A model generated the notes under the pieces. The model searched no databases, was not told the origin of the DNA, and saw nothing but the letters and a program-made list of their open reading frames with translations. Positions 1 through 64,000 of a stretch of DNA of 64,000 nucleotides are shown in pieces. Position 1 is the first letter of the stretch. Each line of letters begins with the position of its first letter. Source of the DNA: Desulfobacteraceae bacterium (lineage in GTDB: Bacteria > Desulfobacterota > Desulfobacteria > Desulfobacterales > JAABSP01); NCBI GenBank assembly GCA_011390345.1, contig JAABSP010000001.1, positions 1-64,000 on the forward strand, written 5' to 3'. Both the position numbers and the translations under genes were made by a program.

Positions 1-1185
1 GATCGCCTCTTTCCCCTCTCCCCTTCCATCTTCCGGAAAGAACCAGATGATGGGAAGCGTCAGCAACGGCACAAAGGAGAGCGCAATCAGGGTTCCTTCC
101 ACCGAATAGATATCCGCGAACTTTCCGACCACCGGAGAGAACATCCCGCCGAGGCCGTAGGCGAACCCCATCATGAGGCTGGCCACCATGGAACGGCCCT
201 TGGGAGCGATCTTCTGAGCCATCACCACCCCCAGCGGAAGGGTCGCGAGTACGGCAGCACCGGCAAAGAACGATCCCAGATAGTTCCAGTTCCCCTCCAT
301 CTGCAGAAAGATCAGCAGCACTGGCGTCATGAGCAGGTGGGTGTAGATGAAGACCCTTTTGATGCCGATCCGGTCAGAGATGATCCCCGCGCCCAGGCCG
401 CTTACGGTTCCGGCCACCACAAAGAGAGAGAAGATGAATCCGGCACTCACGATGGTAAACCCCTTCTGCACAAAGAGCAGCGGCATGAAGGTGATGAATC
501 CCTGCCCCACCACGGCCCTAAGGAACATGACTGCCCAGATCAGGATGATGACCCTCCACGCATCCCCAAGGCTCTCCTTCAATGCGCCGATGAAGCCGAG
601 ATGGCGGAGCCCTTCGCTGGTCGGCGGGGGAACGGTAAGGTAGATATAGGCCGCCACCCCAAGACCGAAGATCATGGTGAAGGGAAGGGCTTCGAGGCCG
701 TACTGTGCCGCGTACCAGGTGATGAAAAGGGGCCCTATCCCGAAGGCGAGGGTGCCGCCGGTGTTGAAGATCGACATCGAAAACCCCTTCTTGTCCCCCG
801 CATAGATGGGAACCATGCCTGTGACGGAAGGATGGAACATGGAAGAGCCCACGGAGCCGACCGAGACCGCAAGCAGCAGTGTCCAGAAGCCGTTGGTGAT
901 GCCGGAAAGCGGCACGAAGATCACCGGCAGCAGCAGACCGATGAGGATGAAGCTCCGGGTCTGGTACCGGTCCGCGAGATACCCGACGGGCGGCTGGACG
1001 ATAAACGCGAGCATCCGGGTGACGCCCGCGATGGCCCCCACCTGGGTGAGGGATAGCCCCATCTTCTCCACAAAGAGCGGGAAAAGCGGGCTGGTGAAGG
1101 AGCTGTAGAAGTCCCCGGTGAAATGCACCAGGGTAAGCGCGAAAAGCACCTTGATGTTGAAGTTGTTGCCCGATTCTTCTTTCAT
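1..1185 (-). CDS. MFS transporter (3' end outside window)
   Basis: Reading the minus strand from an ATG at 1185 gives 395 open codons that run off the left edge, so the C-terminus is missing. The protein is almost entirely hydrophobic helices with short charged loops. An early loop reads GYLADRYQTRS, which fits the MFS loop 2-3 signature, and a second ISDRIGIKR loop sits in the second half. Overall shape resembles Fsr/YfnA-like drug or metabolite exporters of the inner membrane; the substrate cannot be read. An AGGA ribosome binding site lies just upstream of the ATG. It is the first gene of its strand here, and the next gene upstream is 169 bases away. Confidence 0.85.
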   Translation of the reverse strand, partial: MKEESGNNFNIKVLFALTLVHFTGDFYSSFTSPLFPLFVEKMGLSLTQVGAIAGVTRMLAFIVQPPVGYLADRYQTRSFILIGLLLPVIFVPLSGITNGFWTLLLAVSVGSVGSSMFHPSVTGMVPIYAGDKKGFSMSIFNTGGTLAFGIGPLFITWYAAQYGLEALPFTMIFGLGVAAYIYLTVPPPTSEGLRHLGFIGALKESLGDAWRVIILIWAVMFLRAVVGQGFITFMPLLFVQKGFTIVSAGFIFSLFVVAGTVSGLGAGIISDRIGIKRVFIYTHLLMTPVLLIFLQMEGNWNYLGSFFAGAAVLATLPLGVVMAQKIAPKGRSMVASLMMGFAYGLGGMFSPVVGKFADIYSVEGTLIALSFVPLLTLPIIWFFPEDGRGEGKEAI

Positions 1186-1354
1186 TTTTCCTGAAGTTGT
1201 AAAAGGATGGCGCAACGGCCCTTTTGCCGGGGCCGTTGTCGAAAAAAAGTCGAAGTATAAGGGGACAGAGTGTGCCCGTCAACCGGAAATTGAAACAGAA
1301 AACCGGCTTGAATACTAAAAAGCTGTATGCTGAAAAAAAGGCGTCTTTCGGGAT

Positions 1355-1738
1355 TCAGCCGCCGGAGAGCTTTGCTGTGTAGCCCTGCTTTTTGATCTCC
1401 TCCAGAAGGGTCTCCCGGTGATCCCCCTGGATCAGGATGACACCCTCCTTGACCGAACCTCCCGCGCCGCAGCGGCTCTTCAGGGCTTTGGCAAAATCCT
1501 GCAGCTCGTTATCCTCAAGGGGAAGACCCGCAACCACGGTGACCGCCTTGCCTTTGCGGCCCTTGGTCTCCCGCTGAATCCGCACCACCCCGTCGCCCCG
1601 GTCTGTGGAATGCTTTTTGGGATGCTTTTTCGGTCCGGACGATCTGTTCTTTTTGCAGGTGCATTTGGATTCGGGCTTTTCGCATTTGGGGCAGGTGGGG
1701 CCCGTCTCTGTGGAATAGACCAGACGGCTGTTCTCCAT
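1355..1738 (-). CDS. SUI1/eIF1-like translation factor (YciH family)
   Basis: A 127-residue protein. The N-terminus holds two closely spaced cysteine pairs (CPKC near residue 14, then CTC), which look like a small zinc ribbon. A basic Lys/Arg linker follows, and the C-terminal half is a SUI1 domain with the RGDGVVRIQRETKGRKGKAV start and the conserved GAGGSVKEG loop. Bacterial YciH proteins bind the small ribosomal subunit and affect start-codon fidelity. An ATG at 1759 is also in frame, but the GGAGG site lies inside that extension, 9 bases before the ATG at 1738, so the shorter start is preferred. It is followed closely by the YceH-like gene on the same strand. Confidence 0.85.
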   Translation of the reverse strand: MENSRLVYSTETGPTCPKCEKPESKCTCKKNRSSGPKKHPKKHSTDRGDGVVRIQRETKGRKGKAVTVVAGLPLEDNELQDFAKALKSRCGAGGSVKEGVILIQGDHRETLLEEIKKQGYTAKLSGG

Positions 1739-1766
1739 AGGTGAATACCTCCGATGCAAAAAAGGG

Positions 1767-2507
1767 CTATTCGAAGCTGCCCTTGAATTCGAGAAACTCT
1801 TCCTTCAACGCGTTCAGCTCAGCATACAATTCCTCGACCCTTTTTTCAAGGGTTTCGATCCGCAGCTCCTGTTCTTCTGGCTCCGGTGGCCTGATCCGCT
1901 CCACCGGTTCGACCCGGTCCCTCGGGAGAGCTGATTCCCCCGGGTCCGAAATCTCCGAACCAGCATCCGCGGCCAGGTCCACTGTATCCACTACTGTATC
2001 GGACGGCGCTAAAGGCGAGAAGAGATGTGTATACCGGCTCTCCTTATGGCCGGGCCTGCGGGAGAGCTTCACTACAAAGGAACCGTTTTCGTGATCCGCC
2101 AGCTTCTGCAGTGTATGCTCCACAGCCTGCAGCGCGTTGAATTCGGTCATCCGGGCCGTGCGGGAGCGAAGTTCCCCAGCGGTCTGGGGGCCTCTCAGCA
2201 GCAGCATGCAGAGCACCGCAAGCTGCCGTGTGGAGAAGTCCGCGACCTTGTGCATGTTGTGTTCGTATTTCAATGCCCGGCTCCCCTGGGTCTTGACCTG
2301 CCAGACCAGTTGATCTGCGCGCAGCCGATCGAGTGCCCGCTCCACAGTCTCCGCGTCGAGTTCCATGACCGGCTCCCGGTTGGACTTTTGGTTGCACGCG
2401 TTTACCAGGGAATTGAGGGTCAGCGGGTAGGTGTCGGGGGTGGTCATCTGTTTTTCGATCAGTGAGCCCAGAATCCGGATCTCCACCGGATTGAGGTTGA
2501 ATTCCAT
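1767..2507 (-). CDS. YceH family protein (DUF480/UPF0502)
   Basis: A 246-residue protein starting MEFNLNPVEIRILGSLIEK, the typical opening of the UPF0502 family. Motifs TPDTYPLTLNSLVNACNQKSNR and the AVLCMLLLRGPQTAGELR segment mark the two winged-helix modules of this family. The C-terminus adds an acidic, proline-containing linker and a heptad-rich coiled coil of about 35 residues. The role is unknown; the family fold suggests nucleic-acid or protein binding. AGGAGG lies 7 bases before the ATG at 2507. A longer in-frame start upstream lacks such a site. Confidence 0.88.
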   Translation of the reverse strand: MEFNLNPVEIRILGSLIEKQMTTPDTYPLTLNSLVNACNQKSNREPVMELDAETVERALDRLRADQLVWQVKTQGSRALKYEHNMHKVADFSTRQLAVLCMLLLRGPQTAGELRSRTARMTEFNALQAVEHTLQKLADHENGSFVVKLSRRPGHKESRYTHLFSPLAPSDTVVDTVDLAADAGSEISDPGESALPRDRVEPVERIRPPEPEEQELRIETLEKRVEELYAELNALKEEFLEFKGSFE

Positions 2508-2700
2508 AGCGATCCTCCTGATGCCTTCGACGGTAAATAATGGCCAATCCGCAAAGGGTTGAATGCGGCCCTGCACCATTGTATAAAAAATGCCTGCCAA
2601 AGGAAACCTTTCTTCCTTTGACAGGCATTTTCATTTCCGTCCCTCTATCTCATAGGGAATGGGGCATTGGGCCGATCAGGCAGATGTTTTTGTCCGGATC

Positions 2701-4506
2701 TTATTTGTACTCAATCAGAATCAGCTCGATCTCTTTGATCGGATCGTTTTGGGAGACATTCTTTCCTTCAAGCATCTCCTTGACGCTGTAGTAGCCTCTT
2801 CCTGTGGTCTCGCTATCTCTGTAAAATCCACGATTGGTGGTCTTGTCCACATCGATATATCCGCTGGAGATGGATGCGCCGGCAAAAAGCCCCTCGGCCT
2901 GCTTATAGACCAGAATATCGGCCTGTGTGGTTGCACCTGCCTTCGAACCCCATGTGCCGGCCGCAGCAGAAGCTTCCGCGCCCAGTGTCAGCTCGCCATC
3001 CTCAAGACCCGTCAGCGCGTCGCGATTGTTGAAGATCATGATGAGATCGGACTTCACGATGCCGAGCTGCGCGCCGATGCTTGCTCCGTAAAGGGAGATG
3101 AAGAGCGGCCCCTGCCATTTGCCATTGTTGTTGACCATCAGCAGGCCGTCGCCATACCGGCCCCCGAGTATCAGACCGGCCTTGGTCAGGTTGGGGAAGA
3201 TGGCAATGCCTTTGGCATTCTTAATCAAATCTGCCGGAATTTTCTTCTCTCCGGTCCGGTTCAGCATCTCATCCAGAGCTGTTCTGGCTTCCTGAATGGT
3301 CTCATTGGTCTCTATGGCCACATCCTCGAAGAAGTCCCCGGTCTCACGGAAGGCTTCCCGGGTTCCCTGGGCCGCATCCTTACCGGTCTCTTTAAGGAAT
3401 TCACCGGTTGCCTCTGCGCCCTCTTTTACTTCCTGGCCTACAGATTTACCCGCCTGTCTCATATCCTGGGATACGTCATCGTCCATTCCCGCGCCCGGAA
3501 CCATTTTGTACTCAACCAGAATCATCTCAATCTCTTTGATCTGATCATTCCGGGAGACATTCTTCTTTTTGTCCTTGGAGACATTCTTTCCTTCAAGCAT
3601 ATCCTTGACGCCGTAGTAGCCTCTTCCTGTGGTCTCGCTATCTCTGTAGAATGCACGATTGGCGGTCTTGTCCACATCGATATATCCGCCGGAGATGGAT
3701 GCGCCGGCAAAAAGCCCCTCGGCCTGCTTATAGACCAGAATGTCGGCCTGTGTGGTTGCACCGGCCTTCGAACCCCATGTGCCGGCCGCAGCAGAAGCCT
3801 CCGCGCCCAGTGTCAGCTCGCCATCCTCAAGGCCATCCAGCGCTTCGCGATTGTTGAAGACCATGATGAGATCGGAGTTCTCGATGCCGAGCTGCGCGCC
3901 GATGCTTGCTCCATAAAGGGAGATGAAGAGCGGCCCCTGCCATTTGCCATTGTTGTTGAGCATCAGCAGGCCGTCGCCATACCGACCCCCGAGGATCAGA
4001 CCGGCCTTGGTCAGGTTGGGGAAGATGGCAATGCCTTTGGCATTCTTAATCAAATCTGCCGGAATTCTCTTCTCTCCGGTCCTGTTCAGCATCTCATCCA
4101 GAGCTGTTCTGGCTTCCTGAATGGTCTCATTGGTCTCTCTAGCCACATCCTCGAAGAATTCCCCGGTCTCACGGAAGGCTTCCCGGGTTCCCTGGGCCGC
4201 ATCTTTACCGGTCTCTTCCAGGAATTCTCCGGTTGCCTCTGCGCCCTCTTCAACTTCCTGAGCTGCAGATTGACCTGCCTGTCTCATATCCTGAGATAGG
4301 TCATCTGTATTTTCCTGGCCTGCAGATTGACCTGCCTGTCTCATATCCTGAGATAGGTCATCTGTATTTTCCTGGCCTGCAGATTGACCCGGCTGTCTCA
4401 TATCCAGAGATACGTCATCGGCCAATCCCGCACCCGGAACCATAAAAATCAGTGCCAGAGCCATTCCCGATACCATTGCCGCCATTCCAAAAGTTCTCGT
4501 CCTCAT
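2701..4506 (-). CDS. Exported protein with two fused SYLF (YSC84) domains
   Basis: A 601-residue protein with a signal peptide (about residues 1-29, ending GAGLA). Three 19-residue repeats of the form DDLSQDMRQAGQSAGQENT follow, then two nearly identical halves. Each half has an amphipathic helix region (EGAEATGEFLEETGKDAAQ) and a SYLF lipid-binding domain with the LIKNAKGIAIFPNLTKAG and LGAEASAAAGTWG motifs, ending MLEGKNVS...EIELILIEYK. The second half begins with KMVPGAGMDDDVS, which copies the end of the signal peptide region of the first. That shows an in-frame tandem duplication of the whole gene with loss of the stop codon. SYLF domains bind phosphoinositides in eukaryotes; the bacterial role is unclear. 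The start has a weak AAGGAGG site a few bases upstream. Confidence 0.88.
   Translation of the reverse strand: MRTRTFGMAAMVSGMALALIFMVPGAGLADDVSLDMRQPGQSAGQENTDDLSQDMRQAGQSAGQENTDDLSQDMRQAGQSAAQEVEEGAEATGEFLEETGKDAAQGTREAFRETGEFFEDVARETNETIQEARTALDEMLNRTGEKRIPADLIKNAKGIAIFPNLTKAGLILGGRYGDGLLMLNNNGKWQGPLFISLYGASIGAQLGIENSDLIMVFNNREALDGLEDGELTLGAEASAAAGTWGSKAGATTQADILVYKQAEGLFAGASISGGYIDVDKTANRAFYRDSETTGRGYYGVKDMLEGKNVSKDKKKNVSRNDQIKEIEMILVEYKMVPGAGMDDDVSQDMRQAGKSVGQEVKEGAEATGEFLKETGKDAAQGTREAFRETGDFFEDVAIETNETIQEARTALDEMLNRTGEKKIPADLIKNAKGIAIFPNLTKAGLILGGRYGDGLLMVNNNGKWQGPLFISLYGASIGAQLGIVKSDLIMIFNNRDALTGLEDGELTLGAEASAAAGTWGSKAGATTQADILVYKQAEGLFAGASISSGYIDVDKTTNRGFYRDSETTGRGYYSVKEMLEGKNVSQNDPIKEIELILIEYK
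2705..4330. repeat. Tandem duplication of about 0.8 kb inside the SYLF gene
   Basis: The segment from about 2705 to 3505 recurs at about 3506-4330 with only scattered substitutions. The main length difference is an extra 24 bases near 3560-3583 (itself a local copy of the GGAGACATTCTT motif). The junction lies near 3507, where the end of one copy (coding EYK) runs straight into the signal-peptide remnant of the other. Confidence 0.85.
4264..4440. repeat. 57-bp tandem repeats, about three units
   Basis: Three units of 57 bases with nearly identical sequence encode the 19-residue DDLSQDMRQAGQSAGQENT repeats after the signal peptide. Units remain in frame, so the array changes the linker length without breaking the protein. 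Confidence 0.85.
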
Positions 4507-4713
4507 TCTGCAACCTCCTTGAAGTTAAAGGTGGGGAATAAAATGAAAGCCGCTCTTCTCCTTCCGGATCAGGAAATTTTTCTGTTGTGCCTTTACCGAC
4601 TTTCCATTCGATTCCATTCAGTTTCAAGGATATTGTATCTATATCTGGAAAGATATGGGGAATGGTCCTGATATTCGATCCATAAATAAAGTACTTTGCC
4701 GGTGCTCCGGGAA

Positions 4714-4768
4714 TAAAAAAAGCCATTGAAGGCAAACAGCTCCAAACCTTTGCCTTCAATGGCTTTTA
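4714..4768 (-). terminator. Rho-independent terminator of the cyclophilin gene
   Basis: Arms AAGCCATTGAAGGCAAA and TTTGCCTTCAATGGCTT pair around an 11-base loop, and on the minus strand the hairpin is followed by a run of seven T. It sits 40 bases past the cyclophilin stop codon. The rest of 4507-4809 shows no gene. Confidence 0.85.
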
Positions 4769-4809
4769 GAGAAAAGCACCGGGTAAAGAAAAACGCGGGG
4801 TGAGCCGAA

Positions 4810-5484
4810 CTATTTCTCCACCACCTCGGCCTTGATGATCTTCACCTGCTCTTTGGGAACATCCTGATGCCCCCCCCGGGTTTCGGTGGGAACGTCTTTG
4901 ATCTTGTCCACCACATCCTGCCCTTCCACGACTTTGCCGAAGACCGCATATCCCCACCCTTGCGGATTTTTGCCGGTGTGGTTTAAAAAGTCGTTGTCAT
5001 TGACATTGATGAAGAACTGGGCCGTGGCGCTGTTGGGGTCTGTGGTGCGGGCCATGGCCAGGGTATATTTGTCGTTCTTCAGCCCGTTGTCGGCCTCGTT
5101 CTCGATGGGCTTGCCGGTCGGCTTCTGGATCATCTTCTCGGTGAATCCGCCGCCCTGGATCATGAAGTTGTCGATGATTCGGTGGAAGATGGTGTTGTTG
5201 TAATGCCCCGATTTTACATATGACAGGAAGTTCTTGACGGACTTGGGCGCCTTTTTCTCATTCAGTTCGATGACGATGTCGCCCATTGTGGTTTCGAGTT
5301 TTACCATTGGATCTTGTTCTCCTTTCGGTTGATTTTGGCCCAGTTGATTTTGGTCCGGTTCGTTTTGGCCGGTTTCGGCGCTTCCCGCGGTCTGCGCGAA
5401 AAAGAGCAGCGCAAAGAGAATGGCCGCAAAAGCCGTATAAATGCAGAAGTTAATGCCTGTTTTTCCGGTGTCGAGTCCTTTCAT
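4810..5484 (-). CDS. Exported cyclophilin-type peptidyl-prolyl isomerase
   Basis: A 224-residue protein. Residues about 12-36 form a hydrophobic export signal ending in SAE. A Gln/Asn-rich linker built from repeated GQNxPDQNQ units follows, and then a cyclophilin domain (from about residue 60) with [31 protein letters not shown] and the active-site [16 protein letters not shown] segment. It should catalyse proline cis-trans isomerisation during folding in the periplasm. AGGAGAG precedes the ATG at the normal distance. The gene is single, with its own terminator. The linker repeats are also repetitive at the DNA level. Confidence 0.92.
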
Positions 5485-5551
5485 CGAGATCTCTCCTTTG
5501 TTGTTTGATATTCGGGTTTTTCTGGGGTTCCCTGGGAATAATAGCGCAAAG

Positions 5552-5589
5552 AAACGCGCATGCGCGATTTTTTTCGAGCGTGCGCGTTT
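5552..5589. other. Inverted repeat with 9-bp perfect arms
   Basis: AAACGCGCA at 5552-5560 is matched by TGCGCGTTT at 5581-5589. It lies between the small antitoxin-like gene and the cyclophilin gene, both on the minus strand. It could terminate transcription of the former or bind a regulator of the latter; there is no strong T run. Confidence 0.4.
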
Positions 5590-5641
5590 ATGTTATAAAA
5601 CATCACTGAGTCGATCAGCAGTTCCGCTTCGGCTGTCCACT

Positions 5642-5827
5642 TTATTTCTGCCATGTTCGGATCCGGTGCTCCATTTCTTTGTTAGAAAGTGTTTTACCGG
5701 ATCGGGAATCTTCCAGACCGCAGTCTATCATCCGAGAAAATGCCAGTTCCCGAAGGATCTCATCATAAGTGCTATCTTCGGGTTGATCATGGATAATATT
5801 TGTCATTCTCTCTTTTACAGCAAGCAC
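5642..5827 (-). CDS. Small antitoxin-like protein without partner
   Basis: A 61-residue ORF starting with GTG at 5827, preceded by AAGGAG six bases upstream. The sequence has the pattern of ParD/RelB-like addiction-module antitoxins: a short N-terminal helix (VKERMTNIIHDQPEDSTYDEI), an internal ELAFSRMIDCGLEDSRSGKTLS segment, and an NKEMEHRIRTW end. Such proteins usually precede a RelE/ParE toxin. Here nothing toxin-like follows before the cyclophilin gene, so it is an orphan, a remnant, or acts with a distant partner. The family assignment rests on pattern only. Confidence 0.5.
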   Translation of the reverse strand: MLAVKERMTNIIHDQPEDSTYDEILRELAFSRMIDCGLEDSRSGKTLSNKEMEHRIRTWQK

Positions 5828-6164
5828 TTGTGACTCCTTTCAAAACGTCATAACGCTAAAACTAAAGCCGACACCCGCGCACCCTTATAGCTCAAACAAA
5901 AACCAAACTAAAACCAAACAAAAAAATAATCGATCCATCCTGTTTCGCTGCTTACCATACCGTTTTTTGGAATAAGGATCAAGAACCATCCGGCGCTTTC
6001 TTTTCATCTCCGCTCGACCGCCTTGGGACATTGAAAACATCCATTGCATAAAACTTATCAGTCTGTTATAGCCCTAAATGAGAGAGATCATCGCCTGGGG
6101 CCGCACTCGCGGCGGGAATTCGATGGGATGTGCGGTAAAACGAATCAACCTGCGGGAGGTGCAT
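5828..6164. other. Intergenic region, no gene seen
   Basis: A 337-base stretch that is locally A-rich (AACAAAAACCAAACTAAAACCAA near 5890-5925). It must hold the promoters of the divergent small ORF and the acyl-CoA ligase. I could not place convincing -35/-10 elements or an operator. Confidence 0.5.
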
Positions 6165-7829
6165 ATGTCAGTGACCGATCCTTTGGACAACCCCCTGAAC
6201 GAGGCCGAAAAGGGCCGCTATTCGGAGCTGAATCCGGAAAATATCGAGTTTCTCCTGAACCGGTACAACCGGGTCAACCGCTGGGTCATAGCGGACATGA
6301 TCCGCAGAAGCGCGTACCATTATCCGGACAAGGCCGCGCTCATCTTCAACAACCAAAAGCTCACCTATGGACAGCTCGAATCGGAGTGCAACCGTACCGC
6401 CAACGCCCTGATCGACCTGGGGGTGCAGCAGTATGACCGGGTTGCCATCCTTGCCCACAACACGGTTCACCATGTTCTCACCTGGATGGGATGCTGCAAG
6501 GCCGGCGCAGTCTATCTGGCCATCAACTATCTGCTGCGGGGAAAGGATATCACCTACTGCATCAACCACTCCGAGAGCAAGGTCTTTATCGTGGAGGATG
6601 CTCTCTATGACCTGGTAAAGGATGTGCTTGATCAGATGCCGACGGTCAGGACTCTGATCTGGTCGAATCAGGGCGCGGGAAAATCGGCCGAAACGGATCG
6701 GTTCAAGGATTTCGACGAGTGGTACAGCCGATATCCGGATACCGAGCCGGATCGGGTGCTGCGCATCGAAGATCCCTGCCAGATGACCTACACCAGCGGC
6801 ACCGAATCCCTGCCCAAGGGGGTGATCATCGGCAACCAGTCCCTGATGGCCCAATACATGGGCTGCATCGTGGACGGCCGGTATGATGCAGACGATATCA
6901 ATGTCAACGCGCTGCCCATCTTCCACTGCGCGCAGCGGGATGTCTTTTTGAACCCGCTCTTCTGGGTGGGCGGAACCAATATCCTCTGCGGCCCCGACCT
7001 CGGAAATATCCTGAAAACCATTGCCGATTACAAAGCCACCATGTTCTTTGCCCCGCCCACGGTCTGGATCGGCCTGCTGCGCCACCCGGATTTCAACCGG
7101 TACGATTTGTCGTCGCTGAAGAAGTGCTATTACGGGGCATCCATCATGCCGGTAGAGGTCTTGAAGGAGATGATGGAGCGGCTGCCGGGGTGCGGAATCT
7201 ACAACTATTACGGCCAGACCGAGCTTGCGCCGTATCATACGATTTTAAAGGCCGAGGATGCCATGAAGAAGCTGGGCTCGGCCGGCATGGGCGGGCTCAA
7301 CATGGAGACCCGGCTGGAGGATGTGTCGGGGCAGGCCGTCACTGATGTGGGGAATCCCGGGGAGATCTGCGGCAGAGGCCCCCATGCCCTGATCATGTAC
7401 TTCAAAGATCCGGAGAAGACCGAGGCGGCCATGCGGGGCGGCTGGTTTCACTCCGGCGACATCGGGGTGCTGGATGATGACCGGTACATCTCGGTGGTGG
7501 ACCGGAAAAAGGACATGGTCAAGACCGGCGGCGAGAACGTCTCCACCCGGGAGGTGGAGGAGGCGATCTACGGAGACCGCCGGGTGGAGGAGGTTGCGGT
7601 GATCGGTGTGCCCCATCCGGTCTGGATGGAGGCGGTCACCGCGATCGTGGTACTCCGCAAAGGGGAGACCATCACCGAAGATGAGATTCTGGACCGGTGC
7701 CGCAGGGAACTCGCTTCGTTCAAGATCCCCAAGAAGGTGGTCTTTGTGGATGTTCTGCCCAAGACCCCCACCGGAAAGATCCTGAAGCGGGAGATGCGGA
7801 AGAGCTATAACGGTCTGTTTTCCGAATGA
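6165..7829 (+). CDS. AMP-forming acyl-CoA synthetase (FadD-like)
   Basis: A 554-residue adenylate-forming enzyme that would activate a carboxylic acid to its CoA thioester with ATP. The signature motifs are all present: the phosphate-binding loop (MTYTSGTESLPKGV, with ES in place of the usual TG), YYGQTE, GWFHSGDIG, the hinge DRKKDMVKTGGENVS and the catalytic lysine in PKTPTGKILKRE. GGGAGG lies 6 bases before the ATG at 6165; an upstream in-frame ATG at 6078 lacks a site. The acyl-CoA dehydrogenase follows after 40 bases, so the two genes probably act on the same fatty or aromatic acid. Chain-length preference cannot be read. Confidence 0.9.
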   Translation: MSVTDPLDNPLNEAEKGRYSELNPENIEFLLNRYNRVNRWVIADMIRRSAYHYPDKAALIFNNQKLTYGQLESECNRTANALIDLGVQQYDRVAILAHNTVHHVLTWMGCCKAGAVYLAINYLLRGKDITYCINHSESKVFIVEDALYDLVKDVLDQMPTVRTLIWSNQGAGKSAETDRFKDFDEWYSRYPDTEPDRVLRIEDPCQMTYTSGTESLPKGVIIGNQSLMAQYMGCIVDGRYDADDINVNALPIFHCAQRDVFLNPLFWVGGTNILCGPDLGNILKTIADYKATMFFAPPTVWIGLLRHPDFNRYDLSSLKKCYYGASIMPVEVLKEMMERLPGCGIYNYYGQTELAPYHTILKAEDAMKKLGSAGMGGLNMETRLEDVSGQAVTDVGNPGEICGRGPHALIMYFKDPEKTEAAMRGGWFHSGDIGVLDDDRYISVVDRKKDMVKTGGENVSTREVEEAIYGDRRVEEVAVIGVPHPVWMEAVTAIVVLRKGETITEDEILDRCRRELASFKIPKKVVFVDVLPKTPTGKILKREMRKSYNGLFSE

Positions 7830-7869
7830 GGATGAGAAGGATCGAGAAGAATAAAAAGAGGAGAAGAGA

Positions 7870-9027
7870 ATGGATTTTGCGCTGACGCGGGAGCAGTTGG
7901 AGATTCAAAAGGCGGTTCGGGATTTTGTCAAAGGCGAATTCAAAAGAGATGTAATCGACGGGTTCATCGAAAATCATCAGTACCCGGAAACCCTCTGGAA
8001 AAAGGCCGCGGATCTCGGCTTTGTCGGCATCCATTTCCCTGAAAAATATTCGGGGCAGGGGCTGGGCGTGACCGAGAACATCCTGATCTGCGAGGAACTC
8101 TGCCGCGGCGATTCCACTGTGGGGACATGCCTTGCCATTGCCGATTTCGCGTCCGAGCTGATCCTCAAGTTCGGAACGGATGAACTGAAAAGTAAATGGC
8201 TGCCGAAGGTCGCGGAGGGGGATATTCTGGCCTGCGGCGCATTTACCGAGCCGGATCACGGCTCGGACATCACCCGGATGGAGACCGCTGCCGTAAAGGA
8301 CGGAGACGAATGGGTCATCAACGGCAGCAAGATATTCATCACCAACACGGGGCCCCATGCCGGGTTTTTCAATGTTCTCTGCCAGACGGACCCCGATGCA
8401 CAGCCCAGCCACCGGGGGTTGAGCGTCATCCTGGTGGAGGCGGATCGCCCCGGCATCACCACAGCCGACGTGGGACACAAGATGGGCATCACCCTCTCCT
8501 ACACGGCCGAGGTGAGCTTCAACGATGTCAGGGTTCCCCTTTCCAATCTGATCGGGGAGGAGAACAAGGGTTTCTATCAGGTGCTGGAGTTCTTCGACGA
8601 AAGCCGGATCATGGTTGCCTCCCAGGCATTGGGGATCGCACAGGGGGCCTTTGACCGGGCCCTGGCCTACATCAAACAGCGGGAGCAGTTCGGAAAGAAG
8701 ATCGCACAGTTTCAGGTCTCACAGCACAAGATCGCGGACATGGCTACAAAGCTCGAAACCGCAAGGCTGCTGGTCTACAAGGCGGCCTGGAACTGCGACA
8801 AGGGAAGGATCGATCCTAAGCTGACCTCGATGGCGAAGATGGTTGCCGCGCGAACCGCGGTCAAGGTCTGCGACGAGGCGATTCAGCTTCTGGGCGGTTA
8901 CGGCTATATGCGGGAGTATGAGGTGGAGCGGTTTTACCGGGATGCGAAGATCACCGAGATCTATGAGGGAACCAAGGAGATCCAGAAGAATACCATTGCG
9001 GCTGTGGTGATCGGGAAGGTTCGCTGA
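7870..9027 (+). CDS. Acyl-CoA dehydrogenase (short/medium-chain type)
   Basis: A 385-residue flavoprotein of the usual length. It has the FTEPDHGSD and ITNTGP FAD/substrate motifs, and the C-terminal YRDAKITEIYEGTKEIQ segment, whose glutamate in YEGT is the catalytic base of this family. It would introduce a 2,3 double bond into an acyl-CoA and pass electrons to ETF. AGGAGAAGAG precedes the ATG. It forms an operon with the ligase upstream and is followed by a clear terminator, so it is the last gene of that unit. Confidence 0.93.
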   Translation: MDFALTREQLEIQKAVRDFVKGEFKRDVIDGFIENHQYPETLWKKAADLGFVGIHFPEKYSGQGLGVTENILICEELCRGDSTVGTCLAIADFASELILKFGTDELKSKWLPKVAEGDILACGAFTEPDHGSDITRMETAAVKDGDEWVINGSKIFITNTGPHAGFFNVLCQTDPDAQPSHRGLSVILVEADRPGITTADVGHKMGITLSYTAEVSFNDVRVPLSNLIGEENKGFYQVLEFFDESRIMVASQALGIAQGAFDRALAYIKQREQFGKKIAQFQVSQHKIADMATKLETARLLVYKAAWNCDKGRIDPKLTSMAKMVAARTAVKVCDEAIQLLGGYGYMREYEVERFYRDAKITEIYEGTKEIQKNTIAAVVIGKVR

Positions 9028-9056
9028 CGATCAACAGTGAAGGGGATTTAAAATGG

Positions 9057-9103
9057 AAAAGCCCGGAGAGATTCTGTATGGATCTCGCCGGGCTTTTTTA
9101 TTC
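9057..9103 (+). terminator. Rho-independent terminator after the acyl-CoA dehydrogenase
   Basis: AAAAGCCCGGAGAGAT pairs with ATCTCGCCGGGCTTTT around a short loop and is followed by a T run. It begins 30 bases after the dehydrogenase stop. Confidence 0.88.
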
Positions 9104-9159
9104 CGATTGCGGACACTGCGAAATCAAAAGAGATCAATTCGCAGTGGTATCAAACGACC

Positions 9160-10881
9160 CTATTGCGCCCGGGCAGAAACGGGCGCCAAAGGCATCGCCT
9201 CCTCGGCTGCAGGCTGCGGTATCTCCCGCACATCAAGGGCCGCGGGATTCTTTTCATAAAAGCAGGGCGGCTCCAGGGTCATCCCCTCGGCCAGCCGGCG
9301 TTCTTCTTTTTTCAGGGTGTGGCGGAGATACATCCCGAGCAGCGGGGCCGTGATCCGCGCGTTCAGGCCGAACGCGGCATAGATGTCTTTGAGAATCGAT
9401 GTCAGCTTGGTCTCGATCTTTGCATTTCCCCGGTAATGGGATCTCATGGCCCAGGCCGCGGCCGCATAGGTGTTCTTCAACTGCCGGGCCTCTCTTTCGA
9501 ACCGGCGGCGAATCCGCATGTCCGGATGGTTTCTGTACTTCAGATACCCGTCCAGTGTCACCCGTAAGAGGCGGGCAAGGCTCGGCCCGTTGACCTCGAA
9601 GTCCTTTTCAAAAGCCTTTAGCAGAAAACCCTCTTCAGCTCCGTCCTCGATATGCGGGTGGCGATAGTTGAACCGGTACTGGCCGTGGGTATCTGCCACG
9701 GGAAAGTCGGGCAGAAGGGTTCCCTTTTTCTTGTGCTCTTCGTAGAGCGGGGTTCCGGGGTTGGGGGTGTAGAGCATGAACTGGTGGAAGACCGTGTTGT
9801 GCGCGACCGCATAGTCGATCACGCTGTCGATGTTTTCGGGAGTGTGCTCCTCCATGCCGATGATGGATGATCCCAGCGCCCGAATGCCGTTGGACTGGAG
9901 GCTCTCGATCAATTCATAGGTGTCAACGCCTTTGAGCTTATGGTATTTGCTGCTCTCCCCCTCCAGCCCCATCCAGGCCCAGGAGATCCCGAGGCCCACA
10001 AGCTGCTCGATAGTATAGGATTTGAGCACCCGCGCCGAGCTGAAGACGAAGATAGACCAGGATTTGTCGTTCTCCTCCATCAGCTCCAGCAGTCGGAGTG
10101 CCCGCTTCCGGTGGAGCAGGAAGTTCTCGTCCATCACGAAAAAGGACTGGGTCTTGAGTTCCTTTTCGATCTCTTCCATCACCGAAAAGAGTTCATCTCC
10201 GGTCTCGAAGAAGTTGATGAAATGGCCTTTTCCGCCGAAAAGCGCGGATGTGCAGCAGAAATTGCACCCCACAGGGCAGCCGACCGAGGGGATCAGGATG
10301 GCTGCGGTATCTTCGGCCTTGTCATTTGTGGCATATCCCAGCACCCGGGTGCCGAAGCCGGAGAGGGATTTGGGATGGCGGATGGGCGCATCCGGGTCCT
10401 GTTTCAGATATTTCCGGAACCAGGAGACCCCGTCACCCTTGACAAAATGATCCGCATCCACGCTCTCTTCGATGGCCGGATGGTTGACCACATGCCCCCC
10501 GATCACGATCTGGCTCCTGGGGGAGATCTCCCGGATCAGCTCGCACATCTTTGCCACCTTTCCCACATTTGGAATGATCCCGCTGATGCCGATGACATCA
10601 TATTGGTGGGTCCGGATCTCTTCGATGAAGCGGTCCATCGTCGGGAAGTCGAGAAGGGTGCAGGGGGAATCGAGATTGGCCTGGATTAACAGGAGGCCGA
10701 AGGACCTATGGAACATCCGCAGGGAGAAAGGGCCTTGGGCCCGAGTCACCTGGTTGTGGTAGAGTTCCATGGGATTGACCTTGCGGCTGCCGTATTCGTC
10801 ATCCACGGCATAGGGGCCGAAGACACTGGTCAACAATACTTTTGCTCGGCTGCCGAGGGAATGTATGGGGTGGAGGCTCAT
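9160..10881 (-). CDS. Radical SAM protein with B12-binding-like N-terminal domain
   Basis: A 573-residue protein. Residues about 20-190 look like a cobalamin-binding Rossmann domain (YDVIGISGIIPNVGK, IVIGGHVVNHPAIE) but without an obvious DxHxxG histidine. The radical SAM core follows with the cluster motif CPVGCNFC, then WAWMGLEGES and a C-terminal extension of about 150 residues. It is similar in layout to methyltransferases or cyclases acting on lipids or cofactors; the substrate is unknown. AAAGGA lies 8 bases before the ATG at 10881; longer in-frame starts lack a site. It is divergent from the following two-component pair. Confidence 0.85.
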   Translation of the reverse strand: MSLHPIHSLGSRAKVLLTSVFGPYAVDDEYGSRKVNPMELYHNQVTRAQGPFSLRMFHRSFGLLLIQANLDSPCTLLDFPTMDRFIEEIRTHQYDVIGISGIIPNVGKVAKMCELIREISPRSQIVIGGHVVNHPAIEESVDADHFVKGDGVSWFRKYLKQDPDAPIRHPKSLSGFGTRVLGYATNDKAEDTAAILIPSVGCPVGCNFCCTSALFGGKGHFINFFETGDELFSVMEEIEKELKTQSFFVMDENFLLHRKRALRLLELMEENDKSWSIFVFSSARVLKSYTIEQLVGLGISWAWMGLEGESSKYHKLKGVDTYELIESLQSNGIRALGSSIIGMEEHTPENIDSVIDYAVAHNTVFHQFMLYTPNPGTPLYEEHKKKGTLLPDFPVADTHGQYRFNYRHPHIEDGAEEGFLLKAFEKDFEVNGPSLARLLRVTLDGYLKYRNHPDMRIRRRFEREARQLKNTYAAAAWAMRSHYRGNAKIETKLTSILKDIYAAFGLNARITAPLLGMYLRHTLKKEERRLAEGMTLEPPCFYEKNPAALDVREIPQPAAEEAMPLAPVSARAQ

Positions 10882-10967
10882 TTGAAATATCCTTTCCTGA
10901 TGGATGCTTAGTTTATTTTTTTGTAGAAGCTGCCCTTCTATTTTTATTCTATAGGCGAACTTTGCAT

Positions 10968-10993
10968 AAAAAAAGCCCCTGACCCGGGGTTTT
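10968..10993 (-). terminator. Possible attenuator hairpin in the radical SAM leader
   Basis: AAAACCCC and GGGG pair on the minus strand around GGGTCA, followed by seven T. No minus-strand gene ends here, so if functional it would act inside the leader of the radical SAM gene. The hairpin is short. Confidence 0.3.
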
Positions 10994-11124
10994 ACCAAAC
11001 TTTTACAAAAGCCTCTCCCTCTTTTCATCCTTTTTCCCCGATGTTCATGGGGCATGTTGCCATTCCCCCCCATCCTGTAGTATGATGGAAGAGAAGGAAA
11101 ACAGACCCGAACAGGAAAAGGTAA

Positions 11125-12168
11125 ATGGCGCGATCCCCCTGGTTTCTGCACCCAATACTGATCTTCGTGATCTCCATCCTGGCCCTGGCCACCTCCCTCA
11201 TTCTCTATATCTACTGGTATATCGAGGCGAGTACGGGCCTGAACATTTTGATGGAAAAGTTCGATCTGGATGCGGATCAGGTGCTGGCATCGGAGACCTG
11301 GATCGTCATCCTGGTGCTCTCCATTCTGGTGGGGGTGATTCTCATGGGGATCTTCATCATTTTTGTTTACAATTTAAAGACCCTGCAGCTATACCGGCGT
11401 CAGAACAACTTCATCAACAACTTCACCCATGAATTGAAAACCCCGGTGACCTCCCTGCGCCTCTATCTGGAGACCTTTGCCAGACACGAGCTGTCCCGGG
11501 AGAGCCAGTTGAAGTATATCGACTATATGATCCAGGATACGGTGCGGCTGAACGGAACCATCAACAGCATTCTCGATCTTGCCAGAATCGAAAATAAGAG
11601 CTATGGGGGAAAATTTCTGCTGAAAGACCTCCGTGCTGCGGTGGAGAATTTTCTGGCGGAGAATGCCCATCTGCTGGAAAAGTGTAAAATCGATACCTTT
11701 TTTCCCGATCATCAGGCTTTTTTCTATCGCATCGATCCAGTGCTTTTTGATATGCTGCTGATGAATATCGTCAACAACGCGGTCAAATATAACCGGTCCG
11801 GAAATCCGACCCTCTCCATCGGCATCAAGGCCCGGCCGGGAAAGATCCTCATGGAGTTTGCCGACAACGGCATCGGCCTTGACAAGCAGGATCTCAAGAA
11901 TGTCTTCAAAAAATTCTATCAGGTAGGACATGCCGACAACATGATGGCAAGAGGCAGCGGGATCGGCCTCTATCTGGCCCAGACCGTTGCCCGGTTTCAC
12001 GGCGGAAATCTGAGCGCCCATAGCCGGGGGCCGGATCAGGGGAGCCTTTTTACCCTCTCTCTGCCGGACAAATATTCAATGCCGGAAGAGGATTCGGAAG
12101 AAATCGCGGAAGAGGATTTCCAAGTAAGATTAGGAAGTAAGATCGGAGCAGGAAGAGTAAAATGGTGA
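11125..12168 (+). CDS. Sensor histidine kinase
   Basis: A 347-residue membrane kinase. Two transmembrane helices (about residues 9-31 and 58-83) enclose a short periplasmic loop of about 26 residues, so the signal is probably membrane-borne or sensed by a partner. HisKA has the phospho-acceptor histidine at 102 in FTHELKTPVTSL; the ATPase domain shows NIVNNAVKY, EFADNGIGL and GSGIGLYLA. The ORF overlaps the next gene by ATGGTGA, so kinase and regulator are translationally coupled. An AGGAAAAGG site precedes the ATG. Confidence 0.92.
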   Translation: MARSPWFLHPILIFVISILALATSLILYIYWYIEASTGLNILMEKFDLDADQVLASETWIVILVLSILVGVILMGIFIIFVYNLKTLQLYRRQNNFINNFTHELKTPVTSLRLYLETFARHELSRESQLKYIDYMIQDTVRLNGTINSILDLARIENKSYGGKFLLKDLRAAVENFLAENAHLLEKCKIDTFFPDHQAFFYRIDPVLFDMLLMNIVNNAVKYNRSGNPTLSIGIKARPGKILMEFADNGIGLDKQDLKNVFKKFYQVGHADNMMARGSGIGLYLAQTVARFHGGNLSAHSRGPDQGSLFTLSLPDKYSMPEEDSEEIAEEDFQVRLGSKIGAGRVKW

Positions 12169-12905
12169 ACGAAAATTCTCATGCGGACAAGAAGATTCTG
12201 ATTGTAGAGGATGAATACCACATTGCAGAGGGAATTCGTCTCAACCTCTCCCTGCAGGGGTATCAGGCCGAGATGTCCCTGGACGGGGCCCAGGGGCTCT
12301 CCCGATGGGAGGCGTGGGAGCCCGATCTGATCATCTTGGATGTAATGCTGCCGGTGATCGACGGGCTCTCGGTCTTGAAAGCGGTCCGGGAGAAGAACGA
12401 AAAACTGCCGGTTCTGATTCTTTCGGCCAAAGGGACCCCGGAGGATCGGGTGCAGGGGCTTTCCTGTGGCGTGGATGACTACATGGTCAAGCCCTTTGTC
12501 CTGGAGGAGCTGCTGCTGCGGGTGGAGCGGCTGCTGACCCGGGCTCATTGGGCCCGAGCCGAAATGGAGGAGGGCCCGCGGGATGCCTGCCGGAAGCGGT
12601 TCCGGTTCGGGGAGAACGAGGTGGATCTGGAGACCGCAGAGGCGGTCTGCGCACAAGGGGAGATCCGCCTGACAGATCAGGAGTTGAAGCTGTTGAGCAT
12701 CTTCGTCGAAAACCCGGGAAGGCCCCTTCCCAGAAAGCTGCTGCTGGAGGTGGGCTGGGGCTATTCCCGGTTCTCCTCCACCCGGACAGTGGACAATTTC
12801 ATCGTGCGGCTGCGGAAATACTTCGAACCGGAGCCGAAAAATCCCCGATACTTCAAAAGCATCCGATCCAGAGGGTATCTCTTCGACCCGGGCGGGAATC
12901 CATAG
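12162..12905 (+). CDS. OmpR-family response regulator
   Basis: A 247-residue DNA-binding regulator. The receiver has the acidic pocket (VEDE, residues 15-18), phospho-acceptor Asp60 in LIILDVMLP and the KPF lysine. The C-terminal winged helix is of the Trans_reg_C type (EIRLTDQELKLLSIF, TRTVDNFIVRLRKYFE, SIRSRGYLF). It is the cognate partner of the overlapping kinase. No target promoter could be identified in the window. Confidence 0.94.
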   Translation: MVNENSHADKKILIVEDEYHIAEGIRLNLSLQGYQAEMSLDGAQGLSRWEAWEPDLIILDVMLPVIDGLSVLKAVREKNEKLPVLILSAKGTPEDRVQGLSCGVDDYMVKPFVLEELLLRVERLLTRAHWARAEMEEGPRDACRKRFRFGENEVDLETAEAVCAQGEIRLTDQELKLLSIFVENPGRPLPRKLLLEVGWGYSRFSSTRTVDNFIVRLRKYFEPEPKNPRYFKSIRSRGYLFDPGGNP

Positions 12906-12908
12906 CCG

Positions 12909-13793
12909 TCAATCCGAGATAAACCGGCTCGGTATGCAGGCTTTACAGGTTCCGGAGCGAAACCGGGCCGCGTCCGACAGGCTCAGCACGCCCTTGATTT
13001 CCAAAGGATCGTCCCCGTGGACGAAAAAGCGCTGGACATCCCGGATCAGCATCTCCCGCAATGCATCCGCAAGCAGATCCTCTCCGCTGCAGGAGAGAAC
13101 CGGGGAGCCCATGATCTCGGCCGCCGGCCTTTCCGGCCTGCAGCCATGATGAAAGGCAAGGATCAGATCCGTTTTGGAGATGACGCCGGCCGGTTTTCCG
13201 GAGCTGTCCGTGAGCAGCACCGCGCCGAAGGTGTGGGCCGAAAGCACCTCGATAGCCTCGGAAATCGGCGCGGCCGCGGCAGAAGAGATCACAAAGGGCG
13301 TCATGGCTTCTTTCACCCTTGCCCGGTTATCGTCTGAACCCTCTGCCGATGCCCTGCGGTGCCCTTTTTTGCAGGTGCTGCAGTACCGGTAGAGGAGGCC
13401 CACGATATCGGGATAGGAGAAGGTTCCGATCACCGCATCCGATGTGGCCCCCTGCACAAAGAGCCGGTGAACCCGATGCTCCCCCATCCGCTGAAGCCCG
13501 GCCTCGATCTCCTCGTCCGGATAGCAGAAAAGGGGCGGGGCCGCCATGATTTCCCCCAGTCTCGTCTCGACGGGCAGGCCCCCATAGAAGGCCGCCATGA
13601 TATCGGTCTTGGAGACCACGCCGCAGGGAGATTCCTTTTGGTCCGTAACCAGCAATGCCCCGGCCTTGAATTTGATCAGGTGGTTGATCCCCCGGGCCAG
13701 GGTCTGATCCGACGAAAGCCGTATCACCAGCCGGCGCATCGCCTCCTTCACCCGCATCCCCGACAATACGCTTCGCTTTCGAACCGTGGTCAT
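12909..13793 (-). CDS. Protein with duplicated CBS pairs, each followed by CxxC
   Basis: A 294-residue cytoplasmic protein built from two homologous halves. Each half is a CBS pair (KEAMRRLVIRLSSDQTL and KEAMTPFVISSAAAAP begin them) that ends in a cysteine pair: CSTC near residue 143 and CKAC near residue 285. CBS pairs bind adenine nucleotides; the paired cysteines could hold a metal or act as a redox switch, which is inference. GGAGG lies 9 bases before the ATG. It runs directly after the next CBS gene on the same strand with a 5-base gap, so both belong to one operon with the acyl-CoA dehydrogenase upstream. Confidence 0.85.
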   Translation of the reverse strand: MTTVRKRSVLSGMRVKEAMRRLVIRLSSDQTLARGINHLIKFKAGALLVTDQKESPCGVVSKTDIMAAFYGGLPVETRLGEIMAAPPLFCYPDEEIEAGLQRMGEHRVHRLFVQGATSDAVIGTFSYPDIVGLLYRYCSTCKKGHRRASAEGSDDNRARVKEAMTPFVISSAAAAPISEAIEVLSAHTFGAVLLTDSSGKPAGVISKTDLILAFHHGCRPERPAAEIMGSPVLSCSGEDLLADALREMLIRDVQRFFVHGDDPLEIKGVLSLSDAARFRSGTCKACIPSRFISD

Positions 13794-13798
13794 GGCGG

Positions 13799-14281
13799 CT
13801 ATCCTCCGATATCGGGCGCGTCCGTGAATTTCTTCAGCAGACTGTAGAAGACCGATGTCCGGTAGATGATCCCCACCACCTCTTTGTCGTCCACCACCGG
13901 AATCCGCCGCATATGCTGCTTGATCATGATATCCACCACCCGAAAGACATGGGTGTAAGGCGTCACCGTCACCAGATCCGTGGACATGAGATCCTTCACC
14001 TGCACCCGCTTGACGCTCTCCAGCCGCTCGTCAAAGAGATCTCCGGGGTCCAGATCCTCCATCTCGCCCCAGATGTGGATGTGCTTGGGCTGGATAAAGA
14101 GCAGGATGTCATACATGGAGAGCATCCCCACGAGCTGATCCTCTTCATCGGTAACCATCAGGCCGAAGATCTTCTTGCCTTGGGCCTGGCTTGCGGAATA
14201 TAACTGTTTCACCGCCTCCAGCACCGTATCGTCGGGCTTCAAGGTGTGAAACCGGTGATCCATGATGTCCCGGGCATACAT
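13799..14281 (-). CDS. CBS-domain protein
   Basis: A 160-residue protein consisting of one CBS pair: MYARDIMDHRFHTLKPDD starts the first domain, VKDLMSTDLVTVTPYTHV the second. An insertion of about 30 acidic residues (HIWGEMEDLDPGDLFDERLE) separates them. It probably senses adenylate nucleotides and controls a partner protein. AAAGGAGG precedes the ATG. It lies 19 bases downstream of the acyl-CoA dehydrogenase and 5 bases upstream of the other CBS gene, which suggests that energy charge is linked to this acyl-CoA step. Confidence 0.88.
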   Translation of the reverse strand: MYARDIMDHRFHTLKPDDTVLEAVKQLYSASQAQGKKIFGLMVTDEEDQLVGMLSMYDILLFIQPKHIHIWGEMEDLDPGDLFDERLESVKRVQVKDLMSTDLVTVTPYTHVFRVVDIMIKQHMRRIPVVDDKEVVGIIYRTSVFYSLLKKFTDAPDIGG

Positions 14282-14300
14282 AAAGAGCGCCTCCTTTTTT

Positions 14301-15995
14301 CTACGGATTCATCTCATAGGCATCCACCAGAGCATAGATATCCTGCCAGATCCTGTCAAAGCGCTCTTTGTCCACGACCGGTTTCCGGATCATCTTCATG
14401 CAGAGATCCATCTGCTGCTGTGTGCTGCTCGGCTTGGAATGGATCTGGAGGGCAAAAGTGGAAAAATCCCGCACCATGAAGTCGAAGATCCGATCCAGAA
14501 GATCATCTTTGACGCCCTCCATCTTAGATTTCTCGATGATGAGCTGCCCGTAGGCCACCAGGGTGAAAAGCTCGCCCAGGCTCAGCAGGAAGTCGATGTC
14601 TTTGGCCTGCTCTTTGCTCGGGGGCGCGGTCATGAGAAATTCCACCAGCACCTGAATCTGCTCCTTGAAGATATCGGCATTGGGCAGGTTTACGCTCTCA
14701 TACGCGATCTTGTAATCGTGGAAACGGATTTTCCCCAGCCCCCGTGTGGGCCCCTGTTTGAAGAGGAAATCATCGTTTTCAGGCTTGTCTTTTTTTCCGA
14801 TCTCCGGGAATTCGGCCGGATTGAAGAAGTAGTTGGCCATGAACTTCACGATGAGCGCCATATTGACATGCACGGTCCCCTCCAGCTTGGGGAGAGCCCG
14901 GATATCTTTTGCCGCGTTTTCGAAATAGACATCCTTTTCAAAGCCCCGGGCCGCGATCACATCCCAGAGTTCGTTGATCACGGTCTCGCCCTCGGTGGTC
15001 ACCTTCATCTTGACGATGGGGTTGTACAGCAGATACCGCCGGTCCTCTGAGGAGGCCCCACGCATGTAGTCGATGGCACGGGAAGCGAATATCTTCATGG
15101 CCGAAAGCCGGGCATACGCATCGGTGAAGAGCCCCCGGATGTGCGGGAAATCGGTGACGAATTTTCCGTAGAGGTTCCGATGCGCGGCATGGTTGACGGC
15201 CTCGTAGAAGGCATGGGTGCAGATGCCGATGGATGCCCATCCCAGGTTGAACTTGCCCACGTTGACGGTGTTCAGCGCCGAATCCCACGCCTCCTGACCT
15301 GTGGAGAGGATCTCCTCATCTGTGATCGGGTAGCCGTTAAGCGCATACTCGGCCACAAAGCTCTGCCAGTCGACCACGTTTTTGACCAGGTCATAGTTCG
15401 GGTGCTTGGGATCGGCCGCGAAAAAGACATACTCGTCGGTCTCGGAGTTCTTGCCGAAGGTGGAGACGAGCGCGGCCTCATTTGCATTGCCGATGTAGTA
15501 CTTTCCGCCGTCGGCCACATATCTGCCCTCTCCCAGGGGGGTGAGTGCCATCTCCGAAGAGTAGAGATCCGCGCCGTGGGTTTTTTCCGAAAGGCCGAAG
15601 GCAAAGATTCCGCCCTCTTCCAGAAGAGCGGCCGTCTTCTTCTTGATGGCCTCGTTTCGGCTCATCCAGATGGGCCCCAGCCCCAGGATCGTCACCTGCC
15701 AGGTGTACCAGTACGCCAGGCCGTAGAAGCCGAGGATCTCGTTGAAGTCGCAGATCCGGAAGGTGTCCCACCGGGCATCCTTGTCATCGCTGTACTGAGA
15801 AGGGGTGAGAAGCCGGGCAAAGATTTGGTTCTCCTTTACGAAATCGAGAAAATCGGAGTACCAGACCCGGTCATGGTAGTCCTTTTTGAGCTTCTCTTTG
15901 CCCATGTTCTCGAAAAACGCGATGGTCTTCTCCATGATCTCGCGGGATGCGCTGTCCAGGTGCTCGAAGCGCTCTTTTTTCGGGTTGAGCAGCAT
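14301..15995 (-). CDS. Acyl-CoA dehydrogenase, long form
   Basis: A 564-residue member of the acyl-CoA dehydrogenase family, longer than the usual 380-400 residues, with a long C-terminal helical extension. The middle has FGLSEKTHGADLYSSEMAL, matching the flavin-binding loop of the family, and NVGKFNLGWASIGICTHAFYEA in the C-terminal bundle. I could not place the catalytic glutamate with confidence. It would oxidise an acyl-CoA, perhaps a long-chain one. AAGGAAAAAG precedes the ATG. It is first in an operon with two CBS proteins, behind a promoter and a TetR-type palindrome. Confidence 0.85.
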   Translation of the reverse strand: MLLNPKKERFEHLDSASREIMEKTIAFFENMGKEKLKKDYHDRVWYSDFLDFVKENQIFARLLTPSQYSDDKDARWDTFRICDFNEILGFYGLAYWYTWQVTILGLGPIWMSRNEAIKKKTAALLEEGGIFAFGLSEKTHGADLYSSEMALTPLGEGRYVADGGKYYIGNANEAALVSTFGKNSETDEYVFFAADPKHPNYDLVKNVVDWQSFVAEYALNGYPITDEEILSTGQEAWDSALNTVNVGKFNLGWASIGICTHAFYEAVNHAAHRNLYGKFVTDFPHIRGLFTDAYARLSAMKIFASRAIDYMRGASSEDRRYLLYNPIVKMKVTTEGETVINELWDVIAARGFEKDVYFENAAKDIRALPKLEGTVHVNMALIVKFMANYFFNPAEFPEIGKKDKPENDDFLFKQGPTRGLGKIRFHDYKIAYESVNLPNADIFKEQIQVLVEFLMTAPPSKEQAKDIDFLLSLGELFTLVAYGQLIIEKSKMEGVKDDLLDRIFDFMVRDFSTFALQIHSKPSSTQQQMDLCMKMIRKPVVDKERFDRIWQDIYALVDAYEMNP

Positions 15996-16009
15996 TTCTT
16001 TTTCCTTTC

Positions 16010-16023
16010 TGAATGATCGTTCA
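16010..16023. promoter_or_regulatory. TetR/FadR-type operator candidate
   Basis: TGAATGATCGTTCA is an almost perfect palindrome placed between the predicted promoter and the ribosome binding site of the acyl-CoA dehydrogenase. Bacterial TetR-family fatty-acid regulators bind similar TGAATGA..TCATTCA sites, so repression relieved by acyl-CoA is plausible. No TetR gene is in the window. Confidence 0.5.
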
Positions 16024-16042
16024 TTTTTAAAAGTCCTACGAG

Positions 16043-16071
16043 GGTGTAAAGGGAGAAGCGTCCGGTGTCAA
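16043..16071 (-). promoter_or_regulatory. Sigma-70 promoter candidate for the acyl-CoA dehydrogenase operon
   Basis: On the minus strand TTGACA (16071-16066) is separated by 17 bases from TACACC (16048-16043). The -35 is perfect and the -10 is weak. The stop codon of the truncated DUF1016 gene lies inside the TTGACA. Confidence 0.5.
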
Positions 16072-16721
16072 GGAAAAACCGTTGACAGGAAATCCTCGAT
16101 CCGGGAGATGATGGCCTTTTCCAGCTCCCGCTCGCTGTGTTCGTCGCCGAGTTCCAGAAAGTCGAAAACATATTCATCTTTGACCGCCAGCTTCGCTTGT
16201 GTCTGTTGCTCAGATGTCAGGGTCCGGTCGAAATTGGTCTGTCCCAGCAGGGTCCTTTCATAGCTCCCGTTTTCGGTCTGATGGATGAGGATGTTTTTAG
16301 TCCAGCCGAATTTGCGGGTCATGCGGATGTAGAATTCTCTTTCAAGAGCGTCCTTGCAGCGTTCAAGGATGATCAGGTTATGGCTCCAGCCGATTTCTCG
16401 CACCATTGGTGCGAGTTTTTCCGAATTTTCATATGCGCCGAAAAAAGCCTTCATCCGCCAGAGATTCGACGCTGAAAAGCCCCCGACCCCAGGAAATTCC
16501 GATTGCAGATCCGAGGCGAGCTGCTGCACCACAGATTTTCCCCAACCTTCATCCTTCTGCCGTTCAAGAATCATCCTTCCGATGTCCCAATACAGCTCCA
16601 CCAGCTCTTTGTTGACCGATTTGAGCGCCGAATACTGGGCCGAGCGGATGCGTGCTTTGATGTCGGCAAGAACGCCCGGATAATCGTCGGGAAGCTTTTT
16701 GTAATCTTTACGCATACCCAT
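16068..16721 (-). pseudogene. Truncated DUF1016 / YhcG-like nuclease gene
   Basis: A 217-residue ORF that matches the N-terminal part of DUF1016 (YhcG, PD-(D/E)XK nuclease) proteins: YWDIGRMILERQKDEGWGKSV, FSASNLWRMKAFF and the WSHNLIILERCKD motif. It stops right after the transition SRIEDFL, before the catalytic nuclease domain that should add about 120-150 residues. No continuation is visible in the other frames downstream. The N-terminal half is intact, so it may still make a protein but not an active nuclease. The start is the ATG at 16721 behind AGCAGG. Confidence 0.8.
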
Positions 16722-17053
16722 CAAACCTGCTCTTCGTTTTCCATTGCTATAATTCGGGCCTTTTCGGTTTTTCCGTTGTCAGGATCGAGTGCTGTGGATA
16801 TCCTACCACCGCTGCAACTTTTTGCCAATCCTTAGATGGGCATTGAAATCTCATCAGTTGTAATAGTTTTTCTTGACTTGTGTCCAAATATAATCATAAT
16901 TCCTCCATCGTAACCGTTTTTCTGCCGTCCAGACAAGGGTTGACAAAAACGGGCATTTCAGGGCATGTTGAGAAAAAACGGCCAGATGAAAGCCGGGCTC
17001 AACAATGTAGGGAAGTCCATGAGCCATATCCGCCGACTTTCAGATAGCGAAAA
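16722..17053. other. Intergenic region, no gene seen
   Basis: A 332-base AT-richer stretch between the divergent DUF1016 fragment and the cyclase gene. A TTGACA at 16940-16945 could be a -35 for the cyclase, but the -10 17 bases later (GCATGT) is poor. Confidence 0.4.
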
Positions 17054-17980
17054 ATGAACAATAAGCGCATCTATACCATTATTATCGGGCTGGTTCTTGC
17101 CATTCTCCTCATTCTTTTTGCCTGCAATACTCAAAAGAAGTCCGGGAGCGAATTGGATGACGGACAGGATGACACATCAACGGGTACACCGCCTGCGTCG
17201 AGCCCGGACCAAGATCCGGACGCCATCGACCTCTACAGGGTGGAGGTCATCCGCAGGCTCCCCCACAACGGCGACCGGATCTTCACCCAGGGCTTTGAAA
17301 TCCATGACGGATACCTCTACGAAAGCACCGGCAGAACCGCAGAGACCGCGCTGAAGAAGATCGATCCTGCAAACGGCGAGATCCTTCTCCAGCAGAACCT
17401 CGAAGAATACTTCTCCGGTGACATGTACTTCGGAGAGGGCATCACCATCTGGAAGGAGAAGATCATCCACCTCTCCTGGCAGAAGAAGATCGCTTATTTT
17501 TATACCCTCGATTTTAAAAAGACCGGCAGGGAATTCCATTATGATACCGAAGGCTGGGGCCTCACCCACAACGACAGTTCTCTGATCATGAGCGACGGCT
17601 CCCGATTCATCCACTTCAGGGACCCGGAAACCTTTGAAACAAAAAGAACCATCGATGTCGGCGTCGAAAACCTCAATGAACTGGAGTATGTCAACGGCAG
17701 CATCTATGCCAACGTCTGGTTCGAAGACTTCATCCTGGTCATCGACGAGATCTCCGGAGCCGTCACCGGAAAGATCGACGCATCGGAGCTGTTCTGCTCA
17801 CAGCTCAATAAGCAGACAGGCGCGGTACTGAACGGGATCGCCTATGACAGCCGGTCAGAAACCTTCTACATCACGGGGAAGAAATGTCCCGATATCTACG
17901 AGGTGATCTTTGAAAAGAAGCAGAACGCCCTCATCACCGGCCATCGTCACCAGGATTTCCTGAACCTTTCAGGGGCGTGA
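17054..17980 (+). CDS. Glutaminyl-peptide cyclotransferase, lipoprotein
   Basis: A 308-residue protein of the beta-propeller glutamine cyclotransferase family. It has a lipoprotein signal (hydrophobic residues 8-23 ending LFAC, so Cys24 would be lipidated), a Ser/Asp/Pro-rich linker to about residue 60, and then the family motifs FTQGFEIHDGYLYESTG, YFGEGITIWKEKIIHLSW, GWGLTHNDSSLIMSDGS, NLNELEYVNGSIYANVW and NGIAYDSRSETFYITGK. It would form N-terminal pyroglutamate on exported peptides or proteins, anchored at the membrane surface. No good ribosome binding site is visible. It stands alone. Confidence 0.9.
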   Translation: MNNKRIYTIIIGLVLAILLILFACNTQKKSGSELDDGQDDTSTGTPPASSPDQDPDAIDLYRVEVIRRLPHNGDRIFTQGFEIHDGYLYESTGRTAETALKKIDPANGEILLQQNLEEYFSGDMYFGEGITIWKEKIIHLSWQKKIAYFYTLDFKKTGREFHYDTEGWGLTHNDSSLIMSDGSRFIHFRDPETFETKRTIDVGVENLNELEYVNGSIYANVWFEDFILVIDEISGAVTGKIDASELFCSQLNKQTGAVLNGIAYDSRSETFYITGKKCPDIYEVIFEKKQNALITGHRHQDFLNLSGA

Positions 17981-18206
17981 TATAGTATTGACCGTGATTT
18001 TTCGACTTGCCCGGTATGTGGCGGAAGAAGCCATGCGGGAGAATGATCCGGTACAATCGACTTACAGCCCCGCGGATTCATCGTCTTGGCTTTCTCCGCG
18101 CCGGCGTTTCACCTCTTCGAGAATTTTCTCTTCCGAGATCAGTTTCATTCCCGCTTTAATGGCGCTGGTACGGAGAACATAAAGTCTCTTCCCCAATAAG
18201 GACCAT

Positions 18207-18238
18207 AAAAAAAGCCCGGCCATTTCTGACCGGGCTTT
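18207..18238 (-). terminator. Terminator of tRNA-Asn
   Basis: AAAGCCCGGTCAG pairs with GGCCGGGCTTT on the minus strand, followed by seven T, directly after the tRNA gene. Confidence 0.88.
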
Positions 18239-18245
18239 GATATTT

Positions 18246-18321
18246 TGGCTCCCCAGCGCGGACTCGAACCACGGACACGGTGGTTAACAGCCACCTGCTC
18301 TGCCGACTGAGCTACTGGGGA
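18246..18321 (-). tRNA. tRNA-Asn (GTT)
   Basis: The minus strand folds into a cloverleaf: acceptor TCCCCAG/CTGGGGA, D-loop with AGCTCAGTCGGCAGAGC, anticodon loop CTGTTAA giving anticodon GTT, T-arm GGTTCGAGTCC, discriminator G and an encoded CCA. 76 bases including CCA. Confidence 0.95.
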
Positions 18322-18347
18322 TCAATCAGCGTTCAACAAGAACCATA

Positions 18348-18376
18348 CTTATACCCACATTCGGGCTGTTTGTCAA
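18348..18376 (-). promoter_or_regulatory. Promoter of tRNA-Asn
   Basis: TTGACA (18376-18371) and TATAAG (18353-18348) with a 17-base spacer on the minus strand, 26 bases before the tRNA 5' end. Near-consensus sigma-70 promoter. Confidence 0.85.
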
Positions 18377-18396
18377 GAAAAAAAACATGATTTTTC

Positions 18397-20181
18397 TCAA
18401 TCCATCATCCGCACCCGGATGGAGAGTTCATCGAGCTGCTTTTTATCCGCATCAGAAGGCGCGTCGGTCATGAGGCAGGCCGCCTTCTGGGTCTTGGGAA
18501 AGGCGATCACGTCCCGGATGGAACTCTCCCGGCAGAGCAGCATGATAAGCCGGTCGAAGCCGAGCGCGATGCCGCCGTGGGGCGGGGCCCCGGAATCGAG
18601 GGCCGACAGGAGAAAGCCGAACTTCTCCTCGGATTCTTCGGGTTTCAGGCCGATGGCTTCAAATATCTTCCGCTGGATGTCGGTCCGGTGGACGCGGATG
18701 CTGCCGCCGCCCAGCTCGAAGCCGTTGAGGACCAGGTCGTAGGCTTTTGCCCGGACAGCGCCGGTGTCGGTCTCCAGCATCTCCATATCCTCATCCATGG
18801 GCGCGGTAAAGGGATGGTGGAGCGGATCGTACCGCTTCTCCGCGGGGTCGTATTCGGCCAGGGGGAACTCTGTGACCCAGGTGAAGGCGAATGCGTTCTC
18901 GTCGATCAGGCCGAGGCGCTTGCCGAGATGGTTCCGCAGATGGCCCAGGCTCTCGTTGACCACTTTTTCCGAATCCGCGCCGAAGAGAATCAGATCGCCC
19001 GGTTCGATGTTCAGCCGTTCGGTTATGGCCGCTTTCTCCGGATCGGAGAAGAACTTCGCGATGGGAGACTGCCACGCATCCTCCCGGACCTTGATCCAGG
19101 CCATCCCCTTTGCCTTGTAGATGGAGACGAACTCCGTCAGATCGTCCAGCTCTTTTCTGGAGAAGTCGATGCACCCCTTGGCGTTGATCGCCTTTACTAC
19201 GCCGCCGCTTTTGACCGCGCCGGCAAAGACCTTGAATCCCACATCCTTCATGATGTCGGAGAGGTCGGTCAGCTCCAGGTCAAAGCGGATGTCGGGCTTG
19301 TCCAGGCCGTATCGCGCGACCGATTCCGCGTAGGTGAGCCGGGGGAATGGCCGGGGGAGTTCGATCCCGCAGATCTCATCGAAGAGTTGTGCCATCATCC
19401 CCTCGGTCATCTCCATGATCTCCTCTTCGCCCACAAATGACATCTCCACGTCGATCTGGGTGAACTCCGGCTGCCGGTCCGCGCGCAGATCCTCGTCTCG
19501 GAAGCAGCGGACGATCTGATAGTATTTCTCGAAGCCTGCGATCATGAAGAGCTGCTTGAAGAGCTGGGGGGACTGGGGCAGCGCGTAGAACTTGCCCGGG
19601 TTGACCCGGCTCGGGACAAGATAGTCTCTGGCCCCTTCCGGGGTGGCCTTGGTGAGCATGGGGGTCTCCAGCTCCAGGAATCCGCTCTTGTTGAGATAGC
19701 TTCTCACGTTTTGGGCGGCCCGGTGGCGGGTGATCAGGTTCTTCTGGAGACGGGACCGGCGCAGGTCCACATGGCGGTATTTCAGCCTTACGTTTTCCGA
19801 AACGTCGATCCGGTCCTCGATGAGAAAGGGCGGGGTCTCCGCGGCGTTGAAGATCCGAAGCTCATTGACCATCACCTCGATGGTTCCGGTGGGGAGATTG
19901 GGATTGATCATCCCCTCGGGCCGGGGCTGAACCGTGCCGCGTACTCCAAGGACATATTCGTTTCGAAGGTCGTGCGCCTTTTCATGCACTTGGGGCTCGA
20001 TCTCGGGATTGAAGACCACTTGGGTGAGCCCCTCCCGGTCCCGCAGATCCACAAAGATCACGCCGCCATGATCCCGCCGGCGCTGAACCCATCCCATCAG
20101 CACCACCTCTTTTCCCACATCCGCTGTCCCCAACCGGTTGCAGTTATGGGTCCGCCGCATTTCGCCTAACTTGTCAGACAC
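18397..20181 (-). CDS. aspS: Aspartyl-tRNA synthetase
   Basis: A 594-residue class II synthetase of bacterial size. The N-terminal OB-fold ([26 protein letters not shown]), the class II core ([38 protein letters not shown]), the bacterial GAD insertion and the motif 3 segment ([14 protein letters not shown]) are all present. It charges tRNA-Asp, and possibly tRNA-Asn if the organism uses the amidotransferase route. GTG at 20181 has GGAG 8 bases upstream; the ATG at 20160 (MRRTHNC) is an alternative start. It lies 31 bases after hisS in the same operon. Confidence 0.96.
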
Positions 20182-20212
20182 TTCCTATACTCCTTATTTA
20201 AACCTGTAGAAA

Positions 20213-21469
20213 TTACGCCCCTATGATGTCGGCAAGGGTCTTTGGAAGGTTTTCCAAAGAGATCTCCTGCTGATCGCTGGTCTTCATGTTGCGCAGGACC
20301 GCAGCCCCGTTTTCGATCTCCTGCTCTCCGACGATCAATGTGTAGGCCGCATCGAGCCGGTCGGCCCGCTTCATCTGGCTCTTCAGGCTCCTGCCGGAGT
20401 AGTCGGTCTCGGCCCGTATGCTGGAGAGGGCAAGGGTGCAGATCCATTGGAAGGCCAGCCCAAGGCTTTTTTCCCCCAGCGCCGCGATGTAAATGTCCGG
20501 ATGGCGCACAAGACTTTCCGCCTTTGTCGGAACCAGTTCGGCCAGCCGGTCCAGGCCGATGGCAAATCCGGTGGCCGGAAGATCGGGGCCGCCGAGCAGT
20601 TTGATCAGGCCGTCATACCGGCCACCGCCTGCCACAGCGTTCTGCGCGCCGAGCGCACCGGTCAGGATTTCGAAGGTGGAGCGGGTGTAATAATCGAGCC
20701 CCCGAACCAGCCGCTTGTCCACCACAAAGGGGACATCGAGCCCCTCCAATGAAGCCTTTAAGGTCTCGAAATGATCAGCGCATTCGGTACAGAGGTGATC
20801 GGTGATGGCCGGCGCACCGGTTGCGGCCTCCCGGCATCCCGGGACTTTGCAGTCGAGAACCCGCAGGGGGTTTTTGTCCATGCGCCGCGTGCAGTCCGCG
20901 CAGAGGGCTTCGGCCCTGTCCGAAAGGAAGGCGATCAGCGCATTTCGAAAAGTCGGCCTGCATTCGGGGCAGCCCAGTGAGTTGACATGGGCTTCGATAT
21001 CCGTCACCTGCAGCCGCTTCAACAGCGTCATGAGCATGAAGATGAGCAGTGCATCCGCATTGGCCTCAGCCACGCCGAAGATCTCCGCGTTGATCTGGTA
21101 GAACTGCCGGTATCTCCCCTTCTGGGGCCGCTCTCTGCGGAACATGGGGCCGATGGTGTAGAATTTCTGGGCCGGGTCCGCGGCGTAGATCTTCTGCTGG
21201 ATATATGAGCGGACCACCGATGCGGTGGCCTCGGGCCGCAGGGTCAGCAGATCCCCTTTCCGGTCCGGAAACGTATACATCTCCTTTTCCACGATGTCCG
21301 TATCCTCGCCGATGCTTCGGGCAAAGAGTTCGGTCTTCTCCATGACCGGAATCCGGATCTCTTTGAATCCGAAATCGGAGAAGACGGAGATGGCCTCCTT
21401 TTCAATATACTGCCACAGCTCGGTCTCGCCGGGCAGAATGTCTCTGAATCCTCTGATGGATTGAATCAT
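20213..21469 (-). CDS. hisS: Histidyl-tRNA synthetase
   Basis: A 418-residue class II synthetase. Family signatures include RGFRDILPGE at the start, LRPEATASVVRSY, FYTIGPMFRRERPQKGRYRQFYQ (motif 2), LVRGLDYYTRSTFEI (the histidine A motif) and a C-terminal anticodon-binding domain. The zinc-like CPEC and CADC pairs in the middle insertion are unusual compared with E. coli HisS but occur in other bacteria. It is followed closely by aspS, a common pairing. The ribosome binding site before ATG 21469 is weak. Confidence 0.96.
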   Translation of the reverse strand: MIQSIRGFRDILPGETELWQYIEKEAISVFSDFGFKEIRIPVMEKTELFARSIGEDTDIVEKEMYTFPDRKGDLLTLRPEATASVVRSYIQQKIYAADPAQKFYTIGPMFRRERPQKGRYRQFYQINAEIFGVAEANADALLIFMLMTLLKRLQVTDIEAHVNSLGCPECRPTFRNALIAFLSDRAEALCADCTRRMDKNPLRVLDCKVPGCREAATGAPAITDHLCTECADHFETLKASLEGLDVPFVVDKRLVRGLDYYTRSTFEILTGALGAQNAVAGGGRYDGLIKLLGGPDLPATGFAIGLDRLAELVPTKAESLVRHPDIYIAALGEKSLGLAFQWICTLALSSIRAETDYSGRSLKSQMKRADRLDAAYTLIVGEQEIENGAAVLRNMKTSDQQEISLENLPKTLADIIGA

Positions 21470-21707
21470 CTTTTTTTGATTTAAAAATCCTGTTGGAATT
21501 GCGCCGGCCTTGGGCCGGATCGAATCCTGTTAAAAACAAAGCCTTATGTATTGTGTCTGGCTTCTCCTTCATAGTTACCGGCCCGATTGACAGGAAAACG
21601 GTATAAACGGTATTAATAGCCCAAGGCGACGCTGCAAGTCAATATCAATTATTTTCCGTTCCTGGATTCTGTTCCATCTCTTTCCAAATCATGATGAGGA
21701 GGTCCGG

Positions 21708-22124
21708 TTGCTCTGTATAGGCCATTTTTCATTCGATGAGATCGGCGCCAAAGCGGAATCCCGCCACGGCTATTTTACCTGCATTGTCGATGCCGGGGAT
21801 GCCCAGGCTGCGCTGCAGAAGTTCAAGGCGTGCATCGAGAAACTCAAAAAGAAGGGGGATCTCTTCGAAGGGGTTGCGGCCGTCTACCTGGAGGATATCA
21901 TTGAGGCCCGAAAAGTCCCTCATGAGGCCCTGATCACCCGGTTCCAGTCCTCGGCCGGGGCATTTCCGAGATCGGTGAGCTGCTGCCTCCCCCACGGAAA
22001 TACCGATGGACTTGCGGCATTCGGCTGGTCCGGGGGAGAGCGGTCAGAGACGGATGGGGAGGAATATGCCGAGGCCCAGGCTTTTCTCCGGTTTGACGAG
22101 GCCGAGGATGTCAGCTCCGGGTGA
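21708..22124 (+). CDS. Conserved-looking hypothetical protein
   Basis: A 138-residue ORF starting with TTG at 21708, preceded by a strong GAGGAGG site 5 bases away. The N-terminal half reads like a small alpha/beta domain (HGYFTCIVDAGDAQAALQKFKACIEKLKKKGDLFEG); the C-terminal third is Gly/Glu rich. No known domain was recognised. Its last 14 bases overlap the 3' end of the convergent kinase gene. The strong ribosome binding site supports a real gene. Confidence 0.6.
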   Translation: MLCIGHFSFDEIGAKAESRHGYFTCIVDAGDAQAALQKFKACIEKLKKKGDLFEGVAAVYLEDIIEARKVPHEALITRFQSSAGAFPRSVSCCLPHGNTDGLAAFGWSGGERSETDGEEYAEAQAFLRFDEAEDVSSG

Positions 22125-23451
22125 CGGCCCGGACGCTGTAGAATCCGCTGAAGTCCTGCCACCCGACAAAACCGAGATCCATGCTCACATACCAGGCCGC
22201 AATGAAGGACTTGTGGTCGCAGCTCCATAGACATTGCTGCCGCCGGTCAAAGACCGGCTCGATGCAGAAATCCCCCCGGGGATGTTCCGTCACCAGAGAG
22301 AGGAGTTCATCCACCGTGGGCAGGCGCCAGGTGTTCCGGCCCCCAAAACCTCGGCGGTTCAACCCTTCGATATAATCCTGAGCCGAGGGCCAGTTCATGG
22401 GATACTCGGAACCGGACTGCTGCCACAGCAGACCTGTAGCCCGGTCCGCCACGGTGTGTGATTTCGGGTTCGGATCAAAGTCATTTCGGATGAAGGTGAT
22501 GGGCCGCCAGAGTTCATCCACGGCAAATGTCTCCTGGCCATCTTTCATCGAAACCTTCAGACAGTCCCTTCGATGGAGGATCGGCTCTTTTTGCTCCCGG
22601 GGGAGGGGAACCGGATAGACCTGGCAGATCTTCTCCCGATCGGCCTCCCACTGGGCATTGAGGTTCTCCAGGACTTCGAGCATATCCGATGCCGAGGGAA
22701 AGCGGCGATAGGGGTTGGCTGATACGGCCTGTCCGATAAAACGGTCCCACTGCCAGTCCAGGTTCGGATTGAAGCGGCTGGGGGGGACATAGGGAGCGGC
22801 CGGCAGATTCCCGGTGAGCATCCGGTAGAGCATGACGCCGACCGAGTAGAGATCGGCCGAAGCATCCACCCGGTCCGGGTCATCGGACTGTTCCGGGGCC
22901 GAATACCAGGGAGAGCCGACCTTGAGGTTCTGAGGGCCGCCAAAGGTCTCCCCCCGCAGCTTGGAAAGGCCGAAGTCGCAGATCTTGACGGTATCGTAGG
23001 CTGTCATGAGGATGTTGAAGGGCTTGATGTCCCGGTGGATGATTCCGAAATGGTGGAGACAGGCCAGGCCCGAGAGGATCTGTCGTGTATACTCCACGGC
23101 CCGTTCCATCCGGATGATCCGGGAGGGCTGTTCGGTCCGGTAGGTCTCTCCGATGGTTGTCCCCAGATTATTGAAATAGTAGTCCATCAGATAGAAGGGA
23201 TTACCTTCCTGCTCGTCGAAATCGAGGATCTCCACGATGTTGGGATGTCTCAGGTTGGCCAGAGTGACGGCTTCGGAGATGAACCGCTTTCGGATGCGCT
23301 CCTTTCCCAGCAGGGAGACGAGATGGGGGTTGGGCTGCAGAAGCTTCAGCGCGGAGATTTTGCCCACCACCGGTATCCGCACCTTATAGACTTTGCCCAT
23401 GCCGCCGCGGCCCAGCATGCCCCGGACCTCATATTTACCGATTGTTTTCAT
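22111..23451 (-). CDS. Ser/Thr protein kinase with C-terminal DUF1566 domain
   Basis: A 446-residue cytoplasmic protein with no membrane segment. Residues about 7-270 form a Hanks-type kinase: glycine loop MLGRGGMGKVYKV, ALK lysine, catalytic loop HRDIKPFNIL, DFGLSKL and the APEQ/SADLYSVGVMLYRMLTG region. Residues about 330-446 form a DUF1566 (Lcl-type) domain with VADRATGLLWQQSGS, NRRGFGGRNTWRLPTVDEL and YSVRAVTR. DUF1566 is usually extracellular or on lectin-like proteins, so fusion to a soluble kinase suggests use as a ligand or substrate-binding module (inference). It lies 38 bases after a metallophosphoesterase gene, probably an operon. Confidence 0.88.
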   Translation of the reverse strand: MKTIGKYEVRGMLGRGGMGKVYKVRIPVVGKISALKLLQPNPHLVSLLGKERIRKRFISEAVTLANLRHPNIVEILDFDEQEGNPFYLMDYYFNNLGTTIGETYRTEQPSRIIRMERAVEYTRQILSGLACLHHFGIIHRDIKPFNILMTAYDTVKICDFGLSKLRGETFGGPQNLKVGSPWYSAPEQSDDPDRVDASADLYSVGVMLYRMLTGNLPAAPYVPPSRFNPNLDWQWDRFIGQAVSANPYRRFPSASDMLEVLENLNAQWEADREKICQVYPVPLPREQKEPILHRRDCLKVSMKDGQETFAVDELWRPITFIRNDFDPNPKSHTVADRATGLLWQQSGSEYPMNWPSAQDYIEGLNRRGFGGRNTWRLPTVDELLSLVTEHPRGDFCIEPVFDRRQQCLWSCDHKSFIAAWYVSMDLGFVGWQDFSGFYSVRAVTRS

Positions 23452-23489
23452 TCTGTTTCGATTTTCATCTTCTGTTTCGCTGCGGAGGG

Positions 23490-24230
23490 CTATCGGAGCC
23501 GCTCCCCGTGAATCCGGGGAAGCCCCGCGTCGTTGATTTTCTGAACGACTCGCTCGATGTCATAGGCGATGTATCGGACCCGGATCGAATGCTCTTCGGT
23601 CTCCCAGATTAGATATTTGGCCTTGTTGTTCCCGTCTCTGGGCTGGCCCACGCTTCCGGCGTTGATGATGTAGGCCCTATGATCGTCGAGCTGGATCAGC
23701 GGATCGGAGATCGGCTCGTAGAGGACATCTCCGTCATCCAGACAGACCCGGGAGAGTTCATGGGTGTGGCCCACAAAGCAGATGGGCGTCTCCATGGTCT
23801 CCTCCATCATCGCCAATGTCCGGATGAGGTTGACTTCCTTGACCTGGAACAGATAGGTGGACGAGGAGTTCGGGGGATAACCGTGGACGAACCGGGCTCC
23901 GTGGCGGACCAGAAACGGGGGAAGATCCCGAAGAAATGCGCGGGTTTCTGGCCGGATCATCTCGATGGTTTTCATCAAAGATGTCTTGGCAATGGGATTG
24001 AACCAGTTGAGATGGCGTGTGGGGCTTCCCACGGCACGGTCATGATTTCCCTGAACCGATGGGATTCCCCGCTCCCGAAGCAGAGAGACCGCGGCTTCCG
24101 GGTCCGGTCCATATCCGACATTGTCTCCCAGGGAGATGATCCCATCGACGACCTGCTTTTCGATATCGGAAAGAACCGCCCCAAAGGCCTCCAGGTTCGC
24201 GTGAACGTCGGAGATTACCGCTACTTTCAT
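23490..24230 (-). CDS. Metallophosphoesterase (calcineurin-like)
   Basis: A 246-residue enzyme with the metal-binding motifs VISDVHANLEA, LGDNVGYGPDP, GNHD and FVGHTH. It resembles YfcE/diadenosine tetraphosphatase-like and PP-type serine phosphatases of bacteria. The kinase gene downstream suggests it could be the opposing protein phosphatase, but a nucleotide substrate is equally possible. Start taken at 24230 behind GGGGAA; an in-frame ATG at 24266 has no ribosome binding site. Confidence 0.88.
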   Translation of the reverse strand: MKVAVISDVHANLEAFGAVLSDIEKQVVDGIISLGDNVGYGPDPEAAVSLLRERGIPSVQGNHDRAVGSPTRHLNWFNPIAKTSLMKTIEMIRPETRAFLRDLPPFLVRHGARFVHGYPPNSSSTYLFQVKEVNLIRTLAMMEETMETPICFVGHTHELSRVCLDDGDVLYEPISDPLIQLDDHRAYIINAGSVGQPRDGNNKAKYLIWETEEHSIRVRYIAYDIERVVQKINDAGLPRIHGERLR

Positions 24231-24395
24231 TTGTTCCCCGTTTCTATTCTCATCACTCTTATCCATACCATAACTGAACCCAATTCACAATGGAGGGCAG
24301 CAATGTCGATGTGAATTGCCGCGAAATCTTTCCAGCGGAATGAATATAGCCGATTTTTCTTGATCTTCCCGGCGCCCTTGGGTAAGGATGGAGGC

Positions 24396-25202
24396 ATGGA
24401 AACGAAAACAGACAGCCAAACCCAGAAACAGAAGCGCCTCCGGGTCTGCGTGCTCGCCAGCGGCAGCAAGGGCAACGCCATCTATGTCTCGGACGGGACC
24501 GCGTCGATTCTCATCGATGCGGGGCTTTCGGGAATCGAGATCGAACGGCGCATGGGGGCCCATCATCTCTGTCCGGAATCCCTCACGGCAATCCTTGTCT
24601 CCCATGAACATGCGGACCATGTCCGGGGGGTGGGGGTTCTCTCCCGGAGATACGGGCTGCCGGTCTACATGACAAAGCGGACACTTGCCGCTGCCGAGCC
24701 CCAGGTCCGAAAGCTCCATATGGCCTGTTCAATGGAGTGCGGCGCCCCTTTCAAAGTGGGTGCATTGACCATTCACCCCTTCTCCACCTCCCATGATGCA
24801 GACGATCCGGCCGGATTTACGGTGGGCCTCAACGGAACCAAAATCGGGATTGCCACCGATCTGGGGATCGCGACCGCGATGGTGAAGACCCACCTCTCCG
24901 GCTGCTCGCTTCTGGTGCTGGAGAGCAATCATGATCCTGAGATGCTGATGAACGGCCCCTATCCCTGGCATCTGAAACAGCGGATCAAGGGCCGAAAGGG
25001 GCATCTTTCCAACTTCGATACGCGGGATCTGCTGGGAAGTCTTCTCCACGACGGTCTCTCCCATGTGGTGCTAGCCCATCTGAGCGAGGAGAACAACACG
25101 CCGGAAAAGGCTTTGGCTGCGGTGGGGCCCTCCCTGAAGGATCGAAATGTCCAACTGGTTCCCGCGCTGCAAAGCCGGTGCGGAGATCTGATCCGCCTGT
25201 AG
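24396..25202 (+). CDS. Metallo-beta-lactamase-fold hydrolase (YycJ/WalJ-like)
   Basis: A 268-residue protein with the opening VCVLASGSKGNAIYVS, the zinc motif SHEHADH and an STSHDADDPAGF segment typical of the YycJ/WalJ group. Members are nuclease- or phosphodiesterase-like enzymes linked to DNA repair or cell-wall control. The ATG at 24396 follows AAGGATGGAGG. It is divergent from the phosphatase/kinase operon and single. Confidence 0.85.
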   Translation: METKTDSQTQKQKRLRVCVLASGSKGNAIYVSDGTASILIDAGLSGIEIERRMGAHHLCPESLTAILVSHEHADHVRGVGVLSRRYGLPVYMTKRTLAAAEPQVRKLHMACSMECGAPFKVGALTIHPFSTSHDADDPAGFTVGLNGTKIGIATDLGIATAMVKTHLSGCSLLVLESNHDPEMLMNGPYPWHLKQRIKGRKGHLSNFDTRDLLGSLLHDGLSHVVLAHLSEENNTPEKALAAVGPSLKDRNVQLVPALQSRCGDLIRL

Positions 25203-25287
25203 CCCCTTGTGCCGCGTTTTTCCGGCTCGGGTGAAACGGGGTTGAAACATTTTCCACCCAAAAAAAACAAAATGGAATATTTTTTTG

Positions 25288-25316
25288 TTGACGAAATCGA
25301 TTCCTCCGGATATCTA
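25288..25316 (+). promoter_or_regulatory. Possible sigma-70 promoter of the TSUP operon
   Basis: TTGACG at 25288-25293, 17-base spacer, then TATCTA at 25311-25316, which overlaps CTATAG. The -10 is weak. It leaves a leader of about 75 bases. Confidence 0.45.
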
Positions 25317-25400
25317 TAGAAAAGTTATGAGAAGGTTGCAAATTGTAGCGGCGCCCTTTTTGGGGCCAAACCAATTTTTTTCAAGATCAAGGAGGAACAG

Positions 25401-26345
25401 ATGGGAAAAAACGGCAGATACGCAATGGGGCTCTTTCTCTGCTGTACAGCGATCCTGCTGACGGCCGCCCCTGCCATCGCGCAGAACGGAATTGACAACG
25501 GGGGACATTCCTGGTGGTTCTGGCCGCTGCTGCTCTTTATCGTAACCTTTGTGATGGGCATCCTCGCGGTGCTCGGCGGCGTCGGCGGCGGCGTTCTCTT
25601 CGTGCCCATCATCAGCGGTTTCTTTCCGTTTCATCTTGATTTTGTCCGGGGCACGGGTCTTCTGGTGGCCCTCTCCGGGGCCCTTGCCGCAGGGCCCGGC
25701 CTGCTGAAGGCAAACCTGGCAAGCCTGCGCCTGGCCATTCCCGTTGCCCTGATCGCATCCTCCTGCGCGATCGTCGGGGCAATGATCGGCCTTGCCCTTC
25801 CCACCAATGTTGTGCAGATCGCGCTGGGGGCAACGATTCTGGGCATCTGCATCCTGATGCTCACCGCAAAGAAATCGACCATCCCCGATGTACCGGAGGC
25901 GGACAAACTCTCCTCCGCGCTGCGGATCTACGGCGTCTATTACGAGCCGAGCCTCAAGCAGAACATCAACTGGAAGGTGCATCGGACCCCGCTGGGGCTC
26001 TGCCTCTTCGTCATCATCGGCGTGATGGCCGGGATGTTCGGCCTCGGCGCAGGGTGGGCAAACGTACCGGTCCTGAACCTGCTCATGGGCGCGCCGTTGA
26101 AGATCAGTGTGGCCACCAGCAAATTTCTCCTCTCCATCACCGACACCTCGGCCGCCTGGATCTACATGAACAAGGGGTGCGTCATCCCCTTGATGGTGGT
26201 TCCGTCCCTCGTGGGGATCATGCTCGGCTCCTTTGTGGGGGTGCGGCTGCTGAAGGTGGCAAAGCCGACCTTCATCCGGTGGATGGTGATCGGTATTCTG
26301 GCGTTTGCGGGCCTCAAGGCCCTTCAGAAAGGGATCTTCGGATAA
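25401..26345 (+). CDS. TSUP (TauE/SafE) anion transporter
   Basis: A 314-residue inner-membrane protein. An export-like first helix (residues 7-27) is followed by the TSUP repeats: FVMGILAVLGGVGGGVLFVPII, LLVALSGALAAGPGL, and in the second half GVMAGMFGLGAGWANVPVLNLLMG and SLVGIMLGSFVGVRLLK. TSUP proteins move sulfite, sulfonates or other organic anions. A cytoplasmic loop of about 50 residues splits the repeats. AGGAGGAACAG precedes the ATG. It leads a run of co-oriented genes (DUF1634, CBS, sigma-54 activator, signalling genes). Confidence 0.9.
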   Translation: MGKNGRYAMGLFLCCTAILLTAAPAIAQNGIDNGGHSWWFWPLLLFIVTFVMGILAVLGGVGGGVLFVPIISGFFPFHLDFVRGTGLLVALSGALAAGPGLLKANLASLRLAIPVALIASSCAIVGAMIGLALPTNVVQIALGATILGICILMLTAKKSTIPDVPEADKLSSALRIYGVYYEPSLKQNINWKVHRTPLGLCLFVIIGVMAGMFGLGAGWANVPVLNLLMGAPLKISVATSKFLLSITDTSAAWIYMNKGCVIPLMVVPSLVGIMLGSFVGVRLLKVAKPTFIRWMVIGILAFAGLKALQKGIFG

Positions 26346-26428
26346 AAAAGTTCCCGCGGGAACAGACTACCGGGAAAAAGTACGATCCGAATTATAATAT
26401 CAGATTATAAAGATAATGGAGGCGTGAC

Positions 26429-26854
26429 ATGGAAAACAAGACGGATGTCTCCCTGGAGGCGAGCGAAGAGCAGTTGCTCTATGCGAAATTTCTGGAAGTC
26501 GGGATGTATGTGGGGCTGGCCATTCTGTTTATAACCTATTTTCTCTATATCTTCGGCATTATGGAGCCGTATATCCCTTTGTCGGAGGTCTCTCACTACT
26601 GGTCCCAGAATGTGGGGGACTATCTGCATGAGGCCAACATCAATGCGGGATGGTCCTGGGTGGGGATGGTCGGCTACGGCGACTTTATCAACTTCATCGG
26701 CATCGCGATCCTGGCCGGTGTCACCATCTTCTGCTATATTGCTATTATTCCGCTGCTCATCAGAACCGGAGACATGGTCTATGCCGTGATTGCCGCCCTC
26801 GAAGCGCTGGTTTTGATTCTGGCGGCCAGCGGCCTGATCACGGGCGGACACTAA
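26429..26854 (+). CDS. DUF1634-like membrane protein
   Basis: A 141-residue protein with three hydrophobic helices (about 24-48, 88-114 and 117-138). The second and third helices match the pattern of DUF1634 proteins, which are often encoded beside TSUP transporters; a partner role in that transporter is therefore likely but not shown. GGAGGCG lies before the ATG. It is 83 bases after the TSUP gene and 32 before the CBS gene. Confidence 0.7.
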   Translation: MENKTDVSLEASEEQLLYAKFLEVGMYVGLAILFITYFLYIFGIMEPYIPLSEVSHYWSQNVGDYLHEANINAGWSWVGMVGYGDFINFIGIAILAGVTIFCYIAIIPLLIRTGDMVYAVIAALEALVLILAASGLITGGH

Positions 26855-26886
26855 CCGGAACCCGGAGGACAAAGGAGGGAATAGAA

Positions 26887-27441
26887 ATGGCGCTGAAAGC
26901 AAAAGTCAAAGATCGGATGATCCCCCTGTCGAACTACTCGACGGTCTCCAAGGATGCGACACTGGAAGAGGCCGTGATGGCACTGCGGGGCTCCTTCTGC
27001 GAACTTGACAGCCAGTCCTGCACCGAAGCGGGCCACCGGACGATCCTCGCTATGGATGAGAGGGGAAATCTGGCCGGCATTCTCGATTTTGCCTCAATAC
27101 TAAGAACCCTGGTTCCCGAGGTGGCCGGAGACTGGTATCAGCGCCTCTCTTCTGCCGGGGTATCGACTGCCTTTGCCGAGGCCAATGCGGAGGGGCTCGA
27201 CGAGACCCATCTCGACCTCTACGAGCGGGTGCGGAAGAATGCTCGGGTCAAGGTGAGGGATATCATGCTCAAGGTCCGGGGGACCATCGAAGCCGATGCA
27301 AGCCTGATGGATGCGTTGAAAAAGATATTCAAAAACCGGATCTCCAAGCTGCCGGTGATGGAGAACGGAAAACTCGCGGGAGTGCTGCGGGATACGGATC
27401 TTTTTCTGGCGGTAGCTGAAATCCTTGAAGAGAAGTCCTGA
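26887..27441 (+). CDS. CBS-domain protein
   Basis: A 184-residue protein with two CBS motifs: VKDRMIPLSNYSTVSKDATLEEAV at the start and VKVRDIMLKVRGTIEADASL near residue 120, the latter ending SKLPVMENGKLAGVLRDTDLF. It should bind adenine nucleotides and may gate the adjacent transporter. AAAGGAGG precedes the ATG at 26887. The sigma-54 activator begins 9 bases after its stop, so they are cotranscribed. Confidence 0.88.
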   Translation: MALKAKVKDRMIPLSNYSTVSKDATLEEAVMALRGSFCELDSQSCTEAGHRTILAMDERGNLAGILDFASILRTLVPEVAGDWYQRLSSAGVSTAFAEANAEGLDETHLDLYERVRKNARVKVRDIMLKVRGTIEADASLMDALKKIFKNRISKLPVMENGKLAGVLRDTDLFLAVAEILEEKS

Positions 27442-27450
27442 TCGCATCGA

Positions 27451-28896
27451 GTGGAACTGTCCAATACCCCACAAATCCGAGATCTATTTGATCATCCCGT
27501 TCTCCTGAATGAACTCATTGATGAGATTCCCACGGGGATCGTTCTGCTGGACGATTCCCGCCGGGTTCTCCGGATGAACCGGTTTCTGGCGGCCCTCACC
27601 GGATTTCCGACCGAGGAGACCCTTCGATACCGGATGCCCTGCCGGCAGGTCCTCAGAAGCCGTCTCTGCGTGACGGGGTGTCCGGCAAAAGGGATGACCG
27701 CCCATTCGGAGCCCGTCACCATTGAAAGCGATCTGATCGACCGGAACCGGCAGCTCATTCCGGTTCGGATCACCCTCTCTCCCCTCCGGGACGACCGGGG
27801 GGAGCTGGCCGGATTTCTGGAGTCGGTGGAGGATCTGCGGCCCATGCGCCACTCCCATGCCCGCCAGGAGGGGGGATACCGGCTTTCGGGGATGATCGGC
27901 AAGAGTCCGCCCATGGAGAAGGTCTTCCGCCTGATTCCGGCCATCGCACAGAGCGACTCCTCGGTGCTGATCACCGGGGAGACCGGAACCGGCAAGGATA
28001 TGGCTGCAGAGGCGATCCATATGGCCTCCCCCCGATCCAAAGGGACCTTTGTGAAGGTCAACTGCGGAGCACTGCCCGAGACCCTGCTGGAGTCGGAACT
28101 CTTCGGCCATCGGAAGGGGGCCTTTACGGGCGCGATCGAGAACAAGCCGGGCCGTTTCCGGATGGCCCATAACGGAACCCTATTTCTTACGGAGATCGGA
28201 GATCTGCCCCTGCCCCTTCAGGTGAAGCTGCTCACCTTTCTGGACGACCATGTGGTCTATCCCCTGGGGAGCCCCAAGGGGTTTGAGGCCGATGTCCGGG
28301 TGGTGGCCGGCACCCATCGGGATCTGGCCGGAATGGTCCGGGAGGGGCGATTCCGGGAGGATCTTCTCTTCCGGCTCAATGTGGTCAGGATTCATCTGCC
28401 GCCCCTGCGTGAGCGGGATGAGGACGTCCGTCTGCTGCTCGATCATTTCCTTAACACCTTTGTCGAACGGTTCGGCAAGCCCATCAGCGGCTTCTCCGCG
28501 GATGTCCTTGCCCTGTTGAGCCGCTATCCGTACCCCGGAAACGTCCGGGAACTGAGAAATATCGTGGAATATGCCGTCAATGTCTGCAATGAGGCCAAGA
28601 TCCGGCCAAAGGATCTTCCGGCCTACCTCTCGGAGCCGGCCGGAACCGAGTCATTTTTTTCCGGCCCATCGAGTCCCCTGGAAACCGGCCAGACCGATCC
28701 CTCCGGAGATCCCTCCCCGGAACCTGGCGGCCCCATCCCTGAAGAGGGAAAGACCTGGACCGAAGTCGAAAGAGAGATGATCATGGACGCGCTGATCCGG
28801 GCCAAGGGAAAACGGGGTCAGGCCGCAGAGATCCTTGGTTGGGGCCGCAGCACCCTCTGGCGGAAGATGAAGCAGCACGGACTGGACGGCACATGA
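27451..28896 (+). CDS. Sigma-54 activator with Cys-containing PAS domain and altered Walker B
   Basis: A 481-residue enhancer-binding protein starting with GTG at 27451. An N-terminal PAS domain (residues about 18-130) carries cysteines 64, 73 and 77 (C-x8-C-x3-C), which could bind a cluster, heme or metal. The AAA+ domain has Walker A GETGTGKD (176-183) and the sigma-54 contact loop GAFTGA (223-228). The Walker B stretch reads LFLTEIG: Thr247 replaces the normally invariant Asp. The C-terminal Fis-type helix-turn-helix is RGQAAEILGWGRSTLWRKM. No receiver domain is present, so control is by PAS. The stop overlaps ATGA sequence before the NifX-like gene. Confidence 0.92.
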   Translation: MELSNTPQIRDLFDHPVLLNELIDEIPTGIVLLDDSRRVLRMNRFLAALTGFPTEETLRYRMPCRQVLRSRLCVTGCPAKGMTAHSEPVTIESDLIDRNRQLIPVRITLSPLRDDRGELAGFLESVEDLRPMRHSHARQEGGYRLSGMIGKSPPMEKVFRLIPAIAQSDSSVLITGETGTGKDMAAEAIHMASPRSKGTFVKVNCGALPETLLESELFGHRKGAFTGAIENKPGRFRMAHNGTLFLTEIGDLPLPLQVKLLTFLDDHVVYPLGSPKGFEADVRVVAGTHRDLAGMVREGRFREDLLFRLNVVRIHLPPLRERDEDVRLLLDHFLNTFVERFGKPISGFSADVLALLSRYPYPGNVRELRNIVEYAVNVCNEAKIRPKDLPAYLSEPAGTESFFSGPSSPLETGQTDPSGDPSPEPGGPIPEEGKTWTEVEREMIMDALIRAKGKRGQAAEILGWGRSTLWRKMKQHGLDGT

Positions 28897-28909
28897 AACA
28901 AGACGGCAC

Positions 28910-29248
28910 ATGAAAAAGGTTTTGATTCCGGTATACGGCGCGGAGATCGCGCCCCGCTTCGATCTGGCCACCGAAGTCCTCCTCTTTTTCAAATCCCGGG
29001 AAAAAGAGGGGTGGGACGAGCGGATTCTGGTGGTCTCCCACTCTTCGGCCGAGGAACTCTGCCGGCTGATCCTGAAAGAGGATGTGGAGATGGTGATCTG
29101 CGGCGGGATCGAAGATGAGTATTACCAGTATCTGAAATGGAAAGGCGTTGCGGTGATCGATTCGGTGGCAGGCCCTTGGGATCGGATTCCCCAGCGATTG
29201 ACCGCAGAAGATCTTACGGCCGGAGCTGTTCTATATGACCCCCTCTGA
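28910..29248 (+). CDS. NifX/dinitrogenase cofactor-like domain protein
   Basis: A 112-residue stand-alone protein with the fold pattern of the NifX/NifB C-terminal (dinitrogenase FeMo-cofactor) family: VLIPVYGAEIAPRFDLATEV, a central VEMVICGGIEDEYYQYLKWKGVAVID and the end GAVLYD. Such small proteins bind metal clusters or act as redox-linked partners in anaerobes. There is no Shine-Dalgarno, but the gene is only 13 bases after the activator and probably coupled. A 14-base sequence, GACGGCACATGAAA, occurs twice at the junction. Confidence 0.7.
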   Translation: MKKVLIPVYGAEIAPRFDLATEVLLFFKSREKEGWDERILVVSHSSAEELCRLILKEDVEMVICGGIEDEYYQYLKWKGVAVIDSVAGPWDRIPQRLTAEDLTAGAVLYDPL

Positions 29249-29264
29249 GGATTGGGAGGCGCCT

Positions 29265-31007
29265 ATGATGACCCGAGCCAAAAGCTGGCTGTACACCACT
29301 ATCCGCCATTTTCTGTCGATCCACAAGATTAGCGACGCGTCCTCGCGATATATCATCCTTCGGCGGAATATCACCCTGATCATGCTCTTTGTAACCATCG
29401 TCCCCCTGACGGTCATGGGGGCCATCAACCATTTCCAGTACCAGGAGAGCCTCAAAAACGAGGTGATCGAGCCCCTCCGGGTGCTGCTCAACAAGACCCG
29501 CCACTCCTTTCATCTCTTTTTAGAGGAGCGGCTCTCCATGATCCGATTCATCTCCTCGGCCTACACCTTTGAACAGCTTTCGGACCCGGCGACTCTGAAC
29601 CGGCTCTATCGGGTCCTGAAGAACGAGTTCGAGGGGTTTGTGGATATCGGCCTCATCAACGGCAAGGGGCTTCAGATCGGATATGCCGGCCCCTACTCCC
29701 TCGAGAACAAGGATTATTCCCAGCAGGCCTGGTTCCAGGAGGTTCTCATCCGGGACTCCTTCATCAGCGAAGTCTTCATGGGGTATGGGAAAGTTCCCCA
29801 TATCGCGATCGCGGTGCAGCGGGTAGAGCATGATGGGACTTACTGGATGCTGCGGGCCACCATCGATACGAACAAGTTCGACGAGATCATCTCCACCATG
29901 GAGATCGATGCCAAGAGCGACGCCTTCATCGTCAACCGGGAGGGGCTCTTTCAGACCCATTCCCGCTATTACGGGGATGTTCTGGGAAAAAGCCCCTTCG
30001 AGATCCTGCAGGGAGCCTATGAGACCACCATCGACGAGACCGTCGATCCCCTGGGCCGGGAGGTGATCGTCGCATACGCAAGCTTTGAAAAGCCCAATTT
30101 CTCCCTGGTGGTGGTCAAGCCCAAGGACATCATCTTGAGAACCTGGATCACCCTGCAGGGGGAGATGTTCTTCATCTTCTTCGCCAGCGTCTTTGTGATC
30201 ATCATGATAGTCATCAAGCTTTCGGATGTGATGGTCATGAACATCAAGGAGGCCGAGGAGCGGCGGGAGAACGCGATCCACGAGCTGGAGCAGAACCAGA
30301 AACTCTCGGCCATCGGCCGGCTGGCGGCCGGGGTGGCCCACGAGATCAACAATCCCCTGGCCATCATCAATGAAAAGGCCGGCCTGATGAAGGATCTGGT
30401 TACCTATTCTCCGGATTTTGAAAAGAAGCAGCGGTTTCTGGATCTGCTCACCAGCATCATCAATTCCGTGGGCCGGTGCAAGACCATCACCCATCGGCTG
30501 CTGGGGTTTGCCCGGCACAAGGAGCCGAGGCTCGAGCCGCTGGACATCAACCATCTGGTGCAGGAGGTGGTCGGCTTTGTCAACAAGGAAATGGTCTACC
30601 GGAACATCGATCTGCGCACCGAATTTGCAGAAGATCTTCCCCGGGTTCTTGCGGATCAGGGGCAGGTACAGCAGGTCTTTTTGAACATTTTAAGCAATGC
30701 CCTGTCCGCTGTTCACGACAACGGCAGGGTCTCCATCACCAGTTGGGAGGAGGACAAGCGGAATGTCGGCGTCTCCATCCAGGACAACGGCTCCGGGATG
30801 ACCGAGAAGACGATTCAGCGGATTTTCGACCCCTTCTTCACCACCAAGAAGGCCGGCGGAACCGGACTGGGCCTTTTCATCACCTACGGGATCGTCAAGA
30901 AGCTGGGCGGAGACATCAAGGTCCACAGCCGGGAGAACGAAGGCTCCACCTTTACGATCTATCTGCCCAAAGTCAACGGGGAAACGGATAAGGAGAAAGC
31001 GGAATGA
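29265..31007 (+). CDS. Sensor histidine kinase with dCache-like periplasmic domain
   Basis: A 580-residue membrane kinase. TM1 (about residues 36-57) and TM2 (about 290-316) enclose a periplasmic domain of about 230 residues of the double-Cache type (FVDIGLINGKGLQIGYAGPY, KDYSQQAWFQEVL). HisKA has His359 in GVAHEINNPLAII, and the ATPase domain shows NILSNALSA, DNGSGM and GGTGLGLFI. It probably detects a small molecule outside. The start at 29265 follows GGGAGG; a longer start at 29235 overlaps the preceding gene. Its stop overlaps the receiver gene. Confidence 0.92.
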   Translation: MMTRAKSWLYTTIRHFLSIHKISDASSRYIILRRNITLIMLFVTIVPLTVMGAINHFQYQESLKNEVIEPLRVLLNKTRHSFHLFLEERLSMIRFISSAYTFEQLSDPATLNRLYRVLKNEFEGFVDIGLINGKGLQIGYAGPYSLENKDYSQQAWFQEVLIRDSFISEVFMGYGKVPHIAIAVQRVEHDGTYWMLRATIDTNKFDEIISTMEIDAKSDAFIVNREGLFQTHSRYYGDVLGKSPFEILQGAYETTIDETVDPLGREVIVAYASFEKPNFSLVVVKPKDIILRTWITLQGEMFFIFFASVFVIIMIVIKLSDVMVMNIKEAEERRENAIHELEQNQKLSAIGRLAAGVAHEINNPLAIINEKAGLMKDLVTYSPDFEKKQRFLDLLTSIINSVGRCKTITHRLLGFARHKEPRLEPLDINHLVQEVVGFVNKEMVYRNIDLRTEFAEDLPRVLADQGQVQQVFLNILSNALSAVHDNGRVSITSWEEDKRNVGVSIQDNGSGMTEKTIQRIFDPFFTTKKAGGTGLGLFITYGIVKKLGGDIKVHSRENEGSTFTIYLPKVNGETDKEKAE

Positions 31008-31366
31008 AATCGATCAGCGTAATGCTTGTGGACGATGAGAAGGAGTTTGTCGATACCCTTGCCGAACGGCTGGAACTGCGCGGGATCGGGGTCCGGGTGG
31101 CCAACGACGGCGAGACAGCGCTGCCCATGATCGACGACGATCCGCCGGATCTGGTGCTTCTGGACATGATGATGCCCGGTATCGGCGGCTTGGAGACGCT
31201 GCGCCGGATCAGGGATCGCAACCCGGAGGTAGCGGTGATCCTGCTCACCGGCAGAGGGTCCGAACAGGAGGGGGAAGAAGGAATACAGCAGGGGGCTGCC
31301 GATTATATGATGAAACCGATTGAGATCGACCAGCTCATGGAGAAGCTGGAGAAGTATTCCGGGTGA
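31004..31366 (+). CDS. Single-domain response regulator
   Basis: A 120-residue CheY-like receiver: acidic VDDE (9-12), phospho-acceptor Asp54 in LVLLDMMMP, Thr82 and Lys104. There is no output domain. It overlaps the kinase stop (ATGA) and is therefore its direct partner. It is closely related in sequence to the receivers at 32381 and 33684, so these probably arose by duplication. Confidence 0.93.
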   Translation: MKSISVMLVDDEKEFVDTLAERLELRGIGVRVANDGETALPMIDDDPPDLVLLDMMMPGIGGLETLRRIRDRNPEVAVILLTGRGSEQEGEEGIQQGAADYMMKPIEIDQLMEKLEKYSG

Positions 31367-31487
31367 TTCAAAATGTTTCATTATAGACTACGTAGGATGT
31401 TTTATATTGATTCATTATGTTCCTGTTTCTCCATCGGGTCGCGGCTCAATAACGGGAGAAGCTTTGCTGTCCGCGGCTTTTCATGAC

Positions 31488-31504
31488 TTGGCATCATGGT
31501 TGCA
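31488..31504 (+). promoter_or_regulatory. Sigma-54 (-24/-12) promoter
   Basis: TTGGCATCATGGTTGCA fits the consensus TTGGCAC-N5-TTGCA with the required GG-N10-GC spacing. It lies 85 bases before the small-protein gene at 31589. A direct repeat TTCATTAT (31377-31384 and 31411-31418) about 70-110 bases upstream is a candidate activator site. The sigma-54 activator at 27451 is the obvious regulator. Confidence 0.8.
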
Positions 31505-31588
31505 TATGAATTGGAGCAGGTGAAAACAGAAAATGGGAAGAAGGGATAATCGCCTTCCCTTAAACAACCCCCTGAAAGGAGTGCAACC

Positions 31589-31780
31589 ATGAGAAAACTG
31601 ATGGAGAAGATCGAAAAGACCTTTATGGCGGCCGCGTTTGCCGAGGCCGATTGTCATGAGGCCGCGCTGGAGATCCTCGATACCCCGGCGACCCGAAGGA
31701 GCGCCCGCAGCCTCGATGATTTCCTGCGAGATGTGGGGCTGGATGAAGTCCGCTACAGCTATGTGCTGGCTCGGGTCTAA
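31589..31780 (+). CDS. Small protein with AAxFAEA module
   Basis: A 63-residue cytoplasmic protein of unknown function behind AAGGAG. Residues 12-30 read FMAAAFAEADCHEAALEIL, which closely matches the C-terminal tails of the pseudo-receiver and the receiver encoded downstream. It is the first gene of the sigma-54 operon. An adaptor or competitor role for the tailed receivers is an inference. Confidence 0.75.
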   Translation: MRKLMEKIEKTFMAAAFAEADCHEAALEILDTPATRRSARSLDDFLRDVGLDEVRYSYVLARV

Positions 31781-31822
31781 CCTTTAGGACCGCAGGTGAA
31801 TGGTTCGCAGGTGAATGGTTCT

Positions 31823-32338
31823 ATGGGAATCAACCTTCTGATCGTCGATACGGACATCGGCTTCCGCCAGAGCCTGTGCCGGCATCTGGTGACGGCCCCT
31901 TTTCAGGTCTTTGAGTCCGAAGGGCGCTGGGGATTGAAAAAACTCATCAAAAAGCATAACATCGATGTGGTCCTTCTCAGCCTCAGCCAACTCCGGGAGG
32001 ATGGTCTGGCCCTGCTCAAACGGATCAAACGGTTTCGCCCCCAGGTGGAGGTGATCCTGATCAACGGAACCGGGCAGCTCTCCCTGTCGATTGAGGGAAT
32101 GAAACTGGGGGCTTTCGACGACATTCTGGTCCCCTTTGACCTTAACCGGCTGATGGCGCGGATCAAGGATGCGCATCAGCGGAAACAGGAGAAGGCCGGA
32201 AGGTCGATCTTTGAGCAGTATCAGGATGCGATGACGGCCGCGGCCTTTGCCGAGGCCGGGGAGCCGGATATGGCCCTGGAGATGTTGGAAAAGAAAGCGG
32301 CTTCGGCTCAAGAATGCAAAGGCCCGAAAGAGGAGTGA
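31823..32338 (+). CDS. Pseudo-receiver with AAxFAEA tail
   Basis: A 171-residue protein whose first 120 residues align over their length with the receiver at 32381 but lack the chemistry. The phospho-acceptor Asp is Ser53 (VVLLSLSQLREDG), the signalling Thr is Asn81 and the conserved Lys is Val103 (ILVPFD). The tail carries TAAAFAEAGEPDMALEML (about 138-155). It probably acts as an unphosphorylatable binding domain. The start at 31823 has AGGTGA 10 bases upstream. A 15-base tandem repeat (CGCAGGTGAATGGTT) precedes it, and an in-frame ATG at 31796 lies too close to its own site. Confidence 0.82.
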   Translation: MGINLLIVDTDIGFRQSLCRHLVTAPFQVFESEGRWGLKKLIKKHNIDVVLLSLSQLREDGLALLKRIKRFRPQVEVILINGTGQLSLSIEGMKLGAFDDILVPFDLNRLMARIKDAHQRKQEKAGRSIFEQYQDAMTAAAFAEAGEPDMALEMLEKKAASAQECKGPKEE

Positions 32339-32380
32339 TCCATAAAAGAAGCGATCAACGATCGGAAGGAGAGATGACCT

Positions 32381-32857
32381 ATGGATGAGATCAAAGTCCT
32401 GTTGGTGGATGATGAGGAGGAGTTCGTAAAGACTTTGGCCGAGCGCATCGAGATGCGCAACCTCGGTTCGGACATCGCCTACAACGGCGAGCAGGCCCTG
32501 AAGGTGGTCAAGGACGAGGTCCCCGATGTCATGATTCTGGATCTGAAGATGCCCGGCATCGACGGCATGGAGGTGCTGCGCCGGGTCAAGAAGGCCTACC
32601 CGGATGTTCAGGTGATCATGCTCACGGGCCACGGCTCCGACAAAGACGAAAATGAGGCCCGTCAGCTCGGCGCCTATGATTACCTCCAGAAGCCGGCCGA
32701 TATCGACAAGATCGTTTCGACCATCAAGAATGCCTATAAGAACAAGGTGCAGAAGTCGATCATGGCTGCCACCTTTGCCGAGGCCGGAGAGTTCGACACG
32801 GCCCGGGAGATGATGAAGGAGAACGGAGAGAAGAAGAAGTCCGTCAAGTCGGAATGA
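32381..32857 (+). CDS. Response regulator with AAxFAEA tail
   Basis: A 158-residue receiver with all catalytic residues: Asp10 and Asp11, Asp54 (VMILDLKMPG), Thr82 and Lys104. After the receiver (about 122 residues) the tail reads SIMAATFAEAGEFDTAREMM (126-145), followed by a Lys/Glu-rich end. There is no DNA-binding or enzymatic domain, so output is probably through the tail. GGAGAG lies upstream of the ATG. Confidence 0.92.
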   Translation: MDEIKVLLVDDEEEFVKTLAERIEMRNLGSDIAYNGEQALKVVKDEVPDVMILDLKMPGIDGMEVLRRVKKAYPDVQVIMLTGHGSDKDENEARQLGAYDYLQKPADIDKIVSTIKNAYKNKVQKSIMAATFAEAGEFDTAREMMKENGEKKKSVKSE

Positions 32858-32948
32858 CTTCGAAGCGATATTGTGGACGCGGCCCTGACCCCCGGGTCCA
32901 TACGTGCCTGCGTCAACCTTCATCTTTCCCTTGCAAAGGAGGACCTAT

Positions 32949-33590
32949 ATGGAATGCAAGCCCGATATCCTCGGCTGGAACGGCCTTCAATTCTTCGGTG
33001 CGATCTCCGCATCCATCTCCCATGAGATCAAAAACGTGATCGCCATCATCAATGAAAATGCTGGTCTGCTGGAGGATTACTGTTTCATGGCCGAGAAGGG
33101 CAAGCCCATTGATCCGGCCCGGATGAAGGCCATCAGCGAAAAGGTGGCAAAGCAGGTCAAACGAGGAGACGGGATCATCCGGATGATGAACCGCTTTGCC
33201 CACAGCGTGGACGAACCGGTCCGTTCGGTGGATCTTGCAGAGCTGATCGCGCTGGTCGTTGCCCTGAACGGCCGGTTTGCCGCGAACAAGAATGTCAAAG
33301 TCGATGTCAGACCCGCAGAAGCGCCGCTTTTGCTCTCCACCAATCCATTCTACCTGGAGAATCTTCTTTTTCTGTGCCTCCAGTATGCAATGGAGAGTGC
33401 CGGGGGCGGCGGGGTCCTCACCCTGACCCCGGAAAAGAGTGCCGAGGGCTTTTCCATCACCATAACCGGACTGGCCGATTTTCCCGAACCTTTTCCGACC
33501 CGGCCGGTGGAGGCGCTTCTGGAGGCGCTGGATGCAACCCTTACCGCTGACCCGGCATCAAAGTCCCTGACCCTTGCTTTGAAACGATAA
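32949..33590 (+). CDS. Histidine kinase-like protein with degenerate ATPase domain
   Basis: A 213-residue soluble protein. The N-terminal half is a HisKA-like helical hairpin with His25 in ASISHEIKNVIAIINENAG, related in sequence to the kinase at 29265 (AHEINNPLAIINEKAG). The C-terminal half follows the HATPase layout but lacks the N box and both glycine boxes (only GGGGVLTLTPE and LADFPEPF remain). ATP binding is unlikely. It may act as a histidine phosphotransferase or dimeric scaffold between receivers, similar in principle to Spo0B or ChpT (inference). AGGAGG precedes the ATG at 32949. Confidence 0.8.
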   Translation: MECKPDILGWNGLQFFGAISASISHEIKNVIAIINENAGLLEDYCFMAEKGKPIDPARMKAISEKVAKQVKRGDGIIRMMNRFAHSVDEPVRSVDLAELIALVVALNGRFAANKNVKVDVRPAEAPLLLSTNPFYLENLLFLCLQYAMESAGGGGVLTLTPEKSAEGFSITITGLADFPEPFPTRPVEALLEALDATLTADPASKSLTLALKR

Positions 33591-33683
33591 TGTGCAGATA
33601 GAAATTGCTTTTTCCGGGAAAATGGTTTATCATTAAAAGATGAAGATGATTCAACTTTTAAATATGACTGAAAGGAGGGGAAG

Positions 33684-34112
33684 ATGACAGAAAAAGTACT
33701 GCTGGTGGATGATGAGATCGATTTTGTCGATACCCTTGCCGAACGGATGAAAACCCGGGGAATGAACGTCTCCACCTCCACTTCTGCAAAAGAGGCCATC
33801 AAGCGGGTTGAGGAAGAAGGTTTCGACGCGGTGGTGCTGGACCTGATGATGCCGGAGATGGATGGTCTGGAGGCCCTGGCCGCGATGAAGGAGAAGAACC
33901 CCGATCTTCAGGTGATCCTGCTCACCGGCTACGGCTCTGTGGAGAAGGGGGTCGAGGCCATGAAGCTGGGTGCGATGGATTTTCTGGAGAAGCCGATCGA
34001 TACCGCAAGTCTAGCCGAAAGAATCCAGAAGGCACAGGCCAACCGGATGATCCTTGTGGAGAAGAAGACCGAGGACAAGATCCGGAAGATCATTACAGGG
34101 AAGGGCTGGTAA
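33684..34112 (+). CDS. Single-domain response regulator
   Basis: A 142-residue receiver with VDDE (8-11), Asp53 in VVLDLMMPEMDG, the Thr in ILLTGYGS and the Lys in LEKPID. A short Lys/Glu-rich tail follows without the AAxFAEA motif. A strong AAAGGAGGGG site precedes the ATG, and 93 bases separate it from the kinase-like gene, so it might also have its own start. It is the last gene of the block. Confidence 0.92.
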   Translation: MTEKVLLVDDEIDFVDTLAERMKTRGMNVSTSTSAKEAIKRVEEEGFDAVVLDLMMPEMDGLEALAAMKEKNPDLQVILLTGYGSVEKGVEAMKLGAMDFLEKPIDTASLAERIQKAQANRMILVEKKTEDKIRKIITGKGW

Positions 34113-34154
34113 TTCCTGTTTATATCGTTGGATCTATAGTTTCCTCTCCAAATC

Positions 34155-34201
34155 GCCTCATCATGGGTCCCCTTTCGGATCGATTCTCTTCATGATGAGG
34201 C
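34155..34201 (+). terminator. Hairpin after the signalling locus
   Basis: Perfect 11-base arms GCCTCATCATG (34155-34165) and CATGATGAGGC (34191-34201), followed by GTTTTCCCTTT. Terminator-like with an imperfect T run. Confidence 0.6.
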
Positions 34202-34307
34202 GTTTTCCCTTTCTATGCGTCCGCAGATCCCGAACCATTTCAGCCATTGCAGAAGAACCTGAAAACCGGCAAACCCTTTTTTGACCCGATATTCAAAAGA
34301 AATTATG

Positions 34308-34335
34308 TTGAAATCGTTTCATTCCCTGTTATAAG
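34308..34335 (+). promoter_or_regulatory. Sigma-70 promoter of the outer-membrane protein gene
   Basis: TTGAAA (34308-34313), 16-base spacer, TATAAG (34330-34335). It lies about 65 bases upstream of the ATG at 34403. Confidence 0.65.
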
Positions 34336-34402
34336 ATATATTGAAGGCGGAAATCTTTTTCTGCTGACGGAGAATGAACTCTTATTAAAGGAGAAAAGAA
34401 GA

Positions 34403-34963
34403 ATGAAACGATTTTTGGGATTTCTGAAGGCGGGAACTTTGCTTGCGGCGCTGTTGATGGCGGCGGCCGGAACCGGATATGCCCAGATGGAAGCCCGTAC
34501 CTTGGACATGACCGGCATGGTCGGCTCCTTTTTCTTTGACAATGACGATGTCTATGATGATGACAACCCCATCTATACCTTCGGCCTCGGCTATCTCTTT
34601 ACCCGGAATCTGGGCGCGGAGTTTACGGCCAACTTTGTGGACACCAAGAAATTGGAGAACGGGGAGCCCTACGACAACCTCGTGGAGTTCATCTACAAAA
34701 TCGATCTCCTCTACCATTTCATGCCGGACAACCAGTGGGTTCCCTATGTGGCCCTCGGCGGCGGCGCAACCACCATCAATGAGGCAAGAGAAGACAAGAC
34801 CGGCGGCCTTGCAGATGCGGGCTTCGGCGTGAAGTACTTCTTTTCCGAAGGATTCGCCTTCCGGATCGATGCCCGGTACAACTATGCCTTTGACGATGAG
34901 AGCCACAACTTCAATGTCTCTGCCGGCCTCACCTATGTTTTGGGAGTTCCCTTCATGAAGTAG
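34403..34963 (+). CDS. Outer-membrane beta-barrel protein (OmpA-like)
   Basis: A 186-residue protein with a signal peptide (about residues 1-28, ending GYAQ), then alternating amphipathic beta strands with aromatic ends (VGSFFFDNDD, YTFGLGYLFTRNLGAEFTANF, WVPYVALGGGATTI, GFGVKYFFSEGFAFRIDARYNY). The final strand ends with Phe-Met-Lys. It fits a small 8-stranded barrel of the OMP_b-brl group. Function in the outer membrane is unknown. GGAG precedes the ATG. Confidence 0.85.
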   Translation: MKRFLGFLKAGTLLAALLMAAAGTGYAQMEARTLDMTGMVGSFFFDNDDVYDDDNPIYTFGLGYLFTRNLGAEFTANFVDTKKLENGEPYDNLVEFIYKIDLLYHFMPDNQWVPYVALGGGATTINEAREDKTGGLADAGFGVKYFFSEGFAFRIDARYNYAFDDESHNFNVSAGLTYVLGVPFMK

Positions 34964-35000
34964 AGAGAGAAACCTTTTTTCCCGGGGATTTCGGCCGCTT

Positions 35001-36494
35001 CTACCGTTGTCTGATGGAAAGGCTCCTGGAAAAGAAGAGCTGAGGACGATGGTTTCGGATGGTCCGGGCAAACTCTTCTGTCCGGAAGGCCATAGGATCG
35101 TCCGAATCGGCTTTTCCGCTTGAAAACGAGCCGATTTCCCCGGGAAAGAGACTCTCTCCGCCCCCTGCACCCTGTCGGTGAAGCCGATGGCCATCCACAT
35201 GGATCACCGCATAATCCTCTCCTGAATCCGTCGCTTTTTCCATGATCGCTGTGATATTTTCAGCCGTGGGCGGAATCACCTGCGTCACTTCTCCGAAGGC
35301 TTGGGCCGGCCCCAGGGGCTCCAAAACGGGCTGAGCCGGCATCTCATCCGGAAGCAGGGCGGAACTGTCCGGCTCGTCCGGTTGGGGGCTGAGCAGAAGC
35401 ACCCGGGTGGAGGATTTGGACCGGGATGGATCTCCCATTCCCCGGGGAATTCTCAGGGGCAGGTGGCGCCGGGCCCGGACCGATTTGGCCCCCTGCAGCA
35501 GATACCGCTCTCCGTCATGGAGCAGCTCCCAGGGTAAAGAGAGAAGAAGAAACGCGGCCCGATTGGCCTCCTGCTGCTGAACCACCGAAGAGCCCCGCAC
35601 CAGTTGCGCGTCGATAAAGACCGTCAACCGGCGTTCCTGTCCCTCTTCAGCCGAAAGCCAGCTCGACAGCACCTCGGAACAACTGTATTTCGGCATGACA
35701 TTCAAATAGAGTTCCCGGCCCCACTGCGGCAGGCGCTCTTCGACCTCCTGGGCTCTCTGTTTCTCGGCACCGCTGGGCCAGAGGTAATACTGATCAAGAT
35801 ACCACTTCAGCTCTTCGATCTCCGGGTAGCCGATGGGCGCGGTAAAGAGATAGGGCTCCCGGCATTCGACTCCGATCCTGCGGCTCTTTGCCGAGATATA
35901 GCTGAGTTCAGCGGTCGCGGCCGCATAGATTTTTCCTCCCCGTTTTTCGGTATAGGGGGAGCGCATCTCCAGAAGAAGCTCCTCTGCCGGGACCGCCGGA
36001 ATTGCCTCCACCAATGCAGTTGATTCTGGGGACGACTCCTGAAGCTCCGGCGCAAGGTTTTGCTGGGGCCGCTCTCCTGCGCTTCTGCTAAGGGCTGAAA
36101 TGATCTGGGGCAGGGCTCTTTTGATGCCGGCAGCCCCATTGATGACCCGGATGGCCAGTGGTTTCTGAACAAAGAGCCATTTCAGTGCCCCCAGTTCCAC
36201 CCCCTCCCGCAGCAGCGGAATGATGACAAAGTCCTCGGCACACTGCTCCTTGACCTGGGAGGCATGTCGGGTCTCCTCGGCAACCCATGCGGAATTGAAG
36301 GCATCGGGGCTGACCACCACGATGAATGCCCTGGCGTTTTCGAGGGTCTTGAAGATCCGTTCGATGGGAATGTTTCTTCCCCGCAGCTCCCGGGAATCGA
36401 CCAGGCTGTACATCCCCTTGGCTTCAAGGCTCTGGCGGAGCTTATCGACAAAATCGCTGTCCCGGCTGCTGTGAGAGATAAAGATCGTGCTCAT
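35001..36494 (-). CDS. TIR domain protein with CHAT-like C-terminus, 3' end damaged
   Basis: A 497-residue protein. Residues 1-135 are a TIR domain (STIFISHSSRDSDFVDKL, VVVSPDAFNSAWVAEE with the glutamate pair 73-74 near the NADase position). A variable linker follows. From about residue 300 the pattern is that of CHAT caspase-like domains: LPWELLHDGERYLL, RVLLLSPQPDEPD, YAVIHVDGHR (His at the catalytic place, Gly replaced by Arg). The expected Cys block never appears. The reading frame seems shifted near the end: in another frame LLFQEPFHQTT resembles the Cys region with Phe in place of Cys. The product may be a remnant of an abortive-infection effector. AAGGA precedes the ATG at 36494. Confidence 0.75.
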   Translation of the reverse strand: MSTIFISHSSRDSDFVDKLRQSLEAKGMYSLVDSRELRGRNIPIERIFKTLENARAFIVVVSPDAFNSAWVAEETRHASQVKEQCAEDFVIIPLLREGVELGALKWLFVQKPLAIRVINGAAGIKRALPQIISALSRSAGERPQQNLAPELQESSPESTALVEAIPAVPAEELLLEMRSPYTEKRGGKIYAAATAELSYISAKSRRIGVECREPYLFTAPIGYPEIEELKWYLDQYYLWPSGAEKQRAQEVEERLPQWGRELYLNVMPKYSCSEVLSSWLSAEEGQERRLTVFIDAQLVRGSSVVQQQEANRAAFLLLSLPWELLHDGERYLLQGAKSVRARRHLPLRIPRGMGDPSRSKSSTRVLLLSPQPDEPDSSALLPDEMPAQPVLEPLGPAQAFGEVTQVIPPTAENITAIMEKATDSGEDYAVIHVDGHRLHRQGAGGGESLFPGEIGSFSSGKADSDDPMAFRTEEFARTIRNHRPQLFFSRSLSIRQR

Positions 36495-36584
36495 TATGGA
36501 AATCCTTAAAGGCCGTTTTAATTCTGACTCTCTTTCATACCCTATTTTTCCGCGCAAGGCAACATCCCCTTTCCCGGGGATTGT

Positions 36585-37523
36585 TTATTTCCGGAAGATC
36601 TGGGTTCCCGAGTCTCCTTCCACGGATCCGGTCAGATCGGTAACAGAGCCGATCGCGGCTCTGCCCTGGCTGTGGCGGACAAAACTTATGGCCGCGGCGA
36701 CCTTGGGGCCCATCGAGCCTGCCGGGAAATGGCCTGCAGCCAGATGCGCTTCAGCTTCTTCAGGTGTCAGTTGGGTCAGCAGCCGCTCTTCCGGCCCGCC
36801 GTAATCGAGCATCGCACCGGCCACATCGGTGAGAATCACAAATAGATCGACCCCCACCTCCTGAGCCAGCTTCGCGCTGGCAAGATCCTTGTCGATCACC
36901 GCATCCACCCCGGCAAAGGTTCTCCCCTCCCGGATCACCGGAATCCCGCCGCCCCCGCAGCAGATCACAATGAAATCCTGACGGATAAGGGCTTTGATCT
37001 CCCGCTTCTCCACGATGGTGACGGGTACAGGGGAGGCCACCACCCGGCGGAAGCCTTTGGGCGTTTTGATTGTGGGATAGGGGAGGGGTGCAGCCTCGGC
37101 CTCGGTAAAGGCCGGCCCGATCGGCTTTGTGGGGGCTGAAAAGGCCGGATCATTTTCATTCACCACCACATAGCTGATAAGGCTGACGATCCGCTGATGC
37201 TCATGGATGCCCAAAGCCATCAGTTCACTGTCCAGGGTCGATTCGATCATATAGCCGATCTGTCCCTGGGTCTGGGCCACCAGGATCTCCAAGGGCAGGG
37301 GCAAAAGGTTCGGGCAGCACTCCTGCTGGAGCATAAGGTTTCCTACCTGAGGGCCGTTGCCGTGGGTGATGATGATCCTGAAGCGCCGGGAAAGCCTGGC
37401 TATCTCGCGGATCGGCCTCCGCAGGTTTTCGAACTGCTCCTCGATGCTCCCTTTCTCCCCTTTTCGGATCAGGGCATTCCCCCCGAGGGCCACCAGCAGA
37501 ACGGGTCTGCCATCCCTTTTCAT
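36585..37523 (-). CDS. arcC: Carbamate kinase
   Basis: A 312-residue amino-acid kinase family enzyme with the typical LLVALGGNALIRKGEKG start, THGNGPQVGNLMLQQE, VICCGGGGIPVI, VDAVIDKDLASAKLA and the C-terminal GSMGPKVAAAISFV. It interconverts carbamoyl phosphate plus ADP with carbamate plus ATP. Its ATG overlaps the stop of the upstream gene (ATGA), with GGGAGAG as ribosome binding site, so the two are translationally coupled. No arginine deiminase or ornithine transcarbamylase is nearby, so it is not a standard arc operon. Confidence 0.93.
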   Translation of the reverse strand: MKRDGRPVLLVALGGNALIRKGEKGSIEEQFENLRRPIREIARLSRRFRIIITHGNGPQVGNLMLQQECCPNLLPLPLEILVAQTQGQIGYMIESTLDSELMALGIHEHQRIVSLISYVVVNENDPAFSAPTKPIGPAFTEAEAAPLPYPTIKTPKGFRRVVASPVPVTIVEKREIKALIRQDFIVICCGGGGIPVIREGRTFAGVDAVIDKDLASAKLAQEVGVDLFVILTDVAGAMLDYGGPEERLLTQLTPEEAEAHLAAGHFPAGSMGPKVAAAISFVRHSQGRAAIGSVTDLTGSVEGDSGTQIFRK

Positions 37524-38854
37524 GAAGTCTCTCCCAGAAGACCTCCCAACCGCTTCTGCAGGATCGAAGAAAGGAGGGGCTCGCTGTGATCCTTGTATTC
37601 GTAGCGCACCCGCTGGGAGGGAATGCGGATATCGAGAAGTGCGGAGAGGTTGATGGGGGTGGCAAAGAGAACCAGGTCGCACGCTGCGGCATTGATGGTG
37701 GCCTCCAGGTCCTTGGCCTGTTTTGTGTTGTAGCCCATTGCCGGCAGCACCGGGCCGATGTGAGAATATTTCTCATAGATGTTTCGGATCGCGCCGGCCG
37801 CGCAGGATCTCGGATCGACGATCTCTGCCGCGCCATATTTTCGTGCGGCAATGATTCCTGCACCGTAGGCCATCTCTCCGTGCGTCAGGGTGGGGCCGTC
37901 CTCGACCACCATGACCCGCTTTCCCCGGATCGCCTCCGGATCATCGACCAGAATGGCCGACTCGGCCATGACGATCCTGGCTTTTGGCGCATGCGCTTCG
38001 ATGTTGGCCTTGACCTGACTCACCCCCTCGGGCGGCGCGGAATCGACCTTGTTGATGATCGCGATATCGGCCATGATCATATTGGTCTCGCCGGGATAGT
38101 AGAGGAGTTCATGGCCCGGCCGGTGAGGATCGAAGACCACGATGTGAAGATCGGGGGTGTAGAAGGGCGTGTCGTTGTTGCCGCCGTCCCAGACGATCAG
38201 ATCGGCCTCCTTTTCGGCCGATTTGAGAATCTTTTCGTAATCGATGCCGGCATAGACCGTGATACCTTTTTCCACCAGGGACTCATACTCTTCCCTCTCT
38301 TCAATGGTACACTGGTGCCGGTCGAAATCGGCAAATTCCGAGAAGCGCTGCACCTCCTGGGCCAGAAGATCGCCGTAGGGCATGGGATGGCGGATCACCA
38401 CCGGACTTTTCCCCATCCCCTTGATAATCCGGCAGACCTCCCTGGTGGTCTGGGATTTTCCGCATCCGGTTCTCACCGCGCAGACCGCGACAAGGGGCTT
38501 TTTCGGCTTCAGCATGGTATATGTGGCCCCCAGCAGAATGAAATCCGCGCCGTTGGCCATCGCGATGGCGCCCTGGTGCATCACATGGGTGTGGGTAACA
38601 TCGCTGTAGGAGAAGGCGACCAGATCGACCGAATGCTTTCGGATAAGATCGGCCAGCTCCTCCTCGGCATAGATGGAGATGCCTTGGGGATATCCATCTC
38701 CGGCCAGTTGGGGAGGGTAGCAGCGTCCTTCGATATCCGGGATCTGGGCTGCGGTGAACCCAACCACCCGGTACCGGGGATTGCCCCGGAAGTAGATGTT
38801 GAAATTGTGGAAATCCCGGCCGGCCGCGCCCATGATGAGCACCTTTTCGATCAT
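37520..38854 (-). CDS. COG2403 GTPase (cyclic 2,3-diphosphoglycerate synthetase-like)
   Basis: A 444-residue cytoplasmic protein. A Rossmann-like N-terminus (VLIMGAAGRDFHNFNIYF) is followed by a P-loop near residue 130 (VCAVRTGCGKSQTTRE), and the family's WDGGNNDTPF and NKVD segments. Homologues are annotated as cyclic 2,3-diphosphoglycerate synthetases, but in non-thermophilic bacteria they usually sit beside carbamate kinase or other amino-acid genes and the reaction is not established. AAAGGGGAG precedes the ATG. Confidence 0.85.
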   Translation of the reverse strand: MIEKVLIMGAAGRDFHNFNIYFRGNPRYRVVGFTAAQIPDIEGRCYPPQLAGDGYPQGISIYAEEELADLIRKHSVDLVAFSYSDVTHTHVMHQGAIAMANGADFILLGATYTMLKPKKPLVAVCAVRTGCGKSQTTREVCRIIKGMGKSPVVIRHPMPYGDLLAQEVQRFSEFADFDRHQCTIEEREEYESLVEKGITVYAGIDYEKILKSAEKEADLIVWDGGNNDTPFYTPDLHIVVFDPHRPGHELLYYPGETNMIMADIAIINKVDSAPPEGVSQVKANIEAHAPKARIVMAESAILVDDPEAIRGKRVMVVEDGPTLTHGEMAYGAGIIAARKYGAAEIVDPRSCAAGAIRNIYEKYSHIGPVLPAMGYNTKQAKDLEATINAAACDLVLFATPINLSALLDIRIPSQRVRYEYKDHSEPLLSSILQKRLGGLLGETS

Positions 38855-39038
38855 AAGCTCTCCCCTTTTCTCGATTTAAAAGCGGTTTTCCTGCATCGGA
38901 TCATGTGCGATCTGCGGTATCTTTTTGATGATGGCCTGTTCCATGATGGTCTCTTAAAAACTGATCCTGTCTATTCTATCCGACACTTCAACCAAATACA
39001 ACTTCAGATTCGATTCTCTTCGATTCGGTTGATCCGGC

Positions 39039-39067
39039 TTGACGGTTTGGCCGGGAAAGGGTATATG
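39039..39067 (+). promoter_or_regulatory. Sigma-70 promoter candidate for the sCache/methyltransferase genes
   Basis: TTGACG (39039-39044), 17-base spacer, TATATG (39062-39067), just 21 bases before the ATG at 39089. Confidence 0.5.
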
Positions 39068-39088
39068 TGATCAAAAAAGGAGAAAAAG

Positions 39089-39616
39089 ATGAAGCAAAAT
39101 GATCTTATAAAATCTTTACGAACACTGACCATCGGGATTTTTTCCGCACTCCTGCTCTTTGTGCTGGCCGCATACGGCGATGAAAAGGCATCGCCCGATG
39201 ATGTGATGGAGCGGGTGAAGGCGGCTGCACTCTATCTTCAGGATAAGGGGGAGGCGGGACTGGAAGACTTCAATGATCCTGATAGCGGCTGGGCCTTCAA
39301 AGATACCTATGTCTGGGTGCTCGACTGCAAAAATGGCACCGATGCGGCCCATCCCTTCAAGCCGAAGCTGGTGGGAATGGCTCTGATGGGGCTCCGGGAC
39401 ACCACCGGAAAGCTCTTCTTTGCAGAGATGTGCGATGGGGTCAAACAGCCCGGGGGGGACTGGATAGAATACCAGTGGCCCAAGGTGGGGGAGGATACCC
39501 CCTCCCGAAAGTTGACCTATGTTCTCGATGTTCCGGGACAACCGTATGAAGTTGCAGCAGGTATCTATGATGAGGATATTCCGCTGGAGCAGCTCAAAAG
39601 CATGATCCGCAAATAG
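39089..39616 (+). CDS. Periplasmic single-Cache domain protein
   Basis: A 175-residue exported protein (signal helix about residues 10-29, ending AAYG). The remainder fits a stand-alone Cache_2/sCache domain: AALYLQDKGEAGLEDFNDPDSGW, DTYVWVLDCKNG, HPFKPKLVGM and WIEYQWPKVGEDTPSRKLTYV. Such proteins bind small molecules in the periplasm and may present them to membrane sensors. GGAG precedes the ATG. The methyltransferase gene begins 10 bases after its stop. Confidence 0.85.
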   Translation: MKQNDLIKSLRTLTIGIFSALLLFVLAAYGDEKASPDDVMERVKAAALYLQDKGEAGLEDFNDPDSGWAFKDTYVWVLDCKNGTDAAHPFKPKLVGMALMGLRDTTGKLFFAEMCDGVKQPGGDWIEYQWPKVGEDTPSRKLTYVLDVPGQPYEVAAGIYDEDIPLEQLKSMIRK

Positions 39617-39626
39617 GGAGAATCGT

Positions 39627-40646
39627 ATGACAGCAAACGGTGAAAACTGGAACCCCGGAAAGATTCTGGAGACCTCCGGATACTACTGGCGCACCTGTAC
39701 CCTCCATGCCGGGGTGAAGCTGGATATCTTCACGGCCATTGGAGAGGGGGGAAAGGGGGCCGCCGATGTTGCCGCATCCATCCGCGCGGAACCGAGAGCA
39801 ACGGGAATGCTGCTGGATGCCCTCTCCGCAATGGAGCTTGTCCAAAAGGAGGGGGAAAAGTATCGGAACAGCGATGCGGCACTCCGGTTTCTTTCAAAGG
39901 ATTCAGATGGATATATCGGCTATATGATCATGCACCACCACCATCTCGTGGAATCCTGGTCCCGTCTGGACGAGGCGGTCGTCCGGGGCGAGGCGGTGCG
40001 GGGCAGATCCTCCTTTTCCGATGAGAGCCGGCGGGAGAGCTTTCTGATGGGGATGTTCAACCTGGCCAATCTAATTGCCCCGTCCATCGTGGAGAAGATC
40101 GATCTTTCGGGCCGAAAAACCCTGCTCGACCTGGGCGGGGGCCCCGGAACCTATGCGATCCACTTCTGCCGGAAAAACCCGCAGCTTGGGGCAACGGTCT
40201 TTGACCTGCCCACCACAAAGCCCTTTGCCGAAAAGACCATCGAGCGGTTCGGCCTTTCGGACCGGATCGATTTTTCGCCCGGGGATTTCACTGTAGAGGA
40301 TCTTCCCAAAGGGCCAAAAGGGGAGGGATATGACGCGGCATGGCTCTCCCACATCCTCCACGGCGAGAACCCGAACGACTGCCGGGCCATCCTTTCCAAG
40401 GCGGCCGATGCCCTCGATGGCGGAGGGGTGCTGCTCATCCATGAGTTCATTCTGGACAATACCCGGGATCGCCCCCTCTTTCCAGCGCTCTTCTCCCTCA
40501 ACATGCTGCTGGGAACCGACGGAGGGCAGGCCTATTCCCAAGGGGAGCTTTCGGAGATGATGGCGGAAGCGGGGTTAAAAGAGATCCGCAGGCTCGACTT
40601 TACGGGCCCAAACGATTCGGGGATCATGGCCGGGGTCAAGCCCTGA
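39627..40646 (+). CDS. SAM-dependent O-methyltransferase-family protein
   Basis: A 339-residue class I methyltransferase of the plant/ASMT-like family. An N-terminal dimerisation wHTH (residues about 10-100) precedes the SAM-binding motif LLDLGGGPGTYAIHF (166-180), the acidic motif and the SHILHGENPNDCR segment where the catalytic His normally sits. The last part is LLIHEFILDNT and NMLLGTDGGQAYS. Substrate unknown. A partial, diverged copy of its 3' third lies at 45166-45531. Confidence 0.88.
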   Translation: MTANGENWNPGKILETSGYYWRTCTLHAGVKLDIFTAIGEGGKGAADVAASIRAEPRATGMLLDALSAMELVQKEGEKYRNSDAALRFLSKDSDGYIGYMIMHHHHLVESWSRLDEAVVRGEAVRGRSSFSDESRRESFLMGMFNLANLIAPSIVEKIDLSGRKTLLDLGGGPGTYAIHFCRKNPQLGATVFDLPTTKPFAEKTIERFGLSDRIDFSPGDFTVEDLPKGPKGEGYDAAWLSHILHGENPNDCRAILSKAADALDGGGVLLIHEFILDNTRDRPLFPALFSLNMLLGTDGGQAYSQGELSEMMAEAGLKEIRRLDFTGPNDSGIMAGVKP

Positions 40647-40695
40647 ACCGGGACAAATGAGCCGGGATTCTATCCGGATCTCCCGTTTCGAGTTC

Positions 40696-40850
40696 TCAAT
40701 CGTTCTTGTCGTTTTTCAGCAGGATGTCGATGATCTCCTCCAGCACCTCATCGGCATCCGCCTTCGTAACCGTGCAGGAGCCTGCCCCGGCATGGCCCCC
40801 GCCGCCGAACTTGGATAGCATCAGCCCCACGTTGACATTGCAGTTCCGGT
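40696..40850 (-). pseudogene. 3' fragment of a DHH phosphoesterase gene
   Basis: Minus-strand frame encodes NCNVNVGLMLSKFGGGGHAGAGS and a C-terminus ending NDKND before TGA, clearly homologous to the end of the intact DHH gene at 45615-46508 but with many substitutions. Homology ends sharply at 40850, after which the sequence is unrelated. Only about 50 codons remain. Confidence 0.88.
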
Positions 40851-40986
40851 GCGCCGTGCAGCGCCCTCGCGGTGATCTATACGCCGGAGGGCGGTTTCGA
40901 ACTGAGGGGTCCGCCTGCTGCGCTCAGGACTGAGCCGCAAGGACATCCGGCAACACGCCCACGAACTGGCCGAAGCCCTGCTCCGC

Positions 40987-41018
40987 AAAAAAAGCCGGCC
41001 GGGCGCATATGCCCGGCC
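40987..41018 (-). terminator. Terminator of the DUF4168 operon
   Basis: GGCCGGGC pairs with GCCCGGCC around a 6-base loop. On the minus strand, after a GGC, it is followed by seven T. It lies 45 bases past the lipoprotein stop. The adjoining 40851-40980 encodes only out-of-frame pieces (one frame reads LSRKDIRQHAHELAEALLRKK), possibly a gene remnant. Confidence 0.8.
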
Positions 41019-41062
41019 CGCTATGTCGCGGCTTCCCGATGGTCCGGGGCGTCGCCGCGGGT

Positions 41063-41521
41063 TTACTGCAATCTTTGAACTTTTTCCTGAAAGCGCTCAC
41101 CCAGATCTTCGTTTGTTCGGACGAGCTGCATGATATTGTTGTACATATCAACCGTGAGTCCGGCGTTTTTGATGGCCTGCATCATCCTCTGGTTGACGGC
41201 GGCCTGCAGATCCTGCTTTGCGGCATTGTCTTCAGCCTGTTCCATGGACTCCTGCACTTTCCGCTCGTCCTCGGTAATGACCACGTAAGCCGAGGCGGCT
41301 CTTTCCAGATCCATATCGTTTATCGGCAGTTGCGACGGGCCGCCGCCGGATTCCCCCGGAGGCGGATAAGTCGGCGGCGTCGCCGGCTGTCCCGGTTGTG
41401 TTGGCTTTGGCGGCGGCATGGGTTGCTGCTCGCCGTTTCCGCCAAGATCGCAACCGGCGGCGCCCAGGCCCACCAACACTGCCAGACCGAACACGGAAAT
41501 CATTCGGATGAAGGGTTTCAT
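41063..41521 (-). CDS. DUF4168 lipoprotein
   Basis: A 152-residue protein with a lipoprotein signal (lipobox GAAGC, Cys24). A Pro/Gln-rich linker follows (residues about 30-65), and then a DUF4168 helical domain (AYVVITEDERKVQESMEQ, MMQAIKNAGLTVDMYNNIMQLV, ERFQEKVQRLQ). DUF4168 proteins are small exported helical proteins linked to envelope stress. It is the second gene of an operon 36 bases after the other DUF4168 gene, both behind a sigma-54 promoter. Confidence 0.85.
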   Translation of the reverse strand: MKPFIRMISVFGLAVLVGLGAAGCDLGGNGEQQPMPPPKPTQPGQPATPPTYPPPGESGGGPSQLPINDMDLERAASAYVVITEDERKVQESMEQAEDNAAKQDLQAAVNQRMMQAIKNAGLTVDMYNNIMQLVRTNEDLGERFQEKVQRLQ

Positions 41522-41557
41522 GAAGTTTTACCTCCTGTTCTGTTGCATGCGCCGGTT

Positions 41558-41938
41558 CTACTGCATGCTTTGAACTTTTGACATGAACTTCTCACCCATT
41601 CCCTGGTCTGTTCGGATGGTCTGCATGTTGCTGTTGTACTCCTCGACTTCAAGTCCGGCCTCATTGATCGCCTGGATCATCTCTGCGTTTGCAGCATCCT
41701 GCATTTGCTGTCTTTCGGTGTCGTCATCGGTCTGTTGCAGGGAGCGCTGAAAGTCCTCGTTGATCTTGATGATTTCCGTGTAGGCCTCAGCGGTTTTTTC
41801 CAGGGCCGCCTCGTCGACCTGCGGCTGGGATCCCATCTCGCCCTGCTGATAATCCTGCTGGCCCAATGCCGGGAAAGCCATAAAACAAATCAAAGACATT
41901 GCCGCGGCCATGGATAAGAGTTGACGCTTTGTGAACAT
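41558..41938 (-). CDS. Exported DUF4168 protein
   Basis: A 126-residue protein with a signal peptide (about residues 1-26, ending PALGQ), a short Gln-rich segment and the DUF4168 domain (AYTEIIKINEDFQRSLQQ, EMIQAINEAGLEVEEYNSNMQTI, MGEKFMSKVQSMQ). It shares its domain with the lipoprotein downstream. AAGGAG lies 7 bases before the ATG at 41938; an earlier ATG at 41962 is in frame but lacks a site. By position and small helical exported nature it is analogous to ZraP/Spy-type periplasmic chaperones (inference). Confidence 0.85.
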   Translation of the reverse strand: MFTKRQLLSMAAAMSLICFMAFPALGQQDYQQGEMGSQPQVDEAALEKTAEAYTEIIKINEDFQRSLQQTDDDTERQQMQDAANAEMIQAINEAGLEVEEYNSNMQTIRTDQGMGEKFMSKVQSMQ

Positions 41939-42027
41939 TCGTGTTCTCCTTTCTGTTTCCAATAAAAAATTACATTACAGACGCGGGCTTTGCCATTCAA
42001 ACGACCCGCACACTCGCCATGACTTAA

Positions 42028-42044
42028 AGCATATCCCATGCCAA
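42028..42044 (-). promoter_or_regulatory. Sigma-54 promoter of the DUF4168 operon
   Basis: On the minus strand TTGGCATGGGATATGCT has GG and GC separated by exactly 10 bases, matching the -24/-12 consensus. It is about 90 bases upstream of the ATG at 41938 and points away from the kinase-regulator pair. Confidence 0.8.
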
Positions 42045-42142
42045 AGGCGCTTTAGGAAAAATTAAATTTTTATATTACTGAAATAATTTGATATATAGAC
42101 ATAATACCGTTTCAGGCTTGGTTTGGCAGGACATCCCTTCTT

Positions 42143-42178
42143 GTGTCTAAACGACACATGTGCTAATTTGTCTGTGTC
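42143..42178. promoter_or_regulatory. Inverted GTGTC/GACAC repeats, candidate activator site
   Basis: GTGTC-TAAAC-GACAC at 42143-42157 is a perfect inverted repeat, and a further GTGTC follows at 42174-42178 in the second inverted pairing. The cluster lies 100-150 bases upstream of the DUF4168 sigma-54 promoter and just before the kinase start, a normal place for an enhancer. Confidence 0.6.
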
Positions 42179-42204
42179 ATAAGGATGAATCATGTGGAGG
42201 AATC

Positions 42205-43728
42205 ATGAAAAGCTTCAGCCTGTTTCCGGCATCCGTCAGTTTTCGGGCGGCTCTGCTCATTTATGTCGCGGCGCCCCTTATCACCGCTTTGGGGATTTTC
42301 GGATATCTGTCGCTCAGCTCCATCGAAAAACAGGTGGAAAAACAAATGCAGAAAGACCTGGAACTTCTGGCCCGGGCCGTGCAGCTTCCCTTGAGCTACG
42401 CCCTTGAAAAGGACCGGATGGGCAGCATGCGCCAGGCCCTGGAGTCCGTTTTCACCATCGGCAGGGTGTACAGCGCCTATGTCTATGACAAAAACGGCGA
42501 GGAACTCTTCACCCTGGGCCTGGCTGATCCGGAACCGGAACGGGACCGACTGACCGAACTGGCCGCGGACGGTGAAAGCAGGGGGGAATACGGTCGGATC
42601 GCAGACCGGCGGGTCTATTCTTATTTTGCGCCCCTCACGGATACAGGCGGGCGCATCAACGGGTTGCTGCATCTCACCCGGAAAGAAAGCGAATTCAGCG
42701 AACATCTCCAGGCGGTATGGATCAAAGGCGCTTTGAGTTTGGGCGCGTTGCTGATGATTCTTTCCACCGTGGTCCTGTACGGTCATCATCGCGCGCTGGG
42801 GGTGCATCTGGGGCGACTGACGACAAGCATGAAACGCATCGCCCGGGGAGAGCGCCGCCATCGGTTCAATCATCGGGGACCCCGGGAGATCGTCCAACTC
42901 GGGGCAACCTTCAACCACATGCTCAACAGCATTGAAGAGGCCGAACAGGCCCTGATGGAACAGCGCCAAAACCAGGACAAGCTGGAAAAAGCGCTCCGTC
43001 AGGCGGAAAAACTGGCCTCCCTCGGCCGCCTTGCCGCGGGGACGGCCCACGAATTGGGCACGCCGTTGAGCGTCATCAACGGCAGGGCCCAGCGCGCGCT
43101 GCGCAAGGAAGACCTTCCGGAGGGTCAGCGCCAGGCGCTTGCGGCCATTCGGGAAGAAGTGAGCCGGATGGAGCGCATCATCAAGCAGCTGCTCGATTTC
43201 AGCCGCAGCGGTTCTCTTCGCTGTTCCCTGTGCGACCCGGCCCTTCTGGCGGAATCGGCCATTTCCACCGTTGAAGAGGACGCCAGGGAGAGGGGAACCC
43301 GCATTCGGCTCGATGGACCTGTAAACCTTCCGCCCATCGCGCTGGACCCCTTGAGAATCCAGCAGGCCCTGATCAATTTGTTGCGAAACGCTGTCCAGTG
43401 CCGGCCATCCGGCGCCGTTCGCTGTTCTTGGGAACCGGCCGGGCGGGGGGTTGTTTTCTGCGTGGACGACGACGGCCCCGGCGTGCCGGAAGAGATCCGG
43501 TCGAAAATCATCGAACCGTTTTTCACCACCAAATCCGTAGGGGAAGGCACCGGCCTGGGGTTGGCGGTGGCGCACGCGGTTGCCGAAGAACACGGCGGAT
43601 CGATTGAAGTAGGGGACAGCGATATGGGAGGGGCCTCTTTTCGGCTCCATGTCCGTCACCAGGCGATGGACGCCCCGTTATTGGATGACCCTTCATTGGA
43701 TAAAAGGATGAACCATGGCCGAAAATGA
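42205..43728 (+). CDS. NtrB-like sensor histidine kinase
   Basis: A 507-residue membrane kinase. TM1 (about residues 10-32) and TM2 (about 173-193) enclose a periplasmic sensor of about 140 residues (YSAYVYDKNGEELFTLGL). A HAMP domain (GRLTTSMKRIARGERRHRF), a coiled coil, HisKA with His282 in GTAHELGTPLSVI and an ATPase domain (LLRNAVQC, DDDGPGVPEEI, GEGTGLGLAVAHAV) follow. GGAGG precedes the ATG at 42205. It overlaps its regulator by 14 bases. The architecture matches ZraS/AtoS-type kinases. Confidence 0.93.
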   Translation: MKSFSLFPASVSFRAALLIYVAAPLITALGIFGYLSLSSIEKQVEKQMQKDLELLARAVQLPLSYALEKDRMGSMRQALESVFTIGRVYSAYVYDKNGEELFTLGLADPEPERDRLTELAADGESRGEYGRIADRRVYSYFAPLTDTGGRINGLLHLTRKESEFSEHLQAVWIKGALSLGALLMILSTVVLYGHHRALGVHLGRLTTSMKRIARGERRHRFNHRGPREIVQLGATFNHMLNSIEEAEQALMEQRQNQDKLEKALRQAEKLASLGRLAAGTAHELGTPLSVINGRAQRALRKEDLPEGQRQALAAIREEVSRMERIIKQLLDFSRSGSLRCSLCDPALLAESAISTVEEDARERGTRIRLDGPVNLPPIALDPLRIQQALINLLRNAVQCRPSGAVRCSWEPAGRGVVFCVDDDGPGVPEEIRSKIIEPFFTTKSVGEGTGLGLAVAHAVAEEHGGSIEVGDSDMGGASFRLHVRHQAMDAPLLDDPSLDKRMNHGRK

Positions 43729-45145
43729 CAGGCTCAACAACGGATTGATCTGCATCGTCGAAGATGACAAAGCCCTCGGTACCCTGCTGCTCGAAGAAGT
43801 GCAAGACGCCGGCCTGAAGGCGTACTGGGCCCCCACGGCCGAGGAAGCCGCCCGGGTCATGGAACAAAAATGGCCCGACCTTATCGTGAGCGATCTGAAG
43901 CTGCCGGGGATGGACGGCCTGACCTTTCTCAAAAGCGTCCTCCACAAGGTCCCTGATTCCCCTCCGGGGTTTCTCATCATCACGGCCTTCGGAACCATTC
44001 CAAAGGCCGTGGAAGCCCTGAAGGCGGGCGCCGACGACTTTCTGACCAAACCCCTGGATCTGGAGCATTTCATGCTGTCGGTAAAGCGCGCACTGGAACG
44101 CAAGCGGCTCAGGGAGATGGTCGACCGGATGCGGGGACTGCTGTCTTCGGAAAGTTTCCACGGCATGTTCGGGAAAAGCATGTCCATGCGCCTGCTTTTC
44201 GATCAGATTCGACAGGTGGCCAGGGCTCAGGGACCGGTTCTGATTCTCGGGGAAAGCGGATCGGGCAAAGAACTTGTGGCCCGGGCGGTTCACCAGGAAA
44301 GCGCCCGGGCCAATGGGCCGTTTTTGCCCGTCAATTGCGCGGGAATACCGGAAAACCTGATGGAAAGCGAATTTTTCGGCCATGCGGCGGGGGCCTTCAC
44401 CGGCGCCAGCCAGAGCCGCCGGGGGCTGTTTGCCGAGGCCGCAGGCGGTTCCCTGCTGCTGGACGAGGTTTCGGAAATGCCGCTTTTCCTCCAGGCCAAA
44501 CTCCTGCGCGTCCTCCAGGATGGAAAACTCAGGCGGGTGGGGGAAAACACGGAACAGGAGGTGGACGTGCGGGTGCTGGCCGCAACCCATCGGGATATCG
44601 AGGCGGAAATCCGCCAGAACCATTTCCGGGAAGACCTGTTCTTCCGCCTGGAGACGTTCACCCTTCGGGTGCCGCCGCTCCGGGATCGGGGCGAAGACGT
44701 CGAGTTTCTCGCCGCCCGGTTCCTACAGCAGTTTGCCCTGGCGCTCGACAAAAACGTCAAAGGGTTTTCCGGCAAAGCGCTGGAGATGATCGTCCAATAC
44801 CCCTTTCCAGGCAATGTCCGCGAACTCAGCAACGCGGTGGAGCGGTCCGTGACGTTTGCCGGGGGCGGCTGGATCCGCGAGGAACATCTGCCGGCCAGAA
44901 TCCGACAACATGAGGGGGAGGCGCCAATATCCAAGAGCGATATTCATAGCCTGATGAAGCCCGAGGAAAATCTCCAGACACTGGCCGAAATGGAACGGCG
45001 CTACATTGACCATGTGCTGGCGGCATCGGGAGGAAACAAACGCCGGGCCGCGGCCATACTGGGCATCGGCCGAAGGACCCTCTACCGGAAACTCGGCAGG
45101 CAAGTGGAAAGCCGGGAAAATGCAGGCCCCCTTCCGTCAAGATAA
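43715..45145 (+). CDS. NtrC-family sigma-54 response regulator
   Basis: A 476-residue activator: receiver with IVEDD and Asp60 (LIVSDLKLPGMDG), AAA+ domain with Walker A GESGSGKE, sigma-54 loop GAFTGA, intact Walker B LLLDEVSE, and a Fis-type helix-turn-helix (NKRRAAAILGIGRRTLYRKL). Partner of the overlapping kinase. The divergent DUF4168 operon with its sigma-54 promoter is the obvious target. Confidence 0.95.
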   Translation: MAENDRLNNGLICIVEDDKALGTLLLEEVQDAGLKAYWAPTAEEAARVMEQKWPDLIVSDLKLPGMDGLTFLKSVLHKVPDSPPGFLIITAFGTIPKAVEALKAGADDFLTKPLDLEHFMLSVKRALERKRLREMVDRMRGLLSSESFHGMFGKSMSMRLLFDQIRQVARAQGPVLILGESGSGKELVARAVHQESARANGPFLPVNCAGIPENLMESEFFGHAAGAFTGASQSRRGLFAEAAGGSLLLDEVSEMPLFLQAKLLRVLQDGKLRRVGENTEQEVDVRVLAATHRDIEAEIRQNHFREDLFFRLETFTLRVPPLRDRGEDVEFLAARFLQQFALALDKNVKGFSGKALEMIVQYPFPGNVRELSNAVERSVTFAGGGWIREEHLPARIRQHEGEAPISKSDIHSLMKPEENLQTLAEMERRYIDHVLAASGGNKRRAAAILGIGRRTLYRKLGRQVESRENAGPLPSR

Positions 45146-45165
45146 AGTATGGACCCCATATACAA

Positions 45166-45531
45166 GGGGATTTCACCGCAGAGGATCTTCCCAAATGACC
45201 AAAAGGGGAGGGATATGACGCGGCATGGCTATCCCACATCCTCCACGGGGAGAATCCTGAAAACTGCCGCAAGATCGTCTCCAAGGCCGCTGCAGCCCTG
45301 AACCCGGGCGGCCTTCTGCTCATCCACGAGTTCATCCTGGACGACAACCGGGATCGGCCCCTCTTTCCCGCGCTCTTCTCCCTCAACATGCTGCTGGGGA
45401 CCGACGGAGGGCAGGCCTATTCCGAGGGGGAACTGTCGGAGATGATGGCCCGTGCAGGACTCTCGAAGATCCACAGGGTTCCCTTTGTGGGGCCAAATGA
45501 TTCGGGGATCATGACCGGAACCAGATCCTGA
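45166..45531 (+). pseudogene. 3' fragment of a methyltransferase gene
   Basis: The frame encodes GYDAAWLSHILHGENPENCR, LLIHEFILDDNRDRPLFPAL and NMLLGTDGGQAYSEGELSEMM, a diverged copy of the end of the methyltransferase at 39627-40646. It starts abruptly at GGGGATTTCAC and carries an in-frame TGA after EDLPK. No start or SAM motif remains. Confidence 0.9.
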
Positions 45532-45614
45532 TCCTGATCTGAAACCTGGTCCGAAACCTGGTCCGGATTCTGATCCAGAGTGATCCGGAGTGATCCGGGA
45601 CCCGGGAGCGGTCT

Positions 45615-46508
45615 TTAATCGTTCTTCTGGTTTTTTTGCAGAATCCCGATGATCTTTTCCAGCACCTCGTCGGCATCGGTCTTGGGAACCGTGCAGGAGC
45701 CGGCACCGGCATGGCCCCCGCCGCCGAATTGAGAAAGCATCAGCCCCACATTGACATTGCAGTTCCGGTTGAAGATGCTGTGGCCCACGCTGATGATGAC
45801 CATTTCCGGCCGCTCCCGGTCATTGCGGACCCGCACCTGAACCACGGACTCGGGATAGAGAGAGTAGATCAGGAAACGGTTGCCGGAGGGGGCATCGGCA
45901 AAGGAGCGGAAGTCGGAAACCGCCACATGATCGATTTGCCGGGTCTGCTCCTTCAAGATGGCCTCATACCGGCGGTTTCGTTCAATTACGGCCTGGCAGC
46001 GCTCCTGCACCTCCGGATCACCCATGACCCGATCCATCTTCTGCGATCTCAGGAGATGGACAAGCCGGTTCCAGTACGGCTCATCGTCCCTGTCAGCGCT
46101 CGACAGGGTCATGGAGAGGAGAATATAGGGGTGATTCTCCGGATGCTTCACCTCCTCGACCGTCAGCTCGGCCGCGTCGATCTTGTCGGCCTGATCCACC
46201 AGTTCCCGGTAATCGCCTTTGAATCGACCCGCATAATGTTCAAAAATGACCCGGGCTGCAGAGGGGGCCATGCGGAACGCCCCTTTAAAGGGTTTTTGAG
46301 GCCGATTCGTATAATGGTGGTCGAACCAGAGTTCGCAGTCAGGATCATAGGGGAGATTGGCCATAATATCGCCGGGCCGGATTTCGGCCATCCCCTTTTG
46401 CACCTGATTCGGCTCCACCCAATTGACCGGACCCTCGACATCCTCGACCTCATAGAGCAGCACAGCACAGACTACACCGTCGAAATCGGCTCGGGTTACG
46501 ATTCTCAT
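45615..46508 (-). CDS. DHH/DHHA1 family phosphoesterase
   Basis: A 297-residue protein with the DHH domain (RIVTRADFDGVVCAVLL, LWFDHHYTNRP) and a C-terminal DHHA1 domain with GGGGHAGAGSC. Its shape fits NrnA/oligoribonuclease-like or cyclic-dinucleotide phosphodiesterases. GGAGG lies 9 bases before the ATG at 46508 (an ATG at 46514 is also possible). It is the intact version of the fragment at 40696. A short repetitive tract (AAACCTGGTCCG twice) lies downstream near 45540. Confidence 0.88.
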   Translation of the reverse strand: MRIVTRADFDGVVCAVLLYEVEDVEGPVNWVEPNQVQKGMAEIRPGDIMANLPYDPDCELWFDHHYTNRPQKPFKGAFRMAPSAARVIFEHYAGRFKGDYRELVDQADKIDAAELTVEEVKHPENHPYILLSMTLSSADRDDEPYWNRLVHLLRSQKMDRVMGDPEVQERCQAVIERNRRYEAILKEQTRQIDHVAVSDFRSFADAPSGNRFLIYSLYPESVVQVRVRNDRERPEMVIISVGHSIFNRNCNVNVGLMLSQFGGGGHAGAGSCTVPKTDADEVLEKIIGILQKNQKND

Positions 46509-46788
46509 AGACATCTTCCTCCAGAAAAATTTGATATGAGGCTTTTGCCTCTGTATAATAAAAATCAGGATAATAAAAAAAGGTAACACTATATATTTTT
46601 CAATCCTAAATATCAAGCTAAGGAGGCCGATCATGCCGATATTTCCCGTACCAGAGGGAGAGAATCGGAGCCATTGGAAAAATTTAAAGCAAAATTATTT
46701 AAAGGGGAGGGCGGCTTGAGTCTTGAAAGCCCCCTGCATTTGTGATAACTCAACCTGCTGCCGAAAAGGCTGTAAAAAAAGGAGTTCC

Positions 46789-47904
46789 ATGCACCGTAAG
46801 TTCATTCTGTCGATACTCTTTGCAATGCTCTGCTCCACCCCGGGAATCGTTACGGGGCAAAGCATTCCGGAATCCGCACCCATCCCGTCGCTGATCGAGA
46901 GCCTCCGCTTCGATACCCCGGTCGATTTCTGCGGAGAGAAGGTCCCCCTCGATGATCCGGACATCCGGGAGCGGATGGAGAAGGAGTTTTTGCTGATCCT
47001 CTGGGATCGGGCACAGATCGTTCTCTGGATGAAGCGGGCCGGCCGGTATATGCCCTATTTCGAGAAGACTCTGCGCCAGAACGGGCTGCCGGACGATCTC
47101 AAATATGTGGCCGTCATCGAAAGCTCGCTTCTGCCCACTATCGGCTCCTCTATGGGCGCGGTGGGATACTGGCAGTTCATCCGGTCAACGGGCCAGAGGT
47201 ACAACCTCACGATCGACCGGGATTTCGATGAGCGCCGAAGCCTGGAAGATTCCACCATCGCGGCCATTCGCTATTTCAAGGATCTCCATGCAGAGTTCAG
47301 GAACTGGACCCTGTCGGTGGCTGCTTACAACATGGGGGAGGCCGGGCTCCGCTCACGGATCCAACGCCAGAAGGTAAACAACTACTACCATCTCGATCTG
47401 CCTACGGAGACCGAACGCCACCTCTTCAAGATCATCTCGGTCAAACTCATCTTGGAAAATCCCCGGCGGTACGGCTTTCACTTCGAAGCATCGGATCTCT
47501 ATTCCTCACGTCCCCATGACCGGGTCGTAGTGAAGTGCTACCGTGATATCCCTTTCACTCTGATCGCGGAGGCCGCGGGAACCTACTACAAAAAGATCAA
47601 AGACCTCAACCCCCACATTCTGGGAAGCGATTTGGCCAAGGGAAATCATACCATCAAGATTCCGAAGGGGGCCGGCGAGGGCTTTCATAAGCGTTATCTC
47701 TCACTTCTGGAGAAATGGAACGCCGAGAAGAACCAGAGGCAAAGCTCCGTCAGAAAGATCATTTACCGGGTGAAGCGGGGCGACAGCCTGGGACGGATCG
47801 CACAGCGCCACGGCGTTTCGATTGCAAAGCTCGCGAAGTGGAACGGGCTGAACTACAAAAAGCCGATCTACCCGGGACAGCGGATCATCATCTACAAAGA
47901 TTGA
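46789..47904 (+). CDS. MltD-like lytic transglycosylase with LysM
   Basis: A 371-residue exported protein. The signal peptide is about residues 1-19 (IVTGQ). The catalytic SLT domain includes LKYVAVIESSLLP with the catalytic glutamate, SSMGAVGYWQFIRSTGQRYNL and NWTLSVAAYNMGEAGL. A LysM domain closes the protein (IYRVKRGDSLGRIAQRHGVSIAKLAKWNGL). It would cut peptidoglycan in the periplasm. AAGGAG precedes the ATG at 46789. It stands alone, 42 bases upstream of the enoyl-CoA hydratase. Confidence 0.92.
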   Translation: MHRKFILSILFAMLCSTPGIVTGQSIPESAPIPSLIESLRFDTPVDFCGEKVPLDDPDIRERMEKEFLLILWDRAQIVLWMKRAGRYMPYFEKTLRQNGLPDDLKYVAVIESSLLPTIGSSMGAVGYWQFIRSTGQRYNLTIDRDFDERRSLEDSTIAAIRYFKDLHAEFRNWTLSVAAYNMGEAGLRSRIQRQKVNNYYHLDLPTETERHLFKIISVKLILENPRRYGFHFEASDLYSSRPHDRVVVKCYRDIPFTLIAEAAGTYYKKIKDLNPHILGSDLAKGNHTIKIPKGAGEGFHKRYLSLLEKWNAEKNQRQSSVRKIIYRVKRGDSLGRIAQRHGVSIAKLAKWNGLNYKKPIYPGQRIIIYKD

Positions 47905-47946
47905 CAAAAATTGACAATTCAATAAACAGGAGAAACAGCAGAAAAG

Positions 47947-48714
47947 ATGGATTACGAATGTATTCTCTATGAGAAAAAGGACTGGGTCGCCATCATAAAG
48001 CTCAACCGGCCCAAAGTGCTCAACGCCATGAACAAGCAGCTCTGGCTCGATGTCCAGAGTGCCTTGGCCGATGCCGGCGCGGACCAGGCCGTCAAGGCGG
48101 TCATCTTCACTGGCGAGGGCCGGGCATTTTCCACGGGCGCGGATCTGAAGGAATCAAAGACCCGTTCGGCCGAGGATTACCGGGATTATCTGACAGAGCT
48201 TCAGGAGACATCGAAAAAGATCATCCGGTATCCCAAGCCGACCATCGCGGCCGTCAACGGCTATGCGCTCGGCTCCGGCTACGAGCTGGCCCTGGCCTGC
48301 GACATCCGGATCGCAGCCGTTGATGCGCAGATCGGCTCTCCCGAGGCAAGGGTGACATCATCGGTGACGGGCGGGGCCATGCGGCTCATCCAGGATCTGG
48401 TGGGGCCCGGCAAGGCCCGGGAGCTGCTCTTCACCGCCGAAAACATCGACGGGAAAGAGGCCGAACGGATCGGACTGGTCAACAGAGCGGTCCCCGCAGC
48501 CGAGCTGATGGATGCCGCGATCGCGATGGCAGAGAAGATCGCGGCCAACTCGGCCTTCTCCATCCAGATGATCAAGAAGGGGCTTATCATGGCCAAAGAG
48601 GGCGCAAGCCTCGACGCGCTCATGGATTTCGAGATCGAAGGATGCCTGGCCTGCGTCTCCACCAAGGAGCGGCACCACTCCCTCGAGAATTTTGAAGGAC
48701 GGAAAAGACAATAA
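47947..48714 (+). CDS. Enoyl-CoA hydratase/isomerase family protein
   Basis: A 255-residue crotonase-fold enzyme. The oxyanion segments FSTGADLKE and NGYALGSGYELALACD are present. Both glutamates used by true hydratases appear to be conserved (YELALACD and IGSPEARV), so hydration of a 2-enoyl-CoA is likely. It is 29 bases upstream of the ADP-forming synthetase, which suggests a shared CoA pathway. Confidence 0.92.
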   Translation: MDYECILYEKKDWVAIIKLNRPKVLNAMNKQLWLDVQSALADAGADQAVKAVIFTGEGRAFSTGADLKESKTRSAEDYRDYLTELQETSKKIIRYPKPTIAAVNGYALGSGYELALACDIRIAAVDAQIGSPEARVTSSVTGGAMRLIQDLVGPGKARELLFTAENIDGKEAERIGLVNRAVPAAELMDAAIAMAEKIAANSAFSIQMIKKGLIMAKEGASLDALMDFEIEGCLACVSTKERHHSLENFEGRKRQ

Positions 48715-48743
48715 CCTTATTGAAGGAGCAATAGAAGCAGATC

Positions 48744-50900
48744 ATGTCTTTGGATAAGATATTGAAGGCCAAGTCCGTCGCGATCGTCGGCGCATCCAAA
48801 AATGAGACCAAGCGGGGGTATCAGGCCATCCGCACCCTTATCGACGAGCGGTTCGAGGGGGTCATTTACCCGGTCAACCCCAAAGAGGAGAGCATCCTCG
48901 GTTACAAATGCTATGCCAGGGTCGCGGATATCGAGGGGCCCGTGGATATGGCCCTGATCACCACCCCGGCCAGGAGCCTTCTCACAGTGCTGCGGGACTG
49001 CGGCAAAAAGGGGGTATCGGGCGCGGTGATCATCGCGGGCGGCTTCGGCGAGACCGGCGTGGACGGCCGGGAGCTGGAGCAGAAGGTGGTGGAGGTGGCC
49101 CAGAAGAACGATATCCGTCTCATCGGCCCTAACACCTCCGGCATGATGAATCTGAAGGATCACCTCAACCTCGTGGGGCTGCGCCAGGCCCCGGAGGGAA
49201 ACATCGCTCTCCTATCCCAGAGCGGCAACATGGCCCTCACCCTCATCACCGAGGCCAAGCTCAAAAGCCAGAAAGGCTTCTCCTACTATGTCGGGGTGGG
49301 CAACGAGGCGGACCTGAGGTTCCACGAATACCTGGAGTTTTTTCGAAAGGACAAGGATACCCGGGCCATCCTCATGTATGTGGAGGGGATGCGCGACGGC
49401 CGGAAATTCCTCCAGCAGGCATACAAGACCACCCTGGAAAAGCCGGTGATCCTGCTGAAAAGCGGCCGCTCCTCCATCGGCAAGCGGTCGGCCGGCTCCC
49501 ACACCGGTGCTCTTGCGGGGATCTCGGAAGTGGCCAGAACCGCATTCAAAAGGGCCGGGATCGTGGTCATCAAGCGCTCCGATCAGCTCTTTCCCGCGGC
49601 CGAGACCCTCTCCAGTCTGCCGCCCATGAAGAACAATCAGGTGGCGATCCTGGCCGACGGCGGGGGGCATGCCACCATCGCGGCCGATATGCTCACGGAC
49701 CTGGGCGTCACCATGCCGGAGCTTTCGGAGAAGACCCAGGCCAAGCTGAAGAAGATTCTGCCGGCCGCGGCCGCGGTGCGAAACCCGGTCGATGTCGCGG
49801 GCGGAACCGATGCGGACCCAACGGTCTTTGCGGACTGTGCCGATATCCTTCTGAAGGACCCGCACGTCGGGGGTCTTCTTCTGGTGGGGCTCTTTGGCGG
49901 TTACGGCATCAGGTTTGCCGAGAGCCTTGCGCTGATGGAGGAGGATGCTGCGCATCAGATGGGAAAGATGGTGGTGAAGCGGGACAAGCCCATTGTCGTC
50001 CACAGCCTTTACAGCTCTGAAAGGCCCCACGCGCTCCATCTGCTCCGATACTACAATATACCGGTATACGACTCCCTGGATATCGCCTGCAAGTGCATGG
50101 GGGTGCTGTCGGAGTACGGGACATTTTTGAGAAGCTACCATGCCAAGGCCAACTTTGTCTTCAACTGGCGGTCCAAGGCCAGGGCCGAGGGCGCGGCCAT
50201 CATCAAAAAAGCCCTGGAGGAGGGCCGAAATGTCCTGCTGGAGCCCGAGGCCAAGAAGCTGATGCAGCTTCACGGCGCGGCAAAGGGGGGCGATGTGCTG
50301 GTGAAGAGTGCAGACGAGGCCGTGGAGGCCGCAACCCGGATAGGCCGTTCCGTGGTCCTCAAGATCGTCTCTCCAGACATTCTCCACAAGAGCGACGCGG
50401 GCGGAGTCCGCCTCAACCTGGCCACGGCCGGGGAGATCCGGGAGAGTTTCGAAGACATAATGAACAGCGCGATCAGGTACAATCCTGATGCCGACATCCG
50501 CGGGGTGCTGGTCTCTCCCATGGCCGAAAAGGGGCTGGAGGTGATCATCGGCACCAAGATCGACGACCAGTTCGGTCCGGTGATCATGTTCGGACTGGGC
50601 GGCATCATGGTGGAGATTTTAAAGGATGTGGCTTTCCGGGTGCTGCCCATCTCGGAACGCTCCGCGAGAAAGATGATGGAGGATATCAAGTCCTATAAGA
50701 TCCTCGAGGGGATTCGGGGGGAGAAATCCTATGACCGGAAGGCGCTCAAGAATCTGCTGCTGATGGTCTCGGAGGTGATCGAATCCTATCCGGAGATCGA
50801 GGAGATGGACCTGAACCCGGTGCTGGTCTATCAGAAGGGGCTCGCGCTGGTGGATGCAAGGATCATCCTCAATCCGGAGCGGAAGCAGCCGAAATGGTGA
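48744..50900 (+). CDS. ADP-forming acyl-CoA synthetase (acetate-CoA ligase type)
   Basis: A 718-residue single-chain enzyme with the CoA-binding domain (KSVAIVGASKNETKRGYQA), two succinyl-CoA-synthetase-like domains with the SGSHTGALAG-type phospho-histidine loop, and a C-terminal ATP-grasp domain (VVLKIVSPDILHKSDAGGVRL, LEVIIGTKIDDQFGPVIMFG). It would make ATP from acyl-CoA, ADP and phosphate, typical of anaerobes degrading acids. It sits between enoyl-CoA hydratase and cinA. Confidence 0.92.
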   Translation: MSLDKILKAKSVAIVGASKNETKRGYQAIRTLIDERFEGVIYPVNPKEESILGYKCYARVADIEGPVDMALITTPARSLLTVLRDCGKKGVSGAVIIAGGFGETGVDGRELEQKVVEVAQKNDIRLIGPNTSGMMNLKDHLNLVGLRQAPEGNIALLSQSGNMALTLITEAKLKSQKGFSYYVGVGNEADLRFHEYLEFFRKDKDTRAILMYVEGMRDGRKFLQQAYKTTLEKPVILLKSGRSSIGKRSAGSHTGALAGISEVARTAFKRAGIVVIKRSDQLFPAAETLSSLPPMKNNQVAILADGGGHATIAADMLTDLGVTMPELSEKTQAKLKKILPAAAAVRNPVDVAGGTDADPTVFADCADILLKDPHVGGLLLVGLFGGYGIRFAESLALMEEDAAHQMGKMVVKRDKPIVVHSLYSSERPHALHLLRYYNIPVYDSLDIACKCMGVLSEYGTFLRSYHAKANFVFNWRSKARAEGAAIIKKALEEGRNVLLEPEAKKLMQLHGAAKGGDVLVKSADEAVEAATRIGRSVVLKIVSPDILHKSDAGGVRLNLATAGEIRESFEDIMNSAIRYNPDADIRGVLVSPMAEKGLEVIIGTKIDDQFGPVIMFGLGGIMVEILKDVAFRVLPISERSARKMMEDIKSYKILEGIRGEKSYDRKALKNLLLMVSEVIESYPEIEEMDLNPVLVYQKGLALVDARIILNPERKQPKW

Positions 50901-50931
50901 TGATAACCGGTGTCGGAAAGAGGGTGGAGAT

Positions 50932-52179
50932 ATGATTGCAGAGATTCTGGCCACCGGCGACGAGATCCGTTCCGGAAACCTGGTGGATACCAATTCAGGC
51001 CACATCGCGCAGCAGTTGGAGATCGCAGGCTGTGCCGTCACCCGCCACACCTGTGTGGGGGATGAGCCCGACGCGCTGCTGGACGTCATCCAAGAGATCG
51101 CAAAGAGGGCCGATGTGGCCATCGTGACCGGGGGACTGGGCCCCACTTCCGATGATATCACGGCCCCGGCTTTTGCAGCCGCGGCCGGGGTCGAAATGGT
51201 CCTGGATTCCGAAGCCCTGGAGAACGTGGTGGCCTATTTCCGGAAGCGGGAGCGGCCCATGAGCGAATCCAACAGAAAGCAGGCCCTGATCCCGGCCGGC
51301 GCAGCAATGATTCCGAACCGGGTCGGCACCGCGCCCGGCTTTTCCGTCAGAATCGGCCGCTGCACCTTCTTCTGTCTTCCTGGGGTTCCCTCGGAGATGA
51401 AGCAGATGATGGGGGTCGAGGTGATGCCGCGCCTTTTTGAACTGCAGGGGGATGGACGGGGATATCGAAAGGTGAAGGTTCTCTCCTCCTTCGGCCTGAC
51501 GGAATCGGTGGTGGGGGAGCGTCTGGAAAAGGTCGAATCGGTTTTCAGCAGGGTGAAGCTGGGCCTGCGGGCCCATTTCCCCGAGATTCAGGTGCGCCTC
51601 TACGGGAATGATGCGAGTGAGGATGGCCTGGATGCCCTTCTGGAAGAGGCCGCGGCCTGGGTCCGGGAAGAGTTGGGCCATCATCTCTTTTCCGAGGATG
51701 GCCAGACCCTGCACGCGGTGGTGGGAAATCTTCTCAGAGAGCGCAAGGAGACCCTTGCGGTGGCCGAAAGCTGCACCGGCGGGCTCATCGCGCATCAGTT
51801 GACAGATGTTCCGGGGACATCGGACTATTTCAATCTCGGAGCCGTCACCTATGCCAACGAGGCCAAAATAGAGATGCTGGGGGTCTCTCAAGAGACCCTT
51901 ATCCGGCACGGCGCGGTTCATGAAAAGACCGCAGAGGAGATGGCCGCGGGAATCCGGAAACTTGGCAGAACCACCTACGGCCTTTCCACCACCGGTATTG
52001 CCGGGCCCACGGGCGGATCGGCCGAAAAGCCCGTAGGCACGGTCTGCATCGGACTTGCCGGCCCCGATGGCCCCTGGTCCAAACGGTACTTCTTCTCCTT
52101 TCACGACCGGTTCATGAACAAGAAGATCTTTGCCATGACAGCCCTCAACCGGCTGCGTCTCACCCTGATCCGCGGCTGA
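50932..52179 (+). CDS. cinA: CinA, NMN amidohydrolase/competence-damage protein
   Basis: A 415-residue full-length protein. The N-terminal molybdopterin-binding-like domain has EILATGDEIRSGNLVDTNS and TGGLGPTSDDIT. The C-terminal CinA domain has AVAESCTGGLIAHQLTDVPG and STTGIAGPTGG. It deamidates NMN in pyridine-nucleotide recycling. GGTGGAG precedes the ATG at 50932. It is the last gene of this strand before a convergent DUF4412 gene. Confidence 0.95.
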   Translation: MIAEILATGDEIRSGNLVDTNSGHIAQQLEIAGCAVTRHTCVGDEPDALLDVIQEIAKRADVAIVTGGLGPTSDDITAPAFAAAAGVEMVLDSEALENVVAYFRKRERPMSESNRKQALIPAGAAMIPNRVGTAPGFSVRIGRCTFFCLPGVPSEMKQMMGVEVMPRLFELQGDGRGYRKVKVLSSFGLTESVVGERLEKVESVFSRVKLGLRAHFPEIQVRLYGNDASEDGLDALLEEAAAWVREELGHHLFSEDGQTLHAVVGNLLRERKETLAVAESCTGGLIAHQLTDVPGTSDYFNLGAVTYANEAKIEMLGVSQETLIRHGAVHEKTAEEMAAGIRKLGRTTYGLSTTGIAGPTGGSAEKPVGTVCIGLAGPDGPWSKRYFFSFHDRFMNKKIFAMTALNRLRLTLIRG

Positions 52180-52251
52180 CCCAAAGTCTTTGCTTCATTT
52201 TTTAAACCGATGGGCCTGATGCATTTTCTTTGATGATGCCGCGGGCGCTTA

Positions 52252-52285
52252 AAGGAGTGCGCAAATTCTATTTTGCGCACTCCTT
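52252..52285. repeat. TGCGCAAA palindrome, copy 1
   Basis: AAGGAGTGCGCAAA is repeated in reverse as TTTGCGCACTCCTT around a 6-base loop. It lies between the convergent cinA and DUF4412 genes and may act as a two-way terminator. The core recurs at 53750-53774. Confidence 0.65.
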
Positions 52286-52293
52286 GGAACGGC

Positions 52294-53067
52294 TCAATGG
52301 CCGAAGATCTGATCCTTGGCCATCCGTTCGTACCCCTTGGGAACATCGAATTCGGTGGGCGGGATCTCTTTTTCCTCGATTTCAACCACTTCCTCGGTCT
52401 CCGGATAGCCGTATTCATCATACATCACAGTCCGCAGGGGCCACCCCTTTTTCAGAAGCGCCATCACCACCGGTTCGGAGAGGGCCGCCTCTTCGCTGTT
52501 GCCCAGCGCGGCCTGAAAATCACGCATCATCCGGCCATAGCGGGTTATATCAAAATCCTTCTCAAGGGAGATCGACGGGGCAATCCAGAGTTCCTCCTTC
52601 TTCTCTCCGTTCACCAGCACCAGATACTGCTCCACCTTTCGGCCCGCTATCTTATCGGTCTTTCCGGTCGCCTGCACCGTCACCTGGGGCGGAGGCCCGG
52701 AGACCATCGGTTTGACCTGCTGGCGCAGCACCTTCTCCAGCGTCTCCCGCTGCTCTTTCGGAACCTGCTTCAACTGCTCGTCGAGCATTTTTTCGATATT
52801 TTCCCGGCTCATTCTGGCCTGCTGGGCAAAGGATTGGGGGGTCTCGCTCCAGAAGGTCTTCTCCTGGGGATTGATGAAGGTGATCCTGTTTTCGTTCAAA
52901 TCGAAGATCATGGTGTGATCGGGCGCGGTATACTTCAACTGGTTATCATCGATGGTCGTGATCCCCTTCTCTCCGCCCCCTTCTGACACAAACATCCATC
53001 CGGCAGCGCTCAAGGCCGGTGTCATCATCCCCCAAACAACTGCAACGAACAAAAAAAGAACTCTCAT
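52294..53067 (-). CDS. Exported DUF4412-like protein
   Basis: A 257-residue protein with a signal peptide (about residues 1-21, ending SAAG). The body fits the lipocalin-like DUF4412 pattern (YTAPDHTMIFDLNENRITFINPQEKTFW, KIAGRKVEQYLVLVNGEKKEELWIAP) with a central helical insertion of about 40 residues. Function unknown. GGAGGCG precedes the ATG. Confidence 0.8.
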   Translation of the reverse strand: MRVLFLFVAVVWGMMTPALSAAGWMFVSEGGGEKGITTIDDNQLKYTAPDHTMIFDLNENRITFINPQEKTFWSETPQSFAQQARMSRENIEKMLDEQLKQVPKEQRETLEKVLRQQVKPMVSGPPPQVTVQATGKTDKIAGRKVEQYLVLVNGEKKEELWIAPSISLEKDFDITRYGRMMRDFQAALGNSEEAALSEPVVMALLKKGWPLRTVMYDEYGYPETEEVVEIEEKEIPPTEFDVPKGYERMAKDQIFGH

Positions 53068-53208
53068 GTACGCCTCCTTTATGGGAACAATCGGTCATAA
53101 AGACGGCCAAAACCGCCGCCCAACGTCAAGCGCATCTATTATATTCCAAGGAAAAACGATTGTACAGAGAATTGCAAAAATCCCGGCAGGGTTTGAGATC
53201 ATTTTCAA

Positions 53209-53237
53209 TTGATTTCCCTTACGGTCTGACTTATACT
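53209..53237 (+). promoter_or_regulatory. Sigma-70 promoter of the small exported protein
   Basis: TTGATT (53209-53214), 17-base spacer, TATACT (53232-53237), about 52 bases before the ATG at 53290. Good match. Confidence 0.7.
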
Positions 53238-53289
53238 AGCGACTGACCGGAATTTTTGGTTTCAAATCAACCCCAAAAAGGAGGTAGAA

Positions 53290-53619
53290 ATGAAAAGACA
53301 TTCCATCCGATACATGATCCTTATTCTCGCTGCCCTCTTTATCGCGGCCTCCGCGGCCTCTGCAAAGGTGGTCTATCTGAACATGGAGCAGTTCGGCATC
53401 AAGGCGTCGGAGAAGCCCCTCTACAACGAGGCCGGCAACAAGACCACCGGCACGGTCGTGAACACCACCAAGGCCCGGCTGGGTGCGGGGCTGATCCGGG
53501 CCAATCAGGGAGACCGGGTGGAGATCACCTACCTGGGAAGAGGGTTCGTCAAGGTCATCAATATGGCCAACGGCAGTACGGTCAACATCGAGATCGCAGA
53601 GAATGTTCCCTATAAATAA
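53290..53619 (+). CDS. Small exported hypothetical protein
   Basis: A 109-residue protein with a signal peptide (about residues 1-25, ending ASAK). The rest contains beta-rich SH3-like segments (TVVNTTKARLGAGLIRANQGDRVEI, FVKVINMANGSTVNIE). No known family was recognised. A strong AAAGGAGG site and its own promoter support expression. Confidence 0.8.
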   Translation: MKRHSIRYMILILAALFIAASAASAKVVYLNMEQFGIKASEKPLYNEAGNKTTGTVVNTTKARLGAGLIRANQGDRVEITYLGRGFVKVINMANGSTVNIEIAENVPYK

Positions 53620-53715
53620 GCATCATCGCAAAAGCGCTATCGAATTTACGTCACAAGAGTATCCGCTTCAGAGGAGAGCTCAAATAATATTTTGCGCTTT
53701 CTATTGCGGCTTCGT

Positions 53716-53774
53716 CGTGTTGGTTTAAAGCGTGTTGGTTTAAATATGGAATGCGCAAAAATAATTTGCGCACT
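53716..53774. repeat. 14-bp direct repeat and TGCGCAAA palindrome, copy 2
   Basis: CGTGTTGGTTTAAA occurs twice in a row (53716-53729 and 53731-53744), followed by TGCGCAAA-n5-TTTGCGCA (53752-53772), whose flank matches the palindrome at 52252-52285. The whole lies in the gap before mtnA. Confidence 0.6.
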
Positions 53775-53834
53775 CGGTCGCGGCCGAAGGTTGTTGTCGA
53801 ATTCAGGCGCAGGGATTTTGAAGAAGGGAGATTC

Positions 53835-54926
53835 GTGAAGGTAGATGGTATGGATATCCGGCCCATCCGGCTGGATGATGACGGCAGAAGTGTGAAGGTG
53901 ATCGATCAGCGGCAGCTCCCCCACCGGCTCGTATTTGCGGACTTAAAGAGTGTGGATGATGCCATCATCGCGATCGAGGAGATGTTTGTCCGGGGCGCGC
54001 CCCTAATCGGTGTGACCGGGGCCTACGGCGTTTTTCTCGCGGCTTTGGCCGATCCCGAAGATGATCCGCTGATGGAAGCCTGCGACCGGCTCAAAAATGC
54101 CCGGCCCACCGCAGTCAATCTGGTCTGGGCGGTCAATCGGGCCCTTGCCGATGTCCTGAAAGCATCCCCCAATGACCGCCCTGAAGCGGCTAAAGCCGCG
54201 GCTGCCCGGATTGAAGAATTTGAAGTGGAGAACTGCCGGAATATCGGCCGGTACGGCGCGGAGCTGATCGCCGGAATCCGGGATCAGAAGAACGGAGCCC
54301 CGGTCAATATCCTCACCCACTGCAACGCGGGATGGCTGGCCTGCATCGAATACGGCACGGCCACCGCGCCCATCTATGCGGCCGCGGAACAGGGGATTCC
54401 GGTGCATGTCTGGGTGGACGAGACCCGGCCCCTGAATCAGGGCGCAAGGCTCACCGCATGGGAGCTGTTGAAGGCCGGAATTCCCCACACCGTCATCACC
54501 GACAACGCGGGGGGGCATCTAATGCAGCAGGGCAGGGTGGACATGGTCATCGTGGGAACGGACCGGACCACCCATACCGGAGACGTGGCCAACAAGATCG
54601 GAACCTATCTCAAGGCACTGGCCGCAAAGGACAACGACATCCCCTTCTACGTCGCGCTCCCCTCCTCCACCTTTGACTGGGAAATCTCAGACGGAAGGGA
54701 GATCCCGATCGAAGAGCGGAACCCGGACGAGGTCCGCTATGTCCAGGGGATGGACCGGGAGGAGATCCTAAGCGTTCTTGTCCCGCCGGAAAAGAGCCCT
54801 GCGGCCGACTACGCCTTTGACGTTACCCCGGCGCGTCTGGTGACGGGCTTCATCACCGAGCGGGGGGTCTGCAGAGCTGAAGCTGCCGATATCCGAAGGC
54901 TCTTTCCCGAAGAACAGAATTCTTGA
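53835..54926 (+). CDS. mtnA: S-methyl-5-thioribose-1-phosphate isomerase
   Basis: A 363-residue enzyme of the eIF2B-related MtnA family starting with GTG at 53835 behind GGGAG. Signatures: VKVIDQRQLPHRL, EMFVRGAPLIGVTGAYG, THCNAGWLA (catalytic Cys), VDETRPLNQGARLTAWEL and ITDNAGGHLM (catalytic Asp). It isomerises methylthioribose 1-phosphate in methionine salvage. No other salvage gene is in the window. Longer in-frame starts to 53751 run through the palindrome and are unlikely. Confidence 0.93.
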   Translation: MKVDGMDIRPIRLDDDGRSVKVIDQRQLPHRLVFADLKSVDDAIIAIEEMFVRGAPLIGVTGAYGVFLAALADPEDDPLMEACDRLKNARPTAVNLVWAVNRALADVLKASPNDRPEAAKAAAARIEEFEVENCRNIGRYGAELIAGIRDQKNGAPVNILTHCNAGWLACIEYGTATAPIYAAAEQGIPVHVWVDETRPLNQGARLTAWELLKAGIPHTVITDNAGGHLMQQGRVDMVIVGTDRTTHTGDVANKIGTYLKALAAKDNDIPFYVALPSSTFDWEISDGREIPIEERNPDEVRYVQGMDREEILSVLVPPEKSPAADYAFDVTPARLVTGFITERGVCRAEAADIRRLFPEEQNS

Positions 54927-54949
54927 CTTTTGAAAGGGATTGAAGCTTT

Positions 54950-55423
54950 ATGACGCTCATGCTTACGGAACCGGAGAAAAACGTCATCTCGGCCATCCAG
55001 GGGGACATTCCAATCGAAGAGCGCCCCTATGCCTCGCTTGCCGCGGATCTCGGCATCAGCGAAGCGCAGTTTCTGGAGATCCTGCAGGGGCTTGCCGAAC
55101 GGGGGATCATCCGCCGGTTCGGGGCAACGCTCCGCCACCAGCGCTCCGGCTATACTGCCAATGCGATGGTGGCCTGGCAGGTGGACGAGGAAAAGGTGAA
55201 TGCGGTGGGAAATGTGATGACCGGCGTCCGCCAGATCTCCCACTGCTACCGGAGAGATCCCACTGAAAGCTGGCCATACAACCTCTACACCATGATCCAT
55301 GCCAAGGATGAAGAGGGGTGCCGCCGCCTTGCCCGCAGGCTTTCGGAAAAGACGGATGTGAAGACCTATACGCTGCTCTTCAGCCGGCGGGAGTTGAAAA
55401 AGACCTCCATGCGCTATTTCTGA
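54950..55423 (+). CDS. ahbB: Siroheme decarboxylase subunit AhbB
   Basis: A 157-residue Lrp/AsnC-fold protein with the AhbB/NirDLGH hallmarks: GIIRRFGATLRHQRSGYTANAMV, SHCYRRDPTESWPYNLYTMIHA and the ending LLFSRRELKKTSMRYF. With AhbA it removes two carboxyl groups of siroheme to make didecarboxysiroheme, the first step of the alternative heme pathway of sulfate reducers and archaea. AhbA, AhbC and AhbD are not in the window. The ATG follows mtnA by 23 bases; an ATG three codons later is also possible. Confidence 0.9.
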   Translation: MTLMLTEPEKNVISAIQGDIPIEERPYASLAADLGISEAQFLEILQGLAERGIIRRFGATLRHQRSGYTANAMVAWQVDEEKVNAVGNVMTGVRQISHCYRRDPTESWPYNLYTMIHAKDEEGCRRLARRLSEKTDVKTYTLLFSRRELKKTSMRYF

Positions 55424-55459
55424 TCCCGATTTCGTGATCTTTGTTTTCGATAACCGGTT

Positions 55460-56884
55460 TTGATCTCGGCCGCACCCCATATCCTTCTCGTCAATCCGTG
55501 GATTCATGATTACGCGGCCTATGATTTCTGGGCCAGGCCTTTGGGGCTGCTCTATATCGGGGCGGTGCTTCGGGATCATGGATACCGCGTCTCCTACATC
55601 GACTGCTTAAACCGTTTCCACAGTAAACTTCCCTTTACCGATCCGGGCAAACGGTCCGGTCGGGGGCCCTATCCCAAGACCCGGCTGCCCAAACCAGAGG
55701 TACTTTTGGATGTACCCCGCCATTATTCCCGGTACGGAATTCGGCCCGAGTGGCTTCGGGAGGATCTGCTGGGGCTCGATGGGCCGGATTTGATTCTGGT
55801 GACTTCCCTCATGGCCTACTGGTATCCCGGGGTGATGGAGACCCTCTCGGTTCTGGGGGAGGTTTTTCCGGGGACGCGGGTTCTGCTGGGCGGGGTGTAT
55901 GCGCGGCTTTGGACCGAACATGCAAGGACCAAAACGACCCAAGGGACGGAAAGGACGGAAAGGACCCAGGGGACGGAAGGGACTGAAAGGACTCAAGAGA
56001 CGGAAATGACCGGGGAAAGCGGAAACCTCATTGAAGTTACGACCGACCGGGATGAGGCGGATGTTCTGGCGCGGGTTTCTGAGATGACCGGGTTTTCCGG
56101 GGTTTCACGGTTTGATCCTGCAAATCTTGATTCTCTTCCCTATCCCGCGCTGGATCTGCAGGATGTCATTCCCTTTGCTCCGATTCTCACCTCTAAGGGC
56201 TGCCCCTTCTCCTGCGCGTATTGCGCTTCCGGATTTCTGGAGCCCCGGTTCCGGCGCCGGGAACCGCTCTCCGTGGTCGACGAGATCCGCTACTGGCACG
56301 GCAAACACCGCGTCATCGACTTTGTCTTCTATGACGATGCGCTGCTGATGAATTCCGAAACCCATGCCCTTCCCCTTTTCGAGGCCATATTGAAGGCCGA
56401 TCTCCGGCTGCGGTTTCATACGCCCAATGCGGTTCATATCCGGGGCATCGACAAGCAGGCCGCGGACCTGATGCATCGGATCGGTTTTCATACCCTGCGG
56501 CTGGGGCTGGAGACCGCGGTTTTCGAGGATCGGGAAAAGCTGGACCGAAAGGTGGAGGCTGCGGAGTTCTCTTGGGCTGCCGCCTGTCTGAAGGAGGCCG
56601 GTTTTACCCGGGAACAGGTGGGGGCTTATCTCCTGTTCGGCCTTCCGGATCAGGATCTGGATGCGTTTGCCGATTCCGTGGAGGTGGTGAAGAAGAGCGG
56701 AATTACCCCGATACCGGCTTACTACTCGCCGATTCCGCATACTTCGCTTTGGGAGAAGGCAGTATCGGCTTCCCGGTATCGGCTGGCGCGTGATCCGATT
56801 TATACCAACAATGCGGTGATGCCTTGCCTGCCCGGTTTTTCGTGGGAGATGGTCTCCTGGATCAAGAGATTGACTTCCATTTAG
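55460..56884 (+). CDS. B12-binding-type radical SAM protein
   Basis: A 474-residue protein starting with TTG at 55460 (no strong ribosome binding site). The N-terminal B12-binding-like domain begins HILLVNPWIHDYAAYDFWARPLG. The radical SAM core has ILTSKGCPFSCAYCASGF with the three cluster cysteines. Between them lies a low-complexity tract of repeated TQGTERTE-type units at about residues 157-180. Enzymes with this layout often methylate unactivated carbons; the substrate is unknown. It follows ahbB by 36 bases but is not AhbC or AhbD by layout. Confidence 0.85.
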   Translation: MISAAPHILLVNPWIHDYAAYDFWARPLGLLYIGAVLRDHGYRVSYIDCLNRFHSKLPFTDPGKRSGRGPYPKTRLPKPEVLLDVPRHYSRYGIRPEWLREDLLGLDGPDLILVTSLMAYWYPGVMETLSVLGEVFPGTRVLLGGVYARLWTEHARTKTTQGTERTERTQGTEGTERTQETEMTGESGNLIEVTTDRDEADVLARVSEMTGFSGVSRFDPANLDSLPYPALDLQDVIPFAPILTSKGCPFSCAYCASGFLEPRFRRREPLSVVDEIRYWHGKHRVIDFVFYDDALLMNSETHALPLFEAILKADLRLRFHTPNAVHIRGIDKQAADLMHRIGFHTLRLGLETAVFEDREKLDRKVEAAEFSWAAACLKEAGFTREQVGAYLLFGLPDQDLDAFADSVEVVKKSGITPIPAYYSPIPHTSLWEKAVSASRYRLARDPIYTNNAVMPCLPGFSWEMVSWIKRLTSI

Positions 56885-57381
56885 CTCCCAGGAGAATTGG
56901 GAGAAGGCCGTCCCGATTCAATTCTCTGTCCCGCGTGCCTTTGGATCGCAGTCCCGCAGGATGCCGCAGAGGATCTCGTGGCTGCATTAGGTCACATCGA
57001 CCTTCTCTCCCTGATGGCTTACGATCACCTGCCCCCGGGTCGCCTTGTTGAGTGCGTTGACGCAGTGCAGCAGCGCGATGGTCTCCAGGGTCTGCTCCAA
57101 ATAGCCGAGATTGACGATGAGCAGAAAGGCCGCTGCCACCCCGAGGGTCAACAGCCATTTGGGGAGAAGGGCCATAGAAAAAGGGGTGTATCCGGCGCGG
57201 AATTTTCTGCAGCCGGCAGGTTTTCGATTCGGTTCCGCGAGTGCAGCGGAACCTGATATCGCCGTACCTTCACCCCTTTGCATCGTTGTTGTTCGGCTGT
57301 CCCCTGAAGCTGCCTTTATCCGTTCTTTCGATCTCCAAGATATCTTACGCCTTCATTGCAGAAAGCGTAAATTTTCGATGG
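56885..57381. other. Long gap with one doubtful ORF
   Basis: About 500 bases between the radical SAM gene and the convergent helicase gene. Only one plausible short ORF (56987-57175, minus) was found; no terminator hairpin with a T run is clear. Confidence 0.5.
56987..57175 (-). CDS. Possible small membrane protein
   Basis: A 62-residue ORF whose first part (residues about 3-24) is a continuous hydrophobic helix (LPKWLLTLGVAAAFLLIVNLGY) and whose end is RGQVIVSHQGEKVDVT. No ribosome binding site is visible, and longer in-frame starts exist up to 57283. The composition looks like a genuine single-span protein, but evidence is thin. Confidence 0.35.
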   Translation of the reverse strand: MALLPKWLLTLGVAAAFLLIVNLGYLEQTLETIALLHCVNALNKATRGQVIVSHQGEKVDVT

Positions 57382-58698
57382 CTAATATTTCGGTTTTCTT
57401 CGGTTGCCGACGCTTTTGGACTTCTTTTGCGGGGAGAGCCAGGCAAATCCGCCCTTGTCGGAGCGTCCCCCGGATTTGGGTTTAGCCTTGGGCGTAGCCT
57501 TCCTGCCCGGAGAGGAGTGGGGGCGGTAGGATGCGGGCGCGTCGAATCTTTTGTCGGTGGATGCCGAGGGCCGCTCATTGTAATTGAAATCGGTCAGAAC
57601 CCGCTGCTCCACCTTGCTTCCGATGGCTTTGTTGATGGCTATGACCATCCGCCGGTCCTCATTGGTGATGAGGGTGTACGCCTCTCCGCTCTTGTCCGCG
57701 CGTCCGGTGCGGCCTACCCGGTGGATGTATGCCTCGGCCGTAGAAGGGATATCATAATTGATGACATGGGAGATGTTGGAGACATCGATGCCCCGGGCCG
57801 CGATGTCCGTGGCCACCAGAATTCGGGTCTGGCCCGAGCGGAAGCTGTTGAGTGCGGCCTGGCGCTTTCCCTGGGAAAGATTGCCCTGCAGCGAGGTCGA
57901 GCTGTAGCCGGCCCGTGTCAGCTTTTCACCAAGGCTTTTGGCGCGGTATTTGGTACGGGTGAAGACCAGCACGGAACCGGTGTCTGCATCTTTGAGCAGT
58001 TTGATCAGCAGCGCCGTCTTCAGGTGCTGGGCTACCGGATAGAGCGCATGGCTGACGGTCTCTGCAGGCGCGGTGAGTCCGATCTGAACCGTTAGCGGGT
58101 CATGCAGGATCTCGTTGGCCAGGGAACGGATATCCCCGGGCATGGTGGCCGAAAAGAGCAGGGTCTGCCGTTTCTCTTTATGGGGGATATGGGAGATGAT
58201 CCGTCGGATATCCGGCAGAAATCCCATGTCGAACATCTGATCGGCCTCATCCAGCACCAGAACTTCCAGTCCGGAAAGGTCCAGGGTCCGCCGGTTGATA
58301 TGATCCAGCAGACGGCCGGGACAGCCCACCACAATATCGGCTCGTTTGAGGGCCTGAATCTGGGGATTGATCCCAACGCCGCCGTAGACCGAGACACTGC
58401 GCAGACGGGTCTTCCTGCCCAGGGTTCTGAAGGCGTCATGAATCTGCTCGGCCAGTTCCCGGGTGGGTGCGATGACCAGTGCCCGGACCTGTCCCCGGGG
58501 GCCGTTCATGAGCTGGTTGAGAATGGGCAGTGCAAAGACAGCGGTCTTTCCGGTTCCGGTCTGGGCCAGCCCCATGACATCGCTGCCCTTCATGACTTCG
58601 GGAATGGCCTGGGCCTGAATGGGCGTAGGGGTGACGAAACCCGCACTTTTTGCGCCTTCGGCAACTGCGGGGTGAAACGAAAAACTTTTAAAATCCAT
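57382..58698 (-). CDS. DEAD-box RNA helicase (RhlE-like)
   Basis: A 438-residue helicase with all motifs in order: Q motif region, AQTGTGKTAVF (Walker A), APTRELAEQ, VLDEADQMFDMGF (DEAD), SATMP, VFTRTKYRAKSL, ATDIAARGIDV and YIHRVGRTGRA. The C-terminus is a basic Lys/Ser/Pro-rich tail of about 70 residues typical of RhlE. It unwinds RNA in ribosome assembly or cold adaptation. The start at 58698 is behind AAGGAA. A cold-shock protein gene lies upstream on the same strand. Confidence 0.95.
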   Translation of the reverse strand: MDFKSFSFHPAVAEGAKSAGFVTPTPIQAQAIPEVMKGSDVMGLAQTGTGKTAVFALPILNQLMNGPRGQVRALVIAPTRELAEQIHDAFRTLGRKTRLRSVSVYGGVGINPQIQALKRADIVVGCPGRLLDHINRRTLDLSGLEVLVLDEADQMFDMGFLPDIRRIISHIPHKEKRQTLLFSATMPGDIRSLANEILHDPLTVQIGLTAPAETVSHALYPVAQHLKTALLIKLLKDADTGSVLVFTRTKYRAKSLGEKLTRAGYSSTSLQGNLSQGKRQAALNSFRSGQTRILVATDIAARGIDVSNISHVINYDIPSTAEAYIHRVGRTGRADKSGEAYTLITNEDRRMVIAINKAIGSKVEQRVLTDFNYNERPSASTDKRFDAPASYRPHSSPGRKATPKAKPKSGGRSDKGGFAWLSPQKKSKSVGNRRKPKY

Positions 58699-58911
58699 AT
58701 AAATCAATAATTCCTTAATAGAGATCGATAGAATGATCCCGGATGGAGAGAGAATACGGCTATTCCCCGTTCCCATGTCCGATGTGCGGGAACGCGCTTC
58801 CGTACGCATTGGATGACATTGCCCACGGAACGCTTCCGGAACCTATCATCTCTTCTTTGATCGATCCTGCTTTGATGAATCTTGGGGGAATATTGCGGCA
58901 GGAGTTTTAAA

Positions 58912-58955
58912 GGGGGCATCCGAACCTTATCGGCCGGCATACCCCCTCTTTTTTT
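58912..58955. terminator. Hairpin after the cold-shock gene
   Basis: GGGGG...CCCCC arms with an inner TATGCCGG/CGGATG pairing (58912-58946). The T run is on the plus-strand side (58948-58955); on the minus strand, downstream of the cold-shock gene, only TTTAAAA follows. It may work in both directions. Confidence 0.6.
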
Positions 58956-58976
58956 AAAGCAGATAAACTAAAAAGG

Positions 58977-59177
58977 TTATCCTACGGTGACATTGACTGC
59001 GGCAAGGCCCTTTTGACCCTGCTCGATGTCAAATGTGACCCGGTCGCCTTCGTTCAGGCTTTTGAAACCGTTTGCATTGATCCCTGAATGGTGAACAAAT
59101 ACATCCGGCCCATCTTCTTGCTCGATGAAACCGAAACCCTTTTGGTCGTTGAACCATTTCACGATACCACTGGCCAT
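58977..59177 (-). CDS. Cold-shock protein (CspA family)
   Basis: A 66-residue single cold-shock domain with both RNA-binding motifs (KGFGFIEQ and VFVHHS). It binds single-stranded RNA or DNA as an RNA chaperone. AAGGAGG precedes the ATG. Its leader (59178-59282) is AT-rich; no cold-shock box was recognised. Confidence 0.96.
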
Positions 59178-59270
59178 AAGTACATCCTCCTTTCTTCATT
59201 AATAATATTCAAAATTTTAACCTGGAGGATGTTTCATCGGGGTACCAAATGACTCCTACAATGATTCCTG

Positions 59271-59309
59271 CAGAGAAAAACCGCCTCTCGGATTCGCTGA
59301 TCCCGAGGC
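59271..59309 (-). terminator. Terminator of the vWA operon
   Basis: GCCTCGGG pairs with CCGAGAGGC on the minus strand around an 11-base loop, followed by GGTTTTTCTC. It lies about 90 bases after the last gene of the operon. Confidence 0.7.
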
Positions 59310-59395
59310 CATGTTGAATAGAACAACTATAAACCGTTTTGAAAATAAATCAAGAAAAAAATTTGAAATTTTGAAAATATTTTTTGTGCGGCCAT

Positions 59396-59806
59396 TCATC
59401 GAAGCCGAAGGATCTCCCACCGGCCTTCGAGTTCCGCGGTCTCCTGGGCCGGCGCGTTGGTGATCAGCAGTCGTTTGTCGGTATTCTCGATTTCCGGAAA
59501 GGCCGAGCCTTCTTTCAGCGATGCAAAATTCCTCGGCGCGTAGGGGGTGACATTTTCCATGTCGAGATCCCGGGACCAGCTATGGACCCGGCTTTTTTCC
59601 GTAAAGAGGGCAAACTGCGTATAGCGCTGATCTTGGAGTTCCGACAGTGCCCGGATCGCCTCTCTCCAGACGCTTTTCATGGGGTAGGAGGCGTCTATGG
59701 CCACCACCATTTTCCGGGGATGGCCCTCCAGATAGAAATGGTACCCGCCCCCCAGTCCCCCGAAGAGCCCGATGACCATGGCCAGCCAGATGGCAAATGG
59801 TTTCAT
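59396..59806 (-). CDS. Small membrane-anchored vWA-like protein
   Basis: A 136-residue protein with one N-terminal membrane helix (about residues 4-24). The rest resembles a shortened von Willebrand A fold: KMVVAIDASYPMKSVWREAIRAL at the place of the MIDAS strand, but without the DxSxS metal motif. It follows the large vWA gene by 4 bases, so both are cotranscribed. Probably a periplasmic partner; function unknown. Confidence 0.7.
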   Translation of the reverse strand: MKPFAIWLAMVIGLFGGLGGGYHFYLEGHPRKMVVAIDASYPMKSVWREAIRALSELQDQRYTQFALFTEKSRVHSWSRDLDMENVTPYAPRNFASLKEGSAFPEIENTDKRLLITNAPAQETAELEGRWEILRLR

Positions 59807-59810
59807 GGCA

Positions 59811-61529
59811 TCACATCTGCGCGTTGAGCAGCGCGCCGATCTTGTATTCGATCTCCCCCTCGCCGGCATTGAGACTTGCGGCCTCCACCAGGGAGGAGAG
59901 GCGCTTCAGCTCTTCGATGTTGGCCTCGTAGCCGATCGTGTAGATGGGGATGCTCAATCCGCCGATCACATCCGAGACGTCTGCGAAGTTCATGCCGATG
60001 TTGGTCTCGCCGTCCGTGAGCACGAAGAGCAGCGGCTTGATGTTCTGGTTCTTCTCCTTCTCCTCCACCAGCTTTTTCAACGAGACGACCACCCCGTCAT
60101 ACATCGCTGTCTTGCCCTCTGCCGCCATATCCTCCACGGCCGCATGAAAGGAGGATTTGTGGATAAGATCGAACTTTTTTACCGGCAGCACCTCCGATAC
60201 CTGATGGCTGAAAAGAATGATGCCGATTGAATTTTCCGGGCCAATAAACTCGCTGCCGTCCAGAAGGGCCCGCTTCAGCCGGTTGAGACGGGTCCCCCGC
60301 ATGGAGCCGCTGACGTCGCACAGAAAGACCGCGGCAATGGGCCTTCCCGCATCCTTTTTCTCCTTCCAGAGTTTCTGTGCCCGCACCAGCACATTCCCGG
60401 GCGGGATCTCAAAGGGCGACTGATAGTCCATATCCGGATTGAAGCCGTATGTCTTTGCCACCTTTTTATATTCCGGTCTTTCGGCAAATTTTGCAAATTC
60501 CTGCAGCAGTTCCATCTTATCGGCCCGGAGGTCTCCTACCGCATAGAGAGGGTTGTCGTGGCGGATGCCGAAGGGGATGAACTCGTAGCCGGAACCGAGT
60601 ACCGGGGTGTTGACATAGGTCTGATACTCCATGACAAATGCCTCCAGGGAGCCCTCGTTGATCACGGAATCCCGCATCTGAAGCGTTGTCAGCGCAACAA
60701 AGGGCACTCCCCGCTGAAAGCTCTCAAAGGAGCTGACCACTTCCGGGGCCAGCATCTGGTCCGGATCGCCGCCGGCAAAGGTGGCCAGCACCGTCACCAG
60801 AAAGTTGATCCCGGTGCTGCTGGCAAAGGGGTTCGTATAGCCCATGACCAGCTTTCCCTGCACCACTGCATCGATGATGTTGCGGATGTTCAGCTCCCCG
60901 TATTCGGAGCGGATTCGGTCCGCGACCTTCTCTTTCATCACAACGCCTGCGATGTTGCCGACCATCTGCTCGGCCACCCGCGTCATCTTCACGCCATGAG
61001 CCCGCACCATCTGCACCCAGAGGTGATTGGAGGGGGAGAAGGCATCTGCAGGATATTTGCCCGAGGCCAGATATTCATGACCCGTGCCCGAGGCGATCTT
61101 CCGGATGATGATTTTTCCGGTCATCCCGTTTGAGAGCTGGTGATTGGTCCGGTTGAAGGCTTGGGCCATCTCCACCATAATGCCGTCGATGCCGGTTCCC
61201 GACTTCTCGGTGGAGGTCAAGATTTCGGCCGTCACGACGTTTCCGGTGCGGGCAGGATTGACCGGCAGCGGAAACTGGCTGATCTCGGGCAGGTTTTGGG
61301 CCAGATCCTTTTTTCCGCCTAGCTGGAGATTGGCCCGGCGCTGGACATGGTTTTGGGTCCAGTCCACCCGGCGGACAAGATCGTCGAGCCTGTCTGCCGC
61401 GTTTTCATAGTTCATCCGGGAGGAGAGGATTTTGGTTCCGCCCCCTGGGGAATAGAAGAAAGTGTATCCGAAATAGGCGATACCGGCCAGCGCGCCGACC
61501 ACAACAATGAATCCCAGCAGTTTCTTCAT
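59811..61529 (-). CDS. Membrane-anchored solute-binding/vWA fusion protein
   Basis: A 572-residue protein. One N-terminal helix (about residues 3-25) anchors it. Residues about 95-340 look like an ABC-type solute-binding domain (IVRGKYPADAF-like region, GYTNPFASSTGINFL, GVPFVALTTLQMRDSV). Residues about 365-560 are a vWA domain with the full MIDAS motif DVSGSM, GILFSHQ, TAMYDGV and LTDGETNIG. It probably displays a metal-dependent binding surface in the periplasm. It lies 4 bases after the membrane protein upstream in a three-gene operon. Confidence 0.85.
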   Translation of the reverse strand: MKKLLGFIVVVGALAGIAYFGYTFFYSPGGGTKILSSRMNYENAADRLDDLVRRVDWTQNHVQRRANLQLGGKKDLAQNLPEISQFPLPVNPARTGNVVTAEILTSTEKSGTGIDGIMVEMAQAFNRTNHQLSNGMTGKIIIRKIASGTGHEYLASGKYPADAFSPSNHLWVQMVRAHGVKMTRVAEQMVGNIAGVVMKEKVADRIRSEYGELNIRNIIDAVVQGKLVMGYTNPFASSTGINFLVTVLATFAGGDPDQMLAPEVVSSFESFQRGVPFVALTTLQMRDSVINEGSLEAFVMEYQTYVNTPVLGSGYEFIPFGIRHDNPLYAVGDLRADKMELLQEFAKFAERPEYKKVAKTYGFNPDMDYQSPFEIPPGNVLVRAQKLWKEKKDAGRPIAAVFLCDVSGSMRGTRLNRLKRALLDGSEFIGPENSIGIILFSHQVSEVLPVKKFDLIHKSSFHAAVEDMAAEGKTAMYDGVVVSLKKLVEEKEKNQNIKPLLFVLTDGETNIGMNFADVSDVIGGLSIPIYTIGYEANIEELKRLSSLVEAASLNAGEGEIEYKIGALLNAQM

Positions 61530-61533
61530 GATT

Positions 61534-62163
61534 TCATACCTCCTTCAGGGCGTCCTGAAGCCCCATGTTGATGGCTTTCAATTCCGTATCGATCTCCTTT
61601 TGATCCTTCATCCGAAGGTCGAAAAGGGTCAGGTTGCCGCTGAAGCGCTTCATGGCCGTCAGCGCATCTTCCACCGATGCGGCCTGCCGGGAGAGCATCC
61701 GGCGCATGGCCTCTTTCTGGTCTTCGGTGCCGAAGGTCTGCGCGCGCTGGTAGAGTTCGGTATGGTTCCGGGTCAGTTGGAAAAGGTGGGTGAGCATGGA
61801 ATCGACCTCCTCAATAAATCCCTGATCTTTGAATTCCCTTCGGATCTTTTCGGCCAGGGCCAGACATTCCAGGGCCGGCTCCCGGAACCCCGGCTCACAG
61901 AAGGCCAGCAGCCGCTTGAGGTCTCCCTCTTCCAGGGCTTCCGGAAGGCCGTGGTAGAGGCGTCGGAATTCTTCGGAACGGACATATACCACGGGCCAGA
62001 GGAGAAGGGAGAGGAGGCCGACGCCGACTGCGGCAAAGAGCATGAGCGCAGCCGGCTGAAACCAGAGGAAAAACGCCCCCTCCAGCAGCCCGGTGATGAT
62101 CACGGCAAGCCATGTCTTTTTGGACTTCCAGATGATGTTCAGGATGCGGCTGCCCCTCTCCAT
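61534..62163 (-). CDS. Membrane protein with helical cytoplasmic domain
   Basis: A 209-residue protein with two helices (about residues 17-35 and 38-58) and a long charged helical domain (EEFRRLYHGLPEALEEGDLKRLL and further) of about 140 residues. It fits a 5-bromo-4-chloroindolyl phosphate hydrolase/toxic-anion-resistance-like helical arrangement only loosely, so no family is assigned. AAGGAG precedes the ATG at 62163. It is the first gene of the vWA operon. Confidence 0.7.
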   Translation of the reverse strand: MERGSRILNIIWKSKKTWLAVIITGLLEGAFFLWFQPAALMLFAAVGVGLLSLLLWPVVYVRSEEFRRLYHGLPEALEEGDLKRLLAFCEPGFREPALECLALAEKIRREFKDQGFIEEVDSMLTHLFQLTRNHTELYQRAQTFGTEDQKEAMRRMLSRQAASVEDALTAMKRFSGNLTLFDLRMKDQKEIDTELKAINMGLQDALKEV

Positions 62164-62269
62164 GGGAATCTCCTTATCGTTTTTATGGACATCCTTTTCA
62201 TGCTCACCTCGGGACAGGGATTGAAAAAGTAAAAACTCTTCAATATATAAATAAAATCCGGAATGAATG

Positions 62270-63250
62270 TCAAGCTGTTGATTTCCCGATTTTTCCCGAT
62301 GCCGCGGTTTTGCCGCGGCCCACCATGCCCATGTAGATGGCGGCAAGTGCGACCATCACCCCCAGCCAGTTGAGCCATCCCGTGGGTCTTTGGAAGAAGA
62401 GAACGTCCCAGACAAAGGCGAGCGCGGGCTGCAGCAGAAGGATCAGCCCCGAATGAGAAGCCCGGATCTTTGGCAGCGCGTTGGTGATGAGAATCCAGCC
62501 GATCCCCTGGCTGAAGATCGCGAGGGCCAGCAGGGAGATCAGAGTCTGAAGATCGGGAATGGCAAAGGAGAGACCGCTTGCGCCGACCTGTGCGCCCAGG
62601 AAGAGCGATGTGGCGAAGGAGACCATCATGATCACATAGAAGAAGGAAAAGCCGCCCCGGTTCCGATCTGACTGGCTTGGGTCAGACTGGTTTCGGTCCG
62701 ACTGGAGCTTTCTGAGCAGCAGGATGAATCCCGCGTAGCACGCGGCCGCGGCCAGACCGAAATAGATGCCGGTCCGGTAGAGGTCTTTCAACGGAGGGCC
62801 GCTGACCCCTACGATCATGAAAAGGCCGCAGAAAGCCAGGGGGATGGAGAGGGCAAAGAGAAGGCTCACCTGCTCTTTCAGGAAGATGATCCCGAAGCCG
62901 GTGAGAATAAAGACCTGAAAATTGGCAAGAATAGTGGAAAGGCCCGGTCCGATGTAATGGATGCTGTGGTGGTAGAAGCCCAGATCCAGGGCAAAGACAA
63001 ACCCGCACACAAGGCCGATGGTCAGATGGCGAGAGCCGTAGAACCGGATCTCTTTTCGATAGAGGGCCGGTATCAGCAGGATCAATCCGCCGAAGAAGAC
63101 CCGGTAGAAGGCCGAAGTCATGGGCGGGATGTGGGTCAGCTTCACCCAGACCCCGGAGAAGCTGATCATCACCGCGCCCATGAGAAGGTGGAGCACGGCT
63201 CGCCGGGCTGCGCTGTCCGGTTCGGTTCGCAAAGGAATTGGTGCTGGCAT
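62270..63250 (-). CDS. EamA/DMT family transporter
   Basis: A 326-residue inner-membrane protein with ten predicted helices and the two EamA repeats (GAVMISFSGVWVKLTHIPPMTSAFYR at the start; IFSQGIGWILITNALPKI and SGLILLLQPALAFVWDVLFF in the second half). The central cytoplasmic loop has a short repeat SDRNQSDPSQSDRN. Probably an exporter of metabolites. AGAGGT precedes the ATG. Not clearly part of the vWA operon (107-base gap). Confidence 0.9.
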   Translation of the reverse strand: MPAPIPLRTEPDSAARRAVLHLLMGAVMISFSGVWVKLTHIPPMTSAFYRVFFGGLILLIPALYRKEIRFYGSRHLTIGLVCGFVFALDLGFYHHSIHYIGPGLSTILANFQVFILTGFGIIFLKEQVSLLFALSIPLAFCGLFMIVGVSGPPLKDLYRTGIYFGLAAAACYAGFILLLRKLQSDRNQSDPSQSDRNRGGFSFFYVIMMVSFATSLFLGAQVGASGLSFAIPDLQTLISLLALAIFSQGIGWILITNALPKIRASHSGLILLLQPALAFVWDVLFFQRPTGWLNWLGVMVALAAIYMGMVGRGKTAASGKIGKSTA

Positions 63251-63469
63251 AAACCTCTCTTTTCTGCGATAGTAAAAAAAAGAACGTCAACCGCTGCGAT
63301 TATCGCAGCCCCTGCTCTCCTGTGCAACCTCTTTGAATCGGTAATAAATGTAACAGCCCCCCAAAAGAAGAATTTGCACTCGGCTCATGAACATGATACG
63401 ATAATATCGAATGGGGAAAGGGCTTTCCGAAGAAAGGTACGAACGCGGGAGATCCTCGAAAACACCAAT

Positions 63470-63511
63470 AAAAAAAGGGACCTGCCGATGCGATTTCGAC
63501 CGTCCCTTTTA
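63470..63511 (-). terminator. Terminator of tRNA-Arg
   Basis: AAAAGGGAC pairs with GTCCCTTTT on the minus strand, followed by a T run, just past the tRNA 3' end. Confidence 0.82.
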
Positions 63512-63518
63512 TTTTAAA

Positions 63519-63595
<77 letters not shown>

Positions 63596-63645
63596 TTAAT
63601 TCATCCCCGTACATTAACACATCAAAAAATGAAAGTCCATAAAAA

Positions 63646-64000
63646 ATGGATACAACAGAAGCAAAGAAAGAACATAAAGATAAAAGCATCTATGATACCC
63701 TGGGCGGCGACGCGGAGATCGACAACCGCACCGTCCGGAAGAAGAACCGGCGAAAGGTCGATGACGACAAGGCGGTCGTCAAGTTCGACCCGCTCCAGGG
63801 CTATCTCGCGGAGGTGAGCCGGTACCGGCTCCTCACCCGGGAGGAGGAGTGGGAGCTGGCACGCCGGGTCCGGGAGGAGGGGGATCGGGACGCGGCCTAC
63901 ATGCTCGTCACCTCCAACCTCCGGCTGGTGGTCAAGATCGCGCTGGAGTTCCAGCGGGTCTGGATGCAGAACCTCCTGGACCTGGTCCAGGAGGGGAACA
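63646..64000 (+). CDS. RpoH-like sigma-70 family sigma factor (5' part)
   Basis: 118 full codons from the ATG at 63646, running off the right edge. After a short basic N-terminus, residues about 50-118 match sigma-70 region 1.2/2.1: FDPLQGYLAEVSRYRLLTREEEWELARRV, LVTSNLRLVVKIALEF and NLLDLVQEGN. The lack of a large region 1.1 and the NLLDLVQEGN ending fit sigma-32/RpoH-like heat-shock or general-stress sigma factors. The ribosome binding site is weak. Confidence 0.88.
   Translation, partial: MDTTEAKKEHKDKSIYDTLGGDAEIDNRTVRKKNRRKVDDDKAVVKFDPLQGYLAEVSRYRLLTREEEWELARRVREEGDRDAAYMLVTSNLRLVVKIALEFQRVWMQNLLDLVQEGN

Follow-up and report, generated by a model that had tools for sequence, protein, structure and literature searches.

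What a group of receivers and a kinase-like protein may accomplish together, when none of them carries a recognizable output and all are placed behind a sigma-54 promoter, is the question raised by a five-gene operon in the window, i.e. the whole stretch of 64,000 nucleotides (positions 1 to 64,000 of contig JAABSP010000001.1 of a Desulfobacteraceae bacterium) that was analysed. An earlier note on this DNA had proposed a relay of several steps that works by contacts between proteins and includes a 'dead' kinase. The best explanation appears to be that sulfate-reducing bacteria have a phosphorelay linked to transporters and that the operon forms its variable half. The genes and sites concerned are the following (handles of the L037 type denote the loci of relatives).

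25401..26345, + strand: TauE/SafE (TSUP) family anion transporter (Pfam TauE, 5.6e-36); L039 keeps the same cluster order
26429..26854, + strand: 141-residue membrane protein (TM141), found in relatives together with the TSUP gene (L037, L039, L059, L060, L062, L139 and L148, by profile and BLAST)
26869..27441, + strand: CBS-pair protein (Pfam CBS, 1.6e-14)
27451..28896, + strand: sigma-54 activator (EBP) with PAS, AAA+ with GAFTGA, and Fis-type HTH, without a receiver (Pfam; GAFTGA seen in the translation)
28910..29248, + strand: 112-residue NifX-like protein, partner of the EBP (Pfam Nitro_FeMo-Co, 8e-4, weak and below the cut-off; conserved beside the EBP)
29235..31007, + strand: HK1, dCache sensor histidine kinase (Pfam dCache_1, HisKA and HATPase_c; dCache model pLDDT 89.7, with DctB-like matches)
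31004..31366, + strand: REC1, single-domain receiver with intact active site (Pfam and active-site residues)
31374..31415, + strand: three boxes resembling TGTTTCAT, at 31374, 31398 and 31408, a possible upstream activator site for EBP binding
about 31488-31504, + strand: sigma-54 -24/-12 promoter TTGGCATCATGGTTGCA / TGGCATCATGGTTGCA (pattern match, and conservation in L037, L039 and L062)
31589..31780, + strand: 63-residue protein with FAEA helix motif (homologues in L037, L039, L062, L068 and L070)
31823..32338, + strand: psREC2, receiver fold without the acceptor Asp, FAEAGE tail (Pfam and active-site residues)
32381..32857, + strand: REC3, intact receiver, FAEAGE tail (Pfam and active-site residues)
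32949..33590, + strand: HPt, putative histidine phosphotransferase of the DHp type that derives from a histidine kinase, with His25 (motif conservation, fold model and structural matches)
33684..34112, + strand: REC4, 142-residue receiver, probable last relay step (active site intact; length conserved)

The 141-residue membrane protein (26429-26854), which gave no Pfam match above the cut-off, is paired with the TSUP gene across families. On the minus strand, 35001-36557 of the window encode a TIR-domain protein, a possible defence gene, the second half of which looks CHAT-like by eye (LPWELL motif).

The operon (31589-34112) contains the five genes that the earlier note had listed, namely those for the 63-residue protein, a receiver lacking the phospho-acceptor, a further receiver, the kinase-like protein (its start being placed at 32949) and a last receiver. 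The loss of the acceptor is evident in psREC2, with S, N and V where receivers have the acceptor Asp, Thr and Lys, and Pfam finds no recognised output domain in any of the five proteins, in line with the claim that none has a DNA-binding or known enzymatic output. A Shine-Dalgarno sequence is clear for four of the five genes and weaker for psREC2; the gap of 93 bases before REC4 (33684) holds no predicted + strand terminator, and REC4 is likely to be co-transcribed with the preceding genes. The 63-residue protein, psREC2 and REC3 (31589-32857) have in common a helix with the AAxFAEA motif, which may, as a guess, be a common docking element.

A search of the window with the strict sigma-54 consensus TGGCACGNNNNTTGCW, with 2 mismatches, gave matches no better than chance and, therefore, the case for the promoter rests on a better-fitting pattern and on conservation. 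The pattern TGGCAYNNNNNTTGCW occurs once in the window, with 0.07 occurrences expected, and 22 times genome-wide, versus 1 for the reversed control pattern. The -24/-12 element keeps its position in L037, L039 and L062 and, among non-redundant loci, is found in 13 of 21 clusters with the EBP/NifX pair versus 2 of 93 clusters without it, mostly 60-270 bases upstream of the gene for the 63-residue protein, a pseudo-receiver or a Cytidylate_kin2-receiver protein. The TGTTTCAT boxes, candidate sites of the EBP, are common to the regions upstream of these promoters, TGAAACA being present in 11 of the 13, and in 200 control shuffles no 7-mer ever rose above 7. The sigma-54 promoter claimed ahead of the five genes is, thus, confirmed, and the signs of a sigma-54-dependent operon are found together: the -24/-12 element, an EBP with GAFTGA, and rpoN in the source genome. 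The local activator would, via the TGTTTCAT boxes, turn on the operon that supplies the relay. A further kinase and sigma-54 activator pair lies at 42160-45145 of the window, with a weak -24/-12-like site by it at 42028 on the minus strand.

The description of the fourth gene product as a dead kinase is probably wrong, because strong conservation of its phospho-acceptor helix goes together with loss of the ATP site, which is the pattern of a histidine phosphotransferase. In Pfam searches with E values up to 1, HisKA is the only model to match HPt, and weakly (E 0.015), the own models of the Spo0B and ChpT families giving no match. Among 68 homologues His25, Asn29 (H+4), Gly39 and His85 are invariant, and Glu26 (94%), Asp43, Asn81 and Asp88 nearly so; the N-box and G2 motifs of the ATP-binding site are found in 0/68 and G1 in 3/68. 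The kinases of the same loci have the H-box in 104/104 cases and G1 in 103/104. The mean fraction of the commonest residue is 0.58 in the DHp half of HPt versus 0.34 in the ATP-binding half, and the model (pLDDT 95) has the DHp and CA fold of kinases with a shortened CA domain (125 residues aligned out of the 147 in ThkA). The structural matches listed include RetS and DivL but not Spo0B or ChpT, to which HPt may nonetheless bear a resemblance. With the DHp-helix His conserved in 68/68 homologues and the ATP-binding motifs lost, it is quite probable that HPt is a phosphotransferase and not simply a dead kinase.

The ExxN motif of the H-box would equally suit a phosphatase or sink, stripping phosphate from REC1 or REC4 and setting the off-rate of a simple two-component system with no onward transfer. 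Indeed, the invariant Asn at H+4 occupies the position used by HisKA phosphatases, and the CA domain is kept as a fold. The intact receivers that flank the HPt gene on both sides suit a relay instead; the His itself is invariant (68/68), although phosphatase activity may not need it, and PhyT, initially regarded as a phosphatase, turned out to be a phosphotransferase (PMC5898713). On balance, a phosphatase or sink seems unlikely.

The partners of HPt point in the direction of a phosphotransferase as well. With few exceptions, the HPt gene comes after those of a dCache kinase and an intact receiver, and the active site is complete in 103/104 of the receivers between kinase and HPt and in 86/88 of those after HPt, 46 of these 88 being exactly 142 residues long; gene fusions between HPt and receivers were sought and none was found. 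In two-component specificity, the helix after the phospho-acceptor His contacts receivers. This helix reads LAIINExAGLLEDL in HPt and LAIINEKAGLIKDL in the local kinase, and its identity to that of HPt is 51% for the local dCache kinase (n=82) versus 35% for other kinases of the same loci (n=10; p 4e-5). HPt and the local dCache kinase share this helix and, therefore, probably use the same receivers. The close resemblance of helix 1 in the two proteins, along with the structural matches to RetS and DivL, could also be taken as the mark of a pseudokinase adaptor similar to these two, pairing with the DHp domain of HK1 or binding a receiver, and tuning the kinase. However, the match falls in the receiver-contacting stretch, suiting a shared receiver at least as well, and DivL has lost the phospho-acceptor His that is invariant in HPt, so that an adaptor role is quite improbable and phosphotransfer is the preferred reading.

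As for the input, the dCache model of HK1 matches DctB and many amino-acid sensors, and these matches leave the ligand unsettled; ten positions of the sensor domain are invariant in the kinases beside all three types of transporter described below, which suggests one kind of ligand. As for the output, no more than 60 residues follow the receiver domain in 322/325 receivers encoded near HPt on its strand and, therefore, there is no room for a DNA-binding domain of the OmpR/WalR type. This bears on the proposal, published for DASS and SulP clusters (PMC11887813), that the transporter genes answer to an ordinary two-component system with DNA-binding regulators of the WalR type. The clusters are of the same kind and include Cache kinases, but the lengths of the receivers contradict that scheme for these loci, where it is very improbable.

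The gene set is conserved in relatives, as the reading in the earlier note implied. The gene order is kept in two genomes of the same family (L037 and L039), with one additional dCache kinase and receiver inserted before HPt, and a search of 58 genomes, almost all from the same taxonomic order, found HPt in most of them. In named records it occurs mostly in several lineages of Desulfobacterota, and also in genomes assigned to Zixibacteria, LCP-89, Electryonea, Acidobacteria and Nitrospirae. A SulP, DASS or TauE-type transporter is present in 65 of 76 HPt loci (non-redundant, at least 13 kb, after removal of the duplicates L082, L097, L108 and L137), no transporter above threshold being found in the other 11, and a dCache sensor kinase in 75 of 76. 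Regions around other HPt-like kinases were dropped as controls since they are not neutral, most having DASS-like genes and related dCache kinases, and arbitrary 16-kb regions from the same order were used instead, with a transporter in 0 of 20 (Fisher 3e-13 for 66/77 before duplicate removal vs 0/20, uncorrected for shared ancestry). An example SulP copy scores above the cut-off of TIGR00815 and an example DASS copy matches Na_sulph_symp. In the SulP clusters, the genes for the 63-residue protein, psREC2 and REC3 give way to one whose product combines a Cytidylate_kin2-like domain with a receiver. In all 50 SulP-type loci (e.g. L046:7012-8235 and L038:5746-7032) this domain, apparently without a normal P-loop, is fused to the receiver by way of a BON-like stretch.

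Furthermore, dsrA is present in all 50 HPt-carrying genomes, picked among 296 of the phylum by a score and ORF-length rule, versus 147/296 overall, a comparison uncorrected for shared ancestry. The source genome carries dsrA, besides rpoN, and is, therefore, probably that of a sulfate reducer. The locus very likely belongs to the transporter-linked family, and what appears from the sequences to be the same relay is found in many other sulfate reducers next to unrelated sulfate transporters. The source genome also contains a second receiver-rich cluster (C85:4000-23000, L205), with a related dCache kinase, a DASS-like transporter, an EBP and two sigma-54 -24/-12 matches (C85:7389 and 16126).

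The earlier note knew of no described system with this set of genes. This holds only in part, in the light of the DASS and SulP clusters published in 2025 and of a probably related sigma-54 operon of D. vulgaris published in 2015; no mention of the phosphotransferase was found in the available parts of either report (PMC11887813, PMC4641369). The former (Sci Adv 2025), as far as available, describes clusters for sulfate uptake in Desulfobacteraceae, in which transporters occur with kinases, CBS and TetR proteins, and proposes a sulfate signal and WalR-type regulators (PMC11887813). In both, sulfate transporters are surrounded by Cache-type kinases, a number of receivers, and CBS or TetR proteins; a TauE-type transporter with a sigma-54 activator, a pseudo-receiver and a phosphotransferase sets the present locus apart, and the available main text does not mention phosphorelay, receiver or TSUP. 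The window has the dCache kinase of those clusters and a transporter of the TauE type, not DASS or SulP, while relatives with the same relay carry SulP or DASS. The WalR-type part of the 2025 model does not fit these loci, the receivers having no room for a DNA-binding domain.

In D. vulgaris, the sigma-54 operon DVU2957-DVU2967 is controlled by the activator DVU2956, whose binding site upstream of DVU2957 has three half-sites (PMC4641369), and DVU2958 is a TSUP protein (PMC5840216). Knockout or expression of DVU2956 alters biofilm formation according to the available part of the study, the title of which adds an effect on hydrogen sulfide production. With a sigma-54 promoter, an EBP both next to and inside the operon, and a TSUP protein, DVU2956-DVU2967 is a probable counterpart of the cluster, an orthology proposed from published descriptions. 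In a Desulfomicrobiaceae locus (L149), a divergent EBP is found with TSUP, TM141, EBP, NifX, kinase, receiver and HPt; this layout resembles that of DVU2956-DVU2967, and a receiver-kinase fusion (L149:8417-9595) adjoins the relay.

For the relay itself, ChpT of Caulobacter, which cannot autophosphorylate with ATP (PMC3433190), and Spo0B of Bacillus offer the closest parallels considered, being kinase-like DHp and CA proteins that shuttle phosphate on a His, as predicted for HPt, although HPt does not match their Pfam families and the final receiver in the present locus lacks a DNA-binding domain. The order proposed here is that of PhyT-SdrG-PhyR, from kinase to single-domain receiver, phosphotransferase and final receiver protein (PMC5898713); PhyT, however, is bound to the membrane, and its target, PhyR, controls a sigma factor, whereas HPt and the receivers look soluble and are transporter-linked. 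The locus may, in our judgement, be regarded as a ChpT/Spo0B-like relay attached to the anion transporters of sulfate reducers.

A sigma-54 operon feeding a multi-step relay that works through protein contacts, as first suggested, is well supported by these comparisons. Starting from the parts, their conservation, the promoter and the linkage to transporters and dsrA, we infer phosphotransfer and its direction, the signal and the final target as follows. Through its dCache domain, HK1 would sense a signal from outside the cytoplasm, probably sulfate or a different sulfur oxyanion, and would phosphorylate REC1; the phosphoryl group would pass to His25 of HPt, itself unable to use ATP, and from there to the 142-residue receiver REC4, an order supported by the positions of the receivers and the shared helix. 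psREC2 and REC3 are assigned no step in this scheme. Having no output domain, REC4 would act by protein contact, the simplest target being the transporter (here TauE-type), or else the local CBS or EBP proteins; a direct action on the transporter is put forward tentatively. The output would be control of sulfate or sulfur-oxyanion transport. Taken as a whole, this transporter-linked phosphorelay of sulfate reducers, running from kinase to receiver, phosphotransferase and 142-residue receiver with its operon under a local sigma-54 activator, is the best overall model and a reasonably likely one.

Sulfate respiration starts with the uptake of sulfate, a step that influences how fast respiration proceeds. 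To our knowledge, the molecular basis by which sulfate reducers sense sulfate and adjust its uptake is not known. A conserved relay beside SulP, DASS and TauE-type transporters provides a defined set of proteins for testing. It is conceivable, if doubtful, that a dedicated four-step phosphorelay of sulfate respiration exists in several phyla, its last receiver binding and gating the sulfate transporter, so that one module paired with three unrelated transporter families would exert post-translational control of sulfate entry. The relay would call for a correction of the published view, which assigns this job to DNA-binding regulators, and would serve as a genomic marker to find the real sulfate transporters among many candidates.

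Follow-up and report, generated by a model that had tools for sequence, protein, structure and literature searches.

The window analysed here, a stretch of 64,000 nucleotides from a Desulfobacteraceae bacterium, carries a gene cluster in which three adjacent genes of the same strand, separated by gaps of 15 and 42 bases, encode proteins that share a segment called the module below (Table 1). These carriers, a small protein, a pseudo-receiver and a receiver, are accompanied by kinases, module-free receivers and a sigma-54 activator, with a transporter gene and a CBS gene at the upstream end of the cluster, which corresponds to the type A layout described below. No DASS match was obtained at positions 24001-38000 of the window, the TauE gene being present in the cluster instead, and no Lon gene was seen in this cluster.

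Table 1. Genes and sequence features of the module-bearing cluster, in window coordinates
Feature	Position	Strand	Evidence and remarks
TauE/SafE-family transporter, 314 aa	25401..26345	+	Pfam TauE 5.6e-36; whole-genome TauE match at the same place; upstream end of cluster
CBS-domain protein, 263 aa	26650..27441	+	Pfam CBS 5.2e-14
PAS and sigma-54 activator, 481 aa	27451..28896	+	Pfam Sigma54_activat 7.1e-65, HTH_8, PAS
112-aa protein	28910..29248	+	Weak Nitro_FeMo-Co match, below cut-off; relatives have a similar gene at the same position
dCache sensor histidine kinase, 590 aa	29235..31007	+	Pfam dCache_1, HisKA, HATPase_c
Single-domain receiver without module	31004..31366	+	Pfam Response_reg 2e-29
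Sigma-54-like promoter, TGGCAT-N5-TTGCA	31489..31504	+	One mismatch to TGGCAYRN4TTGCW; 85 bases 5' of the small gene
Small protein, 63 aa, one module and conserved C-terminal tail	31589..31780	+	ORF
Module copy in small protein	31598..31690	+	Relatives-only HMM; Cys at the position after the turn
Pseudo-receiver, 180 aa, module near C-terminus	31796..32338	+	Pfam Response_reg 1.6e-13; pREC class, in which active-site residues are lost
Module copy in pseudo-receiver	32207..32299	+	Relatives-only HMM
Receiver, 158 aa, module at C-terminus, phosphorylation site Asp54 intact	32381..32857	+	Pfam Response_reg 2.5e-29
Module copy in receiver	32735..32827	+	Relatives-only HMM; first helix modelled as continuous with alpha-5
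Half histidine kinase, 228 aa	32904..33590	+	Weak HisKA match; no HATPase match found
Receiver without module, 142 aa	33684..34112	+	Pfam Response_reg 5.8e-30

An HMM built from 43 segments of relatives, from which the three window rows had been taken out, matched exactly three sites among the 1365 six-frame segments of the window, with E-values of 2.8e-15, 5.4e-14 and 2.7e-12. The next-best match in the window scored 8.7 bits, and the best over 20 rounds of shuffled segments scored 5.5 bits; by this model and the shuffles, chance or low complexity was ruled out as the source of the likeness among the three sites. The observation of the sequence-only reading that three neighbouring proteins carry the same segment is therefore confirmed, as the relatives-only HMM finds exactly these three. 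A three-row profile, with which a search is circular for the three window sites themselves, found no fourth copy in the genome of the organism (4.8 Mb) at E up to 10. As well, another contig of this genome (C85, L001 7758-15571) holds a second two-component cluster, which comprises a kinase, receivers without the module, a DASS-like transporter recognized by eye, a further kinase and an NtrC-type regulator.

When 172 instances from four protein classes were aligned, leaving out those with E above 1e-4 or cut by the end of an ORF, the module proved to be gapless over 31 residues. Numbered from its Phe, the most conserved positions are Ala-3 (94%), Phe0 (91%), Ala+1 (100%), Glu+2 (94%), Ala+3 (84%), Gly+4 (82%) and Ala+9 (96%). 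An AlphaFold2 model of a two-copy small protein (20 aligned sequences, mean pLDDT 79) shows helices at residues 2-19 and 23-29 and again at 41-57 and 61-67, with the tight turn of the hairpin at A-G-E, while the packing between the hairpins is not resolved in this monomer model (pTM 0.39). In the monomer model of the window receiver, alpha-5 runs without interruption into the module as a helix spanning residues 108-134, which is followed by a turn and a helix at 138-156, the tail (residues 131-158) being modelled with low confidence, at pLDDT of about 50-64. The segment had earlier been described as a single helix of about 19 residues; alignment and AlphaFold2 supersede this short reading with a conserved unit of 31 residues, modelled as helix-turn-helix. 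Nor does the module stand alone in the small protein, as had been supposed, since a conserved C-terminal tail around F-L-x2-V-G-L-x2-V is also present there. No Pfam family covers the module in the 46 segments scanned, and a PDB sequence search with the module profile returned four matches (best E 0.69), none of which was meaningful.

Loci from other genomes were fetched together with the window locus (78 plus the window, 79 in all, with 171 motif ORFs at the search threshold), and 76 of them are counted below as motif loci, after removal of the TPR proteins L062 and L087 and of L063, which had no match at the second threshold. Every one of these loci was chosen for holding the motif, some share a genome, and 16 Desulfovibrionaceae-like loci are not counted among them. 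The module occurs in small proteins (one to five copies), as a tail in receivers, near the C-terminus in pseudo-receivers, inserted or N-terminal in degenerate Usp-like proteins, and in small membrane proteins of 113-127 aa, in which one or more hydrophobic stretches come after it (L061, L073, L098 and L100; L209 and L212 are similar by eye). Each window protein has a single copy and many small proteins have two. A protein encoded at L210 5616-6329 carries five tandem copies spaced by 32, 32, 32 and 39 residues (the fourth read from positions, with one false pattern match omitted) as well as the usual conserved tail. At L070 5549-7069, the small-protein gene is continuous with a transposase-like open frame before it, no stop codon lying between them, and the resulting frame of 501 aa is probably due to an insertion upstream of the gene.

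The active-site states of the carriers differ between classes. Aligned to the window receiver, all 33 proteins of the receiver class keep Asp10, Asp11, Asp54, Thr82 and Lys104. In the pseudo-receiver class, the aspartate at the Asp54 position is found in 5 of 17 and the lysine at the Lys104 position in none of the 17, even though the domain of the window pseudo-receiver is still recognized by Pfam. The nucleotide loop G-2x-G-9x-G(S/T) was found in 0 of the 43 module-bearing Usp-class proteins; of three tandem Usp proteins nearby that lack the module, two have it when its spacing is loosened to 8-10. A Cys directly after the turn occurs in small-protein copies only, where the small-protein class of the alignment is defined by a length limit of 140 aa (16 of 79, versus 0 of 93 other copies).

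The small protein was first proposed to be a free competitor, which would titrate the tails of both receiver-type proteins. It does hold a whole copy of the module and is co-encoded with both tailed proteins, and the Cys peculiar to its copies means that its binding could be switched separately. However, the many two-copy small proteins, the five-copy one and the conserved C-terminal tail speak against a simple competitor, and L061, a natural fusion in which a small protein, a second module and a Usp domain form one chain, joins the small protein to its Usp partner in a manner that suits a bridge. These multi-copy, tailed and Usp-fused forms suggest a bridge or scaffold rather than a free competitor, and we regard the competitor as improbable.

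The module is conserved far beyond the genes of the window. It was found in 26 of 194 genomes of relatives, including the organism's own, in 63 of 389 genomes of a class sample, and in 53 of 395 genomes of a phylum sample with 24 family labels, although one of these 53 (G593), probably a false positive, is counted on the strength of the TPR protein L087. The module is present in 28 of 79 genomes of a Desulfovibrionaceae-like family. Among the genomes of 22 loci from other groups, two contain it, one of them probably as a long TPR-type protein, and a contig scan with a receiver profile detected it in 7 of 80 loci, most of which are plain receivers because of the nature of the query. Outside the phylum, the module was detected in 47 of 148 genomes of a second one, labelled Nitrospirota (the phylum of G854), and in 7 of 170 genomes of Pseudomonadota (the phylum of a Rhizobium). 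The Nitrospirota search also gave matches inside long frames of 870-897 aa (G1004:C95:23838-23915, G965:C87:53250-53297 and G1000:C44:41531-41575). Neither random occurrence nor absence from orthologues, the two outcomes set beforehand as refuting a common module, was found when both were checked. In the phylum sample, dsrA is present in 50 of the 53 module genomes compared with 140 of 342 module-free ones (Fisher p 1.5e-14, a value that ignores shared ancestry). Since dsrA-positive genomes without the module are common, the module is not required for sulfur metabolism.

The register of the module matches the TPR consensus, and the module, as modelled, may share with TPR a helix-turn-helix form; in some small proteins its copies stand in tandem about 32-38 residues apart. 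It might be argued that the modules are nothing more than single TPR repeats of the ordinary kind, or alpha-hairpins that arose by convergence, without a common partner, and that their co-location reflects duplication of neighbouring genes. Besides the register, this explanation can draw on weak matches of the module profile to the genuine TPR proteins L062 and L087 and on the superposition, at low Z, of a single module hairpin on those of TPR proteins (1.7-2.0 Å for 36-37 residues). Among the curated TPR models, TPR_4 matched 6 of the 46 segments (best E 0.0056) and TPR_8 and TPR_6 one each, none above cut-off among the matches listed; the top Foldseek rows for the module model were TPR arrays at E 0.58 or worse; and VIA-align listed TPR and rubrerythrin chains with Z at most 3.5 overall, a listing that is silent on other folds. 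Comparison of the module and TPR profiles gave a probability of 38.5% with two motif-picked TPR units left out, the earlier value of 92% being biased because two of the seven TPR units had been found through the motif itself. Plain TPR membership, marginal in Pfam, Foldseek, profile comparison and VIA-align, was rejected. Unlike TPR, the module mostly occurs once per protein, and it has a shorter second helix, extra invariant residues and marginal Pfam matches. The conservation of Glu+2, Ala+1 and Thr/Ala-1 exceeds the TPR pattern, and duplication of one gene cannot yield carriers of unrelated folds. Moreover, TPR proteins are generally common in Bacillota, whereas the module was found in 0 of 169 genomes of that phylum (the phylum of a Paenibacillus). 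We consider an origin as ordinary repeats or convergent hairpins unlikely.

Three gene layouts recur within the phylum. Type A (L037) consists of a PAS sigma-54 activator, a small Nitro_FeMo-Co-like gene, a dCache kinase, a receiver, a half kinase, the module-bearing small protein, pseudo-receiver and receiver, and then CBS with DASS and/or TauE. Type B (L049) has a receiver-Lon protease, a module-bearing small protein, Usp and Usp-like protein, a CitMHS-TrkA_C transporter, a kinase and a sigma-54 regulator, while type C combines a module-bearing small protein, Usp and membrane protein with TauE, a tandem Usp, a kinase and a sigma-54 regulator. In type A relatives, a 142-aa protein without a Pfam match lies between the TauE and CBS genes (L070 9601-10026). 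Upstream of the first motif gene, a sigma-54-like site was found within 300 bases in 49 of 76 clusters versus 0.1% of mononucleotide shuffles, the site being defined as TGGCAYRN4TTGCW with at most one mismatch and with G, G, T and G fixed at four core positions.

A DASS, CitMHS or TauE/SafE gene is present in 65 of the 76 motif loci (DASS in 11, CitMHS in 18 and TauE in 42, some loci having two), with the nearest transporter at most 5.8 kb from a motif ORF; the other 11 have none of the three in the stretch of sequence covered. The TauE genes, found in 42 of 76 loci, would be expected by chance at that distance in about 2.4% of loci, given a density of about 2.1 per Mb in 20 such genomes. In the Pseudomonadota locus L227, a module pair adjoins a SulP permease (Pfam 7e-100). 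Given that the module travels with four transporter families and that a membrane-anchored form exists, it could be thought to bind the transporter directly, one protein at a time, without the regulators assembling on one another. Nevertheless, a common binding site is hard to imagine because the transporters belong to unrelated folds, and a shared adaptor would be simpler, so that direct binding appears to us very unlikely.

The Lon-like gene with a receiver, which occurs in 26 of the 76 motif loci, brings in a further explanation, namely that the module marks regulators for the receiver-Lon protease, either as a recognition tag or as an adaptor, so that they are broken down in response to a signal. 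A three-component system with receiver-Lon has been proposed in Desulfovibrio vulgaris (PMC3333781), where it controls UspA-type and membrane genes. On the other hand, only one of the 33 receiver-type loci has a Lon gene in the stretch covered, the window cluster belongs to those in which none was seen, and the module is often internal or duplicated instead of terminal. A degradation tag is, in our judgement, quite unlikely.

Several of these neighbourhoods resemble published clusters. For 26 sulfate reducers, a cluster has been described in which a DASS sulfate transporter is accompanied by two-component systems and CBS proteins (PMC11887813). This cluster of Desulfosarcina variabilis and other sulfate reducers is like the type A loci in having DASS, several two-component systems, cache-domain kinases and CBS, whereas TauE adjoins the cluster in the window; the main text of the paper, so far as it was searched, mentions neither a small protein nor a shared module, Usp or TauE in this context. 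Type B is comparable to DVU3298-DVU3305 of Desulfovibrio vulgaris Hildenborough, in which receiver-Lon, a kinase and a sigma-54 regulator control UspA-type and membrane genes and a putative anion transporter (PMC3333781, PMC10102598; compared by description only). Chlorate and molybdate phenotypes have been reported for this receiver-Lon system and for a cluster of Usp, exporter and 133-aa membrane protein (PMC10102598). The latter, the molybdate-responsive DVU0539-DVU0545, is similar by description only to type C (L098, L100 and L212), with two Usp, a transporter, a 133-aa protein with a transmembrane helix, a kinase and a sigma-54 regulator, but its transporter is assigned to a putative sulfate exporter family and that of type C to TauE/SafE, a difference that is likewise one of description only (PMC10102598). 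According to previous studies, sulfate reducers are rich in TSUP (TauE) proteins (PMC5840216), and the sigma-54 regulators of DVU operons have been listed (PMC4641369). The DASS, Lon three-component and exporter clusters are thus already published. The shared module was not found in the literature search: the searched portions of PMC11887813, PMC3333781, PMC10102598, PMC5840216 and PMC4641369 make no mention of it, and abstract-level searches, whether by module sequence or on the topics of Usp, small proteins and sulfate transporters, turned up no report of it.

The docking or oligomerisation element envisaged by the sequence-only reading holds in part. The module sits on several folds, is kept in orthologues and occurs in adjacent genes, with at least two motif ORFs in 57 of the 76 motif loci, as would be expected of a docking or assembly element, but it is confined neither to three proteins nor to two-component proteins, being carried also by degenerate Usp and membrane-anchored proteins. 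A docking role is plausible from the sequences, and we give about an even chance to the interpretation that the portable 31-residue hairpin is an assembly tag, by which one regulatory complex is built near the transporter.

Starting from the observed module, carriers, gene neighbours, active-site states and promoter pattern, such an assembly could work as follows. The hairpin would be appended to or inserted in unrelated folds, namely a phosphorylatable receiver, a dead receiver, a degenerate Usp and a two-helix membrane protein, in addition to a small linker, and the operons with hairpin-tagged proteins would control sulfate-type anion transporters. By stacking through their hairpins, the tagged proteins may form one regulatory complex near the transporter. 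The dCache kinase, which possibly senses the external anion, would phosphorylate the receiver at Asp54, and alpha-5, as modelled, might pass the resulting change straight into the attached hairpin. This change would alter the packing of the receiver hairpin with those of the pseudo-receiver and the small protein, and the altered packing may in turn tune the TauE transporter, the kinase-sigma-54 circuit, or both. The small protein, with its one to five hairpins and conserved tail, would presumably act as the bridge, and the membrane-anchored form could bring the assembly to the membrane.

More broadly, the 31-residue hairpin could be a common "zip code" for transporter-control complexes in sulfur-respiring bacteria of several phyla. 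Proteins as different as receivers and dead receivers, degenerate Usp, small linkers and membrane anchors would use it to gather around sulfate-type anion transporters of no fewer than four unrelated families (DASS, CitMHS, TauE and SulP), and anion uptake or export would thereby come under phosphorylation-gated, post-translational control. We put this forward tentatively, as a generalization whose chances fall somewhat short of even. Sulfate entry is the step with which a major respiration begins, and its control in sulfate reducers is the wider question here. A tag that can be searched for, and that links receivers, Usp-like proteins and small proteins to the neighbourhoods of DASS, CitMHS, TauE and SulP, would bring together clusters described separately. 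It also points out the probable participants in a single regulatory complex and brings the question within reach of simple experiments on binding and deletion in laboratory sulfate reducers.

Finally, two further genes lie on the reverse strand on either side of the window cluster. One, at 22111-23451, encodes a protein that combines a Ser/Thr protein kinase domain with an Lcl_C domain. The other, at 35001-36557 and just downstream of the cluster, is possibly a defence gene; its product of 518 aa has a TIR domain at the N-terminus (Pfam TIR_2 2.1e-18, with a weak ThsB_TIR match).
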